Positions 1 through 64,000 of a stretch of DNA of 64,000 bases are shown here, in pieces. The DNA lies in NCBI RefSeq assembly GCF_002260845.1, contig NZ_BEDT01000004.1, positions 124,001 through 188,000 on the forward strand, read 5' to 3'. The stretch's first letter is position 1, and the number at the start of each line of letters is the position of its first letter. Under the pieces are notes generated by a model that saw nothing but the letters and a program-made list of their open reading frames with translations, made no database searches and was not told the DNA's origin. The position numbers and the translations under genes are program-made. This DNA is from Pseudolactococcus reticulitermitis. Lineage in GTDB: Bacteria > Bacillota > Bacilli > Lactobacillales > Streptococcaceae.

Positions 1-1551
1 GCTTTCCTAGGCGATTATACGACAGCCTCACTGACATTGCCGACGAATCCAACTTGGATTGGCTACGTCATCCCTGGACAAATCCGTGTCTTTAATACGA
101 CTGGTTTGAACAGCACGACAGGTAACTGGCAGCATCATTTGTCAGGGGTGAGCACAGGGACCTCTGTCCCCAGTAACCCCATCTCATCTTGGGCATCTGT
201 TGCTGCTAATACCGATGCCAGTACGATAAAACTCATGTACGTGATGAGCTATACCGATGTGTCAGTTGATCCCTTTACCTTTAGTAGTCAAACCCCAGCC
301 TACATCAAGTCCCGAACGGCTTCTAGCTTTGACGGACGGACGCTGAATGCCTATCCGGCAACCAATCCCAACTTTGATGTCAATGATCCAAGCAATCAAC
401 CGGGGGCGACCCGAAAAGTTGTGACTCGCGACTACTTTGTTGGCGATCAGATAGGCGGTGGGAATGCAAGCGACACCTACGGTAGCTACATTATCCAAAA
501 TGTCGTTACCGACGATACCACATCCCTTAACGCAGGAGATTATATCCTCTCTACGACAGAAGCGACCTCGCTCACATCAGACACACTGCAAAGCATCTCT
601 GGTCTGAGAGGTATCGGAGTCATGTCTGACCTCACTGCCACCAGTGGCGTGATGATGACGACAGATGCGGTTACAACCGCCATCAATGGTCTCGGCACAA
701 GGGTGCAAAATCCGACATCAGCTGCGACCAACATTGCTGGAAAAGCCTATGCCCAAATGCCCGTGACTTGGCACTTGGGGGCAAGCGAAGCGGATACCAG
801 TCTGGTCGTTGTACCAGCTGCGGCAGTCATCGCAAGCAATCATCAAACGGCACTCAATGCTTACGATGCTGGGATTTCTGATGATGCTGCCCATGACTTG
901 AGCAATCAAACCGACTTGGACAATGGCTATACCTATGCGCGAGGTTTTCAGGCAGATGGTACAGTAGCAGCACCAACGCTTACTGCGCCAGCTGATTTGA
1001 TTGCCAGTCTGCAGACTATCGGCTCTAGCGATGCCATCCTAGATGGCAATCATCGGATTACACCAGTGACCTATAGCTATGGTGGGTTGTCTAAAGATAT
1101 CACGCTGAGCCTAACCTTTGGCTCACTCCGATTGACAGCACCAGCAAGCTATGATTTTGGCACCTTGATGGTTCAGCCAACACCTTTGCTTGCCTGGCCG
1201 CAAGCGTCAACGGCTGATGTGCAAGTGACCGATACGCGCCAAGGCGGCGATGTGCAACCTTGGTCTCTGACCGTTAAACAGTCAACAGACCTAGTAGGTG
1301 TCACTAATGGTAAAAATCTCAGCGACTATCTGCGCTTTAAGGATGGCGACAGCAGCCAAGCGATAACCACTGCAGCCTTGGAAGTCCATGTTCATAATCC
1401 AGCAACAGCTGGGACGTTCAACATCAGCGATACTTGGCAAGATAGTTCTGGAAAGGGTGGTGTCTACTTAAACATCCCCGTGCAGCACCAAGTCAAAGGT
1501 GTTTACCAAGGCGACATCACTTGGAATCTCAACGATGTCCCAACCAATTAA
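1..1551 (+). CDS. Giant WxL-domain surface protein, C-terminal part (5' end outside window)
   Basis: The reading frame is open from base 1, so this is the last 516 codons of a longer gene. An in-frame TTG at 37 is not a believable start, because the residues before it (AFLGDYT) match the 1649-residue paralogue at 7149-12098 and the match continues to the C-terminus. The end carries both halves of a WxL cell-wall-binding domain: DTRQGGDVQPWSL about 90 residues from the end and ITWNLNDVPTN at the end. WxL domains bind peptidoglycan non-covalently on the outside of low-GC Gram-positives. A DUF916/DUF3324 gene follows 120 bp downstream, the same order as at 7149-13375. Codon use is visibly more GC-rich than in the second copy, for example ATCCCCGTG against ATTCCTGTT for the same residues. 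Function of the rest of the protein cannot be seen. Confidence 0.88.
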   Translation, partial: AFLGDYTTASLTLPTNPTWIGYVIPGQIRVFNTTGLNSTTGNWQHHLSGVSTGTSVPSNPISSWASVAANTDASTIKLMYVMSYTDVSVDPFTFSSQTPAYIKSRTASSFDGRTLNAYPATNPNFDVNDPSNQPGATRKVVTRDYFVGDQIGGGNASDTYGSYIIQNVVTDDTTSLNAGDYILSTTEATSLTSDTLQSISGLRGIGVMSDLTATSGVMMTTDAVTTAINGLGTRVQNPTSAATNIAGKAYAQMPVTWHLGASEADTSLVVVPAAAVIASNHQTALNAYDAGISDDAAHDLSNQTDLDNGYTYARGFQADGTVAAPTLTAPADLIASLQTIGSSDAILDGNHRITPVTYSYGGLSKDITLSLTFGSLRLTAPASYDFGTLMVQPTPLLAWPQASTADVQVTDTRQGGDVQPWSLTVKQSTDLVGVTNGKNLSDYLRFKDGDSSQAITTAALEVHVHNPATAGTFNISDTWQDSSGKGGVYLNIPVQHQVKGVYQGDITWNLNDVPTN

Positions 1552-1577
1552 GCACACAACAAGTTTAACGTGTGATT

Positions 1578-1607
1578 TTGTCCTCAGCGCTTGGTTTTTG
1601 AGGACAA
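1578..1607 (+). terminator. Intergenic hairpin after giant WxL gene
   Basis: TTGTCCTCA pairs with TGAGGACAA in a 9-bp stem, followed by CGGACTTATTTTA. A similar stem with the same CGGACTTATT tail lies after the second giant WxL gene (12126-12153), so it is part of the duplicated unit. With no solid T-run it may act as a weak terminator or processing site that lowers expression of the DUF916 gene. Confidence 0.5.
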
Positions 1608-1671
1608 CGGACTTATTTTATTGAAGAAGTGTTAAAAAGTATGCAATAGTAATGTAAAGGGAGAAGGGAAT

Positions 1672-2823
1672 ATGACAAAAATTAGAAAATGTTTAATGGT
1701 CATCGCAGCTATTTTTGCGATGGTGCTACTAGGGGGAATCGGACAAACGGTCAGTGCCAATGAGTTTAATTTCTCAGTGACACCCGTTCGCCCCGACAAT
1801 CAAATCGGGAAAAGTAGTTATTTCAACCTACAAATGACGCCCGGGCAGTCACAAACCTTGACCGTGACAGTGAGCAATACGACAGAGAAAACCGTCGTGG
1901 TCGAGGCAGCCATTGCCAGTGCTACGACCAATATTAACGGCGTAGTCGAGTATTCACCCAACAAAATCAAGCAGGACAAGACCTTAACCTACAATCTGGC
2001 AAATCAGGCTAAAATCCCAGCGGAAATTACCCTGACGCCTAAGTCAACACAGCAAGTCAAGGTTGACGTGACCATGCCAAACGTGCCTTTCAGTGGCGTG
2101 ATAGCGGGTGGCATTACCTTTAAAGAAAAAGACAGCGACGCCGACAAGGCGAAAGCCAAGGGCATCAGTATTCAAAATAAATACGCCTACGTCATCGCCC
2201 TACTCATGCAGCAAGACTCGACACGGGTCGCACCCAATTTGCAACTGACCAGCGCGGCACCGGGTCAGGTTAATTATCGCAATGTCATCAATGCCAATCT
2301 GCAAAATCCTAAGGCAGGCTATCTGAATCAAATGTACGTGCAAGCTACGGTTAAAGGCGTGAGCAACACGAGCTTAGTCTACACGGCAGATAAAGAAATG
2401 ATGCAAATGGCACCGAACACGAATTTTGACTATCCGATTAGTATCGGAGAAGGCAAACGCATTGAGCCGGGTAAGTATCAGCTTACCATGACAGTCTACG
2501 GTCAAAAAGATGATAACGGTCAATACAGCTATCAAGATGCCCAAGGCAACACCCAAAAATTTGAATACAAATGGCAATTCACGCAAGATTTCACCATTTC
2601 AGGCGAAACCGCTCGGAAATTAAACGCCCGAGACGTGACCGTCCTCCCCGAACCTTGGTACCACAGCTGGATGATCTGGGCAGGCGCAGTCCTCGTCCTC
2701 CTAGCCCTTTTCTTCCTATTTTTCCTCCTAGGTAAACGCCGGAAAGATGACGAAGAAGAAAAAGACAGTGCTAAAAAACAAGCCAAAAAAGCTGACAAAA
2801 ACTCAGAAAAAGTAGCAGGTTAA
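1672..2823 (+). CDS. DUF916/DUF3324 WxL-partner protein, membrane-anchored (copy 1)
   Basis: 383 residues. An N-terminal signal peptide (hydrophobic stretch about residues 8-29) is followed by a DUF916-type domain starting NEFNFSVTPVRPDNQIG and by a DUF3324-type domain (from about residue 170). Near the C-terminus is one transmembrane helix (about residues 335-357), then KRRKDDEEEKDSAKKQAKKADK, a positively charged cytoplasmic tail. In this family the first domain is the WxL-protein peptidoglycan-binding domain and the second the host-binding domain; such proteins are always encoded with WxL proteins and help hold them on the wall. ATG at 1672 is preceded by AAAGGGAGAAGGG. It is about 75-80% like the protein at 12224-13375 and differs mainly in the last 30 residues. 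A terminator follows directly, so it ends the first transcription unit. Confidence 0.93.
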   Translation: MTKIRKCLMVIAAIFAMVLLGGIGQTVSANEFNFSVTPVRPDNQIGKSSYFNLQMTPGQSQTLTVTVSNTTEKTVVVEAAIASATTNINGVVEYSPNKIKQDKTLTYNLANQAKIPAEITLTPKSTQQVKVDVTMPNVPFSGVIAGGITFKEKDSDADKAKAKGISIQNKYAYVIALLMQQDSTRVAPNLQLTSAAPGQVNYRNVINANLQNPKAGYLNQMYVQATVKGVSNTSLVYTADKEMMQMAPNTNFDYPISIGEGKRIEPGKYQLTMTVYGQKDDNGQYSYQDAQGNTQKFEYKWQFTQDFTISGETARKLNARDVTVLPEPWYHSWMIWAGAVLVLLALFFLFFLLGKRRKDDEEEKDSAKKQAKKADKNSEKVAG

Positions 2824-2842
2824 TCTCATTTTAAGCTAAGAA

Positions 2843-2875
2843 AAGTAAGGCAGATCGACTTGTCTTGCTTTTTTT
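2843..2875 (+). terminator. Rho-independent terminator after DUF916 copy 1
   Basis: AAGTAAGGCA pairs over 10 bp (two G-U pairs) with TGTCTTGCTT around an 8-base loop and runs into TTTTT. Confidence 0.85.
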
Positions 2876-3090
2876 GCATAGTTAGCAACATCAATAAATC
2901 ATTTAAAAATAATTATTTGGATAATTTTGATAGAAAGTGCTGAACAATTTGTGAAATAAAAAAGTGGTTATTTTAATCGTAAAAAACGACTAAAATCAAA
3001 TAATAAAGCGTTTGTGACATCTCTATTTAAAATTAAGAAAACATGTCAGAGTTATATTTACGGAAGTCGTTTCTTTTTTTTTATTTAATA

Positions 3091-3119
3091 TTGAAAAAAT
3101 ACAAGAATTGTGGTATTAT
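3091..3119 (+). promoter_or_regulatory. Sigma-A promoter of the WxL operon
   Basis: TTGAAA (3091-3096), 17-bp spacer, TATTAT (3114-3119). It lies in a very AT-rich stretch between the terminator at 2843 and the first gene of the WxL set, about 250 bp before the LPRTG gene, so it would give a long leader. Confidence 0.6.
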
Positions 3120-3372
3120 TTGTGTGTAGATATTATATTTAACTTAGTTTATAAACAAAACGTTAAATTAAGTTGCGTACAAAATTAAAAAACCAAAACT
3201 GCCGTAGAATTTGACAAGGAGGGGGAGCCATGTTCAATTATTTAGCAGAAAAGCCAGATAAACAGCCCTGTTTTTATGACGACTCATAACCCTGATTTTC
3301 TAGGAAATCAAGTGATTTGTGTTTCATAAAAAATTGTCGATAGTCATCGCAAATTAAAAAAAGGGGGAAAGA
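3120..3372 (+). other. Long structured leader of the WxL operon
   Basis: This 250-base stretch lies between the promoter and the LPRTG gene. It holds an AT-rich hairpin at about 3141-3174 (AACTTAGTTTA pairing with TAAATTAAGTT, one G-U), a 20-codon small reading frame at 3230, and a second hairpin just after that frame (TGATTT/AAATCA, about 3293-3310). It ends in the ribosome site AAAGGGGGAAAG before ATG 3373. The layout resembles a leader-peptide or attenuation arrangement, but no T-run terminator was found, so the role is unknown. Confidence 0.45.
3230..3289 (+). CDS. Possible 19-residue leader peptide
   Basis: An ATG preceded by a very strong ribosome site (AAGGAGGGGGAGCC) opens a 19-residue frame, MFNYLAEKPDKQPCFYDDS, ending in TAA. 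There is no signal peptide or membrane helix. The ribosome site is as strong as those of the real genes downstream, which is the main reason to list it. It sits in the leader of the WxL operon with a hairpin right after its stop codon. It could be a regulatory leader peptide or a chance frame. Confidence 0.4.
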   Translation: MFNYLAEKPDKQPCFYDDS

Positions 3373-3693
3373 ATGAAAAAGCATACTTTACTGTTACTTC
3401 TTGTGCTTTTGCTCATCCCCGTGTCGACTGCGCGTGCAGATGATACGGCTTATCAAACGCAAGGAGAGGTTGGCTTTACAGGGACTTGGGAAACACCGAA
3501 ACCCACAGAAAATCCAGAAGTGCCACTACCAGGAACTTGGCAAGCAGCCGCAACGCCTACCAGTCTTCCGAGAACGGGAGACAGCGTGACGGCTTCAATG
3601 GCGACGAGTGCTATTGGCATCTTGATTTTACTTCTCATCACTGTGTATAACAAGTTGAGAAGAAAGGGGGTGATGACAAGGGGGGAATCATGA
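3373..3693 (+). CDS. Small LPxTG-anchored protein (CscD-like)
   Basis: 106 residues. The signal peptide is MKKHTLLLLLVLLLIPVSTARAD. A short mature region holds two near-repeats of G-T-W (TGTWETPKP and PGTWQAAATP). The C-terminal sortase signal is LPRTGDS, a hydrophobic helix, then KLRRKG. Sortase A would join it covalently to peptidoglycan. Small LPxTG proteins are regular members of csc/WxL clusters, where they are thought to help display the WxL complex. The start has the ribosome site AAAGGGGGAAAG. It is the first full gene after the operon promoter, with four WxL genes following on the same strand. Confidence 0.85.
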   Translation: MKKHTLLLLLVLLLIPVSTARADDTAYQTQGEVGFTGTWETPKPTENPEVPLPGTWQAAATPTSLPRTGDSVTASMATSAIGILILLLITVYNKLRRKGVMTRGES

Positions 3694-3755
3694 TAATGTT
3701 TGGAAACGTCATTTGAAAAATTTTTTAGATGGCGCGAATTCGAAAGGGGCAAACC

Positions 3756-4601
3756 ATGAAAAAAATAACGCTAAAATCTTCAGCACTACTCGCAACGCTT
3801 TTAATCACAGGTTCAGTACTAGCACCCGCTGCAAGTGCGACAACGATTGGTGGCGATGCCACAACCAGTGCCAACCTGACGTTACAAGCAGGGACAGGAC
3901 CCAATACGCCATTGGATCCAGATGATCCAGATAAGGAAGTTGATCCAATAGACGATCCGGTATTAGGGACGCCTGGTAACATCACTGTTGACTATGGGTC
4001 AACCTTCCAATTTGGGACCCAATTCATCTCAACACAAGAAGAAACCTACTATGCTCATCCAGACCTAGTTGTGGACAAACTAACGTCAACTACGAAAATT
4101 GTGCCACTTTATTCTCAGGTCACTGACCAATCAGGAGATTTAGCAGGTTGGACGTTGACTTTGACGCAGAAAGACGACTTGCATTTGGCAACGGGTACTT
4201 CTACAGACCCAGGCTATGCCCTGACAGGTGCGCAAATCAAATTCACAGGTGGGCAAATTGTCGGTGGGAATAACCTCACAACAGGTGCACCAACTAGTGT
4301 TGCTGCTTCTGGGACACTGACACCAGGTGTGGCAACTCAATTAGTAGCCGCAGGTGCCAACGAAGGTGCAGGGACTTGGCTCTATAAATTTGGTGGGGTG
4401 ACTGACTATGATGCGTCTTCAGTAGATACCGCAACACCAACAGACAAATCAAAAATTGCCAGCCAATCACCGATTAGCCTAACTGTACCATCTGGTTTAA
4501 TCCAAAAAGCAGCGTCTTATTCAACAGAACTCTACTGGAGTCTCCAAGCTGTACCGGGTAACACTTGGACGGGGAACTCAGGCGCCATCACTAAACCGTA
4601 A
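3756..4601 (+). CDS. WxL-domain surface protein 1
   Basis: 281 residues from ATG 3756, chosen because GAAAGGGG sits correctly before it and the signal peptide (MKKITLKSSALLATLLITG, cleavage near ASA-TT) begins there; an ATG at 3729 only adds a short charged tail. After an Asp/Pro-rich linker (about residues 48-65) comes a WxL domain. It begins ITVDYGSTFQFG and includes the first motif GWTLTLTQKD and the second LYWSLQAVPGN. These domains attach proteins to peptidoglycan without covalent bonds. It is the first of four consecutive WxL paralogues. Ligand unknown. Confidence 0.92.
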   Translation: MKKITLKSSALLATLLITGSVLAPAASATTIGGDATTSANLTLQAGTGPNTPLDPDDPDKEVDPIDDPVLGTPGNITVDYGSTFQFGTQFISTQEETYYAHPDLVVDKLTSTTKIVPLYSQVTDQSGDLAGWTLTLTQKDDLHLATGTSTDPGYALTGAQIKFTGGQIVGGNNLTTGAPTSVAASGTLTPGVATQLVAAGANEGAGTWLYKFGGVTDYDASSVDTATPTDKSKIASQSPISLTVPSGLIQKAASYSTELYWSLQAVPGNTWTGNSGAITKP

Positions 4602-4634
4602 GGTAAAAAAGGATATTCATAAGGGGAGGAAACT

Positions 4635-5426
4635 ATGGATAAACGATTATTAAAATCAGCCTCAGTCTTGACAGCCTGTCTCATTGCGGCACCAATCTTT
4701 TCGAGCTCTGCAAACGCTTTAAGTGTAGGCGGCGACACGACATCTAATGGCTATGTTAATTTTGAAGAAGGCAATAATGCCCAAATTACACCAGTCGATC
4801 CTTTGGCACCGACGATTCCCGTAGGGCCAACGAATCCAGATGGGACAACGCCATTGCCAGGAACAGGTGGTGCGTTATCAATTGACTTTGCGTCAAGTTT
4901 GAGCTTTGGGAAACAACAGATTTCATCTAATGATGCGACCTACTATGCACATGCGCAGTGGATTAGCAAAGATAAAGATGGCAATTCGGTTGACATCACG
5001 CGTCCTAACTATGTCCAAGTCAGCGATACCCGCGGAACTTGGGGAGGCTGGACGTTGACAGTCGCTGAAGCGGATCAATTTAAAAATGCAGCTGGTGACG
5101 AATTGGCAGGCGCAGAACTCGCCTTTGACAACGGCTACACAGACGGCACAACAACCGCAACACCAGGCTTTGTTAAGACGGGTAACTTTGTCATCGGCAC
5201 TGCAGAAGTTAAACTCTTAGGTGCAGGTGTCAATGAAGGGATGGGAACTTGGGTCTACGGTCTCGGAGGGAATGCTGATTACGTTGAAAATGGTGGTGCC
5301 CATTTAGGCAATGATGATGTCTCTACCGCATCGCCAATTACGCTTAAAGTCGTTGCTGGTACCAATAAAGCAACAGCTTACACGACAGAACTCCAGTGGA
5401 AATTAACCAATACACCAGGGAATTAA
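4635..5426 (+). CDS. WxL-domain surface protein 2
   Basis: 263 residues. Signal peptide about residues 1-28 (cleavage near ANA-LS), a Pro-rich linker (VDPLAPTIPVGPTNPDG), then the WxL domain opening with LSIDFASSLSFG. The two WxL motifs are GGWTLTVAEAD and ELQWKLTNTPGN at the very C-terminus. The ribosome site AAGGGGAGG lies before ATG 4635, only 33 bp after the previous gene, so the genes are co-transcribed. It shares the same plan as its three neighbours but only the domain core is conserved, pointing to old duplications. Confidence 0.92.
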   Translation: MDKRLLKSASVLTACLIAAPIFSSSANALSVGGDTTSNGYVNFEEGNNAQITPVDPLAPTIPVGPTNPDGTTPLPGTGGALSIDFASSLSFGKQQISSNDATYYAHAQWISKDKDGNSVDITRPNYVQVSDTRGTWGGWTLTVAEADQFKNAAGDELAGAELAFDNGYTDGTTTATPGFVKTGNFVIGTAEVKLLGAGVNEGMGTWVYGLGGNADYVENGGAHLGNDDVSTASPITLKVVAGTNKATAYTTELQWKLTNTPGN

Positions 5427-5463
5427 GTCCTTGCTTAATCAATTGCGGACATCAGTTCGCGAC

Positions 5464-5497
5464 TGACCCCGCTTGGACGTAACGCAAGCGGAGGTCA
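5464..5497 (+). other. Strong intercistronic hairpin in WxL operon
   Basis: TGACC and CCGCTTG pair with CAAGCGG and GGTCA (12 bp with one bulged A). There is no T-run after it. A second perfect hairpin, GATTTCAT-CAA-ATGAAATC (about 5506-5524), stands directly before the ribosome site of the next gene. These may stabilise or cut the mRNA so that WxL proteins are made in different amounts. Confidence 0.55.
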
Positions 5498-5541
5498 AGT
5501 TTCAAGATTTCATCAAATGAAATCGCAGAAAGGAGGGTGCT

Positions 5542-6300
5542 GTGAAAAAAACAACTTTGTTAAGTGTGCCACTCATCCTGATTTCATTGGGTTTAGCTGT
5601 TAAAGCTGACGCGACAACCACGCAATCCTCTACATCACAAGGCATTGTAGGCTTTAGCACAGGTGGTGGCACGCAGTCACCGGTAGACCCAAATCTACCA
5701 GATCCAACACTTCCCGTTACCCCACAAAATCCGGATGGGTCAACACCTAATCCGGGTGGAGATGGCCCGCTGACCATTGATTTTGCCTCAAGCTTTGATT
5801 TTGGAACGCATGATATTTCAAATCAAGATCAAACCTATGTCGCAAAAGCGCAACGTTACTTTAATTCGGGAGATTTAACGCCCAATTATGTGCAAGTAAC
5901 AGATAGACGCGGAACATTTTCGGGTTGGGAGTTAAAAGTGATGGAACTGACCCAATTTACACAAATTTCGACAGGACCTCAGAAGTATCGAGAGCTTAAA
6001 GGGTCGACAATTTCTTTAAAAAATCCAATACCAGCCTCCCTGAATGGCGATAATGCGCCGAGTGCGCAAGCCATCCAGAGCTTGATTCCAGGTGTAGAAA
6101 CACAGATTGCACTAGCGGTTTCAGGTAAGGGAGCAGGCACTTGGGTTGTTCGTTGGGGAAGTCAAGAGAATATCACGCAAGAGGGGTTGAATCCAGAGGT
6201 TACATTATTTGTGCCAGGAGCAACGCCGAAAGATGCGACAGCTTATCAAACCACATTAAATTGGATACTATCTGATTTACCAAAAAATACACCAGCTTAA
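5542..6300 (+). CDS. WxL-domain surface protein 3
   Basis: 252 residues from GTG 5542, preceded by AAGGAGGGTGCT. Signal peptide about residues 1-24 (cleavage near VKA-DA). A linker rich in Pro and Asp (PVDPNLPDPTLPVTPQNPDG) is followed by the WxL domain, LTIDFASSFDFGTH. The motifs are GWELKVMELTQF and LNWILSDLPKN. The use of GTG and the upstream hairpins may lower translation compared with the neighbours. Role: wall-bound surface protein of a WxL complex, ligand unknown. Confidence 0.91.
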   Translation: MKKTTLLSVPLILISLGLAVKADATTTQSSTSQGIVGFSTGGGTQSPVDPNLPDPTLPVTPQNPDGSTPNPGGDGPLTIDFASSFDFGTHDISNQDQTYVAKAQRYFNSGDLTPNYVQVTDRRGTFSGWELKVMELTQFTQISTGPQKYRELKGSTISLKNPIPASLNGDNAPSAQAIQSLIPGVETQIALAVSGKGAGTWVVRWGSQENITQEGLNPEVTLFVPGATPKDATAYQTTLNWILSDLPKNTPA

Positions 6301-6348
6301 TGTCACGTGTAGATTGAAATAAGATGTATCATAAGAGAGGGAAATATT

Positions 6349-7104
6349 ATGTCAAAATCATCAATCAAATATTTATCAGTAGCAACACTGGCTTTATTGG
6401 CGGCATCTATCGCGCCACTAGGTGCTAGTGCGCTCACGACACAAAACTATAACTCAAAAGGTACGACAACATTTACCGCAGGTACGGATACGACAGGGCC
6501 AGTAGACCCACAGGATCCAGACACACCAGTCACACCGACACCACCACCAGGGGTAACACCTGGTGGACCAACTATGCCAGATAATGGCTTGACCATTGTT
6601 TATGCGTCAAGTTTTGATTTTGGTAGTCATGCGGTAAGTAACCAAGCCGAAGTTTATAATGCGGCAGCTCAAAAATTGGACGATGGTACGACACGTACTA
6701 ACTATATCCAAGTCGCAGATAACCGAGGCACTTTCTCAGGTTGGAATGTCAAAGTGACCATGACTGACTTTACGACGACAAACGCAGCGTTGATTGCCAA
6801 TGGTCATGGCACACTGACAGGAGCTAAAGTGACGCTTGGTGATGCCGAAATTCAAGGTGATGGCACAGCAAATCCAGCAGACAGATTTGCGGCAACAACT
6901 ACCTTGACGCCAGGCGTACAATCAGCAACGATTCTTGGTGCAACATCAGGACATGGTTCAGGGAATAACCTGCTTGATTTTGGTGGCAAAGCTGGTGCAA
7001 CGAAAGATTCAGCAGTCAAATTGTCAGTTCCTGCAGGTGTCTCTGGGGCTGCGACTTATACAGCAGACTTTACTTGGATTCTTGATGATACACCAGCTAA
7101 TTAA
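6349..7104 (+). CDS. WxL-domain surface protein 4
   Basis: 251 residues. Signal peptide to about residue 29 (GASA-LT), a Pro/Thr linker (DTPVTPTPPPG) and a WxL domain starting LTIVYASSFDFGSH. The first motif is GWNVKVTMTDF, with Val where the consensus has Leu; the second is FTWILDDTPAN at the end. The ribosome site GAGAGGG lies 10 bases before ATG. It is 45 bp upstream of the giant WxL gene and presumably on the same transcript. Confidence 0.91.
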   Translation: MSKSSIKYLSVATLALLAASIAPLGASALTTQNYNSKGTTTFTAGTDTTGPVDPQDPDTPVTPTPPPGVTPGGPTMPDNGLTIVYASSFDFGSHAVSNQAEVYNAAAQKLDDGTTRTNYIQVADNRGTFSGWNVKVTMTDFTTTNAALIANGHGTLTGAKVTLGDAEIQGDGTANPADRFAATTTLTPGVQSATILGATSGHGSGNNLLDFGGKAGATKDSAVKLSVPAGVSGAATYTADFTWILDDTPAN

Positions 7105-7148
7105 GATGACTCATTTATTTAGTGGTGAGAAACAAGTAAGGGGATACT

Positions 7149-10100
7149 ATGCAAAGAAAAAACAAATTTAAACTTGTGACTTTTGCAATGTTGCTGGCAT
7201 TGTTACCGTCTATGAACTTTGGGGCAGTTTCTCAAGCTTTTAGTAGCGGAAATGTTAAGCAAGCATCTCTTGGTAAACTATTTTCGCCTCAAGAAGTGGG
7301 AGCTACAACGACCAGTAAAGGGACATTGATTAAGAGCATTGTGCCGACGGGTAGTCTCTTTAATGGTAAAACAGCTTCACAGCCTAGCCGTACACCACTG
7401 CCCCAAAGAGCAGTGGTTGATGCGACAGCACCTTCAGCTTTTGGCTGGCAGCAGAGCATCAGCAGCTTAGCCTTACCAAGCAATCAGGTAACGGCAATAC
7501 AAGATGGGACAGTTTTGGGGAGCTATCCTGCTACTGATGCTGGCGTGCAACAGGCCTTATATGCGATGTATAGCGCAACAGGTGCTGCAACATCGGATTT
7601 TGTCCTTTACTTTGGCGGCAACACAACTTTAAGTAATGCGACAGCCAAAACGCCTGTTACAGCACCAACTGCTAGCAACATGACTTTTAGCACGCTCGCA
7701 GGTCATGCCAAAAGTCTGACCTGGGTCTCTAATCCCGCAGATAATTTGGCAAGTTCTAACACAGGGCAAGCGTCAGGTACCAACTACACGGTTACTCTAC
7801 CCACCAGCACCAATACTAATACCTACTTCGGCGTGCCAACTGTTTTTCGGAACGTGACGGTTGCAGCTGGTTCGAGTAGTATTTATGCGCAAGGAAATGC
7901 TTTTGCGACGACCAATGGGTCGTGGATTACGGGTGCGGTCAATATTTATGGTGGGACGAACACGACTGATATTACTGGCGATACCAATCTCTATATTGGG
8001 GCAACTGGTAATACAGCGGGTTGGAGTATCTATGGCGGTAATGCCTCAGGCGGTACAATCTCAGGAACTACCCATGTCACTTTGACACAAGTCTCATCTA
8101 GGGTTGATGTGATTACAGGTGGTAACGCTGCAGGTGGCACGATTTCTGGGGATACCAATCTTGATATTAATGGTGCGATTGCAGCCCAAGTGACCAGCAT
8201 TTATGGTGGTGGCATCGGGACATCAGCATCTCCTGTTACAGTCAATGGGACGGTGACAACTTATGTGAGTTCAACAAATGGCAGCGCACGTTATCAGCTT
8301 TATCAAGGTGGCACGTGCTATGGTCAGATTGCGGGTTCAATTTATAATACCTTAACAGGTCTTGGGGGTTGGACGAGTAGTTCAAGCAACATTAATGGTG
8401 CTCAAGGGACATTTTCAAATTACAATGGTGGCTCATTCCAAGGGAATATCGGGAAAAAGAATGCGGGAAATGTTATCTCTAACAGTTATGATACCTCAGC
8501 TTTTACAACCGGTCAGGCACTCTTTACAGGGGGGAATGGCGGCACGATACAGACCTATGGCGCTGCATCAACTCCCAATACTGCAGCGCAAGGAGTGACT
8601 TATGCGAATATTACCAATTATATCAAATCAGCCTTTACGACTGGGACAGCAGGTGCTGTTTATGGTGTGGTTGGTGGCAACGGTCATGACTCCTTAAAAA
8701 TTTCGCCAGCTCAGTGGGGCTTAGGCAGCGAGACTGGTTTGGATGCGGGTGTTGGGATGACACAGGCTAAGGCTTACGCCCAGATGCCAGCTAGTACAGT
8801 TATCGCCAATGCCCAAGCGATTACTAGCAATGCGATTTATGGTGACATCTATACCTGGATGCAATCTGGCGCCATGTCGACAACTGCCGGTGGTGGTTAT
8901 GTTGACTGGACGGGCTTTGCTTATGGTGCGAGTTCAAACGGTTATCTCCAAGGTCAATCTGTTCTTGAAGCGGGCACCTCTAATTCAGATAATTCTGTTG
9001 GTGGTGCGGGCGTTGTTTACTGTACAGCGGGAGGACCAGTGGCAACGCTGGCTGCAAAGGGGAAAGTCGCTTATGGTAAAACAGATACTGCTGCAGCTAA
9101 TAACACTGCTTGGGATCTCTGGGGCGGTGGTGGGACGGTCTATACTTATCGGCAAGCCTTCTTACAAAACGGTGATTGTTATTTAATTCACAATAACGAC
9201 ATTGCGCGTTGGACTTACGGTGGTCAATCAAATGGTAGCCAAGTCGGGGATTCTTATAGCATTCTTAATGGGGGGATTGTTGATACCCTAGAGGGTGGTG
9301 GTTATACTGGCACAACCAGATGGGGCTCGACAACCTCTCAAGTCAATATGGGTCAAGTCAACTGGTTCTTATCAGGCGGTTCATGGGGGGACTTGTATAA
9401 TACGGGTAATGCCACTGTCAATGTTTACAATGGTTTCGTCAATGCCATTGCCGGTGGTAACTATGGTCAAGCTGGTAATGAAACGATTGCTGGCGATTCG
9501 ACCGTCAATGTTTACGGGGGAGATTTCTCAGGAACGCCAAGGACGGGTACGAAACAGTTATGTGGCGGTCCCTTCTATAATGGGAGTTCTTCTATCCTAG
9601 GGAATACGACCCTTAATCTTGATTTAACGGGTCCGACAGGCTCGACTTTCCAACTGCCTTCGGGCACCTATCTATCAGGCGGCGCAGGTTATAATAATAC
9701 CGCTACGCATGTCGGTTCAGGTAACTCGAACAACATTAACGTTACTATCGCTGCCAATGCGAACTCTGGTAACGTCTTGAATGGGGCTATCATCTATGGA
9801 GATGGTCAGTCCAATGGTGCTAATAATACCTATACCAATGTTGGGACGATTAATATGACAATCAATGCGGATGGTAATACAGTAGGGTCTATCTATGCGA
9901 CCAACTATACTGCCATGCCAGCGGCAGGTCAACTCTATAATGCCAATATTGAGGTTGGAGATGGGACGACGATTTCAGGTACGGTGACCGCGGGAGGTAG
10001 CAGTGATAATCTGACAGATGCGATTGCTGCAGCCAATACCAAACAGTCCATCGTGACTTTAGGGGATGACACCTCTCACAATCCGATTACGATTAAAGGC

Positions 10101-12098
10101 TCTTTGATTAATTTCAATAGTGCAGAAATCACTTCAGGGACAACAGTCAATGTCGCAGGTGCCTTTAAAAATGGGGGAGGTGCAACGGGAGGCAACCACG
10201 CAGCAACCTATTCGAAACATGGCACGATTCAGCTAGATGAAAATGCGACACTCGCTGTGACGACCACATCATCACTGATTTCTGGTAGCCAACTCATCGT
10301 CTATCCAAATGCGTCACTTTCGACGCCTTATGTCCAAACATCTGGCTTAATCAATCTGTCAGATTTAGATATGACCACCCATAATGGCAATCTTTTCTGG
10401 GAACCAACAGGCACACCACCAACAAATATCACCACTACCTATGGTGGTGCTTACTGGGGCAGTCAAAAAGGTTTCCCAGTGCTGACCTTTAACGGTGGAG
10501 ATAGTAACACGAAATCTGGGGCAGCTAATATCACACCGGGTAATTTCTCAGGTGTTGATACCACGCGTAACTATGCTTTTCTAGGTGACTATACGATGAA
10601 TTCACTGACATCACCTAGTAATCCAACATGGATTGGTTACGTTGTTCCCGGTCAAATCCGCGTTTACAACACGACAAGCCCGACGAATTCTGGCTTCTGG
10701 CAACACCATCTGAAGTCCAATATCACAACAGGAACGCCTGTGGCAGGTCAAGCCATGCAAGCCTGGGCTTCCGTTGGCGCAGATACAGATGCAAGTACGA
10801 TGCAGGTCATGTATGTGATGGGGTATGCTGATAGTACAGTAAATCCTTTTAGCTTTACAAGTCAAGTACCTGCCTATATCAAATCACGTTCAGCTTCAGG
10901 CTTTGACGGTCGTGTCCTGAACGATTATCCAGCTGTCAATCCGAACTTTGATATCAATGATGCGACTAAAACAGGTGCGACACGTACCTTTGCAACAGCA
11001 GATTACTTCGTTGGCAATCAACAAAACGGTTCAAATGACCAAGCAACCTTTGGTAGCTACATTATCCAAAATGTCGTCACTGATAATGTTACTTCACTAA
11101 GTGCTGGTAATTATATCTTACCAACTACTGATGCGGCATCGCTTGATTTGACGCAGTTGCAACAAATTGCTGATTTGAAAGGTACAGGTGTCATGTCTGA
11201 TATCAGTGTGACAAATGGTATCGTTTCAGCTATCAATAACGCAGGAACAACGGTTCAAAATCCAATCTCAGTAGCAAGCAATGGGGCAGACAAATCTTAT
11301 GCTCAGCTTCCAATGACTTGGACTTTGGGAACAAGCACGGCTAAAACCAATCTTGTCGTTGTACCACAAGCTGCGGTTATCTCAGCCGATCATCAGACAG
11401 CTGTTAATGCTTATGATGCAGGTATGACAGGTGATGATGCCCATGCCTTGGTAGACCAAGCAGATTTTGATGCTAACTGGACCTATGCGTTAGGCTTTAA
11501 GGCAGACGGCACAGTAGCTGCACCAAATATTTCTGCGCCAGTCAATTTGATTAGTACGTTACAAACGATTGTAGCTGGGGATCCGCTGATTGATGTCAAT
11601 GATAATATTGATCCAGTCACTTATACTTATAACGGTGTATCGAAAGATATTACGCTCAATATCAGTTTTGGTTTCATTGATATGGCGACACCGACAGCTT
11701 ATGATTTTGGTACTTTAGATGTTAGCCCGAAACCTTTGCTTGCTTGGGCACAAACCCCTTCAAGTGATGTGACGGTTACCGATACACGGACAGGAAGTGG
11801 TCTTAAACCTTGGCAAGTTACGGTCAAACAGTCAATAGACTTGCAAGGCATCTCAAATGGCAACAATTTGAGTCCGTATCTTCTCTTCAAGGAAGGTGGA
11901 AGCAGTCAACAAATCACAAGTGCAGCATTGCAAATTTTTGCTAATACAGCACCAACAACAGGTAGCTTCAATTTAAATCAAAATTGGAATGCTAGCACTG
12001 GACAAGGGATTCAATTGAATATTCCTGTTCAGAGTCAAATTAAAGGCGTTTACCAAGGTGAATTAACTTGGACGCTCAATAATGTTCCAACACCTTAG
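7149..12098 (+). CDS. Giant beta-helix-like WxL surface protein
   Basis: 1649 residues. Signal peptide about 1-31 (cleavage near VSQA-FS). Residues roughly 230-960 are made of Gly/Asn/Thr/Ser-rich irregular repeats such as IYGGTNTTDITGDTNL, ITGGNAAGGTISGDTNL and STVNVYGG, typical of a right-handed parallel beta-helix as in pectate-lyase-like or autotransporter-type adhesins. The last 510 residues match the protein cut off at base 1. The C-terminus has a WxL domain with motifs KPWQVTVKQ (Val in place of Leu) and LTWTLNNVPTP. A long rigid stalk that is wall-bound by WxL fits an adhesin or polysaccharide-binding fibre. No catalytic motif is recognised. The DUF916 partner follows after 125 bp. 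Confidence 0.9.
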   Translation: MQRKNKFKLVTFAMLLALLPSMNFGAVSQAFSSGNVKQASLGKLFSPQEVGATTTSKGTLIKSIVPTGSLFNGKTASQPSRTPLPQRAVVDATAPSAFGWQQSISSLALPSNQVTAIQDGTVLGSYPATDAGVQQALYAMYSATGAATSDFVLYFGGNTTLSNATAKTPVTAPTASNMTFSTLAGHAKSLTWVSNPADNLASSNTGQASGTNYTVTLPTSTNTNTYFGVPTVFRNVTVAAGSSSIYAQGNAFATTNGSWITGAVNIYGGTNTTDITGDTNLYIGATGNTAGWSIYGGNASGGTISGTTHVTLTQVSSRVDVITGGNAAGGTISGDTNLDINGAIAAQVTSIYGGGIGTSASPVTVNGTVTTYVSSTNGSARYQLYQGGTCYGQIAGSIYNTLTGLGGWTSSSSNINGAQGTFSNYNGGSFQGNIGKKNAGNVISNSYDTSAFTTGQALFTGGNGGTIQTYGAASTPNTAAQGVTYANITNYIKSAFTTGTAGAVYGVVGGNGHDSLKISPAQWGLGSETGLDAGVGMTQAKAYAQMPASTVIANAQAITSNAIYGDIYTWMQSGAMSTTAGGGYVDWTGFAYGASSNGYLQGQSVLEAGTSNSDNSVGGAGVVYCTAGGPVATLAAKGKVAYGKTDTAAANNTAWDLWGGGGTVYTYRQAFLQNGDCYLIHNNDIARWTYGGQSNGSQVGDSYSILNGGIVDTLEGGGYTGTTRWGSTTSQVNMGQVNWFLSGGSWGDLYNTGNATVNVYNGFVNAIAGGNYGQAGNETIAGDSTVNVYGGDFSGTPRTGTKQLCGGPFYNGSSSILGNTTLNLDLTGPTGSTFQLPSGTYLSGGAGYNNTATHVGSGNSNNINVTIAANANSGNVLNGAIIYGDGQSNGANNTYTNVGTINMTINADGNTVGSIYATNYTAMPAAGQLYNANIEVGDGTTISGTVTAGGSSDNLTDAIAAANTKQSIVTLGDDTSHNPITIKGSLINFNSAEITSGTTVNVAGAFKNGGGATGGNHAATYSKHGTIQLDENATLAVTTTSSLISGSQLIVYPNASLSTPYVQTSGLINLSDLDMTTHNGNLFWEPTGTPPTNITTTYGGAYWGSQKGFPVLTFNGGDSNTKSGAANITPGNFSGVDTTRNYAFLGDYTMNSLTSPSNPTWIGYVVPGQIRVYNTTSPTNSGFWQHHLKSNITTGTPVAGQAMQAWASVGADTDASTMQVMYVMGYADSTVNPFSFTSQVPAYIKSRSASGFDGRVLNDYPAVNPNFDINDATKTGATRTFATADYFVGNQQNGSNDQATFGSYIIQNVVTDNVTSLSAGNYILPTTDAASLDLTQLQQIADLKGTGVMSDISVTNGIVSAINNAGTTVQNPISVASNGADKSYAQLPMTWTLGTSTAKTNLVVVPQAAVISADHQTAVNAYDAGMTGDDAHALVDQADFDANWTYALGFKADGTVAAPNISAPVNLISTLQTIVAGDPLIDVNDNIDPVTYTYNGVSKDITLNISFGFIDMATPTAYDFGTLDVSPKPLLAWAQTPSSDVTVTDTRTGSGLKPWQVTVKQSIDLQGISNGNNLSPYLLFKEGGSSQQITSAALQIFANTAPTTGSFNLNQNWNASTGQGIQLNIPVQSQIKGVYQGELTWTLNNVPTP

Positions 12099-12125
12099 TA
12101 TCTATTAATTACTTGATGGATACTG

Positions 12126-12153
12126 TGTCCTAAACGGTTTCTCGTTTGGGGCA
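12126..12153 (+). other. Hairpin after giant WxL gene, copy 2
   Basis: TGTCCTAAACG pairs with CGTTTGGGGCA over 11 bp (two G-U pairs), followed by CCGGACTTATT. It is the counterpart of the hairpin at 1578-1607 with the same tail; the stem is conserved although the loop bases differ, which suggests selection for the structure. Confidence 0.5.
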
Positions 12154-12223
12154 CCGGACTTATTAGTTATCTATATTGGATAACATTTAAACAAAAAATA
12201 GCAGGTATTTAGGAAAAGAGATA

Positions 12224-13375
12224 ATGAAAAAATTAAAAAAAGTTTTAGTATTAATTGGATTAATCGTGACCTTTGGTGGTATGAGTCAAGCAGTTTCTGC
12301 TAACGAGTTCAATTTTTCAGTAACACCAGTGCGTCCAGAAAATCAAATCGGGGACAGTGGTTATTTCAACTTACAAATGGCACCGGGTCAGTCGCAAGTT
12401 TTGACGGTAACCCTGACCAATTCGACAGAAAAAACAGTCGTAGTTGAGGAATCAATTGCTAGCGCAACGACGAATATTAACGGTGTGATTGAGTATTCGC
12501 CCAACAAAATTAAGGCAGATAAGAGTTTAAAATATAACATCTCGGATTATGCCAAAATGCCAGCGGAAATTACACTGACCCCTAAATCAACACAGCAGGT
12601 TAAAGTCGAAGTAACGATGCCTAACGAACCTTTTTCTGGTGTGATAGCGGGTGGTATTACCTTTAAGGAAAAAGGTTCAGATGAAGCCAGCTCAAAATCT
12701 AAAGGGATTAGTATTCAAAATAAATATGCCTACGTTGTCGCTTTGCTGATGCAGCAAGATCCAACACCTGTTGCGCCAGATTTAAAATTGATGAGCGTTG
12801 TGCCGGGACAGGTCAACTATCGCAATGTCGTCAATGCTAATCTTCAAAATCCAAACGCTGGCTACCTCAATCAGATGTACGTGCAAGCTACGGTAAAAGG
12901 TTTGAGTAATACGAAATTGTCTTATACCGTTGACAAAGAAATGATGCAAATGGCGCCGAACACGAATTTTGACTATCCGATTAGTATCGGGGAAGGCAAG
13001 CGGATAGAGGCTGGTAAGTATCAATTAGAAATGACGGTTTATGGTCAAAAAAGTGATAACGGGAAGTACACTTATAAAGATGCGCAAGGAAAAGAGCAGA
13101 AATTTGATTATCAGTGGCAATTCACGAAAGAGTTCACGATTTCTGGTCAAACAGCTAAGAAATTAAATGCCAAGGATGTGACGATAAAACCAGAACCGTG
13201 GTATAAAAACTGGCTAATCTGGGCAGGTATAATTTTGGTGTTATTAGCCTTGTTCTTCCTCTTCTTCCTTTTATGGAAACGCCGTAAAGATGACGAAGAA
13301 GATGAGATTGAAGGAACTGAGACGGAAACCCTTCAATCACAAATTGAAGCGATTAAAGAGCAGTTGAAAGATTAA
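12224..13375 (+). CDS. DUF916/DUF3324 WxL-partner protein, membrane-anchored (copy 2)
   Basis: 383 residues. Signal peptide about 1-26, DUF916-like domain opening NEFNFSVTPVRPENQIG, DUF3324-like domain, a transmembrane helix about 327-350 and a cytoplasmic tail. It is the paralogue of 1672-2823, but this tail (DEIEGTETETLQSQIEAIKEQLKD) is acidic and helix-forming whereas copy 1 ends in a Lys-rich tail. The ribosome site is GGAAAAGAG. By family, it holds WxL proteins at the wall and contacts host or matrix ligands. It closes the surface-protein cluster. The different tails suggest different cytoplasmic contacts, an inference only. Confidence 0.93.
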   Translation: MKKLKKVLVLIGLIVTFGGMSQAVSANEFNFSVTPVRPENQIGDSGYFNLQMAPGQSQVLTVTLTNSTEKTVVVEESIASATTNINGVIEYSPNKIKADKSLKYNISDYAKMPAEITLTPKSTQQVKVEVTMPNEPFSGVIAGGITFKEKGSDEASSKSKGISIQNKYAYVVALLMQQDPTPVAPDLKLMSVVPGQVNYRNVVNANLQNPNAGYLNQMYVQATVKGLSNTKLSYTVDKEMMQMAPNTNFDYPISIGEGKRIEAGKYQLEMTVYGQKSDNGKYTYKDAQGKEQKFDYQWQFTKEFTISGQTAKKLNAKDVTIKPEPWYKNWLIWAGIILVLLALFFLFFLLWKRRKDDEEDEIEGTETETLQSQIEAIKEQLKD

Positions 13376-13680
13376 GCGGAAAAACTTCTTAATTAATTCC
13401 CTGAAAATGGAAAAAATAAAGATAGTGCGTCTGGGTGCTTGCAACTAAAGGTTTCTTGAAGGTGTCACACAAAATGACAAAGAAAATAGATATTTATTTC
13501 TGTTATAATATTTATAATATTAGGCATATCCTCATTAAAAGAATAGATTGGCTAACGAAGAGGGGGAAGCAGAGTACTTTTCACTCATAAAAAGTGTCTG
13601 TTTTGCATAAACTGACATACGGTAAATCAGTGTAATAGTTTGGCTTTATAATGCAATTTATCAGACAGAGATAAGGAGAT
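13376..13680 (+). other. Leader region of the actin-like operon
   Basis: This is a 305-base non-coding stretch. It contains an extended -10 element (TG-T-TATAAT, 13501-13509) without a good -35, a second TATAAT at 13647-13652, an SD-like AGAGGGGGAAGC (about 13560) not followed by a start codon, and a small hairpin ACTTTT/AAAAGT (about 13578-13597). No clear terminator of the DUF916 gene was found, so read-through from the WxL cluster is possible. Confidence 0.45.
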
Positions 13681-14496
13681 ATGGTGGAGAAAAAAGGATT
13701 TTTTCAAAGAAAAGCAACATTTAAGACTTCTGAGAGTGGGACACCGCTGATGACCCAACAAATTGAGGAAATTGGTCGACAGGTGCTTACTTTAAGGCAA
13801 AAATTAAAGGTAGCTGAACAAGAAAAAGAAAATATCAAATTAGAGTTTGATGCGCTAAAACAAGGGAAGTTAAAAGAAAGCCAAGCCGAACTGGCACAAA
13901 AAACGGCGCAGTTTGACACAATGTTAGTCGCACAACGGGATAAATCTAAGCAACAGCTATCAGCTTTAGAAAAAGAACTTGCCACTAAGACTGAGCAATT
14001 AAGCACAGTTGAAGCAGCGCTAGAAGTGGAAAAAGAGAAGGTCACAAGCCTGTCACAGACATTAGAGACAAGTTCAAGCACTAAAGATGCCGAAATCAAG
14101 CAATTGACCAAAGAAAAGCTAGAAATCAAATCGCAAGTTTCAGAAGTCCTCTTAGAGTTACAGGAACATTTCGATTATAAAACAGCTTTATTGGAAACAG
14201 AGCGTGAGTTGCTAGCGCAAGAAAAAGTAAAAGCTGATGCGGATAGACTTCAAAAACTTGAGGCCTGTGAAGTTTTCACACGGCAGGCACAAGATGAAGC
14301 AGCCGAGATGATTGAGACTGCCAAAGCAACGGTGTCACAAATGATGCAGCAAGCACAGGCAGAAATCGCCGAAAAAGAAGCGCAGTCTAAGGAAGAACTC
14401 AATCGACTGAAAACACGCATAGACTACTATTCAAGTCAGATTAATGATGCGGCGCAAACGATTGAAGTCTTACTCAGCAGCGTCAGCCATTTGTAA
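13681..14496 (+). CDS. Coiled-coil protein, DivIVA-like C-terminus
   Basis: 271 residues, not recognised as a named family. Residues about 25-265 are almost unbroken heptad-type coiled coil rich in Glu, Lys, Gln and Ala. The segment about 195-245 (FTRQAQDEAAEMIETAKATV..QAQAEIAEKEAQ) resembles the C-terminal helices of DivIVA/GpsB-like proteins, but the N-terminal lipid-binding domain of DivIVA is missing; the N-terminus is a short basic stretch, MVEKKGFFQRKATF. ATG 13681 has AAGGAG directly upstream. It is the first gene of a four-gene unit with the actin-like ATPase 68 bp downstream, so it may be a filament-bundling or positioning partner. No signal peptide, so probably cytoplasmic. Confidence 0.8.
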   Translation: MVEKKGFFQRKATFKTSESGTPLMTQQIEEIGRQVLTLRQKLKVAEQEKENIKLEFDALKQGKLKESQAELAQKTAQFDTMLVAQRDKSKQQLSALEKELATKTEQLSTVEAALEVEKEKVTSLSQTLETSSSTKDAEIKQLTKEKLEIKSQVSEVLLELQEHFDYKTALLETERELLAQEKVKADADRLQKLEACEVFTRQAQDEAAEMIETAKATVSQMMQQAQAEIAEKEAQSKEELNRLKTRIDYYSSQINDAAQTIEVLLSSVSHL

Positions 14497-14564
14497 AGTG
14501 ATGACAGGCTAACGTAAACACAGGCTACTGAAATCAGCTAAAAGTTTAAAACAAGGAGAAAAAG

Positions 14565-15803
14565 ATGAATATTTTTGCCATAGATTTGGGCAACAAACGC
14601 GTTAAGATGAAAAGTGATCGAGGTGAGTATGTCTACCCAGCCTCATATTTGGTGGCTGAAACTGTTACCCGAGGTGTTCTAGGTGGCTGGCAGCTGAAAG
14701 GAAACCAGGTCTACGCAGTTGATAAGGAAGACAACCGTTTTGTCTGGGGGACTGAGCTAGATGCCTATCATTTATCAGAAAAAATGATTGATACTTACGG
14801 TCGTTCTGGTCGGATTGAGCAGAAAAAAGCTCAGCGTATTTTGGAATTTGCCTTGGGGCGTTTGGCGCTTGATTATAAAGAATCACGGACGAAACCTTTG
14901 GTTGTCAACTTAGTCTTGGGTGTGCCGATCACTGACATGCACCAAGACAGTCATACCATTCAGACTTTGAAAGAGCTGATGATTGGCCGCCATTATATCC
15001 AAGTTGATGGGGAGGAGCTGATTGTTGAGATTCCTTCTGAAGACTACCTCCTTGTTGTGCCCCAGTACATGGGGACAGCCTTTGAGTTGGCCTATGATGA
15101 AGCGATGCACCCCATTGATGCCTTCGCAAATGGGCGAATGGGCATCTTAGACATCGGTGGTGGTACGATTTTAGTCAATACGTCAAATCATCTGAACCCA
15201 GCACCGATGGGGGCTGAGCGTTTTGAAGGCGTTCAGACTTTGATTAAACGCATCGCTGAAAAAATCAACTCAACCAAACTCTTCACGATTGAAAGATTGC
15301 TCCGAGAAGGCAGTACCAGTGGCAGCTATCTCTATCAACCAAGCCGCAATACAGCGGATTCAAGAGACATTTCGAGTCTGGTCAAAAAAGCCATTGAAGA
15401 CTATACACGCTTTACGGTCGCGCCCCTGATCACAGAAAATTTTCCTGATATTGAAGATGCGGACTTCATCGTTATGACGGGTGGTGGCGCCAATATTATT
15501 GACAAAACAGCCTTGCTTGACGAAATCGGTCAAGCCTACTTTGATCGTCTCGTCTTCATTTCTTCATCTGAGTTGGCCAATGTGCGTGGCTTCTATAAAT
15601 ATGCTGTTTTGAGTTGGAGTGGGTCTAGAGAAATGCCAGCATCAGAAAAGTGTGACACCCCCCTGACTGCGCCGATTATTCCCATGATGACAGAAGAGAC
15701 GCCAACGCCAGTAGCAAAAGAGACACCAGATTATTCTGACCAGTTGCAACAAGTTCAGAACAATTTGAAGCGACTAAGAGATGAAATTGATCAAGAGACT
15801 TAA
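14565..15803 (+). CDS. ParM/actin-like ATPase
   Basis: 412 residues. It has the nucleotide-binding signatures of the actin/Hsp70 superfamily in order: phosphate-1 IDLGNKRVKM (residues 5-14), phosphate-2 LDIGGGTILV (about 195-204) and adenosine motif VMTGGGANII (about 303-312). The closest recognisable relatives are the ParM/StbA/Alp plasmid-segregation actins, which polymerise with ATP. It is about 90 residues longer than ParM; the extra C-terminal part is a Pro/Thr linker followed by a coiled coil (about 388-410). No parR-like DNA-binding gene and no parC-like repeat array lie next to it; the neighbours are coiled-coil and membrane proteins. A cytoskeletal rather than DNA-partition role is therefore inferred. 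The ribosome site is AAGGAG. Stop overlaps the next start (TAATG). Confidence 0.85.
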   Translation: MNIFAIDLGNKRVKMKSDRGEYVYPASYLVAETVTRGVLGGWQLKGNQVYAVDKEDNRFVWGTELDAYHLSEKMIDTYGRSGRIEQKKAQRILEFALGRLALDYKESRTKPLVVNLVLGVPITDMHQDSHTIQTLKELMIGRHYIQVDGEELIVEIPSEDYLLVVPQYMGTAFELAYDEAMHPIDAFANGRMGILDIGGGTILVNTSNHLNPAPMGAERFEGVQTLIKRIAEKINSTKLFTIERLLREGSTSGSYLYQPSRNTADSRDISSLVKKAIEDYTRFTVAPLITENFPDIEDADFIVMTGGGANIIDKTALLDEIGQAYFDRLVFISSSELANVRGFYKYAVLSWSGSREMPASEKCDTPLTAPIIPMMTEETPTPVAKETPDYSDQLQQVQNNLKRLRDEIDQET

Positions 15804-16432
15804 TGGCTATGGATAATTTAAATGCGACCTCATCAAGTCATCGTGATCGGGACCTTGTCAAAAGCGAACGTGATAAAATGTTGTCAGCGATTGCAAGCCT
15901 CACCCATTTACTGGGGAGCCATCCGGAACATCAAAAAAATGATGACTACAGGGTGCTTGAACGTGACTTGAGCCAAATCAGAGACCAGTATGTCCAGTCA
16001 GCAGATGATTGGATTCAGGCTACTGATCATTTAGAGCAAGTAGAACAAGATAATAGGCAACTCAAGGAAGCCAATAAGGTGCTGGCCAATGACGTATCGG
16101 CTGGAACACAAGTTTTTGAACAAAATCAGCAAGAGATTGCGACAAGTCTGCAACAGTTGGCGGTAGAAAAAGAAGGCTTATATCAGACTTTGAACACCAT
16201 CAAAGCAGCTATCGCCACACAACAAGCTAAGAATGACGCACTTGAACAAGAGCTGAATGCTTTAAAACAAGCCCAACCGTGTCCGCAAGTTCAAGATGAG
16301 GCAGAGCAGTTACAGGCTTCGCTCCTGAGCGCCCAAGCAGAGATTGCGGATTTATTCATTCATTTGAAAACATCGGCACCGAAAAAATCGTTGGACACAG
16401 TCGCAACAGTCGTCGTAACGAAAAACAGCTAG
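15803..16432 (+). CDS. Coiled-coil protein of actin-like operon
   Basis: 209 residues, family not recognised. The start overlaps the stop of the actin-like gene by one base (TAATG), meaning translational coupling; an alternative ATG lies at 15809. Residues about 20-185 are predicted coiled coil with Gln/Glu-rich heptads, broken near 156 by QPCPQ. No signal peptide or membrane helix. Coupled synthesis with the ATPase suggests a direct partner, such as a filament cross-linker or an adaptor to the membrane protein encoded next. Function unknown. Confidence 0.75.
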   Translation: MAMDNLNATSSSHRDRDLVKSERDKMLSAIASLTHLLGSHPEHQKNDDYRVLERDLSQIRDQYVQSADDWIQATDHLEQVEQDNRQLKEANKVLANDVSAGTQVFEQNQQEIATSLQQLAVEKEGLYQTLNTIKAAIATQQAKNDALEQELNALKQAQPCPQVQDEAEQLQASLLSAQAEIADLFIHLKTSAPKKSLDTVATVVVTKNS

Positions 16433-16447
16433 AATAGGAGGAGTAGC

Positions 16448-17428
16448 GTGACACATATCAAAAAGCTGGCCAACATGCTCAACTCCAGAGCTTTCCTCTA
16501 CTGGCTACTCATTATTGGCTTAGGGATTAAGGCGCTGACGATTTACGTTGCGGCGCAACAGATGTTTTACCTTGAGCATATCTTACAGGGCTTTCTGTTG
16601 ACCGTTCTCATGCCTGTGTTATTAATCGCTGTGCTGATGGGCTTTGCCTCCTTCATTCGGGATAAGCAGTTCTACCAGAGCACTTTAATTGGTATTGCTT
16701 GTTTTGGGAGTAGTTTGTTGTTTCTTGGCTTACTTTACTATCGCGTTGAGAAACATTTTGTCTTTTTGCCAGACAAAATCCCCACAGTTAGTAATCTCAG
16801 TACGCCAAATGGCAATTTATTTTACCAGATTCGAATTGGGGATTTGATTTTTGTCTCTGATTTTATCATCATCTTGCTCATTCTGCTTAGTGCCGTCATT
16901 TTGAATCAACAGACAGGTGCAGTGACTGAAAGCTCAGAAACATTGGTAGAGGGTCAAAAGATATTATCTGCCATAGGTCTTTCTTTAGAGCAGCTAAAGG
17001 AAAAATCAGCTGTCCAAACAAGGCGTCTTGCACAAGTCAAAATTAAAAATGAGCAGTTGAAAGCACAACAAGCGACTTTATCACAGCAAAAATCTGACCT
17101 TCAAGACAAGTGTCGCAATAGTCAGCCTGAAAGTCAAAAAGAGATTGCCTGTTGTCAAACTGAAAATGCCAATCTTCTGGTCTCATTGAAGAAGTTTGAA
17201 GCGCTAAAAAGTCAACTTGAAGTAGCCTATCAGCAAAAAGTGCTCGCCTTACAAGAGCTGAGTGCGCAGCAAGCTGGTCAGGCAGAAGAAATAGCTAACG
17301 CAGCTCCACCACAGCAATCGGGAGCAGAAACGCCCACCGAACAAGAAGATAAGGTGCAAAAAGCCAAGCAGATAGCGCAACAAATTTATGAAGAGATGCG
17401 GGCGCGTTCGCAGGTGTGCCAGTCTTAG
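16448..17428 (+). CDS. Membrane protein: LtaS-like transmembrane domain fused to coiled coil
   Basis: 326 residues from GTG 16448, behind AGGAGGAG. Four to five hydrophobic helices lie at about 16-36, 44-68, 78-97 and 130-152. Between the last two, LYYRVEKHFVFLPDKIPTV followed by NLFYQIRIGDLIF resembles the region around the membrane domain of lipoteichoic acid synthase (LtaS), where YYR, a short loop and a terminal D-x-x-x-F-x-D helix are typical. The sulfatase-like enzyme domain that should follow is absent; in its place is about 150 residues of coiled coil (from residue 160) ending in an Ala/Gln/Glu-rich tail. It could tie the actin-like filament to the membrane or to LTA machinery. Resemblance to LtaS is my reading and unconfirmed. 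Confidence 0.72.
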   Translation: MTHIKKLANMLNSRAFLYWLLIIGLGIKALTIYVAAQQMFYLEHILQGFLLTVLMPVLLIAVLMGFASFIRDKQFYQSTLIGIACFGSSLLFLGLLYYRVEKHFVFLPDKIPTVSNLSTPNGNLFYQIRIGDLIFVSDFIIILLILLSAVILNQQTGAVTESSETLVEGQKILSAIGLSLEQLKEKSAVQTRRLAQVKIKNEQLKAQQATLSQQKSDLQDKCRNSQPESQKEIACCQTENANLLVSLKKFEALKSQLEVAYQQKVLALQELSAQQAGQAEEIANAAPPQQSGAETPTEQEDKVQKAKQIAQQIYEEMRARSQVCQS

Positions 17429-17467
17429 CTAGAAAATTTGATGTTGATGATCCAGATTGAGACAAGT

Positions 17468-17511
17468 AAAAAACGCCTCAGACACACGCTTGTGGACTGA
17501 GGCGTTTTTTT
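17468..17511. terminator. Bidirectional terminator
   Basis: AAAAACGCCTCAG pairs with CTGAGGCGTTTTT around a 15-base loop, with A-run and T-run on both sides. It closes the actin-like operon on the plus strand and the luxS-niaX unit on the minus strand. Confidence 0.93.
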
Positions 17512-18058
17512 AGTGATTAAAAATATCAAATTTGTAAACTCTATTGATTGTTTTGGCGATAAACATGGCGATATTGAAGTCAATCAGTGAGTGGATAAAG
17601 CCACCGATTCCCAAAATCAACAGCAGGGAGACGAGATTTCGACCATCTAGATGGCTAAAACCAGTTGTCAACAGAATATAGACAATGGCGACCTCAGCCA
17701 AGGTATGGATTAAAGCAATGACAACATTGAAAATCTGGAATTTGATACCTTCCGTGTAGTCGCGGTGTTTCCAGAGGAAAAGTGAGCCAATAAGGGCGAA
17801 AATAACATGGGTCGCAGCACGGAAGGTAATCTCAATCGGTAAACCTGAAATCAAGAAACCAAGCGTCGAGCCAAGTGCGACGATGACCGCAACAACTGGT
17901 GAAATCAGCATCCCAATCATAATCGGTACGTGACTAGCAAGCGTGAAGCTGGCAGGCGGAATCACGATTTTGGGCATGACTTGCGGAATGAGAATGGCGA
18001 GCGCTGTCAAAAGCGCAGCAGTTGTCAGCATTGATAAGCGTTTGCGTGTCTGATTCAT
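17510..18058 (-). CDS. niaX: ECF transporter S component, NiaX-like
   Basis: 182 residues, about six hydrophobic helices. The stretch VIPPASFTLASHVPIMIGM and the following AVIVALGSTLGFLISGLPI match the pattern of the NiaX niacin-type S components of energy-coupling-factor transporters. S components bind the vitamin and need the shared EcfA1-EcfA2-EcfT module, which is encoded at 30905-33364. It starts 5 bp after the luxS stop, with its ribosome site (AAAGGTAA) inside the end of luxS, so the two are one operon. The niacin assignment is by family likeness; location next to luxS could mean a different substrate. Confidence 0.65.
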   Translation of the reverse strand: MNQTRKRLSMLTTAALLTALAILIPQVMPKIVIPPASFTLASHVPIMIGMLISPVVAVIVALGSTLGFLISGLPIEITFRAATHVIFALIGSLFLWKHRDYTEGIKFQIFNVVIALIHTLAEVAIVYILLTTGFSHLDGRNLVSLLLILGIGGFIHSLIDFNIAMFIAKTINRVYKFDIFNH

Positions 18059-18063
18059 ATCGG

Positions 18064-18537
18064 TTAAATTACCTTTCTGATAAATGGATCGCTCGAAATA
18101 CCGCGTTCAAGAATGAGTGCAGACCACTCTTTAGCCGTCCAAAGAGAATGGTCACGATAATTCCCGCAAGACTCAATCGTTGTCCCAGGCACATCTGCCC
18201 ATTCAACGACAGTCACAATGGCTTCTAATGAAGATTTGATGACTTTAGCGATGGCTTCTGATGAATGCTCGCCCCACATAATCATGTGAAAGCCGGTGCG
18301 ACAACCAAATGGCGAAAAGTCAATCATCCCATCAATGCGATCACGAATGAGACTCGCCATCAGATGCTCGATGGTATGAAGACCAGCAGTTGGGATTTCT
18401 TGTTCATTGGGTTGCACCAAACGAACGTCAAAGTTCGTGATGATATCACCTTTAGGACCAGTTTCAGTCCCGATTAAGCGGACATAGGGGGCAAGGACCT
18501 TGGTATGGTCGAGTTGGAAAGATTCTACTTCTGCCAT
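18064..18537 (-). CDS. luxS: S-ribosylhomocysteine lyase LuxS
   Basis: 157 residues, full length. It has the metal-binding HTIEH (His54, Glu57, His58), the catalytic Cys in FGCRTG (Cys79) and the metal-ligand Cys124 in CGNYRDH. LuxS splits S-ribosylhomocysteine into homocysteine and DPD, the precursor of autoinducer-2, as part of the activated methyl cycle in the cytoplasm. AGAAGGAG lies before the ATG and a good promoter (18600-18628) upstream. The gene is divergent from the aldo/keto reductase and shares its transcript with the niaX-like gene. Confidence 0.97.
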
Positions 18538-18599
18538 AAATTGATTCTCCTTCTTACGCTGGCGCTCTAGCTAAGTGTGGTTGTTTGGATATAGGCTTA

Positions 18600-18628
18600 A
18601 TTATACTGTAATGTGAATGTTTTGACAA
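18600..18628 (-). promoter_or_regulatory. luxS promoter
   Basis: Read on the minus strand: TTGTCA, 17-bp spacer, TATAAT, about 60 bp before the luxS start. Confidence 0.75.
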
Positions 18629-18661
18629 GAAGAACGGCGTAGAAAATACCATTTCAAATCA

Positions 18662-18690
18662 TTGCAGAAAAATGCTATCTATATTATAAT
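18662..18690 (+). promoter_or_regulatory. Promoter of aldo/keto reductase
   Basis: TTGCAG (18662-18667), 17-bp spacer, TATAAT (18685-18690), about 90 bp before the gene start. Confidence 0.7.
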
Positions 18691-18778
18691 GAAAGCGTGA
18701 ATTGTTCAGCCTTCATCTGAGTTAATCATCGTATTGCACACGAACTTGAGCTTAGGCTCATATCATAGGAGGAAACAC

Positions 18779-19633
18779 ATGACCTTAACAGATACTTACA
18801 CTCTCAACAATGGTGAAAAAATTCCGGTTGTCGGCTTCGGCACGTGGCAAACACCTGATGGCGATGTCGCTGAGAAATCAGTCATCGAAGCGCTTAAAGC
18901 GGGCTACCGTCATCTTGACACGGCGGCTGTCTATAAAAATGAAGCCTCTGTCGGCCGTGGTCTTGCCAATTCTGGTGTGCCACGTGAAGACATCTACGTG
19001 ACGACAAAAGTTTGGAATACGAACACGACCTACGATGAAACAATCGCTGCGATTGACGAAAGTCTGACGAAACTCGGGTTAGACTACGTTGATTTGTTCC
19101 TTATCCATTGGCCAAATCCTGCGCCGATTCGCGAAACAATCGGCTATGAAAAACGCAACGCTGACGTCTGGCGTGCGTTGGAAGCAGGCGTTGCAGCTGG
19201 CAAAATCAAGTCTATCGGCATCTCAAACTTCCGCCCACACCACATCGATGCCCTGCTGAAAACGGCGAAAATTCTACCCGTCGTCAACCAACTTTATGTC
19301 AACCCGAGCGACCAACAAGAAGAAGTCGTCGCTTATAACAAGGCACACAATATCCTGACACAGGCTTACTCGCCACTCGGGACAGGCGAAGTCCTGAGCG
19401 TCCCAGCCTTGGTCGAAATCGCTAACAAACACGGTAAATCACCAGCGCAAATCGCGCTGAAATGGTCGCTACAAAAAGGTTATCTCCCACTACCAAAATC
19501 AGTGACTCCAAGTCGGATCGTTGAAAACGGACAACTCTTTGATTTTGAGCTATCCGCTGAAGATATTGCAACGATTGACACCCTCCACGGTGCCACACGT
19601 CTGACGAGTGATCCCGATCAAACGAATTTCTAA
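18779..19633 (+). CDS. Aldo/keto reductase
   Basis: 284 residues from ATG 18779, chosen for the perfect AGGAGG six bases upstream; an earlier ATG (18734) has no ribosome site. The catalytic tetrad of the superfamily is present: Asp47 and Tyr52 in HLDTAAVYKNE, Lys77 in VTTKVW and His110 in FLIHWP. The NADPH-binding end has PKSVTPSRIVEN. It belongs with the 2,5-diketo-gluconate reductase-like/glyoxal reductase group acting on small aldehydes and ketones. Substrate cannot be told from sequence. Single-gene unit with its own promoter and terminator. Confidence 0.94.
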   Translation: MTLTDTYTLNNGEKIPVVGFGTWQTPDGDVAEKSVIEALKAGYRHLDTAAVYKNEASVGRGLANSGVPREDIYVTTKVWNTNTTYDETIAAIDESLTKLGLDYVDLFLIHWPNPAPIRETIGYEKRNADVWRALEAGVAAGKIKSIGISNFRPHHIDALLKTAKILPVVNQLYVNPSDQQEEVVAYNKAHNILTQAYSPLGTGEVLSVPALVEIANKHGKSPAQIALKWSLQKGYLPLPKSVTPSRIVENGQLFDFELSAEDIATIDTLHGATRLTSDPDQTNF

Positions 19634-19645
19634 AATGAGATTGAA

Positions 19646-19677
19646 AAAAATGCCATTGAAAAAGATGGTGTTTTTTT
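19646..19677 (+). terminator. Terminator of aldo/keto reductase
   Basis: AAAAAAATGCCATT pairs with GATGGTGTTTTTTT (three G-U pairs) around a short A-rich loop. Confidence 0.85.
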
Positions 19678-19739
19678 GTAGTCGCTAGAAAATGAAATAA
19701 TCAATTTTTTAATGTTATACAATTGAAATATAAAATTCA

Positions 19740-19768
19740 ATGACAGCGCTTTCTTTTCGTGGTATAAT
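19740..19768 (+). promoter_or_regulatory. Promoter with cre site, ChW gene
   Basis: ATGACA (19740-19745), 17-bp spacer, TATAAT (19763-19768) with an extended TGG before it. ATGACAGCGCTTTCT (19740-19754) fits the CcpA cre consensus at all but one position and overlaps the -35, so glucose repression is likely. Confidence 0.7.
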
Positions 19769-19819
19769 TGGGTCAACATAGATTGAGGGGAAATTAAAAA
19801 GATTGAAAGGATGGTTTTT

Positions 19820-20496
19820 ATGATGAAAACCAAAGATTTTTCTTTACGTTCCTCTTATTTTATTGGAGAAAATAAGCACAAATGGCGACTTTTTCTAGTG
19901 ATAGCCAGTTTGCTGATAGGGATTGTACTGCTACCTACGACAACTGTCAAGGCAGATGTTGTCGTTCAAGGCACAAGCCTAACAGATGCTGAGCTGACTT
20001 AGTCAATAGACTTCCAGAGGGCTATGAAATAGTTTCAAACGAAAGGTATGAAGCACTTAGCAGGCAACGAGCAGTTACAGGCTTTTTTCACAAATCTCAT
20101 ATTCAAAATTATGGTTGGTCAGATACACTTAATTCTAAACAGTATTATGTAGGGACTGTAGGGAAGAGTTTAAGACTTGAAGCACTCCAATTAACATTTG
20201 CTAATATGAAAACGAGTATTTCATATCGTTCGCACGTTCAAAGCATTGGCTGGCAGTCTTGGGGTTCAAACGGGGCTACTACGGGTACCACTGGTCAAGG
20301 ATTGAGAATGGAGGCTTTTCAAATAACGACTTCAGGAAGATTTGGTGTCTATTATCAAGGACATATGCAAGGAATTGGTTGGGGAGGCTGGATTAGTAGT
20401 TCTGAGACTACATTATTTGGTAGTTATATTGGAACAATAGGTCAGTCGAGACGTTTAGAAGCTGTAAGATTTATAATATATGAACAAATGTTTTAA
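19820..20496 (+). pseudogene. Secreted ChW-repeat protein, frameshifted
   Basis: The first frame gives a signal peptide (hydrophobic about residues 25-45, cleavage near VKA-DV) and stops at TAG just after TSLTDAELT. The next frame, without a start codon, continues DLVNRLPEGYEIV and then carries three ChW-type repeats: QNYGWSDT..GKSLRLEAL, QSIGWQSWGSN..GQGLRMEAF and QGIGWGGWISS..GQSRRLEAV. One missing base near 20000 accounts for the break. ChW (clostridial hydrophobic with conserved W) repeats occur in exported proteins thought to bind carbohydrate or other surface ligands. The join motif LTDAEL-DLVNRLPEG also occurs in the next gene (LTQEEYDDLIRRLPKG). It is either a true pseudogene or a sequence error. 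Confidence 0.75.
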
Positions 20497-20513
20497 ATGA
20501 AGGAGGTAAAAAC

Positions 20514-20855
20514 ATGAAAAGGAAAGTGACCATATCAGTAATTGCGATGGCTTTCTTGGTTGGCATCGGCTTAAAATTGTCAACTGTGGTGGCAGAAGAT
20601 GCAGCCAGTGAGGGGAAAGTCGACCCTGTAGCTGATGTCGAAAAAGTAGAGGAAGGAGAAGACTTTAAATTATTCTGGGATACACCCGCAACACCTGGAG
20701 CAGAAGGTGTTGCAGAGGAAAATCCTCCTTTGACACAAGAAGAATACGACGACCTAATCAGAAGGCTGCCAAAAGGTGCTAGACTTGTTGGCGATATCAA
20801 GGTAATGCCCGGTGTTGTAAAAGATCCAACAAAAGAAACACCAATGCCAGATTAA
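20514..20855 (+). CDS. Small exported acidic protein
   Basis: 113 residues, not recognised. It starts with a signal peptide (MKRKVTISVIAMAFLVGIG, cleavage near VVA-ED); the mature part is acidic and Pro-rich. It shares the motif LTQEEYDDLIRRLPKGARLV with the junction region of the ChW gene 18 bp upstream (LTDAEL-DLVNRLPEGYEIV), so the two come from a common family module. AAGGAGG lies before ATG. Probably co-transcribed with the ChW gene from the cre-controlled promoter. Function unknown. Confidence 0.72.
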   Translation: MKRKVTISVIAMAFLVGIGLKLSTVVAEDAASEGKVDPVADVEKVEEGEDFKLFWDTPATPGAEGVAEENPPLTQEEYDDLIRRLPKGARLVGDIKVMPGVVKDPTKETPMPD

Positions 20856-20907
20856 GGATCTTGTTTAAAAAACGCAACTATGCCCTCTGTTTGAAGAGAG
20901 TTAAAAC

Positions 20908-20935
20908 TTGAAAATCTATCAGAATTTGTTATAAT
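20908..20935 (+). promoter_or_regulatory. Promoter of the riboswitch-ATPase unit
   Basis: TTGAAA (20908-20913), 16-bp spacer, TATAAT (20930-20935) with extended TG-T, directly upstream of the riboswitch. Confidence 0.75.
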
Positions 20936-20945
20936 GAAATAGAAC

Positions 20946-21057
20946 TCAAGGGAGTAGCAAGCAGTTTTCTGCGCAACTATCGCCATTACGGCCGTGTTTC
21001 GGCTCGGTAGTTGCTTAATATGCGAGACTTGTAGCTGTAGCTGCAGGTCTCTTTTTT
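20946..21057 (+). promoter_or_regulatory. yybP-ykoY manganese riboswitch with terminator
   Basis: The 5' part CAAGGGAGTAGC, a small hairpin (GCAG/CTGC), GCAACTATCGCC, a long arm closed by GGTAGTTGC, then TATGCGAGACTTG reproduce the conserved blocks of the yybP-ykoY family. The class senses Mn2+ and is known in Lactococcus lactis upstream of yoaB. An expression platform follows: GAGACTTGTAGCT pairs with AGCTGCAGGTCTC (21024-21051) then TTTTTT, an intrinsic terminator whose 5' arm overlaps the P1 strand CTTG. High Mn2+ should let transcription continue into the ATPase gene. Confidence 0.88.
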
Positions 21058-21164
21058 ATCCGCTGTGATTGCTTTTGGCGTATCAGCTAGTCATCTTGAG
21101 AACGGAGCTATTGTCAAAAATCAGCCTAGTTTCAGGCGTTATTAAATTAAGTAAGGAGACGATA

Positions 21165-23825
21165 TTGTCAGAGAAAAAACATTATACGCAATCCCCAGAA
21201 GAGGTCTTGTTAGATTTGGCAACGACCAAAAAAGGATTGACGTCAACTGAGGCACAGGCACGTCTTACCAAATATGGAAAAAACGAGCTAGATGCTGGCG
21301 AGAAAAAAACACTACTCGCTAAATTTTTAGAGCAATTCAAAGATTTGATGATTATCATCTTGATGATTGCGGCGGTTTTATCTGTGGTGACAAGTGGTGG
21401 CGAAGATATTAGTGATGCCATCATCATCATGGCGGTTGTCATCATCAATGCCGTTTTCGGTGTCTACCAAGAAGGTAAAGCCGAGGCTGCCATCGATGCC
21501 TTGAAATCCATGTCAACACCATCAGCACGTGTCCGTCGTGATGGTCACGTTGAGGAAATTTCATCAGACTTGCTTGTGCCGGGTGATGTCGTATCGCTTG
21601 AAGCAGGGGACGTTGTCCCAGCAGATATGCGTTTGCTCGAAGTCAATTCCCTCAAAATCGAAGAAGCTGCTTTGACTGGCGAATCTGTCCCAGTCGAAAA
21701 AGACTTAGCTGTTGCCGTTGCTGCGGATGCCGGCATCGGTGACCGTGTCAATATGGCCTATCAAAACTCAAACGTGACTTACGGTCGTGGTTTGGGGGTT
21801 GTCGTCGCAACAGGGATGCAAACCGAAGTAGGTAAAATCGCCTCAATGCTCCAAAATGCTGAGGAAACAGATACACCACTCAAACAAAACCTCAACAACT
21901 TGTCGAAAATCTTGACTTATGCGATTTTAGTCATTGCAGCAGTGACATTTGTTGTTGGTGTCTTTGTTCAAGGCCACCCACCACTTGAAGAGTTGATGAC
22001 ATCAGTCGCCCTTGCGGTTGCCGCCATTCCAGAAGGCTTACCAGCCATCGTGACGATTGTCCTTGCGCTTGGTACACAAGTCTTATCTAAGAAAAATGCC
22101 ATTGTCCGTAAATTACCAGCGGTTGAAACACTGGGGTCAACTGAAATTATCGCCTCTGATAAAACTGGGACATTAACCATGAATCAGATGACGGTCGAAA
22201 AAGTTTACACCAACGGTCAATTACAAGATGCGACAGATGAGATTGCTTTCGATGATATGACCCTGCGTATCATGAATTTTGCCAATGATACCAAGATTTC
22301 ACGTGATGGCAAATTAGTCGGTGACCCGACAGAAACAGCACTCGTTCAATACGGGATCGACCATAACTATGACCTGCGCGAGATGTTGAAGGCTGAGCCA
22401 CGCGTGGCAGAATTACCGTTTGATTCTGACCGTAAACTCATGAGTACCGTTCACAAAATCACGGATGAAGAGTTTCTCGTTGCTGTCAAAGGCGCACCAG
22501 ACCAACTCCTCAAACGCATTAGCAAGAAAGTCGTGGCTGGGCAAGTTGTGGCCATGACACAGGCTGACCGCGATGACATTCTAGCGCTCAATAAATCGCT
22601 CGCCAAACAAGCCCTTCGAGTCTTGATGATGGCTTACAAATATGCGCCTGCCGTGCCTGAGCTTGAAAGCGAAAGCCTTGAAAATGACTTGATTTTCGCT
22701 GGTTTGATTGGCATGATTGATCCAGAGCGTAAGGAAGCGGCTGAGGCCGTGCGCGTTGCCAAAGAGGCGGGCATTCGTCCGATTATGATTACCGGCGACC
22801 ACCAAGACACGGCTGAAGCCATCGCCAAACGTCTGGGCATCATCGACGAAGGCGATACCGAAGACCACGTCTTTACAGGCGCTGAGCTGAATGAACTGAG
22901 CGACGAAGATTTCCAAAAAGTGGTGACACAGTACAGCGTTTATGCGCGCGTGTCGCCTGAACATAAGGTTCGTATCGTGAAAGCATGGCAGAACGAAGGT
23001 AAAGTCGTTGCCATGACCGGCGACGGTGTCAACGATGCGCCCGCGCTTAAAACGGCGGATATTGGAATTGGTATGGGGATTACCGGCACAGAGGTGTCTA
23101 AGGGGGCATCTGATATGGTGCTTGCCGATGACAACTTTGCGACGATTATCGTTGCCGTTGAGGAAGGTCGTAAAGTCTTCTCAAATATTCAAAAAACGAT
23201 TCAGTACTTGCTTTCTGCCAATACTGCCGAAGTCTTGACGATTTTCCTAGCGACTTTATTTGGTTGGGATGTCTTGCAGCCCGTTCATTTGCTCTGGATT
23301 AACCTCGTAACGGATACTTTCCCAGCGATTGCGCTTGGTGTTGAGCCAACTGAACCGGGGATTATGACCCACAAACCACGTGGTCGTAAAGCCAGCTTCT
23401 TCTCAGGTGGTGTCTTGTTTGCGACGATTTATCAAGGTCTCTTGCAGGCAGCGCTTGTCCTCGGTGTTTACGGTGCAGCGATTACATGGCCGGTCCACAC
23501 AGGTGCTGAAATGCACGCGGATGCCTTGACGATGGCCTTTGCGACACTTGGTTTAATTCAATTATTCCATGCCTTCAATGCTAAGTCTGTTTACCAATCT
23601 ATCCTGACCGTCGGACCATTCCGCAGCAAGACCTTCAACTGGTCAATTTTAGTGTCATTCATCTTGCTCGGTGTAACCATTGTTGTGCCAGGCTTTAATG
23701 ACATCTTCCACGTGACACATCTTGATGGCTATCAATGGGCGATTGTCCTCGGGGCATCCTTTGCCATGATTGTCATCGTTGAGATTGTCAAAGCTATCCA
23801 ACGCGCTATGGGATTGGATAAATAA
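21165..23825 (+). CDS. yoaB: P-type Ca2+/Mn2+-transporting ATPase
   Basis: 886 residues from TTG 21165, chosen because AAGGAG lies at the right distance and the protein then begins with the family-typical MSEKKHYTQSPEEVL; the open frame extends further up into the riboswitch region. It has the actuator TGES, the phosphorylation site DKTGTLT, PEGLP in helix 4, the hinge TGDGVNDAPAL, and about ten membrane helices as in SERCA/PMR1-type pumps. It pumps divalent cations out of the cytoplasm. Control by the Mn2+ riboswitch makes Mn2+ export the likely role. Followed by a terminator. Confidence 0.94.
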   Translation: MSEKKHYTQSPEEVLLDLATTKKGLTSTEAQARLTKYGKNELDAGEKKTLLAKFLEQFKDLMIIILMIAAVLSVVTSGGEDISDAIIIMAVVIINAVFGVYQEGKAEAAIDALKSMSTPSARVRRDGHVEEISSDLLVPGDVVSLEAGDVVPADMRLLEVNSLKIEEAALTGESVPVEKDLAVAVAADAGIGDRVNMAYQNSNVTYGRGLGVVVATGMQTEVGKIASMLQNAEETDTPLKQNLNNLSKILTYAILVIAAVTFVVGVFVQGHPPLEELMTSVALAVAAIPEGLPAIVTIVLALGTQVLSKKNAIVRKLPAVETLGSTEIIASDKTGTLTMNQMTVEKVYTNGQLQDATDEIAFDDMTLRIMNFANDTKISRDGKLVGDPTETALVQYGIDHNYDLREMLKAEPRVAELPFDSDRKLMSTVHKITDEEFLVAVKGAPDQLLKRISKKVVAGQVVAMTQADRDDILALNKSLAKQALRVLMMAYKYAPAVPELESESLENDLIFAGLIGMIDPERKEAAEAVRVAKEAGIRPIMITGDHQDTAEAIAKRLGIIDEGDTEDHVFTGAELNELSDEDFQKVVTQYSVYARVSPEHKVRIVKAWQNEGKVVAMTGDGVNDAPALKTADIGIGMGITGTEVSKGASDMVLADDNFATIIVAVEEGRKVFSNIQKTIQYLLSANTAEVLTIFLATLFGWDVLQPVHLLWINLVTDTFPAIALGVEPTEPGIMTHKPRGRKASFFSGGVLFATIYQGLLQAALVLGVYGAAITWPVHTGAEMHADALTMAFATLGLIQLFHAFNAKSVYQSILTVGPFRSKTFNWSILVSFILLGVTIVVPGFNDIFHVTHLDGYQWAIVLGASFAMIVIVEIVKAIQRAMGLDK

Positions 23826-23836
23826 TCAAATAGTTT

Positions 23837-23876
23837 AAAAAGCCTTTGTCTGATTGAAAGTGGACAGAGGTTTTTT
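23837..23876 (+). terminator. Terminator of the cation ATPase gene
   Basis: AAAAAGCCTTTGTC pairs with GACAGAGGTTTTTT (G-U pairs allowed) around a 12-base loop. Confidence 0.85.
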
Positions 23877-23936
23877 GTCAATTTAGTCGCATTTCTAGTA
23901 TGAGATAAAGTCAGTAAATAAAAAATTAACATTTTA

Positions 23937-23964
23937 TGTAACCATTTTAGTTTTCATTCGTTAT
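23937..23964 (+). promoter_or_regulatory. Probable ECF-sigma-type promoter
   Basis: TGTAAC, 16-bp spacer, CGTTAT, resembling the TGwAAC/CGT promoters of ECF sigma factors. It lies 24 bp before the sigma gene, as expected for autoregulation. Confidence 0.5.
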
Positions 23965-23987
23965 ATAAGTAAGGAGAGGAGGTAAGC

Positions 23988-24479
23988 GTGATTATCAGCA
24001 AATATGAGCAGATTTTGATGACCTACGCATTAGAAATTCAGCGCTATTTGATCAAAACCGGTGCGAATCCAGCAGATGCACAGGACATTGTCCAAGATGT
24101 GTTAGTCAAGCTGATACAGGCTGATATTGTGCTAGCCTCTGATAAGTTACGACCCTGGCTTTATCGGGTAGCGCTGAGCCGATTTTATGACCTCTATCGA
24201 CGTGAAAAGCGGTATCGGGCACTTTTATCTGAGCAGTTTTATCTGATTTATGGCAATGTCGTTGACTTGGATGACGACAGAAGTTGGCAGCTAGAAAAGG
24301 CTTTGCAGGCGCTAACTGATTACCAGTTAGGTCTTGTGACCTTGTATTATGAAGAAGATAAGTCTGTCAAAGCCATCTCAGAGATTTATCAAATTTCTGA
24401 GGCTAAGGTTAAGACGGATTTGTATCGCCTACGGCAGCAACTCAAACAAGAAATGGAGCAAAATGATGCAACTAGATGA
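23988..24479 (+). CDS. ECF-type RNA polymerase sigma factor
   Basis: 163 residues from GTG 23988 behind AGGAGAGGAGG. Sigma region 2 is seen in DAQDIVQDVLVKLIQ and LRPWLYRVALSRFYDLYR (about residues 27-75). Region 4 helix-turn-helix is KSVKAISEIYQISEAKVKTDLYRLR (about 125-150, Met/Val starts). The length is normal for the ECF group. It overlaps by 17 bp with a membrane protein of anti-sigma type. Signal unknown; cell-envelope stress is common for such pairs. Confidence 0.9.
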   Translation: MIISKYEQILMTYALEIQRYLIKTGANPADAQDIVQDVLVKLIQADIVLASDKLRPWLYRVALSRFYDLYRREKRYRALLSEQFYLIYGNVVDLDDDRSWQLEKALQALTDYQLGLVTLYYEEDKSVKAISEIYQISEAKVKTDLYRLRQQLKQEMEQNDATR

Positions 24480-25467
24480 AAACTTCGACAAGTTGATTAA
24501 AAAAGAAAAATGGAAAAAAATCGTTAAGACAATCGCCATTTCATTTGTGACAACGCTTGTTTTATTGTTCATCGGCTATACTGTGAGCAATAGAGGCATG
24601 GCCTTGCAATACGAAAAAGCAAAAGAAATGGCCAATATCATAGATATGATTGAGTCTCCTAACCTGATTTCGAGGTCCCAGTATTTGAGCAAAACTGGCT
24701 GGGTCACGTCTCAGCTGAAAAGTGAGCGTTTTAAAAACATTGATGGGTACCTAGTCGCAGCGGTACCACTCGAAATCAATTTCAGTCTGTTTGATGTGGG
24801 CTATGCCAGGGATCAAAACTCACCGCTCACCATTCCGATTACAAAAACCAAAGACATAGGTGCCTTTAGCCGAGAAAATGGCGAAAAATTGCCGATGTTT
24901 TTCAATCCCAAACACAAGCAAAAATCAACTGAACAGGAGGCAAAGCCGACACACGAGGCAAGAACTTTATCTGGACTGAAAAATCATGTCGCAGAAGTTG
25001 CTATTTCATTTAAGGAGCCGATGACTTATGCTGAAATTCAGGCTAAACTTCCTGATCATTTACTGATTAACTGGTATTGGTTGGGCATGGCAAGTGACCA
25101 ACTATCGGTCACGGATACCATTGGCAAAGTCATTGGGCTTAATGCAGATGAAGCTGGTAAATTGGAAGATGAGTCATTGGAGACACCCTCTTCAAGTAGC
25201 TGGTCATCTGCCAACTATCCATCTTTTGTGGCAGCCGTAAAAACAGCAGCTGAAAAACGCGGCTATAATGTTGCGGGTATTGACCTCTATCAAGATGCCC
25301 TAAAACAGGTCGAAAAATATCCAACTTTAAAAACCGCCAAGTTTGCAGGGCTTATCGTCAGTGGTCGAACGGAAAATCTGGCGAAACTGGATGATTTACC
25401 TTTCGTTTATGCAACCAATGTCGGTCTTCAAACTGAAATTCTACCTTATATCCAACCGACGAAATGA
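24463..25467 (+). CDS. Anti-sigma factor, membrane protein (Sigma_reg N/C type)
   Basis: 334 residues. ATG 24463 lies inside the end of the sigma gene with GGAG just upstream; an earlier in-frame ATG (24349) lies deep in the sigma gene and is unlikely. It has a short cytoplasmic part (residues 1-22, LDENFDKLIKKEKWKK), one membrane helix (about 23-45) and a large outside domain. The middle begins with GWVTSQLKSERFKNIDGY and the end is TENLAKLDDLPFVYATNVG, a layout of sigma-factor regulators with N- and C-terminal Sigma_reg domains. It would hold the ECF factor inactive until an outside signal arrives. The gene pair is followed by a terminator. Confidence 0.82.
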   Translation: MMQLDENFDKLIKKEKWKKIVKTIAISFVTTLVLLFIGYTVSNRGMALQYEKAKEMANIIDMIESPNLISRSQYLSKTGWVTSQLKSERFKNIDGYLVAAVPLEINFSLFDVGYARDQNSPLTIPITKTKDIGAFSRENGEKLPMFFNPKHKQKSTEQEAKPTHEARTLSGLKNHVAEVAISFKEPMTYAEIQAKLPDHLLINWYWLGMASDQLSVTDTIGKVIGLNADEAGKLEDESLETPSSSSWSSANYPSFVAAVKTAAEKRGYNVAGIDLYQDALKQVEKYPTLKTAKFAGLIVSGRTENLAKLDDLPFVYATNVGLQTEILPYIQPTK

Positions 25468-25473
25468 TTTGAG

Positions 25474-25500
25474 AACCTTGCTAAATTGGCAAGGTTTTTT
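25474..25500 (+). terminator. Terminator of sigma/anti-sigma operon
   Basis: AACCTTGC pairs with GCAAGGTT, then TTTT. Confidence 0.9.
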
Positions 25501-25526
25501 GATGTTCAAATTCCCAAGATAAAAAG

Positions 25527-25556
25527 TTTGACCTTTATTGACTAAAGCGGTATAAT
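25527..25556 (+). promoter_or_regulatory. clpB promoter with CtsR box
   Basis: TTGACC (25528-25533), 17-bp spacer, TATAAT (25551-25556). TTTGACC-TTT-ATTGACT (25527-25543) matches the CtsR heptad repeat with one mismatch and covers the -35, so CtsR heat-shock repression is expected. Confidence 0.85.
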
Positions 25557-25614
25557 AGGATTTAGAGATAGGATATGTCTCTAATCTACTTCTGAAAAAG
25601 GAGAACGAAAAACA

Positions 25615-28209
25615 ATGAATATCGAAAAAATGACAACAACGTTACAACAGGCTTTGGCAGAGGCGCAAAAAATTGCGCAAGTTCGCCAACATCAACATAT
25701 AGAAATCGCCCATCTCTGGAAATTTTTAATCCAACCTGGGCAATTTGCGCATGACTTTTATCAAGATTTAGGACTAGATCTAGTCGGTTTTGAAACTGAA
25801 ATTGATCAGGAATTAGATAAAATTTCAGTCGTGAGGGGTAGCAATGTCGCTTATGGTCAAAATTTGAGCCAAAATCTGTTTCACTTATTCAGTCAGGCTG
25901 AAAAGCTGGCACAAGCTCTAAAAGATGAGTTTCTATCCACTGAGACGGTGCTGTTAGCACTCTTTTCTCAAAGCCATAACCCATTGACCCAATATCTGAA
26001 AAGTCATGGCATGACGGAGAAAATGGTCAAGGAAAAAATCGAGAGTATGCGGGGAGGTCGTTCGGTGACGAGTCAAAATCAGGAAGAACAATATGAGGCG
26101 CTGAAGAAATACGGCGAGGATCTGGTCGAGAAGGTGCGCGCGGGTAAGATGGATCCGGTGATTGGGCGTGATGAGGAAGTGCGAGATGTCGTGCGGATTT
26201 TGTCGCGCAAGACGAAAAATAATCCGATGCTAATCGGTGAACCTGGTGTCGGTAAAACAGCGATTGTAGAGGGTTTGGCGCAACGGATTGTCAAGAAAGA
26301 TGTGCCGACAAATCTGCAAGATAAGACGATTTTCAGCTTGGATATGGGTGCGCTGATTGCGGGTGCCAAATTCCGTGGCGAGTTTGAGGAACGGCTCAAG
26401 GCTGTTTTGAATGAGATTAAGCAGTCCGACGGTCGGATTATCCTCTTTATCGATGAGATTCACACGATTGTTGGTGCGGGTAAAACAGAGGGTTCGATGG
26501 ATGCGGGCAATCTGCTGAAACCGATGCTGGCACGTGGCGAGTTGCACTTGATTGGGGCGACGACGCTGGATGAATACCGCCAAAACTTCGAGAAAGACAA
26601 GGCTTTGGAACGTCGTTTCCAAAAAGTGTTGGTACAAGAGCCGACGGTTGAAGACACGATTTCTATTCTGCGTGGTCTGAAAGATCGCTTTGAAGTCCAC
26701 CATGGTGTGAAAATTCACGATAATGCCTTGATTGCGGCGGCAACCTTGTCAAATCGCTATATCACGGATCGTTTCTTGCCAGATAAAGCCATTGACCTTG
26801 TCGATGAAGCGAGTGCGACGATTCGGGTTGAGATGAATTCTTCACCAACCGAGCTGGATCAAATCACGCGTAAACTCATGCAGCTTGAAATCGAAGAAGA
26901 GGCCTTGAAGAAGGAAACGGATGACGGCTCTAAGAAACGGTTGGCGATTTTACAGGAAGAACTTGCCAATACGCGTGAAACAGCCAATGCCTTGAAAATG
27001 CGTTGGGAAACTGAAAAAGAGGCAGTGGAAGCCATTCACACCAAACGTGCGGAGTTAGAACAAGCCCGTTTTGATTTGGAAAATGCTGAAAATGACTATA
27101 ATCTGGAGCAGGCTGCCGTTCTGCGGCATGGTACGATTCCAAAACTGGAAAAAGAAGTGACGGACTTAGAAAATGCCCAAGAAGCAGATGCCAGCAATCA
27201 CTTGGTTCAAGAATCCGTGACAGATAATGAAATCGCTGAGGTGATTGGTCGTTTGACTGGGATTCCGGTGACCAAACTGGTCGAGGGTGAAAAAGAAAAG
27301 CTCTTGCATCTAGCTGACACCTTGCATCAACGTGTCGTAGGTCAAGACGAAGCGGTCAATGCTGTTTCGGATGCGATTATCCGTAGTCGTGCAGGTCTGC
27401 AAGACCCTAACAAACCGCTGGGCAGTTTCCTTTTCCTCGGACCGACAGGTGTTGGTAAGACAGAACTGGCTAAGAGCTTAGCAGAAGACTTATTTGACTC
27501 CGAGAGCCATATGGTGCGGCTTGACATGAGTGAGTACATGGAAAAACATAGTGTCTCACGTTTGGTCGGGGCACCTCCGGGCTATGTCGGTTATGACGAA
27601 GGCGGTCAGCTGACTGAGGCTGTGCGTCGCAATCCTTACACGATTGTCTTACTCGATGAGATTGAAAAAGCCCACCCTGATGTCTTTAACATCTTGCTCC
27701 AAGTGCTTGACGACGGTCGATTGACTGATGCTAAGGGTGTTGTGGTTGATTTCAAGAACACCGTCTTGATTATGACATCCAACATTGGCTCACGGACGCT
27801 CTTGGATGGCATTGCTGACGATGGGACGCTTGACAATACGACCAAGGAAGCCGTTTTAGACGAACTCAAGTTGCACTTCAAACCTGAGTTCCTCAACCGG
27901 ATTGATGACACCGTTGTCTTCACGCCGTTGACCTTGTCTGTCGTCAAACAAATTATCGACAAAATCGTCGCGCAACTCTCTGAACGCCTGGTGCATCAAG
28001 ACATTCGTTTAGAATTAACGACGGAAGCCCTCGATTGGATTGCTAAAAATGCCTATGAACCCGAGTATGGGGCACGCCCGATTAAACGGTTTGTGACGAA
28101 GGCGCTTGAAACACCACTTGCGAAAGCACTTGTGGCTGGTGAAGTCTTACCAAATTCTGTGGTTTTGGTTGGTTTGAAAGATGGTGCTTTGGTGTTTGAT
28201 TTGACGTAA
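25615..28209 (+). CDS. clpB: Chaperone ClpB (Hsp100 disaggregase)
   Basis: 864 residues, full length. Clp N-domain repeats (about 5-150), first AAA+ module with Walker A GEPGVGKT (about 208) and Walker [10 protein letters not shown], a coiled-coil middle domain (about 400-530) that separates ClpB from ClpC/ClpE, and second AAA+ module with GPTGVGKT (about 609) and [10 protein letters not shown]. There is no ClpP-binding loop visible. It works with DnaK to dissolve protein aggregates in the cytoplasm. AAGGAG lies before ATG. Single-gene heat-shock unit under a CtsR-type operator. Confidence 0.97.
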
Positions 28210-28217
28210 AATAACTC

Positions 28218-28243
28218 AAAAACCCGCTAACCAGCGGGTTTTT
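28218..28243 (+). terminator. clpB terminator
   Basis: AAAAACCCGCT pairs with AGCGGGTTTTT around AACC. Confidence 0.95.
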
Positions 28244-28266
28244 ACATGAAAAAGGAAATTTTCTAA

Positions 28267-28324
28267 AAACTATATATAGTGTTTCGTCGTCTAAATTAGG
28301 AACATATAACACAATATATTGTGC
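28267..28324 (+). promoter_or_regulatory. Paired NrdR boxes upstream of nrdD
   Basis: Two copies of the NrdR palindrome: AAACTATATATAGTGT (28267-28282) and ACACAATATATTGTGC (28309-28324). Their centres are 42 bp apart, four helical turns, as usual for NrdR tandem operators. They point to repression of nrdD by NrdR when dNTP is plentiful. Confidence 0.8.
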
Positions 28325-28398
28325 TTTTTTCTATTTACAAACCACCTCTTGAGTGGTAGAATATACCTACAATCACTTTTAGAAATGAGAGACACGTT

Positions 28399-30645
28399 AT
28401 GATGGTATGGGAAAAAACAGAGGTAGTCGACAACACGATGGAAGTTGTCAAGCGCGATGGTCGCCATTTAAATTTTGAACCGGAGAAAATTTATGATGCC
28501 TTGAGAAAAGCTTCTGATGAAATTTTTCCGATGTCACCCGTTCAAGAAGTGAAATTAGAACACTTGACGGACAAAATCGTTGCGACCATTTTTGATCGTT
28601 TTGATGATAATATCAAAATTTATGAAATTCAAAATATTGTGGAACACGTTTTGCTGGATGCGAATGAGTACAAATTAGCGGAAGTCTATATTAATTACCG
28701 GACACGCCGTGATTTTGAGCGTTCGCAGGCGACAGACATTAACTTTACCATTGATAAGCTAATCAATAAAGAGCAGTCTGTTGTCAATGAAAATGCCAAC
28801 AAAGACAGTGATGTCTTCAATACACAACGTGACTTGACGGCTGGTATCGTTGGCAAATCGATTGGTTTGAAAATGCTGCCGGCGCATGTGGCGAATGCCC
28901 ATCAAAAAGGCGATATTCATTTTCATGATTTGGATTATCAGCCTTACGCGCCGATGACCAACTGTTGTTTGGTCGATGTCAAAGGTATGTTGCGTGACGG
29001 TTTCAAACTTGGCAATGCGGTCATTGACAGCCCGAAATCAATCCAAACGGCTGCGGCACAAATCTCGCAAATCATCGCCAATGTGGCCTCAAGCCAATAC
29101 GGTGGCACATCTGTCAACCGCATTGACGAAGTGCTGGCGCCTTACGCAGCGCTTAACTTCGCCAAACACATGAAAGACGCTGAGGAGTGGGTGGCACCTG
29201 AAAAACGCGAAGCTTACGCCCGCACGAAGACAGCTAAAGACATCTACGACGCCATGCAAAGTCTGGAGTACGAGATTAATACCTTGTTCACGTCCAATGG
29301 TCAAACGCCATTTACAACCTTTGGTTTCGGTCTAGGTGAGGATTGGTATGCGCGCGAAATACAGAAAGCCATTCTTCAAAACCGCATTAAAGGTCTGGGT
29401 AAAGAAGGGCGGACAGCCATTTTCCCTAAACTCGTGTTTACCATTAAACGTGGTCTGAACTTGAACGCTGAAGATCCAAACTATGACATCAAAGAACTGG
29501 CAGCCGAATGTGCGACAAAACGCATGTACCCAGATATTGTCAGCTACGATAAAATCGTTGAATTGACAGGCTCTTTCAAAGCACCAATGGGTTGCCGCAG
29601 TTTCTTGCAAGGTTGGCAAGATGAAAACGGTCAAGATGTCGTCGACGGTCGGATGAACTTGGGCGTTGTCACACTTAACCTGCCACGAATTGCCCTTGAA
29701 TCCAAAGGCGATAAAGATAAATTCTGGCAAATTTTCTTTGAGCGGATGGCGGTTATGAAAGATGCGCTTGTTTACCGTGTGGAACGCGTCAAAGAAGCAG
29801 TGCCTGCCAATGCGCCTATCCTCTATGAAAACGGTGCTTTCGGTAAACGCCTCAGCCGAACAGACTCTGTTAATGAGCTTTTCAAACATCGTCGTGCGAC
29901 GATTTCTGCGGGGTATATCGGTCTCTATGAAGTCGCAACTGTCTTTTATGGTGGCGAATGGGAAAGTAATCCTGAAGCTAAAGCCTTCACGCTCGATATT
30001 TTGCGTGAGATGAAAAAAGCGGCAGGCGACTGGTCTGACGAATATGATTATCACTTCTCAATCTACTCAACACCATCTGAAAGTTTAACTGACCGTTTCT
30101 GTCGCCTAGATACTGAAAAATTTGGTGAGATTCAAGACATCACAGATAAAGAATACTATACTAACTCATTCCATTATGATGTCCGTAAAAATCCAACACC
30201 ATTTGAAAAATTAGACTTTGAAAAAGACTATCCAGTTTATGCGAGTGGCGGTTTCATCCACTACTGTGAATATCCAGTCCTCCAACAAAATCCCAAAGCT
30301 CTGGAAGCTGTTTGGGATTACGCCTATGATCGTGTGGGCTACCTTGGTACCAACACACCGATTGATCACTGTTATGAATGTCACTTTGAGGGCGATTTCA
30401 CGCCAACTGAACGTGGATTCCAATGTCCAAACTGTGGCAACAGCGACCCGAAAACAGTTGATGTGGTCAAACGGACTTGTGGTTATCTTGGTAATCCACA
30501 AGCACGTCCAATGGTCAAAGGTCGTCACAAAGAAATTTCATCACGTGTGAAACACATGAATGGCTCAGTCGGTCATTTGTCAAACGGCGATGATTTGGAA
30601 AGTGTTGCGATTGATTCAGCTAAGTCGCCTTTCTTTCAAAAATAA
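28399..30645 (+). CDS. nrdD: Anaerobic ribonucleoside-triphosphate reductase, large subunit
   Basis: 748 residues. N-terminal ATP-cone (about 14-105, VVKRDGRHLNFEPEKI), central ten-stranded barrel domain, C-terminal zinc site with two CxxC pairs (CYEC and CPNC, about 655-680), and the glycyl-radical loop RTCGYLG close to the end. It reduces ribonucleotides to deoxyribonucleotides without oxygen and needs NrdG (radical SAM) to make the glycyl radical. Unlike the common arrangement, no nrdG follows; instead there is a MITE-like element and then unrelated genes. No strong ribosome site is seen; ATG 28399 or 28402 are both possible. Confidence 0.96.
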   Translation: MMVWEKTEVVDNTMEVVKRDGRHLNFEPEKIYDALRKASDEIFPMSPVQEVKLEHLTDKIVATIFDRFDDNIKIYEIQNIVEHVLLDANEYKLAEVYINYRTRRDFERSQATDINFTIDKLINKEQSVVNENANKDSDVFNTQRDLTAGIVGKSIGLKMLPAHVANAHQKGDIHFHDLDYQPYAPMTNCCLVDVKGMLRDGFKLGNAVIDSPKSIQTAAAQISQIIANVASSQYGGTSVNRIDEVLAPYAALNFAKHMKDAEEWVAPEKREAYARTKTAKDIYDAMQSLEYEINTLFTSNGQTPFTTFGFGLGEDWYAREIQKAILQNRIKGLGKEGRTAIFPKLVFTIKRGLNLNAEDPNYDIKELAAECATKRMYPDIVSYDKIVELTGSFKAPMGCRSFLQGWQDENGQDVVDGRMNLGVVTLNLPRIALESKGDKDKFWQIFFERMAVMKDALVYRVERVKEAVPANAPILYENGAFGKRLSRTDSVNELFKHRRATISAGYIGLYEVATVFYGGEWESNPEAKAFTLDILREMKKAAGDWSDEYDYHFSIYSTPSESLTDRFCRLDTEKFGEIQDITDKEYYTNSFHYDVRKNPTPFEKLDFEKDYPVYASGGFIHYCEYPVLQQNPKALEAVWDYAYDRVGYLGTNTPIDHCYECHFEGDFTPTERGFQCPNCGNSDPKTVDVVKRTCGYLGNPQARPMVKGRHKEISSRVKHMNGSVGHLSNGDDLESVAIDSAKSPFFQK

Positions 30646-30661
30646 AAAATGAAATAAGATG

Positions 30662-30848
30662 TGGGTACCTCTAAAAACTGCTTTTGCTCCTGCGATGACT
30701 CGTCGCCTGAAGTACTTTGTGACTTTTGCGTTAATTTTTCTAGCGCTAGGCATTGCGACAAGGCTTGCTACTGCAAGGTGCGGCGTAATAACGATGCGAT
30801 AGGGAAATGTAGCCAAAAGTGGCAAATCTGAGTTTTTAGAAGTGCCCA
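30662..30848. mobile_element. MITE-like element with terminal inverted repeats
   Basis: TGGGTACCTCTAAAAACTG (30662-30680) matches the reverse complement of the other end (30830-30848) at 16 of 19 positions. The 187-bp piece holds no plausible gene and is GC-richer than the flanks. It starts 17 bp after the nrdD stop. No target duplication is obvious. Short non-coding DNA between inverted repeats fits a non-autonomous transposable element; the parent element is not in the window. Confidence 0.55.
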
Positions 30849-30864
30849 TATATCAATCATGAAC

Positions 30865-30890
30865 AAAAGCCGACAAGTTCGGCTTTTTTT
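30865..30890 (+). terminator. Terminator before ecfA1
   Basis: AAAAGCCGA pairs with TCGGCTTTT around CAAGT, then TTT. The 5' arm also holds the -35 region of the ecfA1 promoter. Confidence 0.9.
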
Positions 30891-30898
30891 GGTATAAT
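30870..30898 (+). promoter_or_regulatory. ecfA1 promoter, predicted leaderless start
   Basis: Extended -10 TGG-TATAAT (-10 at 30893-30898) with a weak -35, CCGACA (30870-30875), at 17 bp. The ATG of ecfA1 is only 6 bases downstream of the -10, so the mRNA should begin at or within a base or two of the ATG. Confidence 0.65.
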
Positions 30899-30904
30899 GT
30901 TGTC

Positions 30905-31741
30905 ATGCAGAAAATTCTGGAAATAAAAAATTTAACGTATCAATACGAAGAAGCAAGCGATATTTACGCCGTAAATGACGTGTCTTTTGAGGTGCTTCGT
31001 GGCGAGTGGGTGTCGATTATCGGGCGCAATGGTTCTGGGAAATCGACAACGGCACGCTTAATAGATGGTCTGATGGCAGCGACCTCAGGCGAGATTATCA
31101 TCGATGGGCAGACTTTAACGGCAGAAAATGTTTGGGCTTTGCGCCAAAAAATTGGCATGGTTTTCCAAAACCCTGACAATCAATTTGTCGGCTCAACTGT
31201 TGAGGACGATGTCGCTTTTGGGATGGAGAATCATGGTGTGCCACGTGAGGAAATGTTGACACGGGTACAAGCTGCACTAGAACGTGTCAATATGGCAGAC
31301 TTCAAAACGAAGGAACCCGCTCGTCTGTCGGGTGGTCAAAAACAACGAGTTGCCATTGCAGGGATCGTTGCTTTGCGTCCTGACATCATTATCCTTGATG
31401 AGGCGACGTCTATGCTCGATCCAAAAGGCAGACTGGAAATCATTCGAGTTGTCCGTGAAATCAAGGAACAGTATGGTTTGACCGTGATTTCGATTACGCA
31501 TGATTTAGACGAGGCGAGTTTGTCTGATAAAATCATCGTCATGAAAGACGGTAAGATTGAGCAGATTGCAACACCAGATGTCCTGTTTTTAAATGACAAT
31601 CTGGTCGATATTGGTCTGGACGTGCCTTTTTCAGCCAATGTCGCAAGAGAATTGCGCCAAAATGGCTTGCAGATTCCCGAAAAATATTATACAGAAAGTG
31701 AGTTGGCTGACTTCTTATGGCAATCTCTTTTGACAAAGTAA
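30905..31741 (+). CDS. ecfA1: ECF transporter ATPase EcfA1
   Basis: 278 residues. ABC ATPase with Walker [10 protein letters not shown] (about 40-48), Q-loop FQNPDNQF, signature LSGGQKQR and Walker B IIILDEAT. With EcfA2 and EcfT it forms the shared energising module for vitamin and metal S components. No ribosome site lies upstream and the -10 box ends 6 bases before the ATG, so translation is probably leaderless. Its end overlaps ecfA2 by 25 bp. Confidence 0.95.
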
Positions 31742-32571
31742 CTTATACCTACCAGCCCAACACACCTTTTGAAAGCCGGGCTTTGTTTGATATTGACCTA
31801 GAGGTGGCAGATGGGAGTTTCACAGCGCTTGTGGGGCATACAGGTTCTGGCAAATCAACCTTATTACAGCACTTAAATGCCTTGTTGCTTCCGACTTCGG
31901 GCACAGTCACAGTCGGTGAAACCGTGATTCAGCCTGACAGTAAGGCAAAAGCCATCAAGCCTGTTCGCCAAAAAGTCGGGGTTGTGTTTCAATTTCCTGA
32001 GACCCAGTTATTTGACGAGACGGTTTTAAAAGATGTCGCTTTTGGCCCACAAAACTTTGGTGTGTCGAAAGAAGATGCCCAAGCCATTGCGCGTGAAAAA
32101 TTGCATCTTGTTGGGATTTCTGATGAGCTGTTTGAACGCTCACCTTTTGAGCTTTCAGGGGGTCAGATGCGCCGTGTGGCGATTGCTGGTATCCTAGCGA
32201 TGAACCCGAGCGTTCTTGTCCTAGATGAGCCGACTGCGGGTCTTGACCCCAAAGCGCGGATTGACATGATGCGCTTGTTTGAAACGATTCATGCTTCTGG
32301 TGTGACGACGATTTTGGTGACGCATCTTATGGATGATGTGGCAGATTATGCCGATACCATGTACGTTCTGGAAAAAGGTCGCATCGTCAAATCGGGTAAA
32401 CCGCAGGATTTGTTTCAGGATGTCGCTTTTATGACTGCGCATCAACTCGGTGTGCCAAAAGCGACGCGGTTTGCGCTACTTTTACAGGAGCGGGGGCAGC
32501 ATTTTGAGCACTTGCCGATTACACGTCCGGCGCTCGTTGAGATGATTAGGGAGGCGGCAAATCATGGATAA
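31717..32571 (+). CDS. ecfA2: ECF transporter ATPase EcfA2
   Basis: 284 residues. Walker [11 protein letters not shown]-loop FQFPETQLF, signature LSGGQMRR, Walker [14 protein letters not shown]. It is the partner ATPase of EcfA1 in the hetero-dimer. Overlaps ecfA1 upstream and ecfT downstream (8 bp), so synthesis of the three subunits is coupled. Confidence 0.95.
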
Positions 32572-33364
32572 ACTGATTATTGGTCGCTATATTCCGGGGT
32601 CTTCAATCATTCATCGCCTAGACCCGCGCAGCAAGCTCCTTGCCATGTTTGCCTTTGTTTTCATCATCTTTCTGGCAAATGATGCGATGGGCTACGGCAT
32701 TCTGACCGTTTTTACCTTTTTCGGTGTGGCACTGAGCCGGATCAAACTCTCCTATTTCCTTAAAGGCTTGCGCCCCATGTTAGGCTTGATCTTGTTTACG
32801 GTCATTTTCCAAATGCTTTTCACAACAGGTGGAGAAGTCCTCTTTCAAATCTGGATTTTAAAAATTACGACTTACTCGCTGGAAAATGCCTTTTACATCT
32901 TCATGCGGTTTGTCTTGATTATCTTCATGTCAACGCTATTGACGTTGACGACCCCACCTCTGACTTTAGCAGATGGGATTGAAACAGGGCTTGCGCCTTT
33001 AAAAAAAATCAAGGTGCCCGTTCATGAAATCGGACTGATGTTGTCCATTTCCTTGCGATTCATTCCAACGCTGATGGATGATACGACGATGATTATGAAT
33101 GCCCAAAAGTCACGGGGCATGGATTTTGGTGAGGGTAACTTGGTTCAAAAAGTCAAATCGGTCATTCCGATTTTGATTCCGCTGTTCGTCTCAAGTTTTA
33201 GACGGGCAGATGATTTAGCCGTTGCCATGGAAAGCCGTGGCTATCAAGGCGGAGAAGGGCGCAGTAAATATCGCGTGCTCAAATGGCAGCGTTCTGATAC
33301 CATGCTCTTACTCAGTTTGGTGGTCGTTGCGGCTATTCTGGTCGCATGGAACCTATTGAAATAG
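32564..33364 (+). CDS. ecfT: ECF transporter transmembrane protein EcfT
   Basis: 266 residues with about five membrane helices in the first 130 and last 30 residues. The family-typical Ala-Arg-Gly coupling regions are seen as [12 protein letters not shown] and [12 protein letters not shown]. EcfT links the ATPases to the S component. Likely partners include the niaX-like S component at 17510-18058, although other S genes must lie elsewhere. Confidence 0.95.
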
Positions 33365-33393
33365 ATAGTATCACACACCTAAGGGAGAAAACA

Positions 33394-34089
33394 ATGACGA
33401 ACAAAATGACAGCACAAGAAATTATCCAATTTATCGGGAATGCTGAGAAAAAAACAGCGGTGAAAGTGACTTTCGAGGGAGCCTTAGCGGGTGCTAAGCC
33501 TGAATCGGTCGTTCAACTTGGCAATGTTTTGTTTGGTGACTGGGCGGAAATTGCGCCGCTTCTGGTCAATTTGACTGAAAATAAGGATTATATCGTTGAG
33601 CAAGACGGGCGAAATTCTGCGGTGCCTTTGCTGGATAAACGTGAAATTAATGCGCGAATTGAGCCGGGTGCTGTGATTCGTGACCAAGTCGAAATTGGCG
33701 ATAATGCCGTGATTATGATGGGTGCAGTGATTAATATCGGCGCTGAAATTGGTGCGGGGACGATGATTGACATGGGTGCGATTTTAGGCGGCCGTGCCAT
33801 TGTCGGCGAGAACTCACATATCGGTGCGGGTGCTGTGCTTGCGGGGGTGATTGAGCCTGCGAGTGCTGAACCTGTTCGTGTGGGGGATAACGTCCTAGTC
33901 GGTGCTAACGCCGTGGTCATTGAGGGTGTTCAAGTTGGCAATGGGGCTGTTGTTGCGGCGGGTGCTATCGTCACACAAGATGTGCCTGAAAATGTTGTCG
34001 TGGCAGGCGTTCCTGCGCGCGTGATTAAGAAAATTGATGAGAAGACCAAGCAGAAAACAGCACTTGAAGAGGCGTTGAGAACACTTTAA
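33394..34089 (+). CDS. dapD: Tetrahydrodipicolinate N-acetyltransferase
   Basis: 231 residues from ATG 33394 (ribosome site AAGGGAG); an upstream ATG in the end of ecfT is rejected. The N-terminal domain is followed by a left-handed beta-helix of hexapeptide repeats, such as [19 protein letters not shown] and [14 protein letters not shown]. It transfers acetyl from acetyl-CoA in the acetylase branch of diaminopimelate/lysine synthesis. The deacetylase of the same branch is the next gene, which confirms the assignment. Confidence 0.95.
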
Positions 34090-34130
34090 CTTTAAGATAG
34101 TCCCTTTATTAGCAGATAAGTGGTGAAAAG

Positions 34131-35261
34131 ATGTTAGATTTAATCAAAATTCGCAGGGAGCTCCATCAGATTCCCGAAATTGGTTTGGCAGAATTTGAGA
34201 CGCAGGCCTATCTCATGGCACAAATCCGTGAGTTGACTGCGGACAAATCCTTCGTTGACATTAAAACTTGGCAGACAGGGATTGTCGTCAAGCTCAATGG
34301 TTTTGCGCCTGACAAGACAATCGCTTGGCGGACGGATATTGACGGCTTGCCGATTGTCGAAGACACGGGCCTGACTTTTGCCTCGCGCCATGAAGGTCGG
34401 ATGCACGCTTGCGGTCATGATATGCACATGACCCTAGCGCTTGGCGTTTTGGAGACTATGCTTGCAACCCAACCGAAAAATAATCTGATTTTTCTTTTCC
34501 AGCCAGCTGAGGAAAATGAAGCTGGTGGGATGCTCATGTATGAAGCTGGCGTCTTTGATGGCGACTGGCGACCTGATGAATTTTATGCGCTTCATGTCAG
34601 ACCTGATCTCAAAGTTGGTGACATTGCGACCAATACCCATACCTTGTTTGCGGGAACTTGTGAGGTTAAGATTCACTTTAAGGGAACTGGTGGTCACGCT
34701 GCCTTTCCCCATCAAGCCCATGATGCGCTGGTTGCCGCCAGTTATTTCATCACACAAGTTCAGACCATTGTCAGCCGGAATGTCGACCCGATTGAAGGGG
34801 CAGTCGTGACTTTTGGTAGCCTCCATGCGGGGACAACAAATAATGTGATTGCAGAAACGGCTTTTCTTCATGGGACGATTCGGACCTTAACTCAGGAAAT
34901 GAATCAGTTGACCCAAAAAAGAATCAGAGCCATTGCAGAAGGTGTTGCCCTGAGCTTTGGTCTGGCAGTTGACATTGAGCTTAAACAAGGCGGTTATCTG
35001 CCAGTCGAAAATCATCCTGAGTTGGCGCAGGACTTGATGACCTTCTTTGATGCGCGAGATGGCGTGAATTTGATTGACATCGCGCCAGCCATGACAGGGG
35101 AAGATTTCGGTTATATCCTGTCGAAAATTCCTGGCGTCATGTGTTGGTTAGGCATTGACACGCCTTATGCGCTACACCACCCTAAAATGTCGCCCAATGA
35201 AGCGGCGCTTGATTTTGGGGTAAAGCAAATTTCAGCTTTTTTAAAAACAAAAGTTGGCTAA
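34131..35261 (+). CDS. N-acetyldiaminopimelate deacetylase
   Basis: 376 residues, M20 metallopeptidase family. Metal-binding HACGHDMHM (about residues 90-98), the Glu pair PAEENEAGG and the C-terminal TGEDFGY. It removes acetyl from N-acetyl-LL-2,6-diaminopimelate, giving LL-DAP for lysine and, in some species, the wall. Placed 41 bp after dapD, so in one operon. The terminator 5' arm overlaps the last codons. Confidence 0.92.
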
Positions 35262-35278
35262 AATTAGCCAACTTTTTT
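35249..35278. terminator. Bidirectional terminator
   Basis: AAAAGTTGGCTA pairs with TAGCCAACTTTT. It overlaps the stop codon of the deacetylase gene and the 3' end of the convergent MATE gene and can serve both. Confidence 0.92.
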
Positions 35279-36671
35279 ATTTTTGATGATAGTCTAGTTT
35301 TATTGGATGTTTGGCATCATCAGCTTCATCAATTTCACCATCACTACGCCCCCGCAAGTCCTTAGTAATCTTAAAGTAGCTAGGCACGAGGATAATGACA
35401 CTCCCAATCCAAGCGGCAGGACTTGAAAAGAGGACGCCAATCAAGCCGACGGTAACGAGGCTCAGCACGGAAACCCCAGCCCGCATGACAAGTTCTGCCA
35501 TGCCTGCTAAGGTCGGCACTAAACTGTTGCCATAGCCTTGAATGAAAGACCTCACAACGAAGAGAATGGCTAAAATCCAATAAAAGAGACCATTGACCAA
35601 GTAATACTCGAAAGCGAGGTGGATGATTTTCGTCTCGCTGTGGCTGATGAAAAGGCCGGAGAAGAAGCGGTTAAAGATGATGAGGCCGGCGGCAAAGACG
35701 ATGCCCCAGAGGACATCGATAATCACGGCGTGTTTGAGCCCGATGAGCATGCGCTTGTATTGGCGCGCACCGAAGTTTTGCGCGGTAAAGGTCGTCACGG
35801 CAAGGCCAAGACTAATCATGGGCAACATGGCCAGCTGATCAATCTGCCGACCAATGGCTTGCATGGCGACCACATCAGTTCCCAGTTTATTGAGTACGAT
35901 TTGCAAGGTCAGGCTACCGATGGCGATGATGCTAGACTGGAAACCCATGGGATAGCCAAGCGCGGCATGTTTGGTAATCTCTTTTTTGTCAAACTTAAAG
36001 TGCTGCTTGTGCAGATGGAGCATGGGTACTTTCAGCTTGATATAGATGACCAAAAAGACCACAGAGAAAGCCTGAGCGATAATCGTCGCAATCCCAGCCC
36101 CAAAGACATCAGCATGGAGACCGAGGATAAAGACGAACTCTAAAATAATATTGAGAATGGTCGAGATGATCAGGGCAATCAAAGGTGTCCGCGAGTCGCC
36201 TATCGCCCGTAGGACGTTGGAGAGGTAGTTAAACAGAACGGTAAAGACCATCCCGCCAAAGATAGCTTTCAGGAAGTCGTGAGCATCTGTGATGAGCTCA
36301 GGAGGCGTCTGCATAATCTCGAGCAAAGGTCGCGCCATGGTATAGGCGATGATGGTTAGAATCAGTGCCGTAATCAGCGTGAGAAAAAGGCCGATGGCAA
36401 AGGAGTGTTTGACACCGTCGGCGTCATTTGCGCCGAAGCGTTGAGAGATGATAATGGCAAAACCACTGGTAATCCCAATTGCAAAGCCCATAATCAAGAA
36501 ATTCAGGGCACTCGTCGCTCCAACGGCAGCAAAAGCCTCCTTGCCGAGGGTATGTCCAACGATAATGGCATCAATAAAGTTATAAAAAAGTTGGAATAAA
36601 TTACCCAGAAGCAATGGTAATGTGAAGAGCAGGATAACTTTTATCGGCTTGCCTTTGGTTAAATCTATCAT
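35277..36671 (-). CDS. MATE family efflux transporter
   Basis: 464 residues from ATG 36671 (MIDLTKGKPIKVILLFTLP), chosen because this is the usual N-terminus of the NorM/DinF-like group; a TTG 12 bp earlier would add MQLI. Twelve membrane helices, with the two halves joined near residue 230. MATE pumps export cationic drugs or metabolites using Na+ or H+ gradients. Neither start has a clear ribosome site, whereas a 7-codon frame upstream does. Stands alone on the minus strand. Confidence 0.9.
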   Translation of the reverse strand: MIDLTKGKPIKVILLFTLPLLLGNLFQLFYNFIDAIIVGHTLGKEAFAAVGATSALNFLIMGFAIGITSGFAIIISQRFGANDADGVKHSFAIGLFLTLITALILTIIAYTMARPLLEIMQTPPELITDAHDFLKAIFGGMVFTVLFNYLSNVLRAIGDSRTPLIALIISTILNIILEFVFILGLHADVFGAGIATIIAQAFSVVFLVIYIKLKVPMLHLHKQHFKFDKKEITKHAALGYPMGFQSSIIAIGSLTLQIVLNKLGTDVVAMQAIGRQIDQLAMLPMISLGLAVTTFTAQNFGARQYKRMLIGLKHAVIIDVLWGIVFAAGLIIFNRFFSGLFISHSETKIIHLAFEYYLVNGLFYWILAILFVVRSFIQGYGNSLVPTLAGMAELVMRAGVSVLSLVTVGLIGVLFSSPAAWIGSVIILVPSYFKITKDLRGRSDGEIDEADDAKHPIKLDYHQK

Positions 36672-36697
36672 GATAAGTTGCAAAATCTAGCTTGTTA

Positions 36698-36721
36698 TCA
36701 AAACAGCAGCTCACTTTGCAT
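36698..36721 (-). other. Possible 7-codon upstream frame of the MATE gene
   Basis: On the minus strand GAAAGGACG is followed by ATG and the frame MQSELLF-stop, ending 26 bases before the MATE ATG, which itself lacks a ribosome site. It could couple or regulate translation of the pump, or be chance. Confidence 0.3.
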
Positions 36722-36770
36722 CGTCCTTTCTTTTGAAACCGTTTTCTGTGTGACAGTTATAGTTTAACAC

Positions 36771-36799
36771 AAAAAGACGATTTCGCAAGAAATCGTCTC
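36771..36799 (-). terminator. Terminator of the cold-shock gene
   Basis: On the minus strand GACGATTTC-TTGC-GAAATCGTC followed by TTTTT. Confidence 0.93.
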
Positions 36800-36819
36800 G
36801 TGTTATGAGCAACTAATAA

Positions 36820-37017
36820 TTATTTAGTTACGTTGACAGCTTGTAAACCGCGAGCGCCATCTTCAACGTCGTAGTTGACTGCTTGACCTTCTTCAAGTGT
36901 TTTGAAACCGTCAGTTTGAATCGCTGAGAAATGTACGAAAACGTCTTTTCCGTCTTGACCAGTGATGAAACCGAAACCTTTTTCAGCGTTAAACCATTTA
37001 ACTGTACCTTGTGCCAT
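36820..37017 (-). CDS. Cold-shock protein (CspA family)
   Basis: 65 residues, complete. RNA-binding motifs RNP1 KGFGFI and RNP2 VFVHF are present, along with the start [10 protein letters not shown] typical of the family. It binds single-stranded RNA and acts as an RNA chaperone. Its leader carries the small hairpin GCCCC-CAA-GGGGC directly before the ribosome site GAAGGAG, which may tune translation with temperature. Confidence 0.97.
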
Positions 37018-37031
37018 TTTGAATCTCCTTC

Positions 37032-37044
37032 GCCCCTTGGGGGC
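37032..37044 (-). promoter_or_regulatory. GC hairpin next to csp ribosome site
   Basis: On the minus strand GCCCC-CAA-GGGGC stands two bases before GAAGGAG. Cold-shock leaders often contain temperature-dependent structures; this one is short. Confidence 0.4.
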
Positions 37045-37133
37045 ATTTTAATTTTGTGTAATTCTGAAACTGCTTAGAAAGGATGAAACAAAATGAACCA
37101 AACTTTTTAAATCGTATACAAACTACTTCTTTA

Positions 37134-37142
37134 TGGTATCAT
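37134..37142 (+). promoter_or_regulatory. Extended -10, predicted leaderless start of cyclo-ligase gene
   Basis: TGG-TATCAT, with -10 at 37137-37142, ends 7 bases before ATG 37150. No ribosome site lies in between and no good -35 is seen. Confidence 0.55.
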
Positions 37143-37149
37143 AAAAGAT

Positions 37150-37665
37150 ATGAAAAAGAAAGCGGAAATTCGCAAAAAGATGAAATTGGCCTTAAAAACG
37201 TTTGATTCTTCTGACAAACAGAGGCAAACTCAGGCGATTATGACCCAATTTCTGGCATCAGACCTGTATCAGCAAGCAGAAACGATTGCAGCTTTCATGC
37301 CCATGTCTTTTGAATTTGACATGACAGGGCTTTTAGCAGATACGACCAAACGGCTTGTCATTCCTAAAACCTTGCCCCAGCGACAGATGATTTTCACGGA
37401 TTATGATGAAAATGCGCTTTTTCTCACGCCTTTTGGTGTTAGAGAGAGCAAGTCTGATATTGCAGTCACCCCAGATTTGATTATCGTGCCAGGTTTGGCG
37501 TGGACAGCTGACGGTTACCGTATCGGCTATGGTGGTGGTTATTATGATCGCTACTTGGCTGATTTTACAGGTCAAACGGTCAGTTTTGTTTATGATTTTC
37601 AGATGCTTCCTACCATAGAAAGAAACAAGTTCGATATCCCAGTCAGACACATTTTTAAGGTATAA
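37150..37665 (+). CDS. 5-formyltetrahydrofolate cyclo-ligase
   Basis: 171 residues. N-terminal KKKAEIRKKMK and the conserved C-terminal loop YRIGYGGGYYDRYL define the family. It converts 5-formyl-THF to 5,10-methenyl-THF with ATP, returning folate to the active pool. Seven bases lie between its stop and the rhomboid ATG; this 3' end and the rhomboid gene are adjacent as in many Firmicutes. Confidence 0.95.
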   Translation: MKKKAEIRKKMKLALKTFDSSDKQRQTQAIMTQFLASDLYQQAETIAAFMPMSFEFDMTGLLADTTKRLVIPKTLPQRQMIFTDYDENALFLTPFGVRESKSDIAVTPDLIIVPGLAWTADGYRIGYGGGYYDRYLADFTGQTVSFVYDFQMLPTIERNKFDIPVRHIFKV

Positions 37666-37666
37666 T
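37661..37666 (+). promoter_or_regulatory. -10 box, predicted leaderless start of rhomboid gene
   Basis: TATAAT ends 6 bases before ATG 37673 and overlaps the stop codon of the previous gene. There is no TG extension and no good -35, so this is weaker than the other cases. Confidence 0.4.
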
Positions 37667-37672
37667 AAAAGC

Positions 37673-38356
37673 ATGACTAATTTTCAAAAAGAATTCCGTC
37701 GCTATCCGGCGACTTATAGTTTAGCAGCCATCACGCTCGGGGTCTGGCTCTCCCAGTTTTTGGCAAATGGTGCACAGGCGACAGATTTCATCAACCTCTT
37801 TCATTTCGGTGCCTTGTTTGGCCCAGATATTATTGAGCATCCTAGCCATATTTGGCGGCTGGTAACGCCGATTTTTGTTCATATCGGATGGGAACATTTT
37901 TTGCTCAACTTTTTTTCGCTGATTTTTATCGGTCGGCAGATTGAAGGTGTGTTTAGTAGCCGCCGATTTTTTGCCATCTATCTCCTATCTGGCATCTATG
38001 GTAACATCTTAACCTTCTTCATTCATCCAGATACTTTGTCAGCGGGGGCATCCACCTCCCTTTTCGGTATCTTTGCGGCTATGGCAATGTTGGGCTATCT
38101 GACTAAAAATCCTTCTTTTCAGGCAGTCGGCAAGCAATTTGCGATTTTAATTATTGCCAATTTGGCGATTAATCTCTTTCAGCCAGGCGTTAGTATGATC
38201 GGTCACATCGGTGGTGCACTTGGCGGTGTCCTGTTGGCTGCGCCTTTTGCCCCGAAAATCTTACAGTCTAAGATTTCAGAGACACAGAAAATAACATTTT
38301 TCGCCATCTACCTTGTATCAGCGGTCTTAATGGTTGTGCTCACGATTATGGGCTAA
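37673..38356 (+). CDS. Rhomboid family intramembrane serine protease
   Basis: 227 residues with six to seven membrane helices. Catalytic Ser lies in GASTSLFG (about residue 125) and catalytic His in HIGGALGG (about 180), the rhomboid dyad; the first loop has WRLVTPIFVHIGWEHFLLN, also conserved. It cleaves substrates inside the membrane. The gene has a TATAAT right before its ATG and no ribosome site. Confidence 0.94.
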   Translation: MTNFQKEFRRYPATYSLAAITLGVWLSQFLANGAQATDFINLFHFGALFGPDIIEHPSHIWRLVTPIFVHIGWEHFLLNFFSLIFIGRQIEGVFSSRRFFAIYLLSGIYGNILTFFIHPDTLSAGASTSLFGIFAAMAMLGYLTKNPSFQAVGKQFAILIIANLAINLFQPGVSMIGHIGGALGGVLLAAPFAPKILQSKISETQKITFFAIYLVSAVLMVVLTIMG

Positions 38357-38386
38357 CTTGATTTTAAATGGATGACTTAACAAAAA

Positions 38387-38418
38387 CGACGTAAACCAGG
38401 AGTTGCGTCGCTTTTTTT
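38387..38418 (+). terminator. Terminator of the rhomboid unit
   Basis: CGACGTAA pairs with TTGCGTCG (one G-U), then CTTTTTTT. Confidence 0.85.
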
Positions 38419-38492
38419 GAATCAGATGAGGAGAAGCATCCCTAAAATTTACCTTGTGAATAAAATAATTAATAGTTTTGTTTGTAAAACGC

Positions 38493-38550
38493 TTGCAAAA
38501 ATGAAAATTAAATGATATTATATTGGTATAGACCACTGAAAGCGTTTGCT
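38493..38550 (+). promoter_or_regulatory. PTS operon promoter with two cre-like sites
   Basis: TTGCAA (38493-38498), 17-bp spacer, TATTAT (38516-38521). A cre-like site read on the minus strand (TTGCAAGCGTTTT) covers the -35. A near-perfect cre, CTGAAAGCGTTTGCT (38536-38550), lies at about +8 to +22. CcpA should block this promoter in glucose. Confidence 0.75.
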
Positions 38551-38863
38551 GAAAAGGTCGAGATACAGTGTTATCTGAGTTGCCTAACAATCGTTAAAAA
38601 CTATATGATATTGTATCGAAAAATTAATTGGGTGTCGGTCATGATGATTGATTGTATACGTTGGATACCGGTATATAGGGCTTCTAGCTTCGTTTTCTGT
38701 TGCATTTATAACTATATATTTTTATTCAAAAAATGCTTGCAAAATATTATGTTCCATGTTAATATAATTGAGTAGGTGATTTGTATGCGGTTTCAAAAAA
38801 ACATGACAAGTTATCCACGTATTTATTTTATTGTTAGAAAAATTTATCGAAGAAAGGAGAAAC
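38551..38863 (+). other. Long leader of the PTS operon
   Basis: This 313-base leader lies before the IIA gene. GATACAGTGTTAT pairs with ATGATATTGTATC (38562-38617, G-U pairs allowed), a 13-bp hairpin. A possible second promoter lies at about 38739 (TTGCAA with TAATAT). No T-run follows the hairpin, so antitermination by a BglG-type protein cannot be claimed. Confidence 0.45.
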
Positions 38864-39184
38864 ATGGACGACGCACAGATGGCAGTCATTATGCCTTTGA
38901 TTATGTATGGTGGAGAAGCGAAATCTTCAGCAGTTGAAGCGATTCGTGCAGCTAAAGAAGGCAACTTCGAAAAAGCTGATGAACGTATCGAAGCAGCTAG
39001 CAAAGCAATCGTGGAAGCCCACCATGGTCAAACGGAATTATTGACTAAGGCTGCAAATGGTGAAGATGTACCGGTATCTATTTACATGGTACATGCCCAA
39101 GACCATTTGATGACAGGTATTGCATTCGTTGATTTGGCAAAAGAAATCATCGAATTATACAAAGTTGTTAAAAATGAAAAATAA
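38864..39184 (+). CDS. PTS lactose/cellobiose-type IIA component
   Basis: 106 residues from ATG 38864 (ribosome site AAAGGAG). The LacF/CelC-type three-helix fold is clear: MPLIMYGGEAKSSAVEAI, EAHHGQTELLT and the phosphorylated His in VHAQDHLMTGI. It carries phosphate from HPr to the IIB component. A IIC gene follows after 83 bp, but no IIB gene lies in the window, so IIB must come from elsewhere, as with ptcBA-type systems. Confidence 0.93.
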   Translation: MDDAQMAVIMPLIMYGGEAKSSAVEAIRAAKEGNFEKADERIEAASKAIVEAHHGQTELLTKAANGEDVPVSIYMVHAQDHLMTGIAFVDLAKEIIELYKVVKNEK

Positions 39185-39267
39185 TGCTGACAAGCTGTCA
39201 CGTTTATTTTAATTTTAGGAAATTTGATTAAGGCTTAACCCTTAATCGTAAAAGGAAGGAATTATTT

Positions 39268-40713
39268 ATGAATGCATTGCAACAGTGGATGGAGAAACAT
39301 CTCGTCCCAGTAGCGGCTAAAATTGGCTCGCAAAAACATTTAGTTGCTCTTCGTGATTCGTTCGTTGGGATGTTGCCAGCGACGATGGTAGGGGCGATGG
39401 CAACATTGGTATCAGTACTGATTGGTACCGTACCAAGTGCCGTCCAACAATTTGTTCAACGTAGCGCTTCTGATGGCTCTTGGACACTTTCGGACAAACC
39501 AGTTTTTGAACAAATCGCTGGTATTTCAGGCCTTGTCAGCCAAGGGACATTGACAATTATCGGTCTTATTTTCGCTTTTTCATGGGGTTATAACCTGTCA
39601 AAAGCTTACAAAGTCAATGAACTCGCAGGTGGTATCGTAGGGGTTGCAGCTCTCGTTTCAGGTCTGCCAAACATTATCGGTATCGCAACAGCTGGCCTTT
39701 CTGAAAAAGCAATGGAAACTGTTAATGCCAACATTGCTGCGCAAGGGATTGCAACTTGGAAAATGGGTCTTTCAGCAGGCCAATTGGACGCTGGTGCTTA
39801 CTTCACTGTTATCATCATGGGTGCCCTTGCCGTTATCCTTTATGCAAAATTGATGCTTGCTGATATCACTATCAAAATGCCAGATTCAGTACCACCAGCA
39901 GTCTCTAAAGCTTTCTTGGCCATCATCCCAACAATCGTTGCGGTTTATGTTGTGTCAATCATTTACTACTTCATCAAAGTATGGACTGGTAACGACTTAA
40001 TCTTCTTGATCAGCAAATACATCGCTGAGCCATTCCAAGCCTTGTCACAATCTATCGTTTCAGTATTGATCGTGACGTTCTTCGTCTCACTCTTCTGGTT
40101 CTTCGGTATCCACGGGACAAACGTATTGGGCGCTGTACTCGATGGTATCTGGCAACCACTTCAACTTGCTAACAATGAAGTTTACAGCAAAGTTGGTTTG
40201 CAAGGGGTTAAAGACCTCATTGCTAAAGGTGCAACAGACAAAGCACACGCTGTCGATGGTAAATTCGTTACCCTCTGGGTACGTGGGTCATGGGATGCCT
40301 TTGCATGGTTTGGTGGTACTGCCGGTACAATCACACTGATCATTGCCATTCTTTGGTTCTCTAAACGTGAAGACTACAAAACAGTTGCGAAACTTTCTAT
40401 CGCACCAGGTCTCTTCAACATCAATGAACCAGTTATGTTCGGTATGCCGTTGGTATTGAACTCACTCTTCTTTATCCCACTTTTACTTGCACCAATGGTA
40501 TCAGTAACCATTGCCTATGTCGCAACTGCATTGCACTTGGTTTCACCAGTTGTCTTGCCAGTGCCATGGGTAACACCACCATTTATCAATGCCTTCATGG
40601 CAACTGGTTTCGACTGGCGCGCAATCGTTGTAACAGCAGTTACATTCGTCGCATCATTCGCAATCTGGTTCCCATTTGTAATCGCAGCGAACGCAATGGA
40701 AGAAGAAGCTTAA
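39268..40713 (+). CDS. PTS cellobiose-type IIC permease
   Basis: 481 residues. Membrane-embedded sugar permease of the CelB type. Conserved features are FWFFGIHGTNVLG (about residues 271-283), the C-terminal NINEPVMFGMP with the catalytic Glu, and VTPPFINAF. About ten membrane helices. It moves and phosphorylates beta-glucosides such as cellobiose with IIA and IIB. The phospho-sugar would be split by the GH1 enzyme at 41761. AAGGAAGG lies before ATG. Confidence 0.95.
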   Translation: MNALQQWMEKHLVPVAAKIGSQKHLVALRDSFVGMLPATMVGAMATLVSVLIGTVPSAVQQFVQRSASDGSWTLSDKPVFEQIAGISGLVSQGTLTIIGLIFAFSWGYNLSKAYKVNELAGGIVGVAALVSGLPNIIGIATAGLSEKAMETVNANIAAQGIATWKMGLSAGQLDAGAYFTVIIMGALAVILYAKLMLADITIKMPDSVPPAVSKAFLAIIPTIVAVYVVSIIYYFIKVWTGNDLIFLISKYIAEPFQALSQSIVSVLIVTFFVSLFWFFGIHGTNVLGAVLDGIWQPLQLANNEVYSKVGLQGVKDLIAKGATDKAHAVDGKFVTLWVRGSWDAFAWFGGTAGTITLIIAILWFSKREDYKTVAKLSIAPGLFNINEPVMFGMPLVLNSLFFIPLLLAPMVSVTIAYVATALHLVSPVVLPVPWVTPPFINAFMATGFDWRAIVVTAVTFVASFAIWFPFVIAANAMEEEA

Positions 40714-40747
40714 GATAAGTCTCACTTTGTTGAGCTTATGCTCGAAG

Positions 40748-40771
40748 AAGACGGCGAAAGTCGTCTTTTTC
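40748..40771 (+). terminator. Terminator of PTS operon
   Basis: AAGACGGC-GAAA-GTCGTCTT followed by TTT. Confidence 0.8.
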
Positions 40772-40832
40772 TATTAAAAATGATAAAATAGTATGATAGT
40801 GTATTATATCTACAAAAAGAAAGAGGTATCAC

Positions 40833-41039
40833 ATGATCGTCGTAAATATGGCAATGAAACAAGATGATGTTATCGCAATTTTAGAGGCAAATGGCTATAA
40901 GTTTGTAGAGAAAAAAGGCATTCGTCTCTTTTTCGAAGTAGCTGGTGATTTGGCAGCGAAAGCAACAGAAGCTAAAACGCTAATTAAAGCGCAACCGTGG
41001 GGCATGGCGCTGTACTTCAACGTAGAGGTGGTTAAATAA
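40833..41039 (+). CDS. Small conserved-looking protein of unknown function
   Basis: 68 residues, not recognised. No signal peptide or membrane helix; a mixed alpha/beta pattern (IVVNMAMKQDDVIAILEANGYKFV). AAAGAGG lies before ATG. The stop overlaps the next start (TAATG), and that gene's stop overlaps the DUF3284 start, so the three are one tightly coupled unit placed between the PTS genes and the phospho-beta-glucosidase. Confidence 0.72.
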   Translation: MIVVNMAMKQDDVIAILEANGYKFVEKKGIRLFFEVAGDLAAKATEAKTLIKAQPWGMALYFNVEVVK

Positions 41040-41215
41040 TGTTGCAAAAATGGGGATGGGCTTTCATCAGTTTAGCCTTGCTAATTTTTATCTCAACGCT
41101 GCAAGGCAAAGGCGTCTTTTTGATTGTCAGCATTTTGTTGTTCGCGCTTGGCCTTGGCATGGTCATTGTGGGTGGTAAAAAAGATAAATCAGATCAAAAC
41201 GGAGAGCCTAAGTAA
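41039..41215 (+). CDS. Small membrane protein, 58 residues
   Basis: The 58-residue frame starts at ATG 41039, overlapping the previous stop by one base, and its TAA overlaps the next ATG by one base. It has two hydrophobic helices (WGWAFISLALLIFIS and VFLIVSILLFALGLGMVIV) and a charged tail, KKDKSDQNGEPK. TAATG overlaps on both sides strongly support that it is translated. Function unknown. Confidence 0.78.
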   Translation: MLQKWGWAFISLALLIFISTLQGKGVFLIVSILLFALGLGMVIVGGKKDKSDQNGEPK

Positions 41216-41643
41216 TGGAAATTATCAGAACCTTAAAGGTACCGCGCCAATTTATTTTTGATAAAATAATCGAATCTGGTCTCTATGATATCGAAAAAAA
41301 TACGGGTAAGCGGCCTAAAATCTCAAGTTTGACTGGCTTTGAATACAAGAAAAAATTTGGTGCCAAACAAAATCAGGCAGGTAGAATCATCTTTGATGAC
41401 GTGCTAGAGCCTTCAGTCTATGCGTTTACAACAAAGACGATTAGAAATACGTTTGTGACACGTTGGGAATTGCACAAGATTGATGACACGACAACGGAAG
41501 TTGTCATTTCAGAAACACTGGAATCACACGGATTCTTCCAAAATCTCAATGATATGATGATGCAAATTGGTCTGGGCTGGCTTAAAAAACGTCAAATGAA
41601 AGCTATCTTGAATAACATTCTCGCAGCTTATAATGGTAAATAA
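41215..41643 (+). CDS. DUF3284 family protein
   Basis: 142 residues. The sequence pattern (MEIIRTLKVPRQFIFDKII, a central beta-rich part and LESHGFFQNLNDMMMQIGL) fits the DUF3284 family, commonly found beside cellobiose/lactose PTS genes in lactic acid bacteria. A role in handling the incoming sugar is inferred only from that context. Translationally coupled to the small membrane protein upstream; terminator downstream. Confidence 0.78.
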   Translation: MEIIRTLKVPRQFIFDKIIESGLYDIEKNTGKRPKISSLTGFEYKKKFGAKQNQAGRIIFDDVLEPSVYAFTTKTIRNTFVTRWELHKIDDTTTEVVISETLESHGFFQNLNDMMMQIGLGWLKKRQMKAILNNILAAYNGK

Positions 41644-41685
41644 TAATATATATAGTTTTATGCGTGTTTATTATTTAAAAATAAG

Positions 41686-41732
41686 AAAAAAGTCAACCAA
41701 TAGTTGACTTTTTCTGTAAATAACTATATACT
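41686..41732 (+). promoter_or_regulatory. Terminator fused to the promoter of the GH1 gene
   Basis: Terminator: AAAAAAGTCAAC-CAATA-GTTGACTTTTT (41685-41713). Its 3' arm is also the -35 TTGACT (41704-41709), 17 bp before TATACT (41727-41732), which drives the phospho-beta-glucosidase gene. Confidence 0.8.
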
Positions 41733-41742
41733 TTAACTATAA

Positions 41743-43218
<1,476 letters not shown>

Positions 43219-43221
43219 AAC

Positions 43222-43252
43222 AAAAAAGAGTTCTCATCAGAACTCTTTTTTT
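43222..43252 (+). terminator. Terminator of the GH1 gene
   Basis: AAAAAAGAGTTCT-CATC-AGAACTCTTTTTT. Confidence 0.95.
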
Positions 43253-43290
43253 GTAGTTGAGACCCCGAAAGATTTATCTGGGCCATCATC

Positions 43291-43939
43291 TTATGGCGTC
43301 TCTTGATTGAAAATTTCTGTTGCTTGTGAGATGCGTTGATTATATTCAAGAATTTGCTTGTACTCTTCTTTAGATAACTCTTGATGAATATCAAGAAGCC
43401 GTGCTAGCATTTCTAAACGCCATGTTGACAAAGTGATAATTTCATCATTAACTTCGATATCGTAAGGATCTTGTTCAAAAACCTCCACCAAGTTTTCATA
43501 GTCATCGGCAAGTATCCCATAGAGAGTTAAAAATTCTTCAGGCGTCATCTCTTTAATCGGTTTATAGGGCAAATTATCTATCTTGAGATCATAACTCATG
43601 GCAGGCTTTGCCTCTGGTTCAATCTTACTGATTAAATAGAAGGTGCCAATCGTAATGACAAGACTGAGGACAATGGTCAGACCGCCCAGAACGATGCCGA
43701 CAATCGGAAAATATTTACTGATATTTTGACGGTTAGCCTTGACAAGGCAAACCGTCAAAAATAATCGCTAAAATCCCCATCACAATTGAGATGAGATTAA
43801 TAAAGGGAATCCAGCTACCAAGGATAGCAAGAATACCTAAAACTAGGGCAGCGATAGACAAACCAGTTGCGTGTGGGGTTGTAGTTGGTATTGTTGCTTG
43901 ATCCAGATAATTCTGTTGATTTGAAAAATTGTCAGACAT
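43291..43939 (-). pseudogene. DUF4190-like membrane protein, frameshifted
   Basis: The first frame (ATG 43939) gives a polar N-terminus and a hydrophobic helix ending LISIVMGILAIIF, then runs to a stop after five odd residues. A second frame overlaps it and continues LVKANRQNISKYFPIVGIVLGGLTIVLSLVI and a 120-residue acidic outer domain. Taking one T out of the TTTTT run near 43755 joins them into a single DUF4190-like protein of about 215 residues with two membrane helices. It is therefore broken by a +1 insertion in a T-run, or the run is miscalled. Confidence 0.72.
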
Positions 43940-44095
43940 TTTTTTCCTTTTCAGAGATTTTAGGGGAGAGAAAATGAGTAAGTTTTCATAAGTTGAAAGT
44001 GTTTTTTCAGGTCAATCCATCGTCTACCTAGATTTAAGAAAGTGAACGACTATTTAAGTTATTATAACATATTTTGATTTATTTTAAAAATAGTT

Positions 44096-44133
44096 ATGCA
44101 ACCGCTTTCTTTTTAGGCGGATGTATGTTATAA
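44096..44133 (+). promoter_or_regulatory. cre site and promoter of the pullulanase leader
   Basis: ATGCAACCGCTTTCT (44096-44110) is a full match to the cre consensus. 18 bp further is an extended -10, TG-T-TATAAA (44128-44133). The same cre/extended -10 arrangement occurs at 50879-50917. Confidence 0.75.
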
Positions 44134-44391
44134 ATAAGAGTAGAGAAAATAGGGGATATAAATGATGATCAGGATGGATAGCCTTGACTGTGTCAAATCG
44201 GTACGGCTAAGTTGTTCTTCTGATTCGGAGTCTTAAGTTAGTGAAACAAGGCTGAATGCCTTTGTTATCTATAAGGTTTAGGAAGTTTTTGAAAGGAGTG
44301 ATACCAATAATTGATGAGGCTTGTTGCGTGAAACAAGTCCTAAGGAAAAGATGTCTTTTGCAAATTTGCATCTGTGAAATGCTGGACGTTT

Positions 44392-44406
44392 ATGCAAACG
44401 TTTGCG
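44392..44406 (+). promoter_or_regulatory. Downstream cre site in the pullulanase leader
   Basis: ATGCAAACGTTTGCG matches cre at 14 of 15 positions. It lies about 260 bases after the promoter, where CcpA would act as a roadblock. Confidence 0.7.
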
Positions 44407-44480
44407 TTTAAAAAGGGGAGGTGATCTATTTGGCGGTAAAATGACACAATCGCTTTCAGAATTTATTTACTTTTAACAAA

Positions 44481-44535
44481 CTGCCGGCGTTTCGGCGCCT
44501 TGGTGTTAGGAAAAGCATGTGACACACCGAGGCAG
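44481..44535 (+). promoter_or_regulatory. Three-arm RNA structure before pullulanase
   Basis: Outer stem CTGCC/GGCAG encloses a small GGCG/CGCC hairpin and a 9-bp stem CCTTGGTGT/ACACCGAGG (one G-U). It ends about 20 bases before the ribosome site AAGGGAG. No T-run follows, so translation or stability control is more likely than termination. Confidence 0.5.
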
Positions 44536-44563
44536 TCGCTCAACATCTTAATAAGGGAGAAAG

Positions 44564-46891
44564 ATGGTTAATCAATTTAAAAAAATCAATCGAAAAATAA
44601 AAATAGCTGCGATTTCGTTGCTTTCGCTTGGGTTATTGGGGACATTCTCAGGCGTTCAACCCCATGTTCCAATTGCTTCGCCGTTTCCTGCAGAATTTTC
44701 GCTAGGGCATGCCAATGCTGCAACGCTCAGCAATACCTATGCGACAGCTGCGAATGCCGATTTAAAAACTGCAACCACCAGCAATTATTTTGCACCATTT
44801 GATGCGAAATGGGCCTATACTGCGGGTGACTTAGGGGCAAACTATACAACGAGTGGCACAACGCTCAAAGTCTGGGCGCCTACGGCAACGAGTGTTAAAG
44901 TCATCAGTTATGGCAAATCAGGGAGCAATGCCACAGCACCACAAGTTGCAACCTATACCATGACGCGGGGGACAGTTGCCAATCCATCAGATTTGACTAA
45001 AAATACAATCGGGGTCTGGGCGGTGACAATGCCAGGTGACCAAAACGGTCTGGTCTATACCTATCAATTAACTTTTGGCAATGGCACGATAAGTGACTAT
45101 GCTGGCAATTATGGTGCGGTAAATGGCACATCGACAACGATGACGACCCAAGATCCTTACAGCATTGCGACGGTTTCAGGCGGACTTCGCTCAGTTGTCG
45201 TATCGCCTGCAAGTGTCACACCAAGTGGTTTTGCCGTGAAACAAGGAACAGAGGCGACTTGGCGACAAGCAAGCTCAACGCAAGCGGTGATTGACGAGAT
45301 TCATATCAAAAACTTTACAAACTCGCCGACTTCTGGGGTTACACCAGCTTATAGCGGGAAATTCTTAGGTGTTGCCCAAACCGGCACGACCAACCCCAAT
45401 ACGGGTCTGACCACGGGTTTGAGCTATGAGAAAGCGTTAGGGGTCAACTATCTCCAAATTTTACCGATGTATGATTTTGCCAGTATTTCTGATACTGGAC
45501 TTGCAAGTCCGACGTTCCCAAGCGTTTATAATTGGGGCTACGATCCATTGAACTATAACGTGCCAGAAGGTTCCTATGCGACAAGCGTGACGAATCCCAA
45601 TACGCGACTGAATGAAATGAAAACGATGGTCCAAGCGATTCATAATCAGGGCATGGGTGTCGTTATGGATGTGGTCTACAATCACGTCTATGATCAAGCC
45701 ACTTCGAGTTTTGAGAAGACGCAACCCGGCTATTATTTCCGTCGGTCTTCCACAACAGGCTGCGGTAATGATACAGCGACCAATCATCTGATGTTCCGTC
45801 AATTTATTTTGAACTCGATTAAGTATTATACCTTGAATTATGGGATAGATGGCTACCGTTTTGATATTATGGCGAGTTTTGATAAAGATACGATGAATGC
45901 CATTCGTGCCATGCTCAACACCATTGATCCACATATCTTGACTTACGGTGAGGGCTGGTATATGGGAACAGATGTGCCTGATGATCAGAAAGTCGATGTG
46001 TCGAAAGCTGTTCAGACCCCGGGCATTGGTTATTTTAACAATGGCGAACGGGATACCATCCAAAATTTTGTTGCTGGGGATCAGAACAGTTCTGGCCTTC
46101 TTCTGAGTGCCATCCGTGGCTCTGGTGATGGTCTGATGCAGTATGGCACACCTGCCCAAGCGGTGAATTATGTAGAGTGTCACGATGGTCAAACCATATC
46201 TGATCTGGAATGGCTCTATAATCCTTATGACGCTCAAGAAACGCATGAGGCCCGGTCTGAACTTGCGTCAGCCATCAATATCTTGGCTGCGGGAACGACG
46301 GTGATGCAAAATGGTCAGGAATTTAACATGAGTCGCTATGTCAATGTTTCTGGCAATCCTGCCCTAGCAACGATTCAACAAGCGAAAATCGAGTCCAATC
46401 ATGATACTGGTCTAAAGGATATAGCAGATGCGCAGATTGAATTAGCTCGGAATCCTTACAATGGCGTGGTGACCTTGAACAATACCAAATATTTTGTGGG
46501 CGATGAGTCGTCTAATACCAACTGGGATTTGGCAAGTACCTATGCGGCACAAGTCGATTTCCTGCGACAATTAATTCACTTTAAAAAGGCCAATCCGAGT
46601 TTCTGGCCGGATGATTATAGCCAGATTTATAATGGGACTTTGATTCAACCTTTGCGCTATGATTCAGGTATCGTATCTTATATTATGGCTAATGGTGTGA
46701 ACAAATATTTAGTCATTATCAATGCCTCTGGTGGCAGTCTGAATTTTACAGCAAACGATACTTACTATGACAACAGTCTTGCGGGTAAAAGCATCCTACT
46801 TTCAAGTGACAGTCATCTCGCGTCAGGGACAAGTTTAAGTCAGGCATGGTCTTTGGGGAATTACAGTCTTGCTTTAATCCAACTTCAGTAA
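44564..46891 (+). CDS. pulA: Secreted type I pullulanase
   Basis: 775 residues. A long signal peptide (about 1-52, cleavage near HANA-AT) is followed by a CBM48-like domain, LGANYTTSGTTLKVWAPTA, and a GH13 catalytic barrel: YNWGYDPLNYNVPEGSY (the type I pullulanase signature), VVMDVVYNHV, catalytic Asp in GYRFDIM, acid/base Glu in TYGEGW and transition-state Asp in VECHDG. A beta-sandwich ends the protein. It has no wall anchor, so it is released. It cuts alpha-1,6 branch points in pullulan and starch. Expression should be CcpA-controlled (two cre sites). The starch-binding-like adhesin gene follows. Confidence 0.93.
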   Translation: MVNQFKKINRKIKIAAISLLSLGLLGTFSGVQPHVPIASPFPAEFSLGHANAATLSNTYATAANADLKTATTSNYFAPFDAKWAYTAGDLGANYTTSGTTLKVWAPTATSVKVISYGKSGSNATAPQVATYTMTRGTVANPSDLTKNTIGVWAVTMPGDQNGLVYTYQLTFGNGTISDYAGNYGAVNGTSTTMTTQDPYSIATVSGGLRSVVVSPASVTPSGFAVKQGTEATWRQASSTQAVIDEIHIKNFTNSPTSGVTPAYSGKFLGVAQTGTTNPNTGLTTGLSYEKALGVNYLQILPMYDFASISDTGLASPTFPSVYNWGYDPLNYNVPEGSYATSVTNPNTRLNEMKTMVQAIHNQGMGVVMDVVYNHVYDQATSSFEKTQPGYYFRRSSTTGCGNDTATNHLMFRQFILNSIKYYTLNYGIDGYRFDIMASFDKDTMNAIRAMLNTIDPHILTYGEGWYMGTDVPDDQKVDVSKAVQTPGIGYFNNGERDTIQNFVAGDQNSSGLLLSAIRGSGDGLMQYGTPAQAVNYVECHDGQTISDLEWLYNPYDAQETHEARSELASAINILAAGTTVMQNGQEFNMSRYVNVSGNPALATIQQAKIESNHDTGLKDIADAQIELARNPYNGVVTLNNTKYFVGDESSNTNWDLASTYAAQVDFLRQLIHFKKANPSFWPDDYSQIYNGTLIQPLRYDSGIVSYIMANGVNKYLVIINASGGSLNFTANDTYYDNSLAGKSILLSSDSHLASGTSLSQAWSLGNYSLALIQLQ

Positions 46892-46960
46892 GTTTAGCGA
46901 CTCTTGACAGGATTGAAAGAAATCATGTCATATGACGGCCACAGCTAGCAGTTTAAGGGA

Positions 46961-46993
46961 GCTAACACCTTTTAAAAGTTAAATGGTGTTAGC
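46961..46993 (+). other. Intercistronic hairpin between pullulanase and adhesin
   Basis: GCTAACACC pairs perfectly with GGTGTTAGC around a 15-base AT loop. There is no T-run, so complete termination is unlikely. It may protect the pulA 3' end or lower downstream expression. Confidence 0.5.
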
Positions 46994-47020
46994 TTGTAAT
47001 TTATAAAAATGGGGGTTTTT

Positions 47021-50000
47021 ATGTCTTTATCTCGTATGAAAAAAAGCAACAAAGTAACACAGGAATCAAAAGTATCACGTTTCAGAGTTTGGAAATCGGG
47101 TAAGGTCTGGCTTTACGGTGCCAGTATTTTAGCCAGCTTGTTTGTGTTTGGCCTTGCACCAACGTTTGTTACAAACGCTAGTTTTGGCTCAATTGTTGCC
47201 CAGGCAGATGTGGCTAAATCTGGTACAACGATTTTAGTCAACTCAGCTCACATGAATGGCGCCAAGTATATTTATATTTGGAACCAGAATACTGGCTCAA
47301 TTGATGGGCAGATGAGTTATGTAGGGAACAATTATTATGCCTATACCTATTCAGGAGCAGCACCGAGTGCACTGACGCTTGCCTTGAGTGACATTGACGG
47401 GCAAACTGGGACAAGTTGGCCTGGAGAGCGTGGTAATATGCCAGTCGCAGATGGGTTAGGGAATGTGACTGGCATTCTTCCGACTTATCACTTTGTCACG
47501 GTCAATGGGTCAAGCGTTCAAGAGGAAGGTGCGCCAACGCTCACAGCGCCACCAGCATTGTCAGGCGGTGTATCAGGAATGCGCTATGATTTGTCAGCTC
47601 AGGCACAGCCTGTTTATGCCACAACTTATGCCACAACAGCCTTGACACAAGGGAATTTGACTTACCGTGTGACAGATGCTAAGGGTGCAGCTGTTACCAT
47701 GTCAGGGGCAACTTTTTTGCCCACATCTGCTGGCGTCTACACTGTCACCTATGAGCAAAGTTATACCGACGCAGCAGGGCAAACCTATGGTGTGGAAGCG
47801 ACACAAACACTAGCTGTCACGAATCACATTACCACACCTGTTAAGGGTCAAGATATTGTATCGGGTATCTCGACAGATTTGTCAGCGACTGCCCTAGGCG
47901 TTACGAGCTCAGACGGTAGTTTGACCCCAACGATTGTCTCTGTCACACTCGATGGGCAACCTGTCAAGCCTGACAGTAGCAGCGCGACGCATTATACATT
48001 CGGTACATCTGGCACTTATGTCGTTACTTATACTGATGGCACGGGTGTAACAGGCACCATCACAGGTAAGGTGACACCTGCCACCCCAACACTTGCCAAC
48101 ACCGACGTGTCTTACACCGATGGCACAGCACTTGCGCCAACGACACCGATTGATCTGAGTGCAGCTTATGTTGGTGATGAAATTCAAGTCCCAGACGCCC
48201 CTCAAATTCAAGGAAAATCATTTGTGGGTGTGACCTATAACGGCGTATCTGTTCAGGTTGGGGATAAAATCACCTTAACTGCTAAGGGGGCATTGGTCTA
48301 CACGTATGTCGCATATTTCATGAGTTTAACGCCAGCAAGGACGTCAACTGGACAAGTTGGCACAACACTTGACGCAGCAAGCCTTGAAACATTGGTTGAT
48401 CCAAGCAATTCTGCTGTCTCAATTACAAATGCGACCATCACTGTAACAGATAGTACAGGCAATAGCATCCCATTAGACGGTAGCTATCAGGGTCACTATT
48501 GGGTTTTGGGCACGACATTTACACCAAGCTATGCGGATATCTACACGATAACTTATAGCTACACCAATCAGTCAGGGACAGTTCAGACCGCGACGCAGAC
48601 AGTCAATGTTTTGCCTGCACCAACCATTGATGCGAGTGGCTTACCGATGTCAGCAGATGGAGCCAATACGCTAGTTGTCAATGCAGATGCATCTGGCAGC
48701 TACCATTTTAACCCAAGCATAAGCATTACGGGTATTAATCAAGGCTATGATGTTGATGGTAATTCAGTAGCTAATGTTATTTATATGCCTGTCACCTATA
48801 CAGACCCCGCCACTGGCGTTACTGATTCGAGCCAATTTCCAGTAGGTGGGATGCTCGTGCTAGATTCTGATGGAAATGACGTTGACCCCGCCACCTTGAC
48901 TATCGGAACTTATACGGTCGAATGGCAATATGCTGGAGCAAATGGCACAGCTGTTATGGTCATCCAAATTTTACCAGCTGGAAAAGTTGCCCCGACGATT
49001 TCTGCCAATCAATACGACCTAGTCCCTAGTGGGCAAACCGTTGATTTGAATTTGGCTAGTTCAGACGGCGCTGCCTATGTTAGCCTGACAGACAGCAATG
49101 GTCAGGCAGTTGACCTAGTCAGTGCCCTTGCCGATGGCAGTTTAACCATTGCCGTAACGGATCCTTTTGGTGCAAGTGTTACCTTGACTGGCACGAGTTT
49201 CACAACCAGTCTCAACGGTTATTATTCAATTAATTATGATTATACCGATCCGACGACTGGGCTGAGCATTTCGGCGCAAGGCTCAATCTTTGTTCAGCCC
49301 CAAGTGATTGCCCCAGATGCCAGCGGCTTACAAGCAGGCAAAGACACCTTTACATTTGACACACCCCAAGTCGTGGATGCCGAAAATGGGGGGAAGACAG
49401 ATGGCACGGGATATGTTAGAAATCCAAACTATGTCGGGTACGACACCAATGCTTCGGATGGCAATATGTCAGATGCAGGCAACTTTACTTCTAAAACGCT
49501 AACAGATGCCTCCGGCCAAGTGATTTCACCAGCCAATTTTGACAAACTCCAAGCGGGCACCTACACAGCAACCTACGTTTACAGTTACAGTGACCGTTGG
49601 CACTCAAATCACACAAACTCATCGATTTATGGCACAGAGTTCCAAATTTCAGTGACCCAGATGGTTTATGTTTCCAATTTGACGGTCAATAATGGCACAG
49701 GTACAGTGGGTACGGTAATAAACTTAGCAGCACTCATCACAGACAAGACCGATACCACAGGCGCACCGACATCGCAAACCATTGCTTATGCGCTAGTGAA
49801 CGCAGATCAGACGCTCACAGCATTGCCGGAAAATTGGACCCCAACACAGTCAGGGACTTATCACATTCAATATAGTTATCGTGATGCCAACTCAGGCCTT
49901 CAAGTCACAGCTATCGCAAGAATCACAGTCAACAATGGCACATTGACAGCACCTAAAGACGTGACGCAAACAGCGACAACTTTCACACCAGAGACGACAT

Positions 50001-50839
50001 TAACAGATCAAAGTGGCCATCAAGTGACGGTAACGGCTAGGATTTCTGACAATGCAGACCTGTCAGCATTAAGACCTGGCACTTATACCATCACCTATAC
50101 AGCTCCTGGCTACGATACCGTCACCCAACAACTGATCATCACAGCCATCACACCAGCCACAACCACCATTGACCACAAGGCGAACAATGGCGACGCTTTA
50201 ACGCCTAATAACTCTATTTCGCTTGCCGGAAATGTCGGTGATACCGTGAAAATTCCTGCAGCTTCACAAGTGACAGGGCATAATCAAACAGGCTACCAAC
50301 TAGACAAGATTACATTTAATGGTGTCATCGTCCAAGCCGGTGATGACGTTACCTTGACTGAAAATAACGCCTTAATTTATCACCACACCAAAAATCCAGT
50401 TAATACAGACATTAACGAAACAAAAAATGTGGACGAGCAAGGCAAAGTCTTAAACGATACAACCGGCTATGAACTTGTTTCAAGTACCGTCAAACCAGCT
50501 GTCGTGAGCACAATCAATCCATATGGCGACACAGCAACGACCACCACAACGGTCAACGTCTGGAGACTTAAAGCAACGCCTACGACACCAGATAAAGAGA
50601 CACTTGAAAAAGGGAATGCAGCTCAAAAATCAGCCTCGAATTCTGGCAATGTTGTCGCAGTAAAAAACTTGCCGAATACTGACACTCAACCATCTAAACC
50701 CGCTACAAAGGATTTGAAAGAACTACCTCAGACAGGAGAAACTTCAGATTCAAGACTGGTAAATTCAGGATTAGGACTTATGACTTTCTTGATAGTTGTT
50801 TTGGGAGGAACGCTCAAGAAACGTCGGAAGGATATTTAA
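47021..50839 (+). CDS. LPxTG-anchored multidomain adhesin, probable starch binding
   Basis: 1272 residues from ATG 47021, preceded by GGGGG; ATG 47009 has no ribosome site. The signal peptide is of the KxYKxGKxW type (FRVWKSGKVWLYGASI). After cleavage comes a domain beginning TTILVNSAHMNGAKYIYIWN that looks like a starch-binding CBM26-type module. Several Ig-like or Big-type repeats of 80-100 residues and two MucBP-like repeats follow (GDEIQVPDAPQIQGKSFVGV and GDTVKIPAASQVTGHNQTGY). The sortase signal LPQTGETS, a hydrophobic helix and KKRRKD end it. It would hold alpha-glucan at the cell surface for the pullulanase encoded just upstream. Binding specificity is inferred. Confidence 0.88.
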   Translation: MSLSRMKKSNKVTQESKVSRFRVWKSGKVWLYGASILASLFVFGLAPTFVTNASFGSIVAQADVAKSGTTILVNSAHMNGAKYIYIWNQNTGSIDGQMSYVGNNYYAYTYSGAAPSALTLALSDIDGQTGTSWPGERGNMPVADGLGNVTGILPTYHFVTVNGSSVQEEGAPTLTAPPALSGGVSGMRYDLSAQAQPVYATTYATTALTQGNLTYRVTDAKGAAVTMSGATFLPTSAGVYTVTYEQSYTDAAGQTYGVEATQTLAVTNHITTPVKGQDIVSGISTDLSATALGVTSSDGSLTPTIVSVTLDGQPVKPDSSSATHYTFGTSGTYVVTYTDGTGVTGTITGKVTPATPTLANTDVSYTDGTALAPTTPIDLSAAYVGDEIQVPDAPQIQGKSFVGVTYNGVSVQVGDKITLTAKGALVYTYVAYFMSLTPARTSTGQVGTTLDAASLETLVDPSNSAVSITNATITVTDSTGNSIPLDGSYQGHYWVLGTTFTPSYADIYTITYSYTNQSGTVQTATQTVNVLPAPTIDASGLPMSADGANTLVVNADASGSYHFNPSISITGINQGYDVDGNSVANVIYMPVTYTDPATGVTDSSQFPVGGMLVLDSDGNDVDPATLTIGTYTVEWQYAGANGTAVMVIQILPAGKVAPTISANQYDLVPSGQTVDLNLASSDGAAYVSLTDSNGQAVDLVSALADGSLTIAVTDPFGASVTLTGTSFTTSLNGYYSINYDYTDPTTGLSISAQGSIFVQPQVIAPDASGLQAGKDTFTFDTPQVVDAENGGKTDGTGYVRNPNYVGYDTNASDGNMSDAGNFTSKTLTDASGQVISPANFDKLQAGTYTATYVYSYSDRWHSNHTNSSIYGTEFQISVTQMVYVSNLTVNNGTGTVGTVINLAALITDKTDTTGAPTSQTIAYALVNADQTLTALPENWTPTQSGTYHIQYSYRDANSGLQVTAIARITVNNGTLTAPKDVTQTATTFTPETTLTDQSGHQVTVTARISDNADLSALRPGTYTITYTAPGYDTVTQQLIITAITPATTTIDHKANNGDALTPNNSISLAGNVGDTVKIPAASQVTGHNQTGYQLDKITFNGVIVQAGDDVTLTENNALIYHHTKNPVNTDINETKNVDEQGKVLNDTTGYELVSSTVKPAVVSTINPYGDTATTTTTVNVWRLKATPTTPDKETLEKGNAAQKSASNSGNVVAVKNLPNTDTQPSKPATKDLKELPQTGETSDSRLVNSGLGLMTFLIVVLGGTLKKRRKDI

Positions 50840-50878
50840 TCTGTTGCTAGACTAACGAAAAAATATTTAAAAAACAAA

Positions 50879-50917
50879 AAGAAAACGCTTTCTTTTTTCT
50901 GCTGACTATGCTATAAT
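50879..50917 (+). promoter_or_regulatory. cre-like site and promoter of the orphan leader
   Basis: AAGAAAACGCTTTCT (50879-50893) matches cre at 14 of 15 positions and is palindromic with its flanks. Extended -10 TG-C-TATAAT (50909-50917) follows. The arrangement copies that in front of the pullulanase leader (44096-44133). Confidence 0.7.
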
Positions 50918-51087
50918 AAGAGTGTAGAGACAGAGGGGTAGAGCAACCGTTCGGGAGCTTAGTTGTCCCCGATGAAAGGTCGTTGTTGGATAAACATGTT
51001 TCTGACCTGAGCGAAAAGTTGGTGGTAAGTTATGCCGACTGGCTTTAAGCCCCACTCCTTTAGGAGATTTTGAAAGAGGTGATGCCA

Positions 51088-51135
51088 ATGACAGATGATG
51101 ATTGTTGTGCGAGAACCAAACCTTATGACTCGTAA
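51088..51135 (+). CDS. 15-residue cysteine-pair peptide
   Basis: AAGAGGTG precedes ATG 51088 and the frame MTDDDCCARTKPYDS-stop. Its first eight codons align with the frame in the pullulanase leader (x-x-D-D/E-x-C-C-x), where the region before is also similar. No signal peptide. A regulatory leader peptide is the simplest reading. An overlapping frame from ATG 51095 (14 codons) is also open. Confidence 0.4.
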   Translation: MTDDDCCARTKPYDS

Positions 51136-51194
51136 GTAGTAAAGTAGTAAAGTAGTAAAGTAGTAAAGTAGTAAAGTAGTAAAGTAGTAAAGTA
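51136..51194 (+). repeat. 8-bp tandem repeat, seven copies
   Basis: GTAGTAAA is repeated exactly seven times (51136-51191) and followed by GTA. It begins one base after the stop codon of the 15-residue frame. Perfect identity suggests recent slippage, and copy number should vary between strains. Confidence 0.97.
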
Positions 51195-51370
51195 AGACGA
51201 TGAGGGCGGCTGAGGCTGATTAGCGTGAGAAAATTGAAAAATCACATCAGAAATAGTCATCCAGCCAGTGCGTCTGAATCGTCAATAAGAAGCTGTAAAA
51301 AGTCGTTCGAACACATTTGAGACAGCAGAAATACGCACGAGTCAATTTGGTTTTTAATTTTAAACACCGG

Positions 51371-51396
51371 AAAAAGCGAATCAGTTCGCTTTTTTT
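51371..51396 (+). terminator. Terminator of the orphan leader unit
   Basis: AAAAAGCGAA-TCAG-TTCGCTTTTTTT. Confidence 0.94.
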
Positions 51397-51469
51397 GGTT
51401 ATTATGGGTGGTTGACAAAAGAAGTAGCTGCAAGTTTATCAGATAGCAATCGCTCAGAGTTTCTTTTTT

Positions 51470-51478
51470 TGATATAAT
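51470..51478 (+). promoter_or_regulatory. Extended -10, predicted leaderless start of metallophosphatase gene
   Basis: TGA-TATAAT, with -10 at 51473-51478, ends 6 bases before ATG 51485. No ribosome site lies between. Confidence 0.6.
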
Positions 51479-51484
51479 GAGACT

Positions 51485-52840
51485 ATGACCTCTCAAGAAA
51501 ATGTGCTAAAAATCTTACATTTGAATGATTTGCATTCGCATTTCGAAAATTATCCGAAAATCAAACGCTTTTTTGCTGACAAATCGGCGGGGTGTTCAGA
51601 TGTGCTGCGCTTTGACATCGGGGATAATGTTGACCGTTCACATGCCCTTAGTGAAGCGACGCTAGGTCAGGCAAATGTTGAACTGATGAATGCGCTAGAT
51701 TTGACAGCAGCGACGATTGGTAACAACGAAGGCTTGGGTCTGCCCAAGGAAAAGTTAGACAGGCTTTATGACCATGCTAATTTTGATATCATCTTAGGAA
51801 ACCTGAAAGATCAGGGCAAGCAGCCCAGTTGGGCAGTCGAGAAAAAGCGGGTCACGACCAGCTTTGGGATGACGATTGATATTTTCGGTCTGACGGCACC
51901 TTATCCCCTCGCCTATCCCCCGATGGGCTGGGATATCTTGGCGCCTGAGCCTGTCTTAGCCCAGCAGTTGCACGAGACAGATGCTGATTTTACCATTCTC
52001 CTGAGCCATTTAGGCTGGCGTTTCGATGAAACAGCCGCCGTGACCTTTGACAACCTCGATCTCATCTTAGGCGCGCATACCCATCATTTGTATGAATATG
52101 GGAAGTATATCAATGACACAATGCTGGCGGCTGCAGGCCGCTATGGTGAGTATGTCGGTGAGGTGACGCTGAGATTTGATGACGATTATCAGTGTATCCA
52201 GTCTGAAATGATGGCTGAGGATGTCCGTCATTTGACGACGGTCGCAGGTGATAAGGAGTGGATTCAGCGTCAAGCAGAGCAAGGTCATGAGTTGCTCCAA
52301 GCTTGTCAAGTGGCACAGTTAGCACAACCGCTGACCAATCATCCGCCAGAATATCCAGCGACACGCTTTGTCGCAGAACTGATGGGCGACTATTACCAAG
52401 TGCCTGCGGTCATTCTCAATAGTGGTATGATTGTTAAGGAAATCCCGAAAAACTTAACGTTAGATGACTTGCATGACATTCTACCTCATAGTATCCGCAT
52501 GGTTAAAGTGACTGTGACGGGAACTGAACTTGAGGCTGTCCTGCGGGAAGTCTATGGTGTTGGCAACTATCTGAAAACCCAGCGCATCGTGGGCATGGGC
52601 TTTCGTGGCAAAGAGTTTGGCAACATTGTGACAGTAGGTTTAACGTATCAAGATGTGCAAGTTCTCTATCAGGGCAGTCCAGTTGTTGCAGAACAGCGTT
52701 ATGTCGTCTTGATACCCGACCAATATCTCTTCGCTTCATATTTTCCGATTTTAAAAAGTTCGGGTCGCGCAGAGATTCAATTTCCAAGATTGATGCGAGA
52801 AATAGTAGCAGATGCCTTAGCACATCGTGATAACTTGTAA
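51485..52840 (+). CDS. Metallophosphatase / 5'-nucleotidase family protein (YunD-like)
   Basis: 451 residues, no signal peptide. Metallophosphatase motifs: LHLNDLHSHFE at the N-terminus, DIGDNVDRS, IGNNEG and LILGAHTHH. The C-terminal half (from about 280) is a 5'-nucleotidase-type substrate domain. UshA-like enzymes hydrolyse nucleotides; this cytoplasmic version is like Bacillus YunD. It is followed by a YutD-like gene, a neighbour often seen with it. The mRNA is predicted to be leaderless. Confidence 0.9.
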   Translation: MTSQENVLKILHLNDLHSHFENYPKIKRFFADKSAGCSDVLRFDIGDNVDRSHALSEATLGQANVELMNALDLTAATIGNNEGLGLPKEKLDRLYDHANFDIILGNLKDQGKQPSWAVEKKRVTTSFGMTIDIFGLTAPYPLAYPPMGWDILAPEPVLAQQLHETDADFTILLSHLGWRFDETAAVTFDNLDLILGAHTHHLYEYGKYINDTMLAAAGRYGEYVGEVTLRFDDDYQCIQSEMMAEDVRHLTTVAGDKEWIQRQAEQGHELLQACQVAQLAQPLTNHPPEYPATRFVAELMGDYYQVPAVILNSGMIVKEIPKNLTLDDLHDILPHSIRMVKVTVTGTELEAVLREVYGVGNYLKTQRIVGMGFRGKEFGNIVTVGLTYQDVQVLYQGSPVVAEQRYVVLIPDQYLFASYFPILKSSGRAEIQFPRLMREIVADALAHRDNL

Positions 52841-52875
52841 TTGACAGAGACAAAAACTCAAAAGAAAGAAATCGT

Positions 52876-53493
52876 ATGGCAAAAGTAATTCCAGAAGAAG
52901 AAAAAAATTATAATAAATTCCCAGGAGAGCATGTTATCGTCCTTGATGATGTGGTCACGATTGGTGACAAGGTCTTTCACCTGATTTATAATCATCGTGA
53001 CGGTTTCAATCAAGAGAAACTCGAACAACGTTATTCCGACATTTTCGCCAAGTATGACTACCTCGTCGGTGATTGGGGGCATGAACAGTTGCGACTGAAA
53101 GGCTTTTTCTCAACTTCGCGCAAGAAAATGCCAGATGACTTGAAGATTTCGCATCTGGAAGATTACATCAAGGAATACATGAATTTCGGGGCAGCTTTTT
53201 TTGTCTTGAAACGCATGCGAAGTAAAGACATCAAACGTGAAGAGGCATTTATTGGCGAGAAAGTTTATGAAGTTAAAACGCCAGCTGGTGTCGCTAAAGG
53301 GACTAAAAAAGAGGTCGGTAGCGAGCCGTCTAAGGTGTCTAAAAAACGGCAGCCAAACAAGGCTGGTTTTGTTCAAAAAGAAAAGTCAGTCAAGAGACAT
53401 GAACCGATTATCAAGACCGAAAATCATAAGGCATCCCATCAGACACCAGGCACGACTCGACCAGCTTTTGTGGTTAGAACTCGGAAAAAATAA
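52876..53493 (+). CDS. YutD-like protein
   Basis: 205 residues. The first 110 residues, with HLIYNHRDGFNQEKLEQRYSD and YDYLVGDWGHEQLRLKGF, fit the YutD family of unknown function. The C-terminal 90 residues are basic, low-complexity and probably disordered (KGTKKEVGSEPSKVSKKRQ). It lies 35 bp after the metallophosphatase gene and is probably on the same transcript. The ribosome site (GAAAGAAA) is weak. Confidence 0.85.
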   Translation: MAKVIPEEEKNYNKFPGEHVIVLDDVVTIGDKVFHLIYNHRDGFNQEKLEQRYSDIFAKYDYLVGDWGHEQLRLKGFFSTSRKKMPDDLKISHLEDYIKEYMNFGAAFFVLKRMRSKDIKREEAFIGEKVYEVKTPAGVAKGTKKEVGSEPSKVSKKRQPNKAGFVQKEKSVKRHEPIIKTENHKASHQTPGTTRPAFVVRTRKK

Positions 53494-53606
53494 GGCTGAG
53501 CTTATTTTATTAATGAAAGTATCAATCTGATAGTTTTTTATAGCAACTTACCAGTCCCTCAAGCCGTTGTGACAATTTGAATTGTTGCCATAAAGTTTTC
53601 AAAACA

Positions 53607-53615
53607 TGATATACT
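53607..53615 (+). promoter_or_regulatory. Extended -10, predicted leaderless start of rlmN
   Basis: TGA-TATACT, with -10 at 53610-53615, ends 6 bases before ATG 53622. No ribosome site lies between. Confidence 0.6.
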
Positions 53616-53621
53616 AGTAGC

Positions 53622-54770
53622 ATGAGTAAAACTATCCAAACTGACATGACAAAACCATCTATCTATAATTTAACGCGCGACCAGCTGATTGCTTGGGCGA
53701 TAGAGAATGGGGCTAAAAAATTCCGCGCGACACAAATTTGGGATTGGCTCTACAAAAAACGGGTGCAATCGTTTGATGAGATGACGAATATTGCCAAGGA
53801 TTTTATCGAAGTCCTTAAAGATAATTTCGTCCTCAATCCCTTGCAACAACGCCTCGTCCAAGAGGCGAAAGATGGCACGGTGAAGTATCTCTTTGAACTG
53901 CCTGACGGTATGCTCGTTGAGACAGTGTTGATGCGTCAAAAGTATGGCTTGTCCGTCTGTGTGACCACTCAGGTCGGCTGTAATATTGGCTGTACTTTCT
54001 GTGCCTCGGGTCTGATTAAAAAGCAACGTGACTTGACTGCGGGCGAAATCACAGCGCAAATCATGCTCGTTCAAAAATATTTTGATGAACGCGGTCTGGA
54101 AGAACGTGTCAGCCACGTGGTTGTCATGGGGATTGGCGAACCTTTTGATAATTATGACAATGTTATCAACTTTATCAAAACGATTAATGATGACAATGGT
54201 CTAGCCATTGGCGCCCGTCATATCACCGTATCAACTTCTGGCTTGGCACCTAAAATCCGTGAATTTGCGGAGACAGGTCTCCAAATCAATCTGGCGATTT
54301 CCCTTCATGCGCCAAATAATGAAGTCAGAACAAGCATCATGCGCATCAACCGTCAATTTCCGATTGAAAAATTGTTTGATGCCATTGACTACTATATCGA
54401 AGTGACCAATCGTCGTGTGACCTTTGAGTACATCATGCTCAGCGGTGTCAATGATCGCCCTGAACACGCGCGTGAATTGGTCGCGCTCCTGAAAGACAAG
54501 AAAAAATTAGTCTACGTCAATTTGATTCCCTATAACCCAGTCAGCGAACACGACCAATACAGCCGATCATCAAAAGATGATGTCCTCAAATTCTATGATA
54601 TTTTGAAAAAAGGTGGCATTAACTGTGTCATTCGTCAAGAACATGGGACGGATATTGATGCAGCCTGTGGTCAACTTCGCAGTAAGACGATGAAAGCAGA
54701 CAAAAAAGCCCAGCCAGACACGAAAGCATTTGACGCTGTAACGGTTGGGTTTGAGGTGAAGATTAAATAA
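53622..54770 (+). CDS. rlmN: 23S rRNA (adenine-2503-C2) methyltransferase RlmN
   Basis: 382 residues. Radical SAM cluster CNIGCTFC (Cys spacing 3 and 2, about residues 120-127), GIGEPFDN, and the C-terminal Cys in [10 protein letters not shown] used as methyl acceptor. It methylates C2 of A2503 in 23S rRNA and A37 of some tRNAs. A second ATG at 53649 ([10 protein letters not shown]) is closer to the family's usual start but has no ribosome site. With leaderless initiation the first ATG is favoured. Confidence 0.96.
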
Positions 54771-54806
54771 ATCTAACGATAAGTTAGCGTGATGAAACAT
54801 CACATC

Positions 54807-54838
54807 AAAACGCTAGGGAGTCATCTTTCTAGCGTTTT
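54807..54838 (+). terminator. rlmN terminator
   Basis: AAAACGCTAG pairs with CTAGCGTTTT around 12 bases. It lies directly upstream of the promoter of the next gene. Confidence 0.92.
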
Positions 54839-54839
54839 A

Positions 54840-54848
54840 TGATACAAT
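54840..54848 (+). promoter_or_regulatory. Extended -10, predicted leaderless start of vanZ-like gene
   Basis: TGA-TACAAT, with -10 at 54843-54848, ends 6 bases before ATG 54855. No ribosome site lies between; the terminator stem ends just upstream. Confidence 0.6.
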
Positions 54849-54854
54849 AAATTT

Positions 54855-55361
54855 ATGAAATTCTTTGACGAACAAGCTAACCTGCGAGCACCGTTTCAAA
54901 AAATTGTAAAAGGGCTTGCGGTATGCTACACTATTGCTATCTGTCTGATGTGTTTTCTACCTCAGAGCGTCTACCCGACCTTAAAAAGTATGGAAACGCC
55001 AGGTGTTCAGCACTTCGGTCGCATCACAGCGATTTTGACACCTTTTAATACCTTGGTGCATTTTGGTAAAATCCCAGATTTGGTGGATCTTATCTTTATT
55101 ATCCTCCAAAATGTCGCCAATATCTTTCTGCTATTTCCTTTGATTTTCGCGCTATGTTTGCTGAAACCGAACGTCAGACAGGTTAAGAAAGTACTGCTCA
55201 TGAGCTTTTTAATGAGTTTAGCCATCGAAACAACACAAGTCATCTTGGACTTGTTGTTCAACTTCAATCGCGTATTTGAAGTCGATGACTTAATTACCAA
55301 TACCTTGGGCGGGTTGCTCGCCTACCTATTTTATCGATTGATAAGGAGCGTTACAACCTAA
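54855..55361 (+). CDS. VanZ-like membrane protein
   Basis: 168 residues with four membrane helices. The VanZ family pattern is visible: PFNTLVHFG, NIFLLFPLIFAL, SLAIETTQ and the ending DDLITNTLGGLLAY. VanZ in glycopeptide resistance gives low-level teicoplanin resistance by an unknown mechanism; chromosomal relatives are common and mostly uncharacterised. The stop overlaps the nitroreductase start by one base. Confidence 0.88.
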   Translation: MKFFDEQANLRAPFQKIVKGLAVCYTIAICLMCFLPQSVYPTLKSMETPGVQHFGRITAILTPFNTLVHFGKIPDLVDLIFIILQNVANIFLLFPLIFALCLLKPNVRQVKKVLLMSFLMSLAIETTQVILDLLFNFNRVFEVDDLITNTLGGLLAYLFYRLIRSVTT

Positions 55362-55969
55362 TGGAATTTTCAAAATTAAATCAAAGCCGCCATAAAGTCA
55401 CCCAGTTTGACGGTCGGAAAGTCACCGTTGATGAGGTCAAGGCGATTTTGGCTGAGGCCATTCTCGCACCCTCAGCACACAACATTCAGCCTTGGCATTT
55501 TGTGATTGTCGATTCGACAGAGATGCGCTTGGCATTATCCACCGCCATGCACGGCAAAAATGCCGTTCAAAATGAAGCAGCGGGTGCCACACTCGTCGTC
55601 TTTTCAGATACAGATTTGCCAGAGCGCGTCCGCGACATGGTCGAAATCGGCGCCGATTTCCTGCCAGTCGACCATCAAGCAGACTTGCTGAAAAAATTGC
55701 CCGGCATGTTCGAGAAATTTACGGCAGAACAGCTGGCAGAGTATCTCGCCCTCAACATCGGCTTAGTCTCTCAAAACATCGTCCTTGCGGCGAATAATAC
55801 GGGCTTGAAAACCAACATTATCCTTGGTTTCGACAAGGCTAAAGCTAAAGCAGTTTTGGCGATTGAAGACCGATTCCAGCCAGAACTAATCATCACCATG
55901 GGCTATTCCGAGGATAAAGGGACAGCCTCTTACCGCCTGCCCGTTGACGACATCACGGATATTTTGTAA
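55361..55969 (+). CDS. Nitroreductase family protein
   Basis: 202 residues. FMN-binding nitroreductase fold: N-terminal SRHKVTQFDGRKV and APSAHNIQPWHFVIV, which contact FMN, and the C-terminal GYSEDKG. Uses NAD(P)H to reduce nitro compounds or quinones; substrate unknown. Translationally coupled to the VanZ-like gene (TAATGG). Confidence 0.9.
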   Translation: MEFSKLNQSRHKVTQFDGRKVTVDEVKAILAEAILAPSAHNIQPWHFVIVDSTEMRLALSTAMHGKNAVQNEAAGATLVVFSDTDLPERVRDMVEIGADFLPVDHQADLLKKLPGMFEKFTAEQLAEYLALNIGLVSQNIVLAANNTGLKTNIILGFDKAKAKAVLAIEDRFQPELIITMGYSEDKGTASYRLPVDDITDIL

Positions 55970-56035
55970 AAGTGCGTTTTTCCGGGGCAATGGTGGCGGA
56001 CATCGTGCAAGGGCTAAAGATTGAAGGGAGTTCAG

Positions 56036-56479
56036 ATGACCTATACATTTCAAAACAGTTCGCCAGCAGTCATTTTTGATTATCTGAGAAAAGCAAAAAC
56101 AGTAGCTGTCGTTGGTCTGTCAAATCGAAAAGAGACCGCAAGTTTTATGGTGGCACAAGCCCTACAAGCTGACGGCTATCGCATCTTTCCAGTTAATCCA
56201 CGGCTTGCTGGTCAGGAAATTCTGGGCGAAACAGTTTATGCCAATCTCAAAGAGATTCCTGAACACATTGACATCGTAGATGTCTTTCGTCGGTCAGAAT
56301 TTTTGCCTGACGTGGCGCGTGACTTTATCGAAACGGATGCCGATGTTTTCTGGGCGCAGCAAGGCTTGCAAAACGAAGAGGCTGAACAAATTTTGCGTGA
56401 CAATGGTCGCAATCAAATCGTCATGGATCGCTGTATCAAAGTCGAGTACGCTTACAGTGGTTTGAGACAAGAAAGATAG
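56036..56479 (+). CDS. CoA-binding domain protein (YccU-like)
   Basis: 147 residues from ATG 56036 (ribosome site AAGGGAG); the TTG 15 bp earlier is rejected. Rossmann-type CoA-binding fold with VAVVGLSNRKETASFMVA, RIFPVNPRLAGQEILGE and the closing MDRCIKVEY. Such small proteins are like the CoA-binding part of succinyl-CoA synthetase; the exact role is unknown. Confidence 0.92.
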   Translation: MTYTFQNSSPAVIFDYLRKAKTVAVVGLSNRKETASFMVAQALQADGYRIFPVNPRLAGQEILGETVYANLKEIPEHIDIVDVFRRSEFLPDVARDFIETDADVFWAQQGLQNEEAEQILRDNGRNQIVMDRCIKVEYAYSGLRQER

Positions 56480-56483
56480 TCAG

Positions 56484-56507
56484 AAAAAAAGCCCGCGAGC
56501 TTTTTTT
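56484..56507 (+). terminator. Terminator after CoA-binding gene
   Basis: AAAAAAAGC-CCGCGA-GCTTTTTTT. Confidence 0.85.
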
Positions 56508-56549
56508 AAAAAATAATATTGAGAACAAAACTTGTGAAAGAGGAAAATT

Positions 56550-57744
56550 TTGCGACATAAACATCAATTTGGCTATTTTTTATGCTCACAGATTAGCTTG
56601 ACGTTATCTAACATTGTCACGGATATGGTGTTTATCTTAGCCGTTTATGCTAGAAACGCCTCTATCTTTGAGGCTAGTCTTATTTTAGTAACCTCAAGTT
56701 TGGCTAAGTTATTTGGCTCGGCTATCTTAACAAACATCATTGATCGCTACGACAGGAAACAACTTTATAAATTAGCCCTGTGTTTGAAAGTTGTTTTGTT
56801 AGTCGTTAGCTACCTTTTCTTTAGCAGTGTAGGCGTGCTATTTGTCGTGAAATTTTTACTTGCTTTGTCAGATAGCATCATTTCCCCCGTTCAAAGCGTT
56901 ATCTTAACGCGAGTTTTATCTGATGACCATGGTAATCGCGTGAAAGCGAATGGTATTTTTTACTCGACTTTACAAGTCTTTCAAACCGCTGCTTGGGTAG
57001 TAGGGATTCCAGTTGTTAAATATTTGAACTATAACAAGGCTTTGATGCTTGCGATGCTACTGCTTGTTTGGTGTTTTATTTTAATCGAAAAGCTTCGATT
57101 AAACGAAATTAAGCTAGAGCCCTCAAAAATCAGCTATTTTAAAAATATGAAGTCTGGCTGGCAGGCTTTAAGGAACAATCCAGTTGTTAAAAACATCACG
57201 CTGTTGGATCTCAGTGAAACGGTTGCTAATGTTATCTGGACACAAACTTTTTTGTTGACGTTTACAGTCACAGTCCTGCATTTGGATGAAAAATGGTGGG
57301 GCTACCAAGGTAGCATCTATATTCATCGGTTCAATTATTGGCGGGATTGTTTCGGTTCATTTTGCTGAGCTAATTGGCAGATATGGTGGGAAAGTTATTT
57401 TTATTTCTTCTTTATCTGTTGCTTTGTTTACTTGGATATATACTTTTAATGGACTTGCTGTGCTTGCATTAGGATTGAATTTTTTGATAGGCTTTCCTTA
57501 TCAAATTCGTGACATTGTAGAACAGTCAATTTTACAGGAATCTGTTACCAATGCTTCAATGGGGCGAGTATTTGCCATTAGACAGTTTTTAACGACACTA
57601 ATCTCTATGCTGACGATTTTATTGGCAAGTGTTTTTGCAGAGCATTTTGGCGTTCAAAGCATCTATATTTTGGCAGCTGTCATCTATACAATAGTTACTA
57701 TCTGGATAGCAAATAACAAACTGATAAAAAGTTTTAAGGCATAG
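56550..57744 (+). pseudogene. MFS transporter, frameshifted
   Basis: The first frame starts at TTG 56550 behind GAGG and gives the first seven helices of a major-facilitator transporter (IIDRYDRKQLYK is the loop 2-3 motif), to LHLDEKWWGYQG. It then reads nonsense to a TGA at 57368. The +1 frame continues ASIFIGSIIGGIVSVHFAELIGRYGG and the last five helices up to 57744. Removing one base near 57313 joins them into a protein of about 397 residues. The split protein is unlikely to work, so it is a recent pseudogene or a base-call error. Likely function was small-molecule export. Confidence 0.8.
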
Positions 57745-57761
57745 AACTTTTTTTATTTACC

Positions 57762-58160
57762 TTAAAAACTCCCCAGATAAAAAGCAACCGTATCCCCTTT
57801 TTTCAGATGAATGTCCGCTGCGCCCTTTTCTGCTATTTTACCATTAATATCAAACAGCCAATATTGATTGGCTGCCTGATCCTGAGCCTTACCGTCAATC
57901 GATGTGATAAACCCACCCTTTTCCTCGATCTTAAAATTGTCTTTAAGCGCATCAAGCAAGGTTTGGCTTTTGTTAATCTTGATTGTTTTCGTCGCATCTA
58001 TTTTTTTATCATTTTCAAAATCAAGCGTAATGGTTGCTGTATCTTGAGCAACGGTGCTCTTCTTTGGTGTTTCGGCCTTGTTGCCACAGGCTGCTAAAGC
58101 CACAGTAAATCCAGTTGCCACTAGAACTGTGACAGTTTTCTTAAACGTTAAAGTTGTCAT
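57762..58160 (-). CDS. DUF4430 lipoprotein
   Basis: 132 residues. Lipoprotein signal peptide with lipobox VALAAC (Cys at residue 25), so it would be fixed to the outer face of the membrane. The rest is a DUF4430 (transcobalamin-like) domain: TLLDALKDNFKIEEKGGFITSI and NQYWLFDINGK, ending KKGDTVAFYLGSF. Family members sit near cobalamin or other ECF uptake systems and may bind a vitamin or peptide. AAGGAG lies before ATG. Confidence 0.88.
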   Translation of the reverse strand: MTTLTFKKTVTVLVATGFTVALAACGNKAETPKKSTVAQDTATITLDFENDKKIDATKTIKINKSQTLLDALKDNFKIEEKGGFITSIDGKAQDQAANQYWLFDINGKIAEKGAADIHLKKGDTVAFYLGSF

Positions 58161-58272
58161 AGTTGTTAAATCTCCTTAACTATGATTGTACTATACTTGA
58201 TGTGGCTAGCAAAATACAAATTTTTGTAGGTGTATTATAAGAAATGACTATAGCAGAAGTGACTGATAAAAG

Positions 58273-58449
58273 GTGAATTCAGGAATCTCTTTCGAATTAA
58301 TTCGATTTATGGAAATAAAGCATGATAATGACAAGCTAGTCATCGTGGCTGAGTTATGGTCGAAAAGTCGCATTGTGCGAGAATTACTTGACAAATACAA
58401 TCCGAAACGCCAAGGACACCTCGTAAAAAAGCCGACCAAGAAAAATTAA
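58273..58449 (+). CDS. Small frame of unknown function, 58 residues or 46 from ATG
   Basis: Open from GTG 58273 (58 residues) or ATG 58309 (46 residues). The product is charged ([19 protein letters not shown] and a Lys-rich end) with amino-acid usage like a real protein, but neither start has a good ribosome site. It stands in the gap between the lipoprotein and polC. It may be a gene remnant. Confidence 0.3.
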
Positions 58450-58466
58450 AGCAACAACATATTTTC

Positions 58467-58475
58467 TGTTATAAT
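58467..58475 (+). promoter_or_regulatory. Extended -10 promoter of polC
   Basis: TG-T-TATAAT, with -10 at 58470-58475, about 40 bp before the polC start; no good -35. Confidence 0.6.
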
Positions 58476-58514
58476 AGACTTATTACGAATTCAAGAATTC
58501 AAGAAAGAAGTGCA

Positions 58515-61500
58515 ATGAACGATTTATTTGAAAAACTCATGGATCAGCTCGAGATGCCTGCGGAAATTCGTCAGAATCCGGCATTTCGTGGCAATATTGA
58601 CAAAGTTGAAGTTCATGCCATCAGTAAGGTCTGGCATTTTTATTTGAGGTTTCCAGCGATTTTACCGATTGACCTCTATCGAGAATTGGTCTATCGGCTA
58701 GAGCGGGCTTTTTCAAATATTGCCAAAACGCAAGTGACGATTCTAACCGAGGATGGTCATTTTGATGAAGTTTTGCTCAATGCCTATCTGCCATTAGTTT
58801 TCGACTTACCCGGCTGTGACACCCCCAGTTTTACGGCGATTTTCAAGAAGTATCAATTTACTGCGACGGATGATAGCGCAACAGCTAAGTTATCCGTCGG
58901 TGAGTTGTCAAATCTGGAATATGTTGTCAAACATTATTTTCCTGTCATGGCGAAACATTTCCAAGATTTCGGCTTTACGGATTTGCAGATTTTGCCAGAG
59001 ATTGATTATCAGCTGACCGATAAATTAGTCGCTGAGTATGAAAAAAAATCTGAGGAAGCCTTAGCGGATATTCTGGCTAACCAACCAGAAGCACCGTTTC
59101 AGCCTGATGTACCAGCGCCTGCCTCAAAAGAAGCGGTCGCATCTCCTAACCACCTCGCGCTAGGCAGAGAAATCAAGGCGTCTGACACCATTTTCCAAAT
59201 GAAGGATGTCGTGACTGAGGAGGCCAATGTCGTTTTCGAGGGTTATGTTTTTGCGGCGGAGCATAAGGTCTTTAAGAACCGCACGACGGGCAAGGAAAGT
59301 CATATGCTGGAGGTCAAGATGACCGACTACAGCAGTTCTTTTATCGTCCAAAAATGGGGGCGCAAGCCTGAAGAGCAAGCCATGTTTGATCTGGTCAAAA
59401 AAGGCATGTGGATTAAGGTTAAAGGCAGCGTTCAGATGGATCAGTATAAGCACGAGCTGGTCATGAGTGCGCGTGATATGGTCGAAATCAAGGCGAAAAA
59501 TGTCCGCAAGGATCTCATGTCTGAGGGGCAAAAGCGGGTCGAGTTCCACGCCCATACCAACATGTCGACCATGGACGCCATCCCTGATGTGTCTGATTTG
59601 GTCGCGCAGGCTGCGCGCTGGGGGCATCAAGCCATCGCCATCACCGATCACGCGGGGGCGCAGAGTTTCCCGCATGCCCATTCTGCCGGTAAGAAAAATG
59701 GGATCAAGATTATTTATGGGATTGAAGCTAACCTAGTCGAGGACAGGGTACCTATCACTTATCATGAAGATGACAGTAGCCTTTCAGATTCGACCTACGT
59801 TGTGTTTGACGTGGAAACGACCGGCCTTTCTGCCGTTTATAACAAACTGATTCAAGTCGCGGCATCGAAAATGCACAAGGGCAATGTCATCGAACAATTC
59901 GATGAATTTATCGACCCAGGGCATCCGCTGAGTGAGTTTACGACACAGCTGACGGGCATTACCGATGACATGGTCAGAGGGTCTAAACCCCTAGAGCAAG
60001 TCTTAAAAGAATTTCAAGCCTTTTGTCAGGGCAGCATTCTCGTCGCGCATAATGCAACTTTTGACGTTGGCTTTATGAATATGAACTATCAGCGCCATGA
60101 GTTGCCTGAGATTACCCAGCCAGTGATTGATACCTTGGAGTTTGCGCGGAATCTCTATCCAGAGTTTAAGCGTCATGGCTTGGGGCCTTTGACCAAACGT
60201 TTTCAAGTTTCCCTTGAAAGTCATCACTTGGCCAATTTCGATGCGGAAGCGACGGGTCGTCTGCTCTTTATCTTCTTAAATGATGCCAAGGAGAAATTTG
60301 GCATTGAACTGCTAAGCGACTTGAATACCAAGGTTGTCGATGCGGACTCCTACAAACGGGCGCGGGTGAAACATGCCACGATTTATGCCAAAACGCAGGA
60401 CGGTTTGAAGAATCTCTTCAAACTCATCTCTTATTCAAATGTCAACTATTTTGCAGGTGTACCTAGAATTCCAAAATCAGTCCTTGAAGCCCATCGCCAA
60501 GGCTTGATTGTTGGGTCAGCTTGTTCAGAAGGCGAAGTTTTTGAGGCGGTGACTAATAAATCCTTTGATGATGCGTTGAAAGTCGCTGACTACTATGATT
60601 TCATCGAAATCATGCCACCGGCCATTTATCGCCCGTTGATTGCCAAAGAAACCATCAAAGACGAAGTAGAACTCCAACGGATTTTGAAAGACCTGATGCG
60701 GATTGCGGATAAACTAGGCAAGCCAGTCCTAGCGACAGGCAATGTCCACTATCTCAATCCAGAAGATGCCATCTATCGTGAAATCATCGTCCGTTCTCTA
60801 GGCGCTGGCGCCATCATCAACCGACCTGTCGGTCGTGGTGAACACGCCATGCCTGCACCATTGCCAGAAGTTCATTTTCGCACCACCAATGAAATGTTGG
60901 ACGATTTTGCCTTCCTTGGAGAAGAAACGGCGCGCCAGATTGTCATTGAAAATACGCAAAAAATGGCAACCTCCTTTGATGTGCTAACGCCAGTTCGTGA
61001 CGACCTCTATACACCTTACATTCCTGAATCTGAGGAAAAAATGGCCAAGCTGACCTACGAAAAAGCGCACGCCATCTATGGTAATCCTTTGCCTGATATC
61101 GTCGATTTGCGGATTGAAAAAGAGCTCAATTCGATTATCGGTAACGGTTTCTCCGTTATCTACCTTATTTCTCAGATTCTCGTTGAGCGCTCCAACAAAC
61201 GAGGCTATCTCGTTGGCTCGCGGGGGTCTGTCGGCTCCTCATTTGTTGCGACCATGACTGGTATTACTGAGGTTAATCCACTGCCACCCCATTATGTCTG
61301 CCCTGAGTGTCAGTACTCGGAGTTCTTTACCGAGGGGCAATTCGGCTCAGGCTTTGATATGCCGGAGAAAAGCTGTCCAGAATGTGGCCATAGGCTCACA
61401 AAAGACGGCCACGATATTCCATTTGAAACCTTCCTAGGTTTCAAGGGGGATAAAGTCCCCGATATCGATTTGAACTTCTCTGGAGCTGACCAACCGAGCG

Positions 61501-62909
61501 CCCATTTGGACGTCCGCGATATATTTGGAGAAGACTATGCCTTTCGTGCCGGCACTATTGGCACGGTTGCCGAGAAAACAGCCTTTGGGTTTGTCAAAGG
61601 TTATGAGCGGGACTATGGCAAATTCTATCGTGGTGCTGAAATTGAGCGACTGGCAGCAGGCAGTACAGGTGTTAAGCGGACAACGGGTCAGCACCCGGGC
61701 GGGATTATCGTTATTCCGGGCTATATGGATGTTTATGATTTCAGTCCAGTGGCCTATCCAGCCGAGGATATCAATGCTGAGTGGAAAACGACTCACTTTG
61801 ATTTCCATGCCATCCATGATAATATTCTCAAACTCGATATTCTGGGTCATGATGACCCGACCATGATTCGTAAGTTGCAAGATTTATCCGGCATGGATGC
61901 CTCCACCATTCCCATGGATGACCCAGATGTCATGAAAATTTTTGCGGGAACAGAAGTTCTGGGTGTCACACCTGAGCAGATTTTTTCAAAGACCGGCACT
62001 TTAGGTGTGCCCGAAATGGGGACTAACTTCGTTCGCGGGATGTTAGAGGAAACCAAGCCTAGCACTTTCGCAGAATTACTCCAAATTTCCGGTCTCTCCC
62101 ATGGGACGGACGTTTGGCTGGGCAATGCGCAAGAGTTAATCAAGCAAAAAATCGCCACTCTGGCAAACGTGATCGGCTGTCGGGATGACATCATGGTTTA
62201 TCTGATTCATGCTGGGTTAAATGAGTCCATGGCTTTTACGATTATGGAGCGTGTGCGTAAGGGCTTGTGGAATAAGATTGACGACGAGGAGCGTGAGACT
62301 TATATCGCTGCCATGCGGGACAACAACGTGCCGGAGTGGTACATTGATTCATGTAGTAAAATCAAGTATATGTTCCCTAAAGCCCATGCGGCAGCCTATA
62401 TCATGATGGCGCTTCGTGTGGCCTACTTCAAGGTGCATATGCCGATTTACTATTACTGCGCTTGGTTCTCGATTCGTGCTAATGCTTTTGACCTCAAGGT
62501 CATGGGCGATGGTTTGGATGCCGTCAAGGCTAAAATGCAAGAAATCAAGGCCAAGGGCTTTGAGGCCAGCAATGTCGAAAATGCCCTCTTTGGGACGTTG
62601 GAACTCTGTAATGAAATGTTAGAGCGTGGCTTTAAATTTGGCAAACTCGACCTTTATCGTAGTGAAGCCAATGACTTCATTATTGAAGGCGACACCTTGA
62701 TTCCACCATTTTCAGCCATGGACGGTCTTGGCGGCAATGTCGCCAAGCAAATCGTTGAGGCGAGAAAAGAAGGAGAATTCCTCAGTAAAACCGAACTCAG
62801 AAAACGCGCCGGCGTTTCCCAAACCTTGGTCGAAAAAATGGACGAAATGGGCATTCTCGGCAATATGCCAGAGGATAATCAGTTGAGTTTGTTTGATGAT
62901 TTGTTTTAG
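58515..62909 (+). CDS. polC: DNA polymerase III alpha subunit, PolC type
   Basis: 1464 residues, full length. Order: N-terminal domain, OB fold (about 220-320), PHP domain ([17 protein letters not shown]) split by the 3'-5' exonuclease domain ([15 protein letters not shown], about 425-600), zinc-binding CPECQ and CPECG (about 925-955), palm with DIDLNF, and the C-terminal fingers. PolC is the essential leading-strand replicase of low-GC Gram-positives. AAGAAAG lies before ATG. Confidence 0.98.
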
Positions 62910-63020
62910 GATTAGAAACCGAAGTTTAATTTCGTCTATTATGACAAAATTTTTGATAAAAAGGCAGTTGTTTATAAATTGCTTTAAAAGACGATGTTTC
63001 CTCAGTATTTAATTAGACAT

Positions 63021-63052
63021 TACTATTTAGATTTTAGAAAATCTAAATAGTA
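63021..63052. repeat. Perfect 15-bp inverted repeat
   Basis: TACTATTTAGATTTT-AG-AAAATCTAAATAGTA. There is no T-run, so it is not a standard terminator. It lies 110 bp after polC. Confidence 0.9.
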
Positions 63053-63101
63053 CATTGACTGCACAAGTCAATAAAATTTGTGATATTAAATAATTGAAAT
63101 T

Positions 63102-63136
63102 AAAACCTTGCGAGTATGTAGCTTACAAGGTTTTTT
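63102..63136 (+). terminator. Terminator upstream of small membrane protein gene
   Basis: AAAACCTTG-loop-CAAGGTTTTTT with a 15-base loop. Confidence 0.85.
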
Positions 63137-63137
63137 A

Positions 63138-63146
63138 TGTTATAAT
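63138..63146 (+). promoter_or_regulatory. Extended -10 promoter of small membrane protein gene
   Basis: TG-T-TATAAT directly after the terminator T-run, 27 bp before ATG 63173. Confidence 0.6.
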
Positions 63147-63172
63147 AAATGTAATTTAATAAAGGAGCAATT

Positions 63173-63406
63173 ATGGCATACCATACATATGAATTCTTAA
63201 AGAGAAGAAAAAACGAACCAAAATGGGCGGTGGCTTACCATAAAGCTTTAATGAATAGAATTTTAAGCGCTATTATTTCTATAATAATCATATTATTAGT
63301 GATTTTGGTTTATCTATATATAGACAGGAATAATGTAGACGTACAATATTACTTTGAAATTTGCAAAGAAAAAATTTCAAACATTATTGAAAATATAAAG
63401 AATTAA
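63173..63406 (+). CDS. Small membrane protein of unknown function
   Basis: 77 residues, not recognised. A basic N-terminus (EFLKRRKNEPKWAVAYHKA) is followed by one strongly hydrophobic helix (about 35-55, IISIIIILLVILVYLYI) and a charged end. AAAGGAG lies before ATG, with its own promoter and terminator. The gene is more AT-rich than its neighbours. Being small, basic and single-pass it could be a stress peptide or a membrane-complex subunit; no evidence decides. Confidence 0.75.
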   Translation: MAYHTYEFLKRRKNEPKWAVAYHKALMNRILSAIISIIIILLVILVYLYIDRNNVDVQYYFEICKEKISNIIENIKN

Positions 63407-63436
63407 TTTTAGTTATTCAGGAATATCCAAAAAAAT

Positions 63437-63466
63437 AAAAATTCGTGAGCAATCACGGATTTTTTT
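63437..63466 (+). terminator. Terminator before comGA
   Basis: AAAATTCGTGA-GCAA-TCACGGATTTTT (G-U pair allowed). Confidence 0.85.
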
Positions 63467-63472
63467 CGTATA
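63465..63472 (+). promoter_or_regulatory. Possible ComX (cin) box of comGA
   Basis: TTCGTATA after a T-run, 20 bp before the gene, agrees at 6 of 8 positions with the cin-box TACGAATA used by the competence sigma factor ComX. Weak match. Confidence 0.35.
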
Positions 63473-63492
63473 TAAAAGTAGGAGGTGATGAG

Positions 63493-64000
63493 ATGATACA
63501 AGAAACGGCAAAGACGATACTAGAAAAAGCTGGCGATTTTGGAGCAAGCGATGTTTACATCTTGCCAGTCAAACAAGGCTTTTCAGTTGTTTTTCGAAAG
63601 TCGACGCAGCGTGAGACTGCTCAATTATTGTCAGAGGCTGATGGTCAAAGTCTCATCTCTCATTTTAAGTTTACGGCTGGGATGAATGTTGGCGAAAAGC
63701 GACGACCTCAGCTCGGGTCTTGCCTGTATGATTTTGGGGATAAAAAATTTCGACTGCGACTATCCTCAGCAGGCGACTTTGAGAGTCGCGAAAGCCTAGT
63801 GATTCGGCTTTTGCATAGTGCGGATAAACCACTCGCCTTTTGGTTTGATGCTGATTTATCACAGGTTGAAAATTTAGTAGCTAGGCGTGGGCTTTACTTA
63901 TTTTCAGGGCCAGTTGGCTCAGGCAAAACGACGCTGATGCACCATATCGCCAAACAGAAATTCTCAGGTCAGCAAGTGATTACGATTGAAGACCCGGTTG
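63493..64000 (+). CDS. comGA: Competence ATPase ComGA (3' end outside window)
   Basis: The first 169 codons, behind a perfect ribosome site AGGAGGTGATG. N-terminal domain of the secretion ATPase family, FGASDVYILPV and MNVGEKRRPQLGS, then Walker A SGPVGSGKTT (about residue 139) and the start of the Asp box, ITIEDPV, at the cut. ComGA powers assembly of the competence pseudopilus for DNA uptake. It should be the first gene of the comG operon. Confidence 0.93.
   Translation, partial: MIQETAKTILEKAGDFGASDVYILPVKQGFSVVFRKSTQRETAQLLSEADGQSLISHFKFTAGMNVGEKRRPQLGSCLYDFGDKKFRLRLSSAGDFESRESLVIRLLHSADKPLAFWFDADLSQVENLVARRGLYLFSGPVGSGKTTLMHHIAKQKFSGQQVITIEDPV

Follow-up and report, generated by a model that had tools for sequence, protein, structure and literature searches.

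The window, a stretch of 64,000 nucleotides of the Pseudolactococcus reticulitermitis contig NZ_BEDT01000004.1, contains a unit of four open reading frames (genes A, B, C and D, positions 13681-17428, ORF call on the window sequence) that probably constitutes an accessory chromosomal cytoskeleton module, in which a former plasmid ParM motor was re-wired from DNA to membrane (probability approx. 0.6). This reading draws on the gene set, homology, conserved gene order, sequence constraint, the lack of the LtaS TM5 and enzyme domain in gene product D, the failure to find a parR or parC and the recurrent surface-gene neighbourhood. All four ORFs are located exactly where a preliminary description of this DNA had put them (Table 1).

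Table 1. Features of the operon and its upstream neighbourhood in window coordinates.
Feature	Position	Strand	Description
Four WxL-domain genes	3729-4601, 4635-5426, 5542-6300, 6349-7104	+	Pfam WxL, upstream cluster
Giant protein gene	7149-12098	+	1649 aa, presumably secreted, WxL cluster
WxLIP gene	12224-13375	+	Pfam WxLIP_PGBD 1.1e-39, WxLIP_HBD 1.2e-41; directly upstream of A
TGTTATAAT, extended -10-like element	13501-13509	+	seen by reading the sequence; approx. 170 nt upstream of A
Gene A	13681-14496	+	271 aa, coiled-coil protein
Gene B	14565-15803	+	412 aa, ParM/Alp7A-type actin-like ATPase with extra C-terminal tail and helix
DLGN motif of B	14583-14594	+	residues 7-10; sequence, alignment to 3js6
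DIGGGT motif of B	15150-15167	+	residues 196-201; sequence and alignments
TGGGAN motif of B	15477-15494	+	residues 305-310; sequence and alignments
C-terminal helix of B	15735-15797	+	residues 391-411, after low-confidence linker; AF2 model
Gene C	15803-16432	+	209 aa, coiled-coil protein
Gene D	16448-17428	+	326 aa, GTG start; LtaS-like membrane domain and long helical tail
Terminator-like element	17468-17510		perfect 14-nt inverted repeat with A and T runs

C starts at the last base of the stop codon of B (TAATG), in line with the claimed translational coupling of the ATPase to the second coiled-coil protein. The terminator-like repeat starts 39 nt past D and is common to a converging gene at 17510-18058. 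TGTTATAAT is a possible candidate for the operon's own promoter, a weak call because it is missing from the promoter scan list. The chromosomal setting that had been assumed was borne out by the contig, which comprises 229 kb of a genome of 2.17 Mb in 20 contigs and also holds pgk and luxS. The dN/dS values between the window and L017 (NG86) were 0.22 for A, 0.054 for B, 0.29 for C and 0.23 for D and are rough, as synonymous sites are saturated or almost so in most pairs. Given these values, the four genes look to be under selection, and the window and L. chungangensis both have the four frames intact and under constraint.

B carries all three nucleotide signatures of the actin fold with which it had been credited, DLGN, DIGGGT and TGGGAN, which we take to be its phosphate-1, phosphate-2 and adenosine motifs. 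Its placement closest to ParM/Alp also held, as profile, sequence and fold searches agree. B matched Pfam ALP_N and Alp7A_like_C above cut-off, while it remained under the cut-off of the NCBIfam ParM equivalog (1.7e-29, 103 of 417 bits), as three plasmid ParMs likewise did. The best PDB match was pSK41 ParM (3js6), both by sequence (3.2e-12) and by fold, ParM ranked above MamK in the fold searches, and a PHROG 'partition protein' was matched at 2.1e-26. PF06723 (MreB_Mbl) was absent from the Pfam matches of B at E≤1. In the tree, the B clade formed one supported group of seven rows, separate from nine other ParM rows; three of the seven are partial from breaks in B and the end of a contig truncates a fourth, long branches occur in several ParM rows, and row L030 lies outside the clade. 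Beyond this clade, the nearest relatives of B are plasmid ParMs. Judged by eye, tails like that of B are present in the clade rows and not in the distant ParM tails shown. Concerning the C-terminal coiled coil ascribed to B, a C-terminal helix does exist, but the AF2 model has a single helix of 21 residues after a low-confidence linker.

Nineteen distant ParM loci were taken for comparison, and a ParM ORF was readable in 18. In 17/18 loci, ParM was followed within 60 bp downstream by an ORF of ≥50 aa on the same strand, 16 of these ORFs being 59-194 aa long, compared with 10/30 and 0/30 for large window ORFs as control. C sits where plasmids carry parR next to parM, and in the window this slot holds a 209-aa coiled coil. 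No parR-type gene and no centromere-like array had been seen before, and both absences were reproduced: compared with the window and with A and C, five ParR or putative ParR proteins gave a best E of 0.13, and no tandem repeat array was found between window positions 13000 and 18100, where the direct-repeat families listed (20 of 23) have two to three scattered copies each. Thus, neither a parR nor a parC that would mark B as a known plasmid ParM is recognisable at the locus. On sequence grounds, A or C may conceivably be a very diverged ParR.

Both A and C showed a heptad periodicity above all 1000 shuffles (z 5.2 for A), and their profile scans yielded weak coiled-coil matches only. A homology between the two was rejected (hhalign probability just 7). 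The N-terminus of A is basic-aromatic (KKGFFQRK) with K5, F7 and F8 invariant in six aligned sequences, and no TM segment was predicted in A. The DivIVA-like end attributed to it was not recovered, as the E≤1 Pfam matches of A did not include DivIVA in a search whose HMMER filters drop many weak matches. Close to the end of C, ADLF is kept in 4/4 aligned sequences.

D consists of four hydrophobic segments followed by a helical tail and aligns along TM1-TM4 of four lactococcal LtaS, so that the operon does encode the LtaS-like membrane protein described before. The best blastp pairs with LtaS per D were 4.9e-4, 2.9e-5 (window), 1.0e-11 and 5.8e-14. On NCBIfam LtaS, D reached 5.6e-9 and 35 of 970 bits, which is under the cut-off, and the match ends at position 162 of 626. 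Compared with the lipoteichoic acid synthase LtaS, D has TM1-TM4 in common, but neither TM5 nor the sulfatase domain was found by alignment, hydrophobic segments or profile extent. A long LtaS match sits elsewhere in the same genome; therefore, and because D is devoid of the enzyme domain, the suggested placement of lipoteichoic acid synthesis is unsupported. The heptad periodicity of the D tail was equalled or exceeded by 62 of 1000 shuffles, the PDB sequence relatives of D were weak and mostly coiled-coil entries, and its AF2 model was too poor for fold comparison. No match of D was found on plasmids.

According to the available parts of two reports (PMC10599100, PMC9772566), a WxL (csc) cluster comprises small WxL proteins beside a DUF916/DUF3324 (WxLIP) protein and also a large WxL protein with a C-terminal WxL domain. 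The genes upstream of the operon fit the small-WxL and WxLIP part of such a cluster with four WxL-domain genes (Pfam WxL 7.6e-45, 2.8e-52, 1.1e-57 and 3.8e-49) and two WxLIP genes at window positions 1672-13375. The 1649-aa protein matched neither Pfam nor NCBIfam models at E≤1, and its class is consequently deduced from its neighbours; in L018 and L020, homologues with 79% identity accompany the A-B-C-D operon. In G000, G063 and G059, the gene immediately in front of A encodes a WxLIP protein; the distance from the end of this relative to A is 80 bp in G063 and in each of the two G059 copies. In G008, G061 and the second G063 site, a KxYKxGKxW-signal protein is encoded at distances of 6.2, 1.6 and 4.2 kb, respectively (post hoc chance product 1.6e-6), and a signal peptidase I gene lies inside the G061 locus. 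The link to accessory Sec (SecA2) to which such signals pointed is not general, because only one SecA match each was obtained in G000 (857 bits, frame of 869 aa) and in G008 (862 bits, frame of 873 aa). The WxL cluster directly upstream and the recurrent surface-protein neighbourhood were absent from the preliminary description.

For the proposed module, we infer the polymerisation of B, the membrane topology of D, every protein contact and the cargo as follows. B would form filaments by polymerising with ATP. Translationally coupled to B and placed where parR once stood, C would be a coiled-coil adaptor that binds or bundles the filament, and A may be a second one whose basic-aromatic N-terminus could touch the membrane; both would contact the filament probably through the clade-specific C-terminal helix of B. 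D would be an LtaS membrane domain cut after TM4 and, as the domain ends there, its tail is proposed to stay inside the cell, which would anchor the filament at the membrane. Once tethered, the filament may organise an envelope patch and, as the neighbours suggest, its cargo could lie in how the large surface proteins encoded nearby are exported or displayed. The more specific idea, in which a ParM motor of Gram-positive cocci, turned membrane-tethered cytoskeleton, places the export or anchoring of giant surface adhesins and the LtaS domain became its anchor via loss of the last TM, is tentative and rather doubtful. If the surface-gene link is causal, the placement of large surface proteins becomes testable. 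Ovococci are not known to have MreB, and an accessory actin would therefore be a new handle on the ovococcal envelope.

The four genes stay together and keep the A-B-C-D order in four genomes of two genera (G000, G008, G063 and G059). The B clade is present in 6/30 lactococcal genomes, and two sister genomes have remnants only; the locus is deleted in G005, and a D fragment alone is left in G009. The frame of B is interrupted in G061, in both copies of G059 and in one of the G063 copies, and phage-type genes share the contig of the G069 copy. These losses, breaks and phage-type genes would suit a decaying mobile-element leftover with no present function in most carriers. However, this is quite improbable given the open and constrained frames of the window and L. 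chungangensis and the low dN/dS of B, and some of the breaks may be assembly errors, since the G063 LtaS is likewise read in two pieces.

The operon could also provide a general scaffold for shape or division, substituting for MreB in an ovococcus independently of the adjoining surface genes. The PF06723 matches in 12 genomes were only frames of 608-624 aa and 461-476 aa, which by size would be DnaK and FtsA, so that no MreB is apparent there, and the cell shape control by FcmB (PMC12645912, available part) agrees with such a role; still, with only 6/30 carriers and remnants in two sisters, the genus can keep its shape without the operon, and the role appears unlikely. Improbable to a similar degree is a chromosome-integrated segregation system (cParM) with B as the DNA-pushing motor and a diverged ParR, either A or C, binding an unrecognised site. 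It would explain the plasmid kinship of B and the position of C, and chromosomal ParMRs have been reported in Desulfitobacterium and C. botulinum, mostly with ParR and some apparently without, as far as the available part of the account goes (PMC12270681). The failure to detect ParR similarity or a repeat array, the membrane protein in the operon, the repeated loss and the lack of a plasmid context all stand against it.

The preferred reading, a ParM motor re-wired to the membrane, has partial likenesses among known systems. CorM has a membrane cytoskeleton role. CorM of Anabaena (CorM/CorR, PDB 9rmi) shares 18% identity with B, and its partner set differs, judged by the entry title. Plasmid ParMRC has the ParM nearest to B in the PDB searches (pSK41 ParM), whereas A-B-C-D is chromosomal, without recognisable parR/parC, and has an extra C-terminal helix and a membrane partner. 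FcmBC of filamentous cyanobacteria was reported in 2025 as a plasmid actin re-used as cytoskeleton (PMC12645912); in the available part of that report, FcmB of Nostoc is a chromosomal plasmid-type actin that forms membrane-bound filaments. Both systems have a plasmid-partition actin on the chromosome and a partner gene directly downstream in the place of parR, and a membrane-bound filament with a non-segregation role is shown for FcmB and only proposed for B. Within the same limits of the source, FcmC is annotated as ParR whereas C is a coiled coil, the lactococcal operon additionally has another coiled coil and a membrane protein derived from LtaS, and FcmBC belongs to another phylum and is lineage-wide whereas the lactococcal operon is patchy. 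On the FcmB model NCBIfam NF052678 (cut-off 300), B scored 24.3 bits and three plasmid ParMs 42-54 bits. If true, FcmBC and the lactococcal case, seemingly independent and with other partners, would show the conversion of plasmid actins to be repeatable, and the lactococcal operon would show how a DNA adaptor gets swapped for membrane adaptors. The FcmBC precedent had not been mentioned before.

MamK with its coiled-coil Mad proteins resembles the operon in that actin-like filaments and coiled-coil partners place a membrane structure, but it differs in serving magnetosome positioning (PMC12748827, available part). The available text on chromosomal ParMRs (PMC12270681) contains 'coiled' 0 times, 'membrane' once and lactococci 0 times, and no lactococcal actin of the A-B-C-D kind was found among the open-access papers that literature searches listed.

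The patchy, decaying distribution had not been mentioned in the preliminary description either. A defence system was rejected, as neither B nor D had a PADLOC match at E≤0.1, and A and C showed weak coiled-coil similarity only. A phage splitting the G069 locus is unsupported, as positions 1-3000 and 32000-37000 of this contig, the candidate prophage ends, share no 14-mers. Likewise, a phage origin found no match among 50,697 phage records, and an IMG/VR scan returned three loci, one being the G069 contig and the other two having 27-28% identity.

The window is part of a 229-kb contig in a genome of 2.17 Mb. Its four-gene unit, which comprises a coiled-coil protein gene (A), a ParM/Alp-type actin-like ATPase gene (B), a further coiled-coil protein gene (C) and a gene for an LtaS-like membrane protein with a helical tail (D), is bounded by a WxL surface-protein cluster and a terminator-like repeat that is common to a converging gene. 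B shares a single base with C, and gaps of 68 bp and 15 bp separate A from B and C from D. Two tandem WxL clusters lie upstream (window 1-13375, compared with locus L076) and the operon follows the second one only.

Coordinates of the four genes and of the deletion scar in a sister genome
Feature	Sequence	Position	Strand	Remark
A	window	13681-14496	+	
B	window	14565-15803	+	
C	window	15803-16432	+	
D	window	16448-17428	+	
Deletion scar in G005	L073 (G005:C12:60000-78000)	12144-13077		first 72 codons of the upstream giant gene joined to D from residue 81

B matched 346 plasmid records, all with less than 60% identity (30-34% for the 40 matches listed), and no record in a search of phage records. 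Among 146 relatives, eight genomes matched B. The close clade comprises six genomes, namely, P. reticulitermitis itself, P. chungangensis (G008) of the same genus, L. hircilactis (G061), G059, G063 and a termite-gut MAG (G069); distant matches were detected in G017, G047 and once more in G063 beside its close-clade copies, with 18 genomes of the latter's genus searched. The own genome (3.9e-182) was one of 7 with a match in an order-level sample of 395, where the next best reached 4.1e-45, and one of 10 in a class-level sample of 398, where the weaker ones reached 1.0e-35 at best. In a tree of 16 rows, the seven close B rows formed a single group (support 100/99) separate from the remaining ParM rows. 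Nineteen distant ParM loci, near-copies of one another among them, were examined for a downstream ORF. ParM could be read as an ORF in 18 of them, and 17 of these 18 have an ORF of ≥ 50 aa on the same strand that begins within 60 bp 3' of ParM (59-283 aa; 87-107 aa in 10). When 30 window ORFs with a length of ≥ 250 aa were put to this test, 10 had such an ORF downstream, of whatever length, but in no case was its length 59-194 aa. On three annotated plasmids, a gene of 89-103 residues begins 2-4 bp after parM. The C-terminal helix of B was absent from all ParM tails inspected by eye.

A and C are coiled coils by heptad periodicity, as none of 1000 shuffles scored as high for either; this was the case for 62 of 1000 with the tail of D, and for 806 and 522 with the controls B and the membrane part of D, respectively. 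Hydropathy gave no transmembrane segment in A or C. K5, F7 and F8 are kept in all six aligned A sequences and ADLF near the C end of the four aligned C sequences. The preliminary description had proposed a DivIVA-like end for one of the two proteins; A had no DivIVA match at E ≤ 1.

The NCBIfam LtaS model matched D below its cut-off (residues 17-179, 5.6e-9) and the match stops at model position 162 of 626. Each of the 30 lactococcal genomes searched had an LtaS match, and all of these scored below the family's curated cut-off. Each of four D proteins has four hydrophobic segments, and the alignment with four lactococcal LtaS frames covers TM1-TM4 and ends ahead of LtaS TM5; at TM4 it contains a stretch of the type GDxxFxxDF (SD in one LtaS). 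The best blastp pairs between D and LtaS gave 4.9e-4 over 86 residues for P. chungangensis (L017), 2.9e-5 for the window and 1.0e-11 and 5.8e-14 for the remaining D proteins. The enzyme domain of LtaS lies outside the cell, after TM5; thus, the tail of D, which is cut after TM4, should be cytoplasmic. The loop charges of D fit this topology only roughly, and its AF2 model is of low confidence.

The simplest account is a plasmid ParM that became chromosomal and exchanged its DNA adaptor for coiled-coil and membrane adaptors. There is published precedent in FcmBC of Nostoc, in which a chromosomal plasmid-type actin forms membrane-bound filaments that are required for rod shape (PMC12645912); chromosomal ParMRs of unknown role (PMC12270681) and MamK with coiled-coil Mad proteins (PMC12748827) are also described. 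No gene set that combines an LtaS membrane domain, as the anchor, with neighbouring genes for surface proteins turned up in the open-access literature searched.

The complete order A-B-C-D is present in P. reticulitermitis, P. chungangensis, at one site in G063 and in two near-identical copies in G059. The latter WxL-filament regions (L020 and L021) lie ∼666 kb apart on one chromosome and are 99.7% identical over 7 kb, interrupted B included, which is a recent duplication or conversion. At a second G063 site (L022), only A and B of the four genes are present, together with MucBP proteins, a KxYKxGKxW protein and two GtfA/SdgA-like glycosyltransferase genes scoring under those models' cut-offs; this adjacent pair (3168-6350) is related to SdgA/SdgB and GtfA. 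L. hircilactis combines A and B with two different membrane coiled-coil-type proteins, signal peptidase I (L019 7543-8085, between B and the surface protein gene) and a KxYKxGKxW protein. In the termite-gut MAG, B is truncated by the contig end and followed by a one-TM coiled-coil-type protein.

At the orthologous site, where the flanking genes are 93-95% identical, the sister genome G005 lacks the gene of the WxL-interacting surface protein (WxLIP), A, B, C and the beginning of D. In G009, the tail part of D alone remains downstream of rpoC, where P. chungangensis has the full set. The second WxL cluster of G063, near-identical over WxLIP, has 110 bp versus 3.9 kb with the four genes in the first. 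Given this patchy order with deletions and remnants, the unit is accessory and was lost more than once. B is also interrupted by an in-frame stop in L. hircilactis and by frame breaks in the first G063 copy and both G059 copies. Some of these interruptions may be assembly errors, since the G063 lipoteichoic acid synthase gene also reads as two overlapping pieces (G063:C1:395567-397560), a hint of such errors in this genome.

From the gene neighbourhood, a role of the cassette in surface-protein placement is hypothesised. Surface-protein genes adjoin seven of eight clade loci (window, L017, L018, L019, L020, L021 and L022). In the eighth, on the 38-kb contig of the termite-gut MAG, the KxYKxGKxW gene lies ∼36 kb off at the end opposite B and phage-type genes, named by eye, fill the interval; IMG/VR lists this contig as viral, and no att-like repeat was found in a comparison of its positions 1-3000 and 32000-37000 (L077, L023). 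A KxYKxGKxW gene lies 6.2 kb from the cassette in P. chungangensis, 1.6 kb in L. hircilactis and 4.2 kb in G063, which have 3, 6 and 4 such genes (chance product 1.6e-6, for a category picked post hoc). Of the 78 WxLIP genes counted across 30 lactococcal genomes, only 4 have the cassette, which counts against a tight link. A link to SecA2 fails in P. reticulitermitis and P. chungangensis. The word actin was absent, by term search, from the accessible text of two WxL-cluster papers (PMC10599100, PMC9772566). The gap between WxLIP and A is 305 bp in P. reticulitermitis and 80 bp, with a small inverted repeat, in G063 and both G059 copies. Three surface/filament loci of G063 are followed by an HTH_3 regulator gene (L018 6174-7125, L022 2152-3120, L075 9884-10423), which has an Spx-like gene next to it at two of them; these may be shared regulators.
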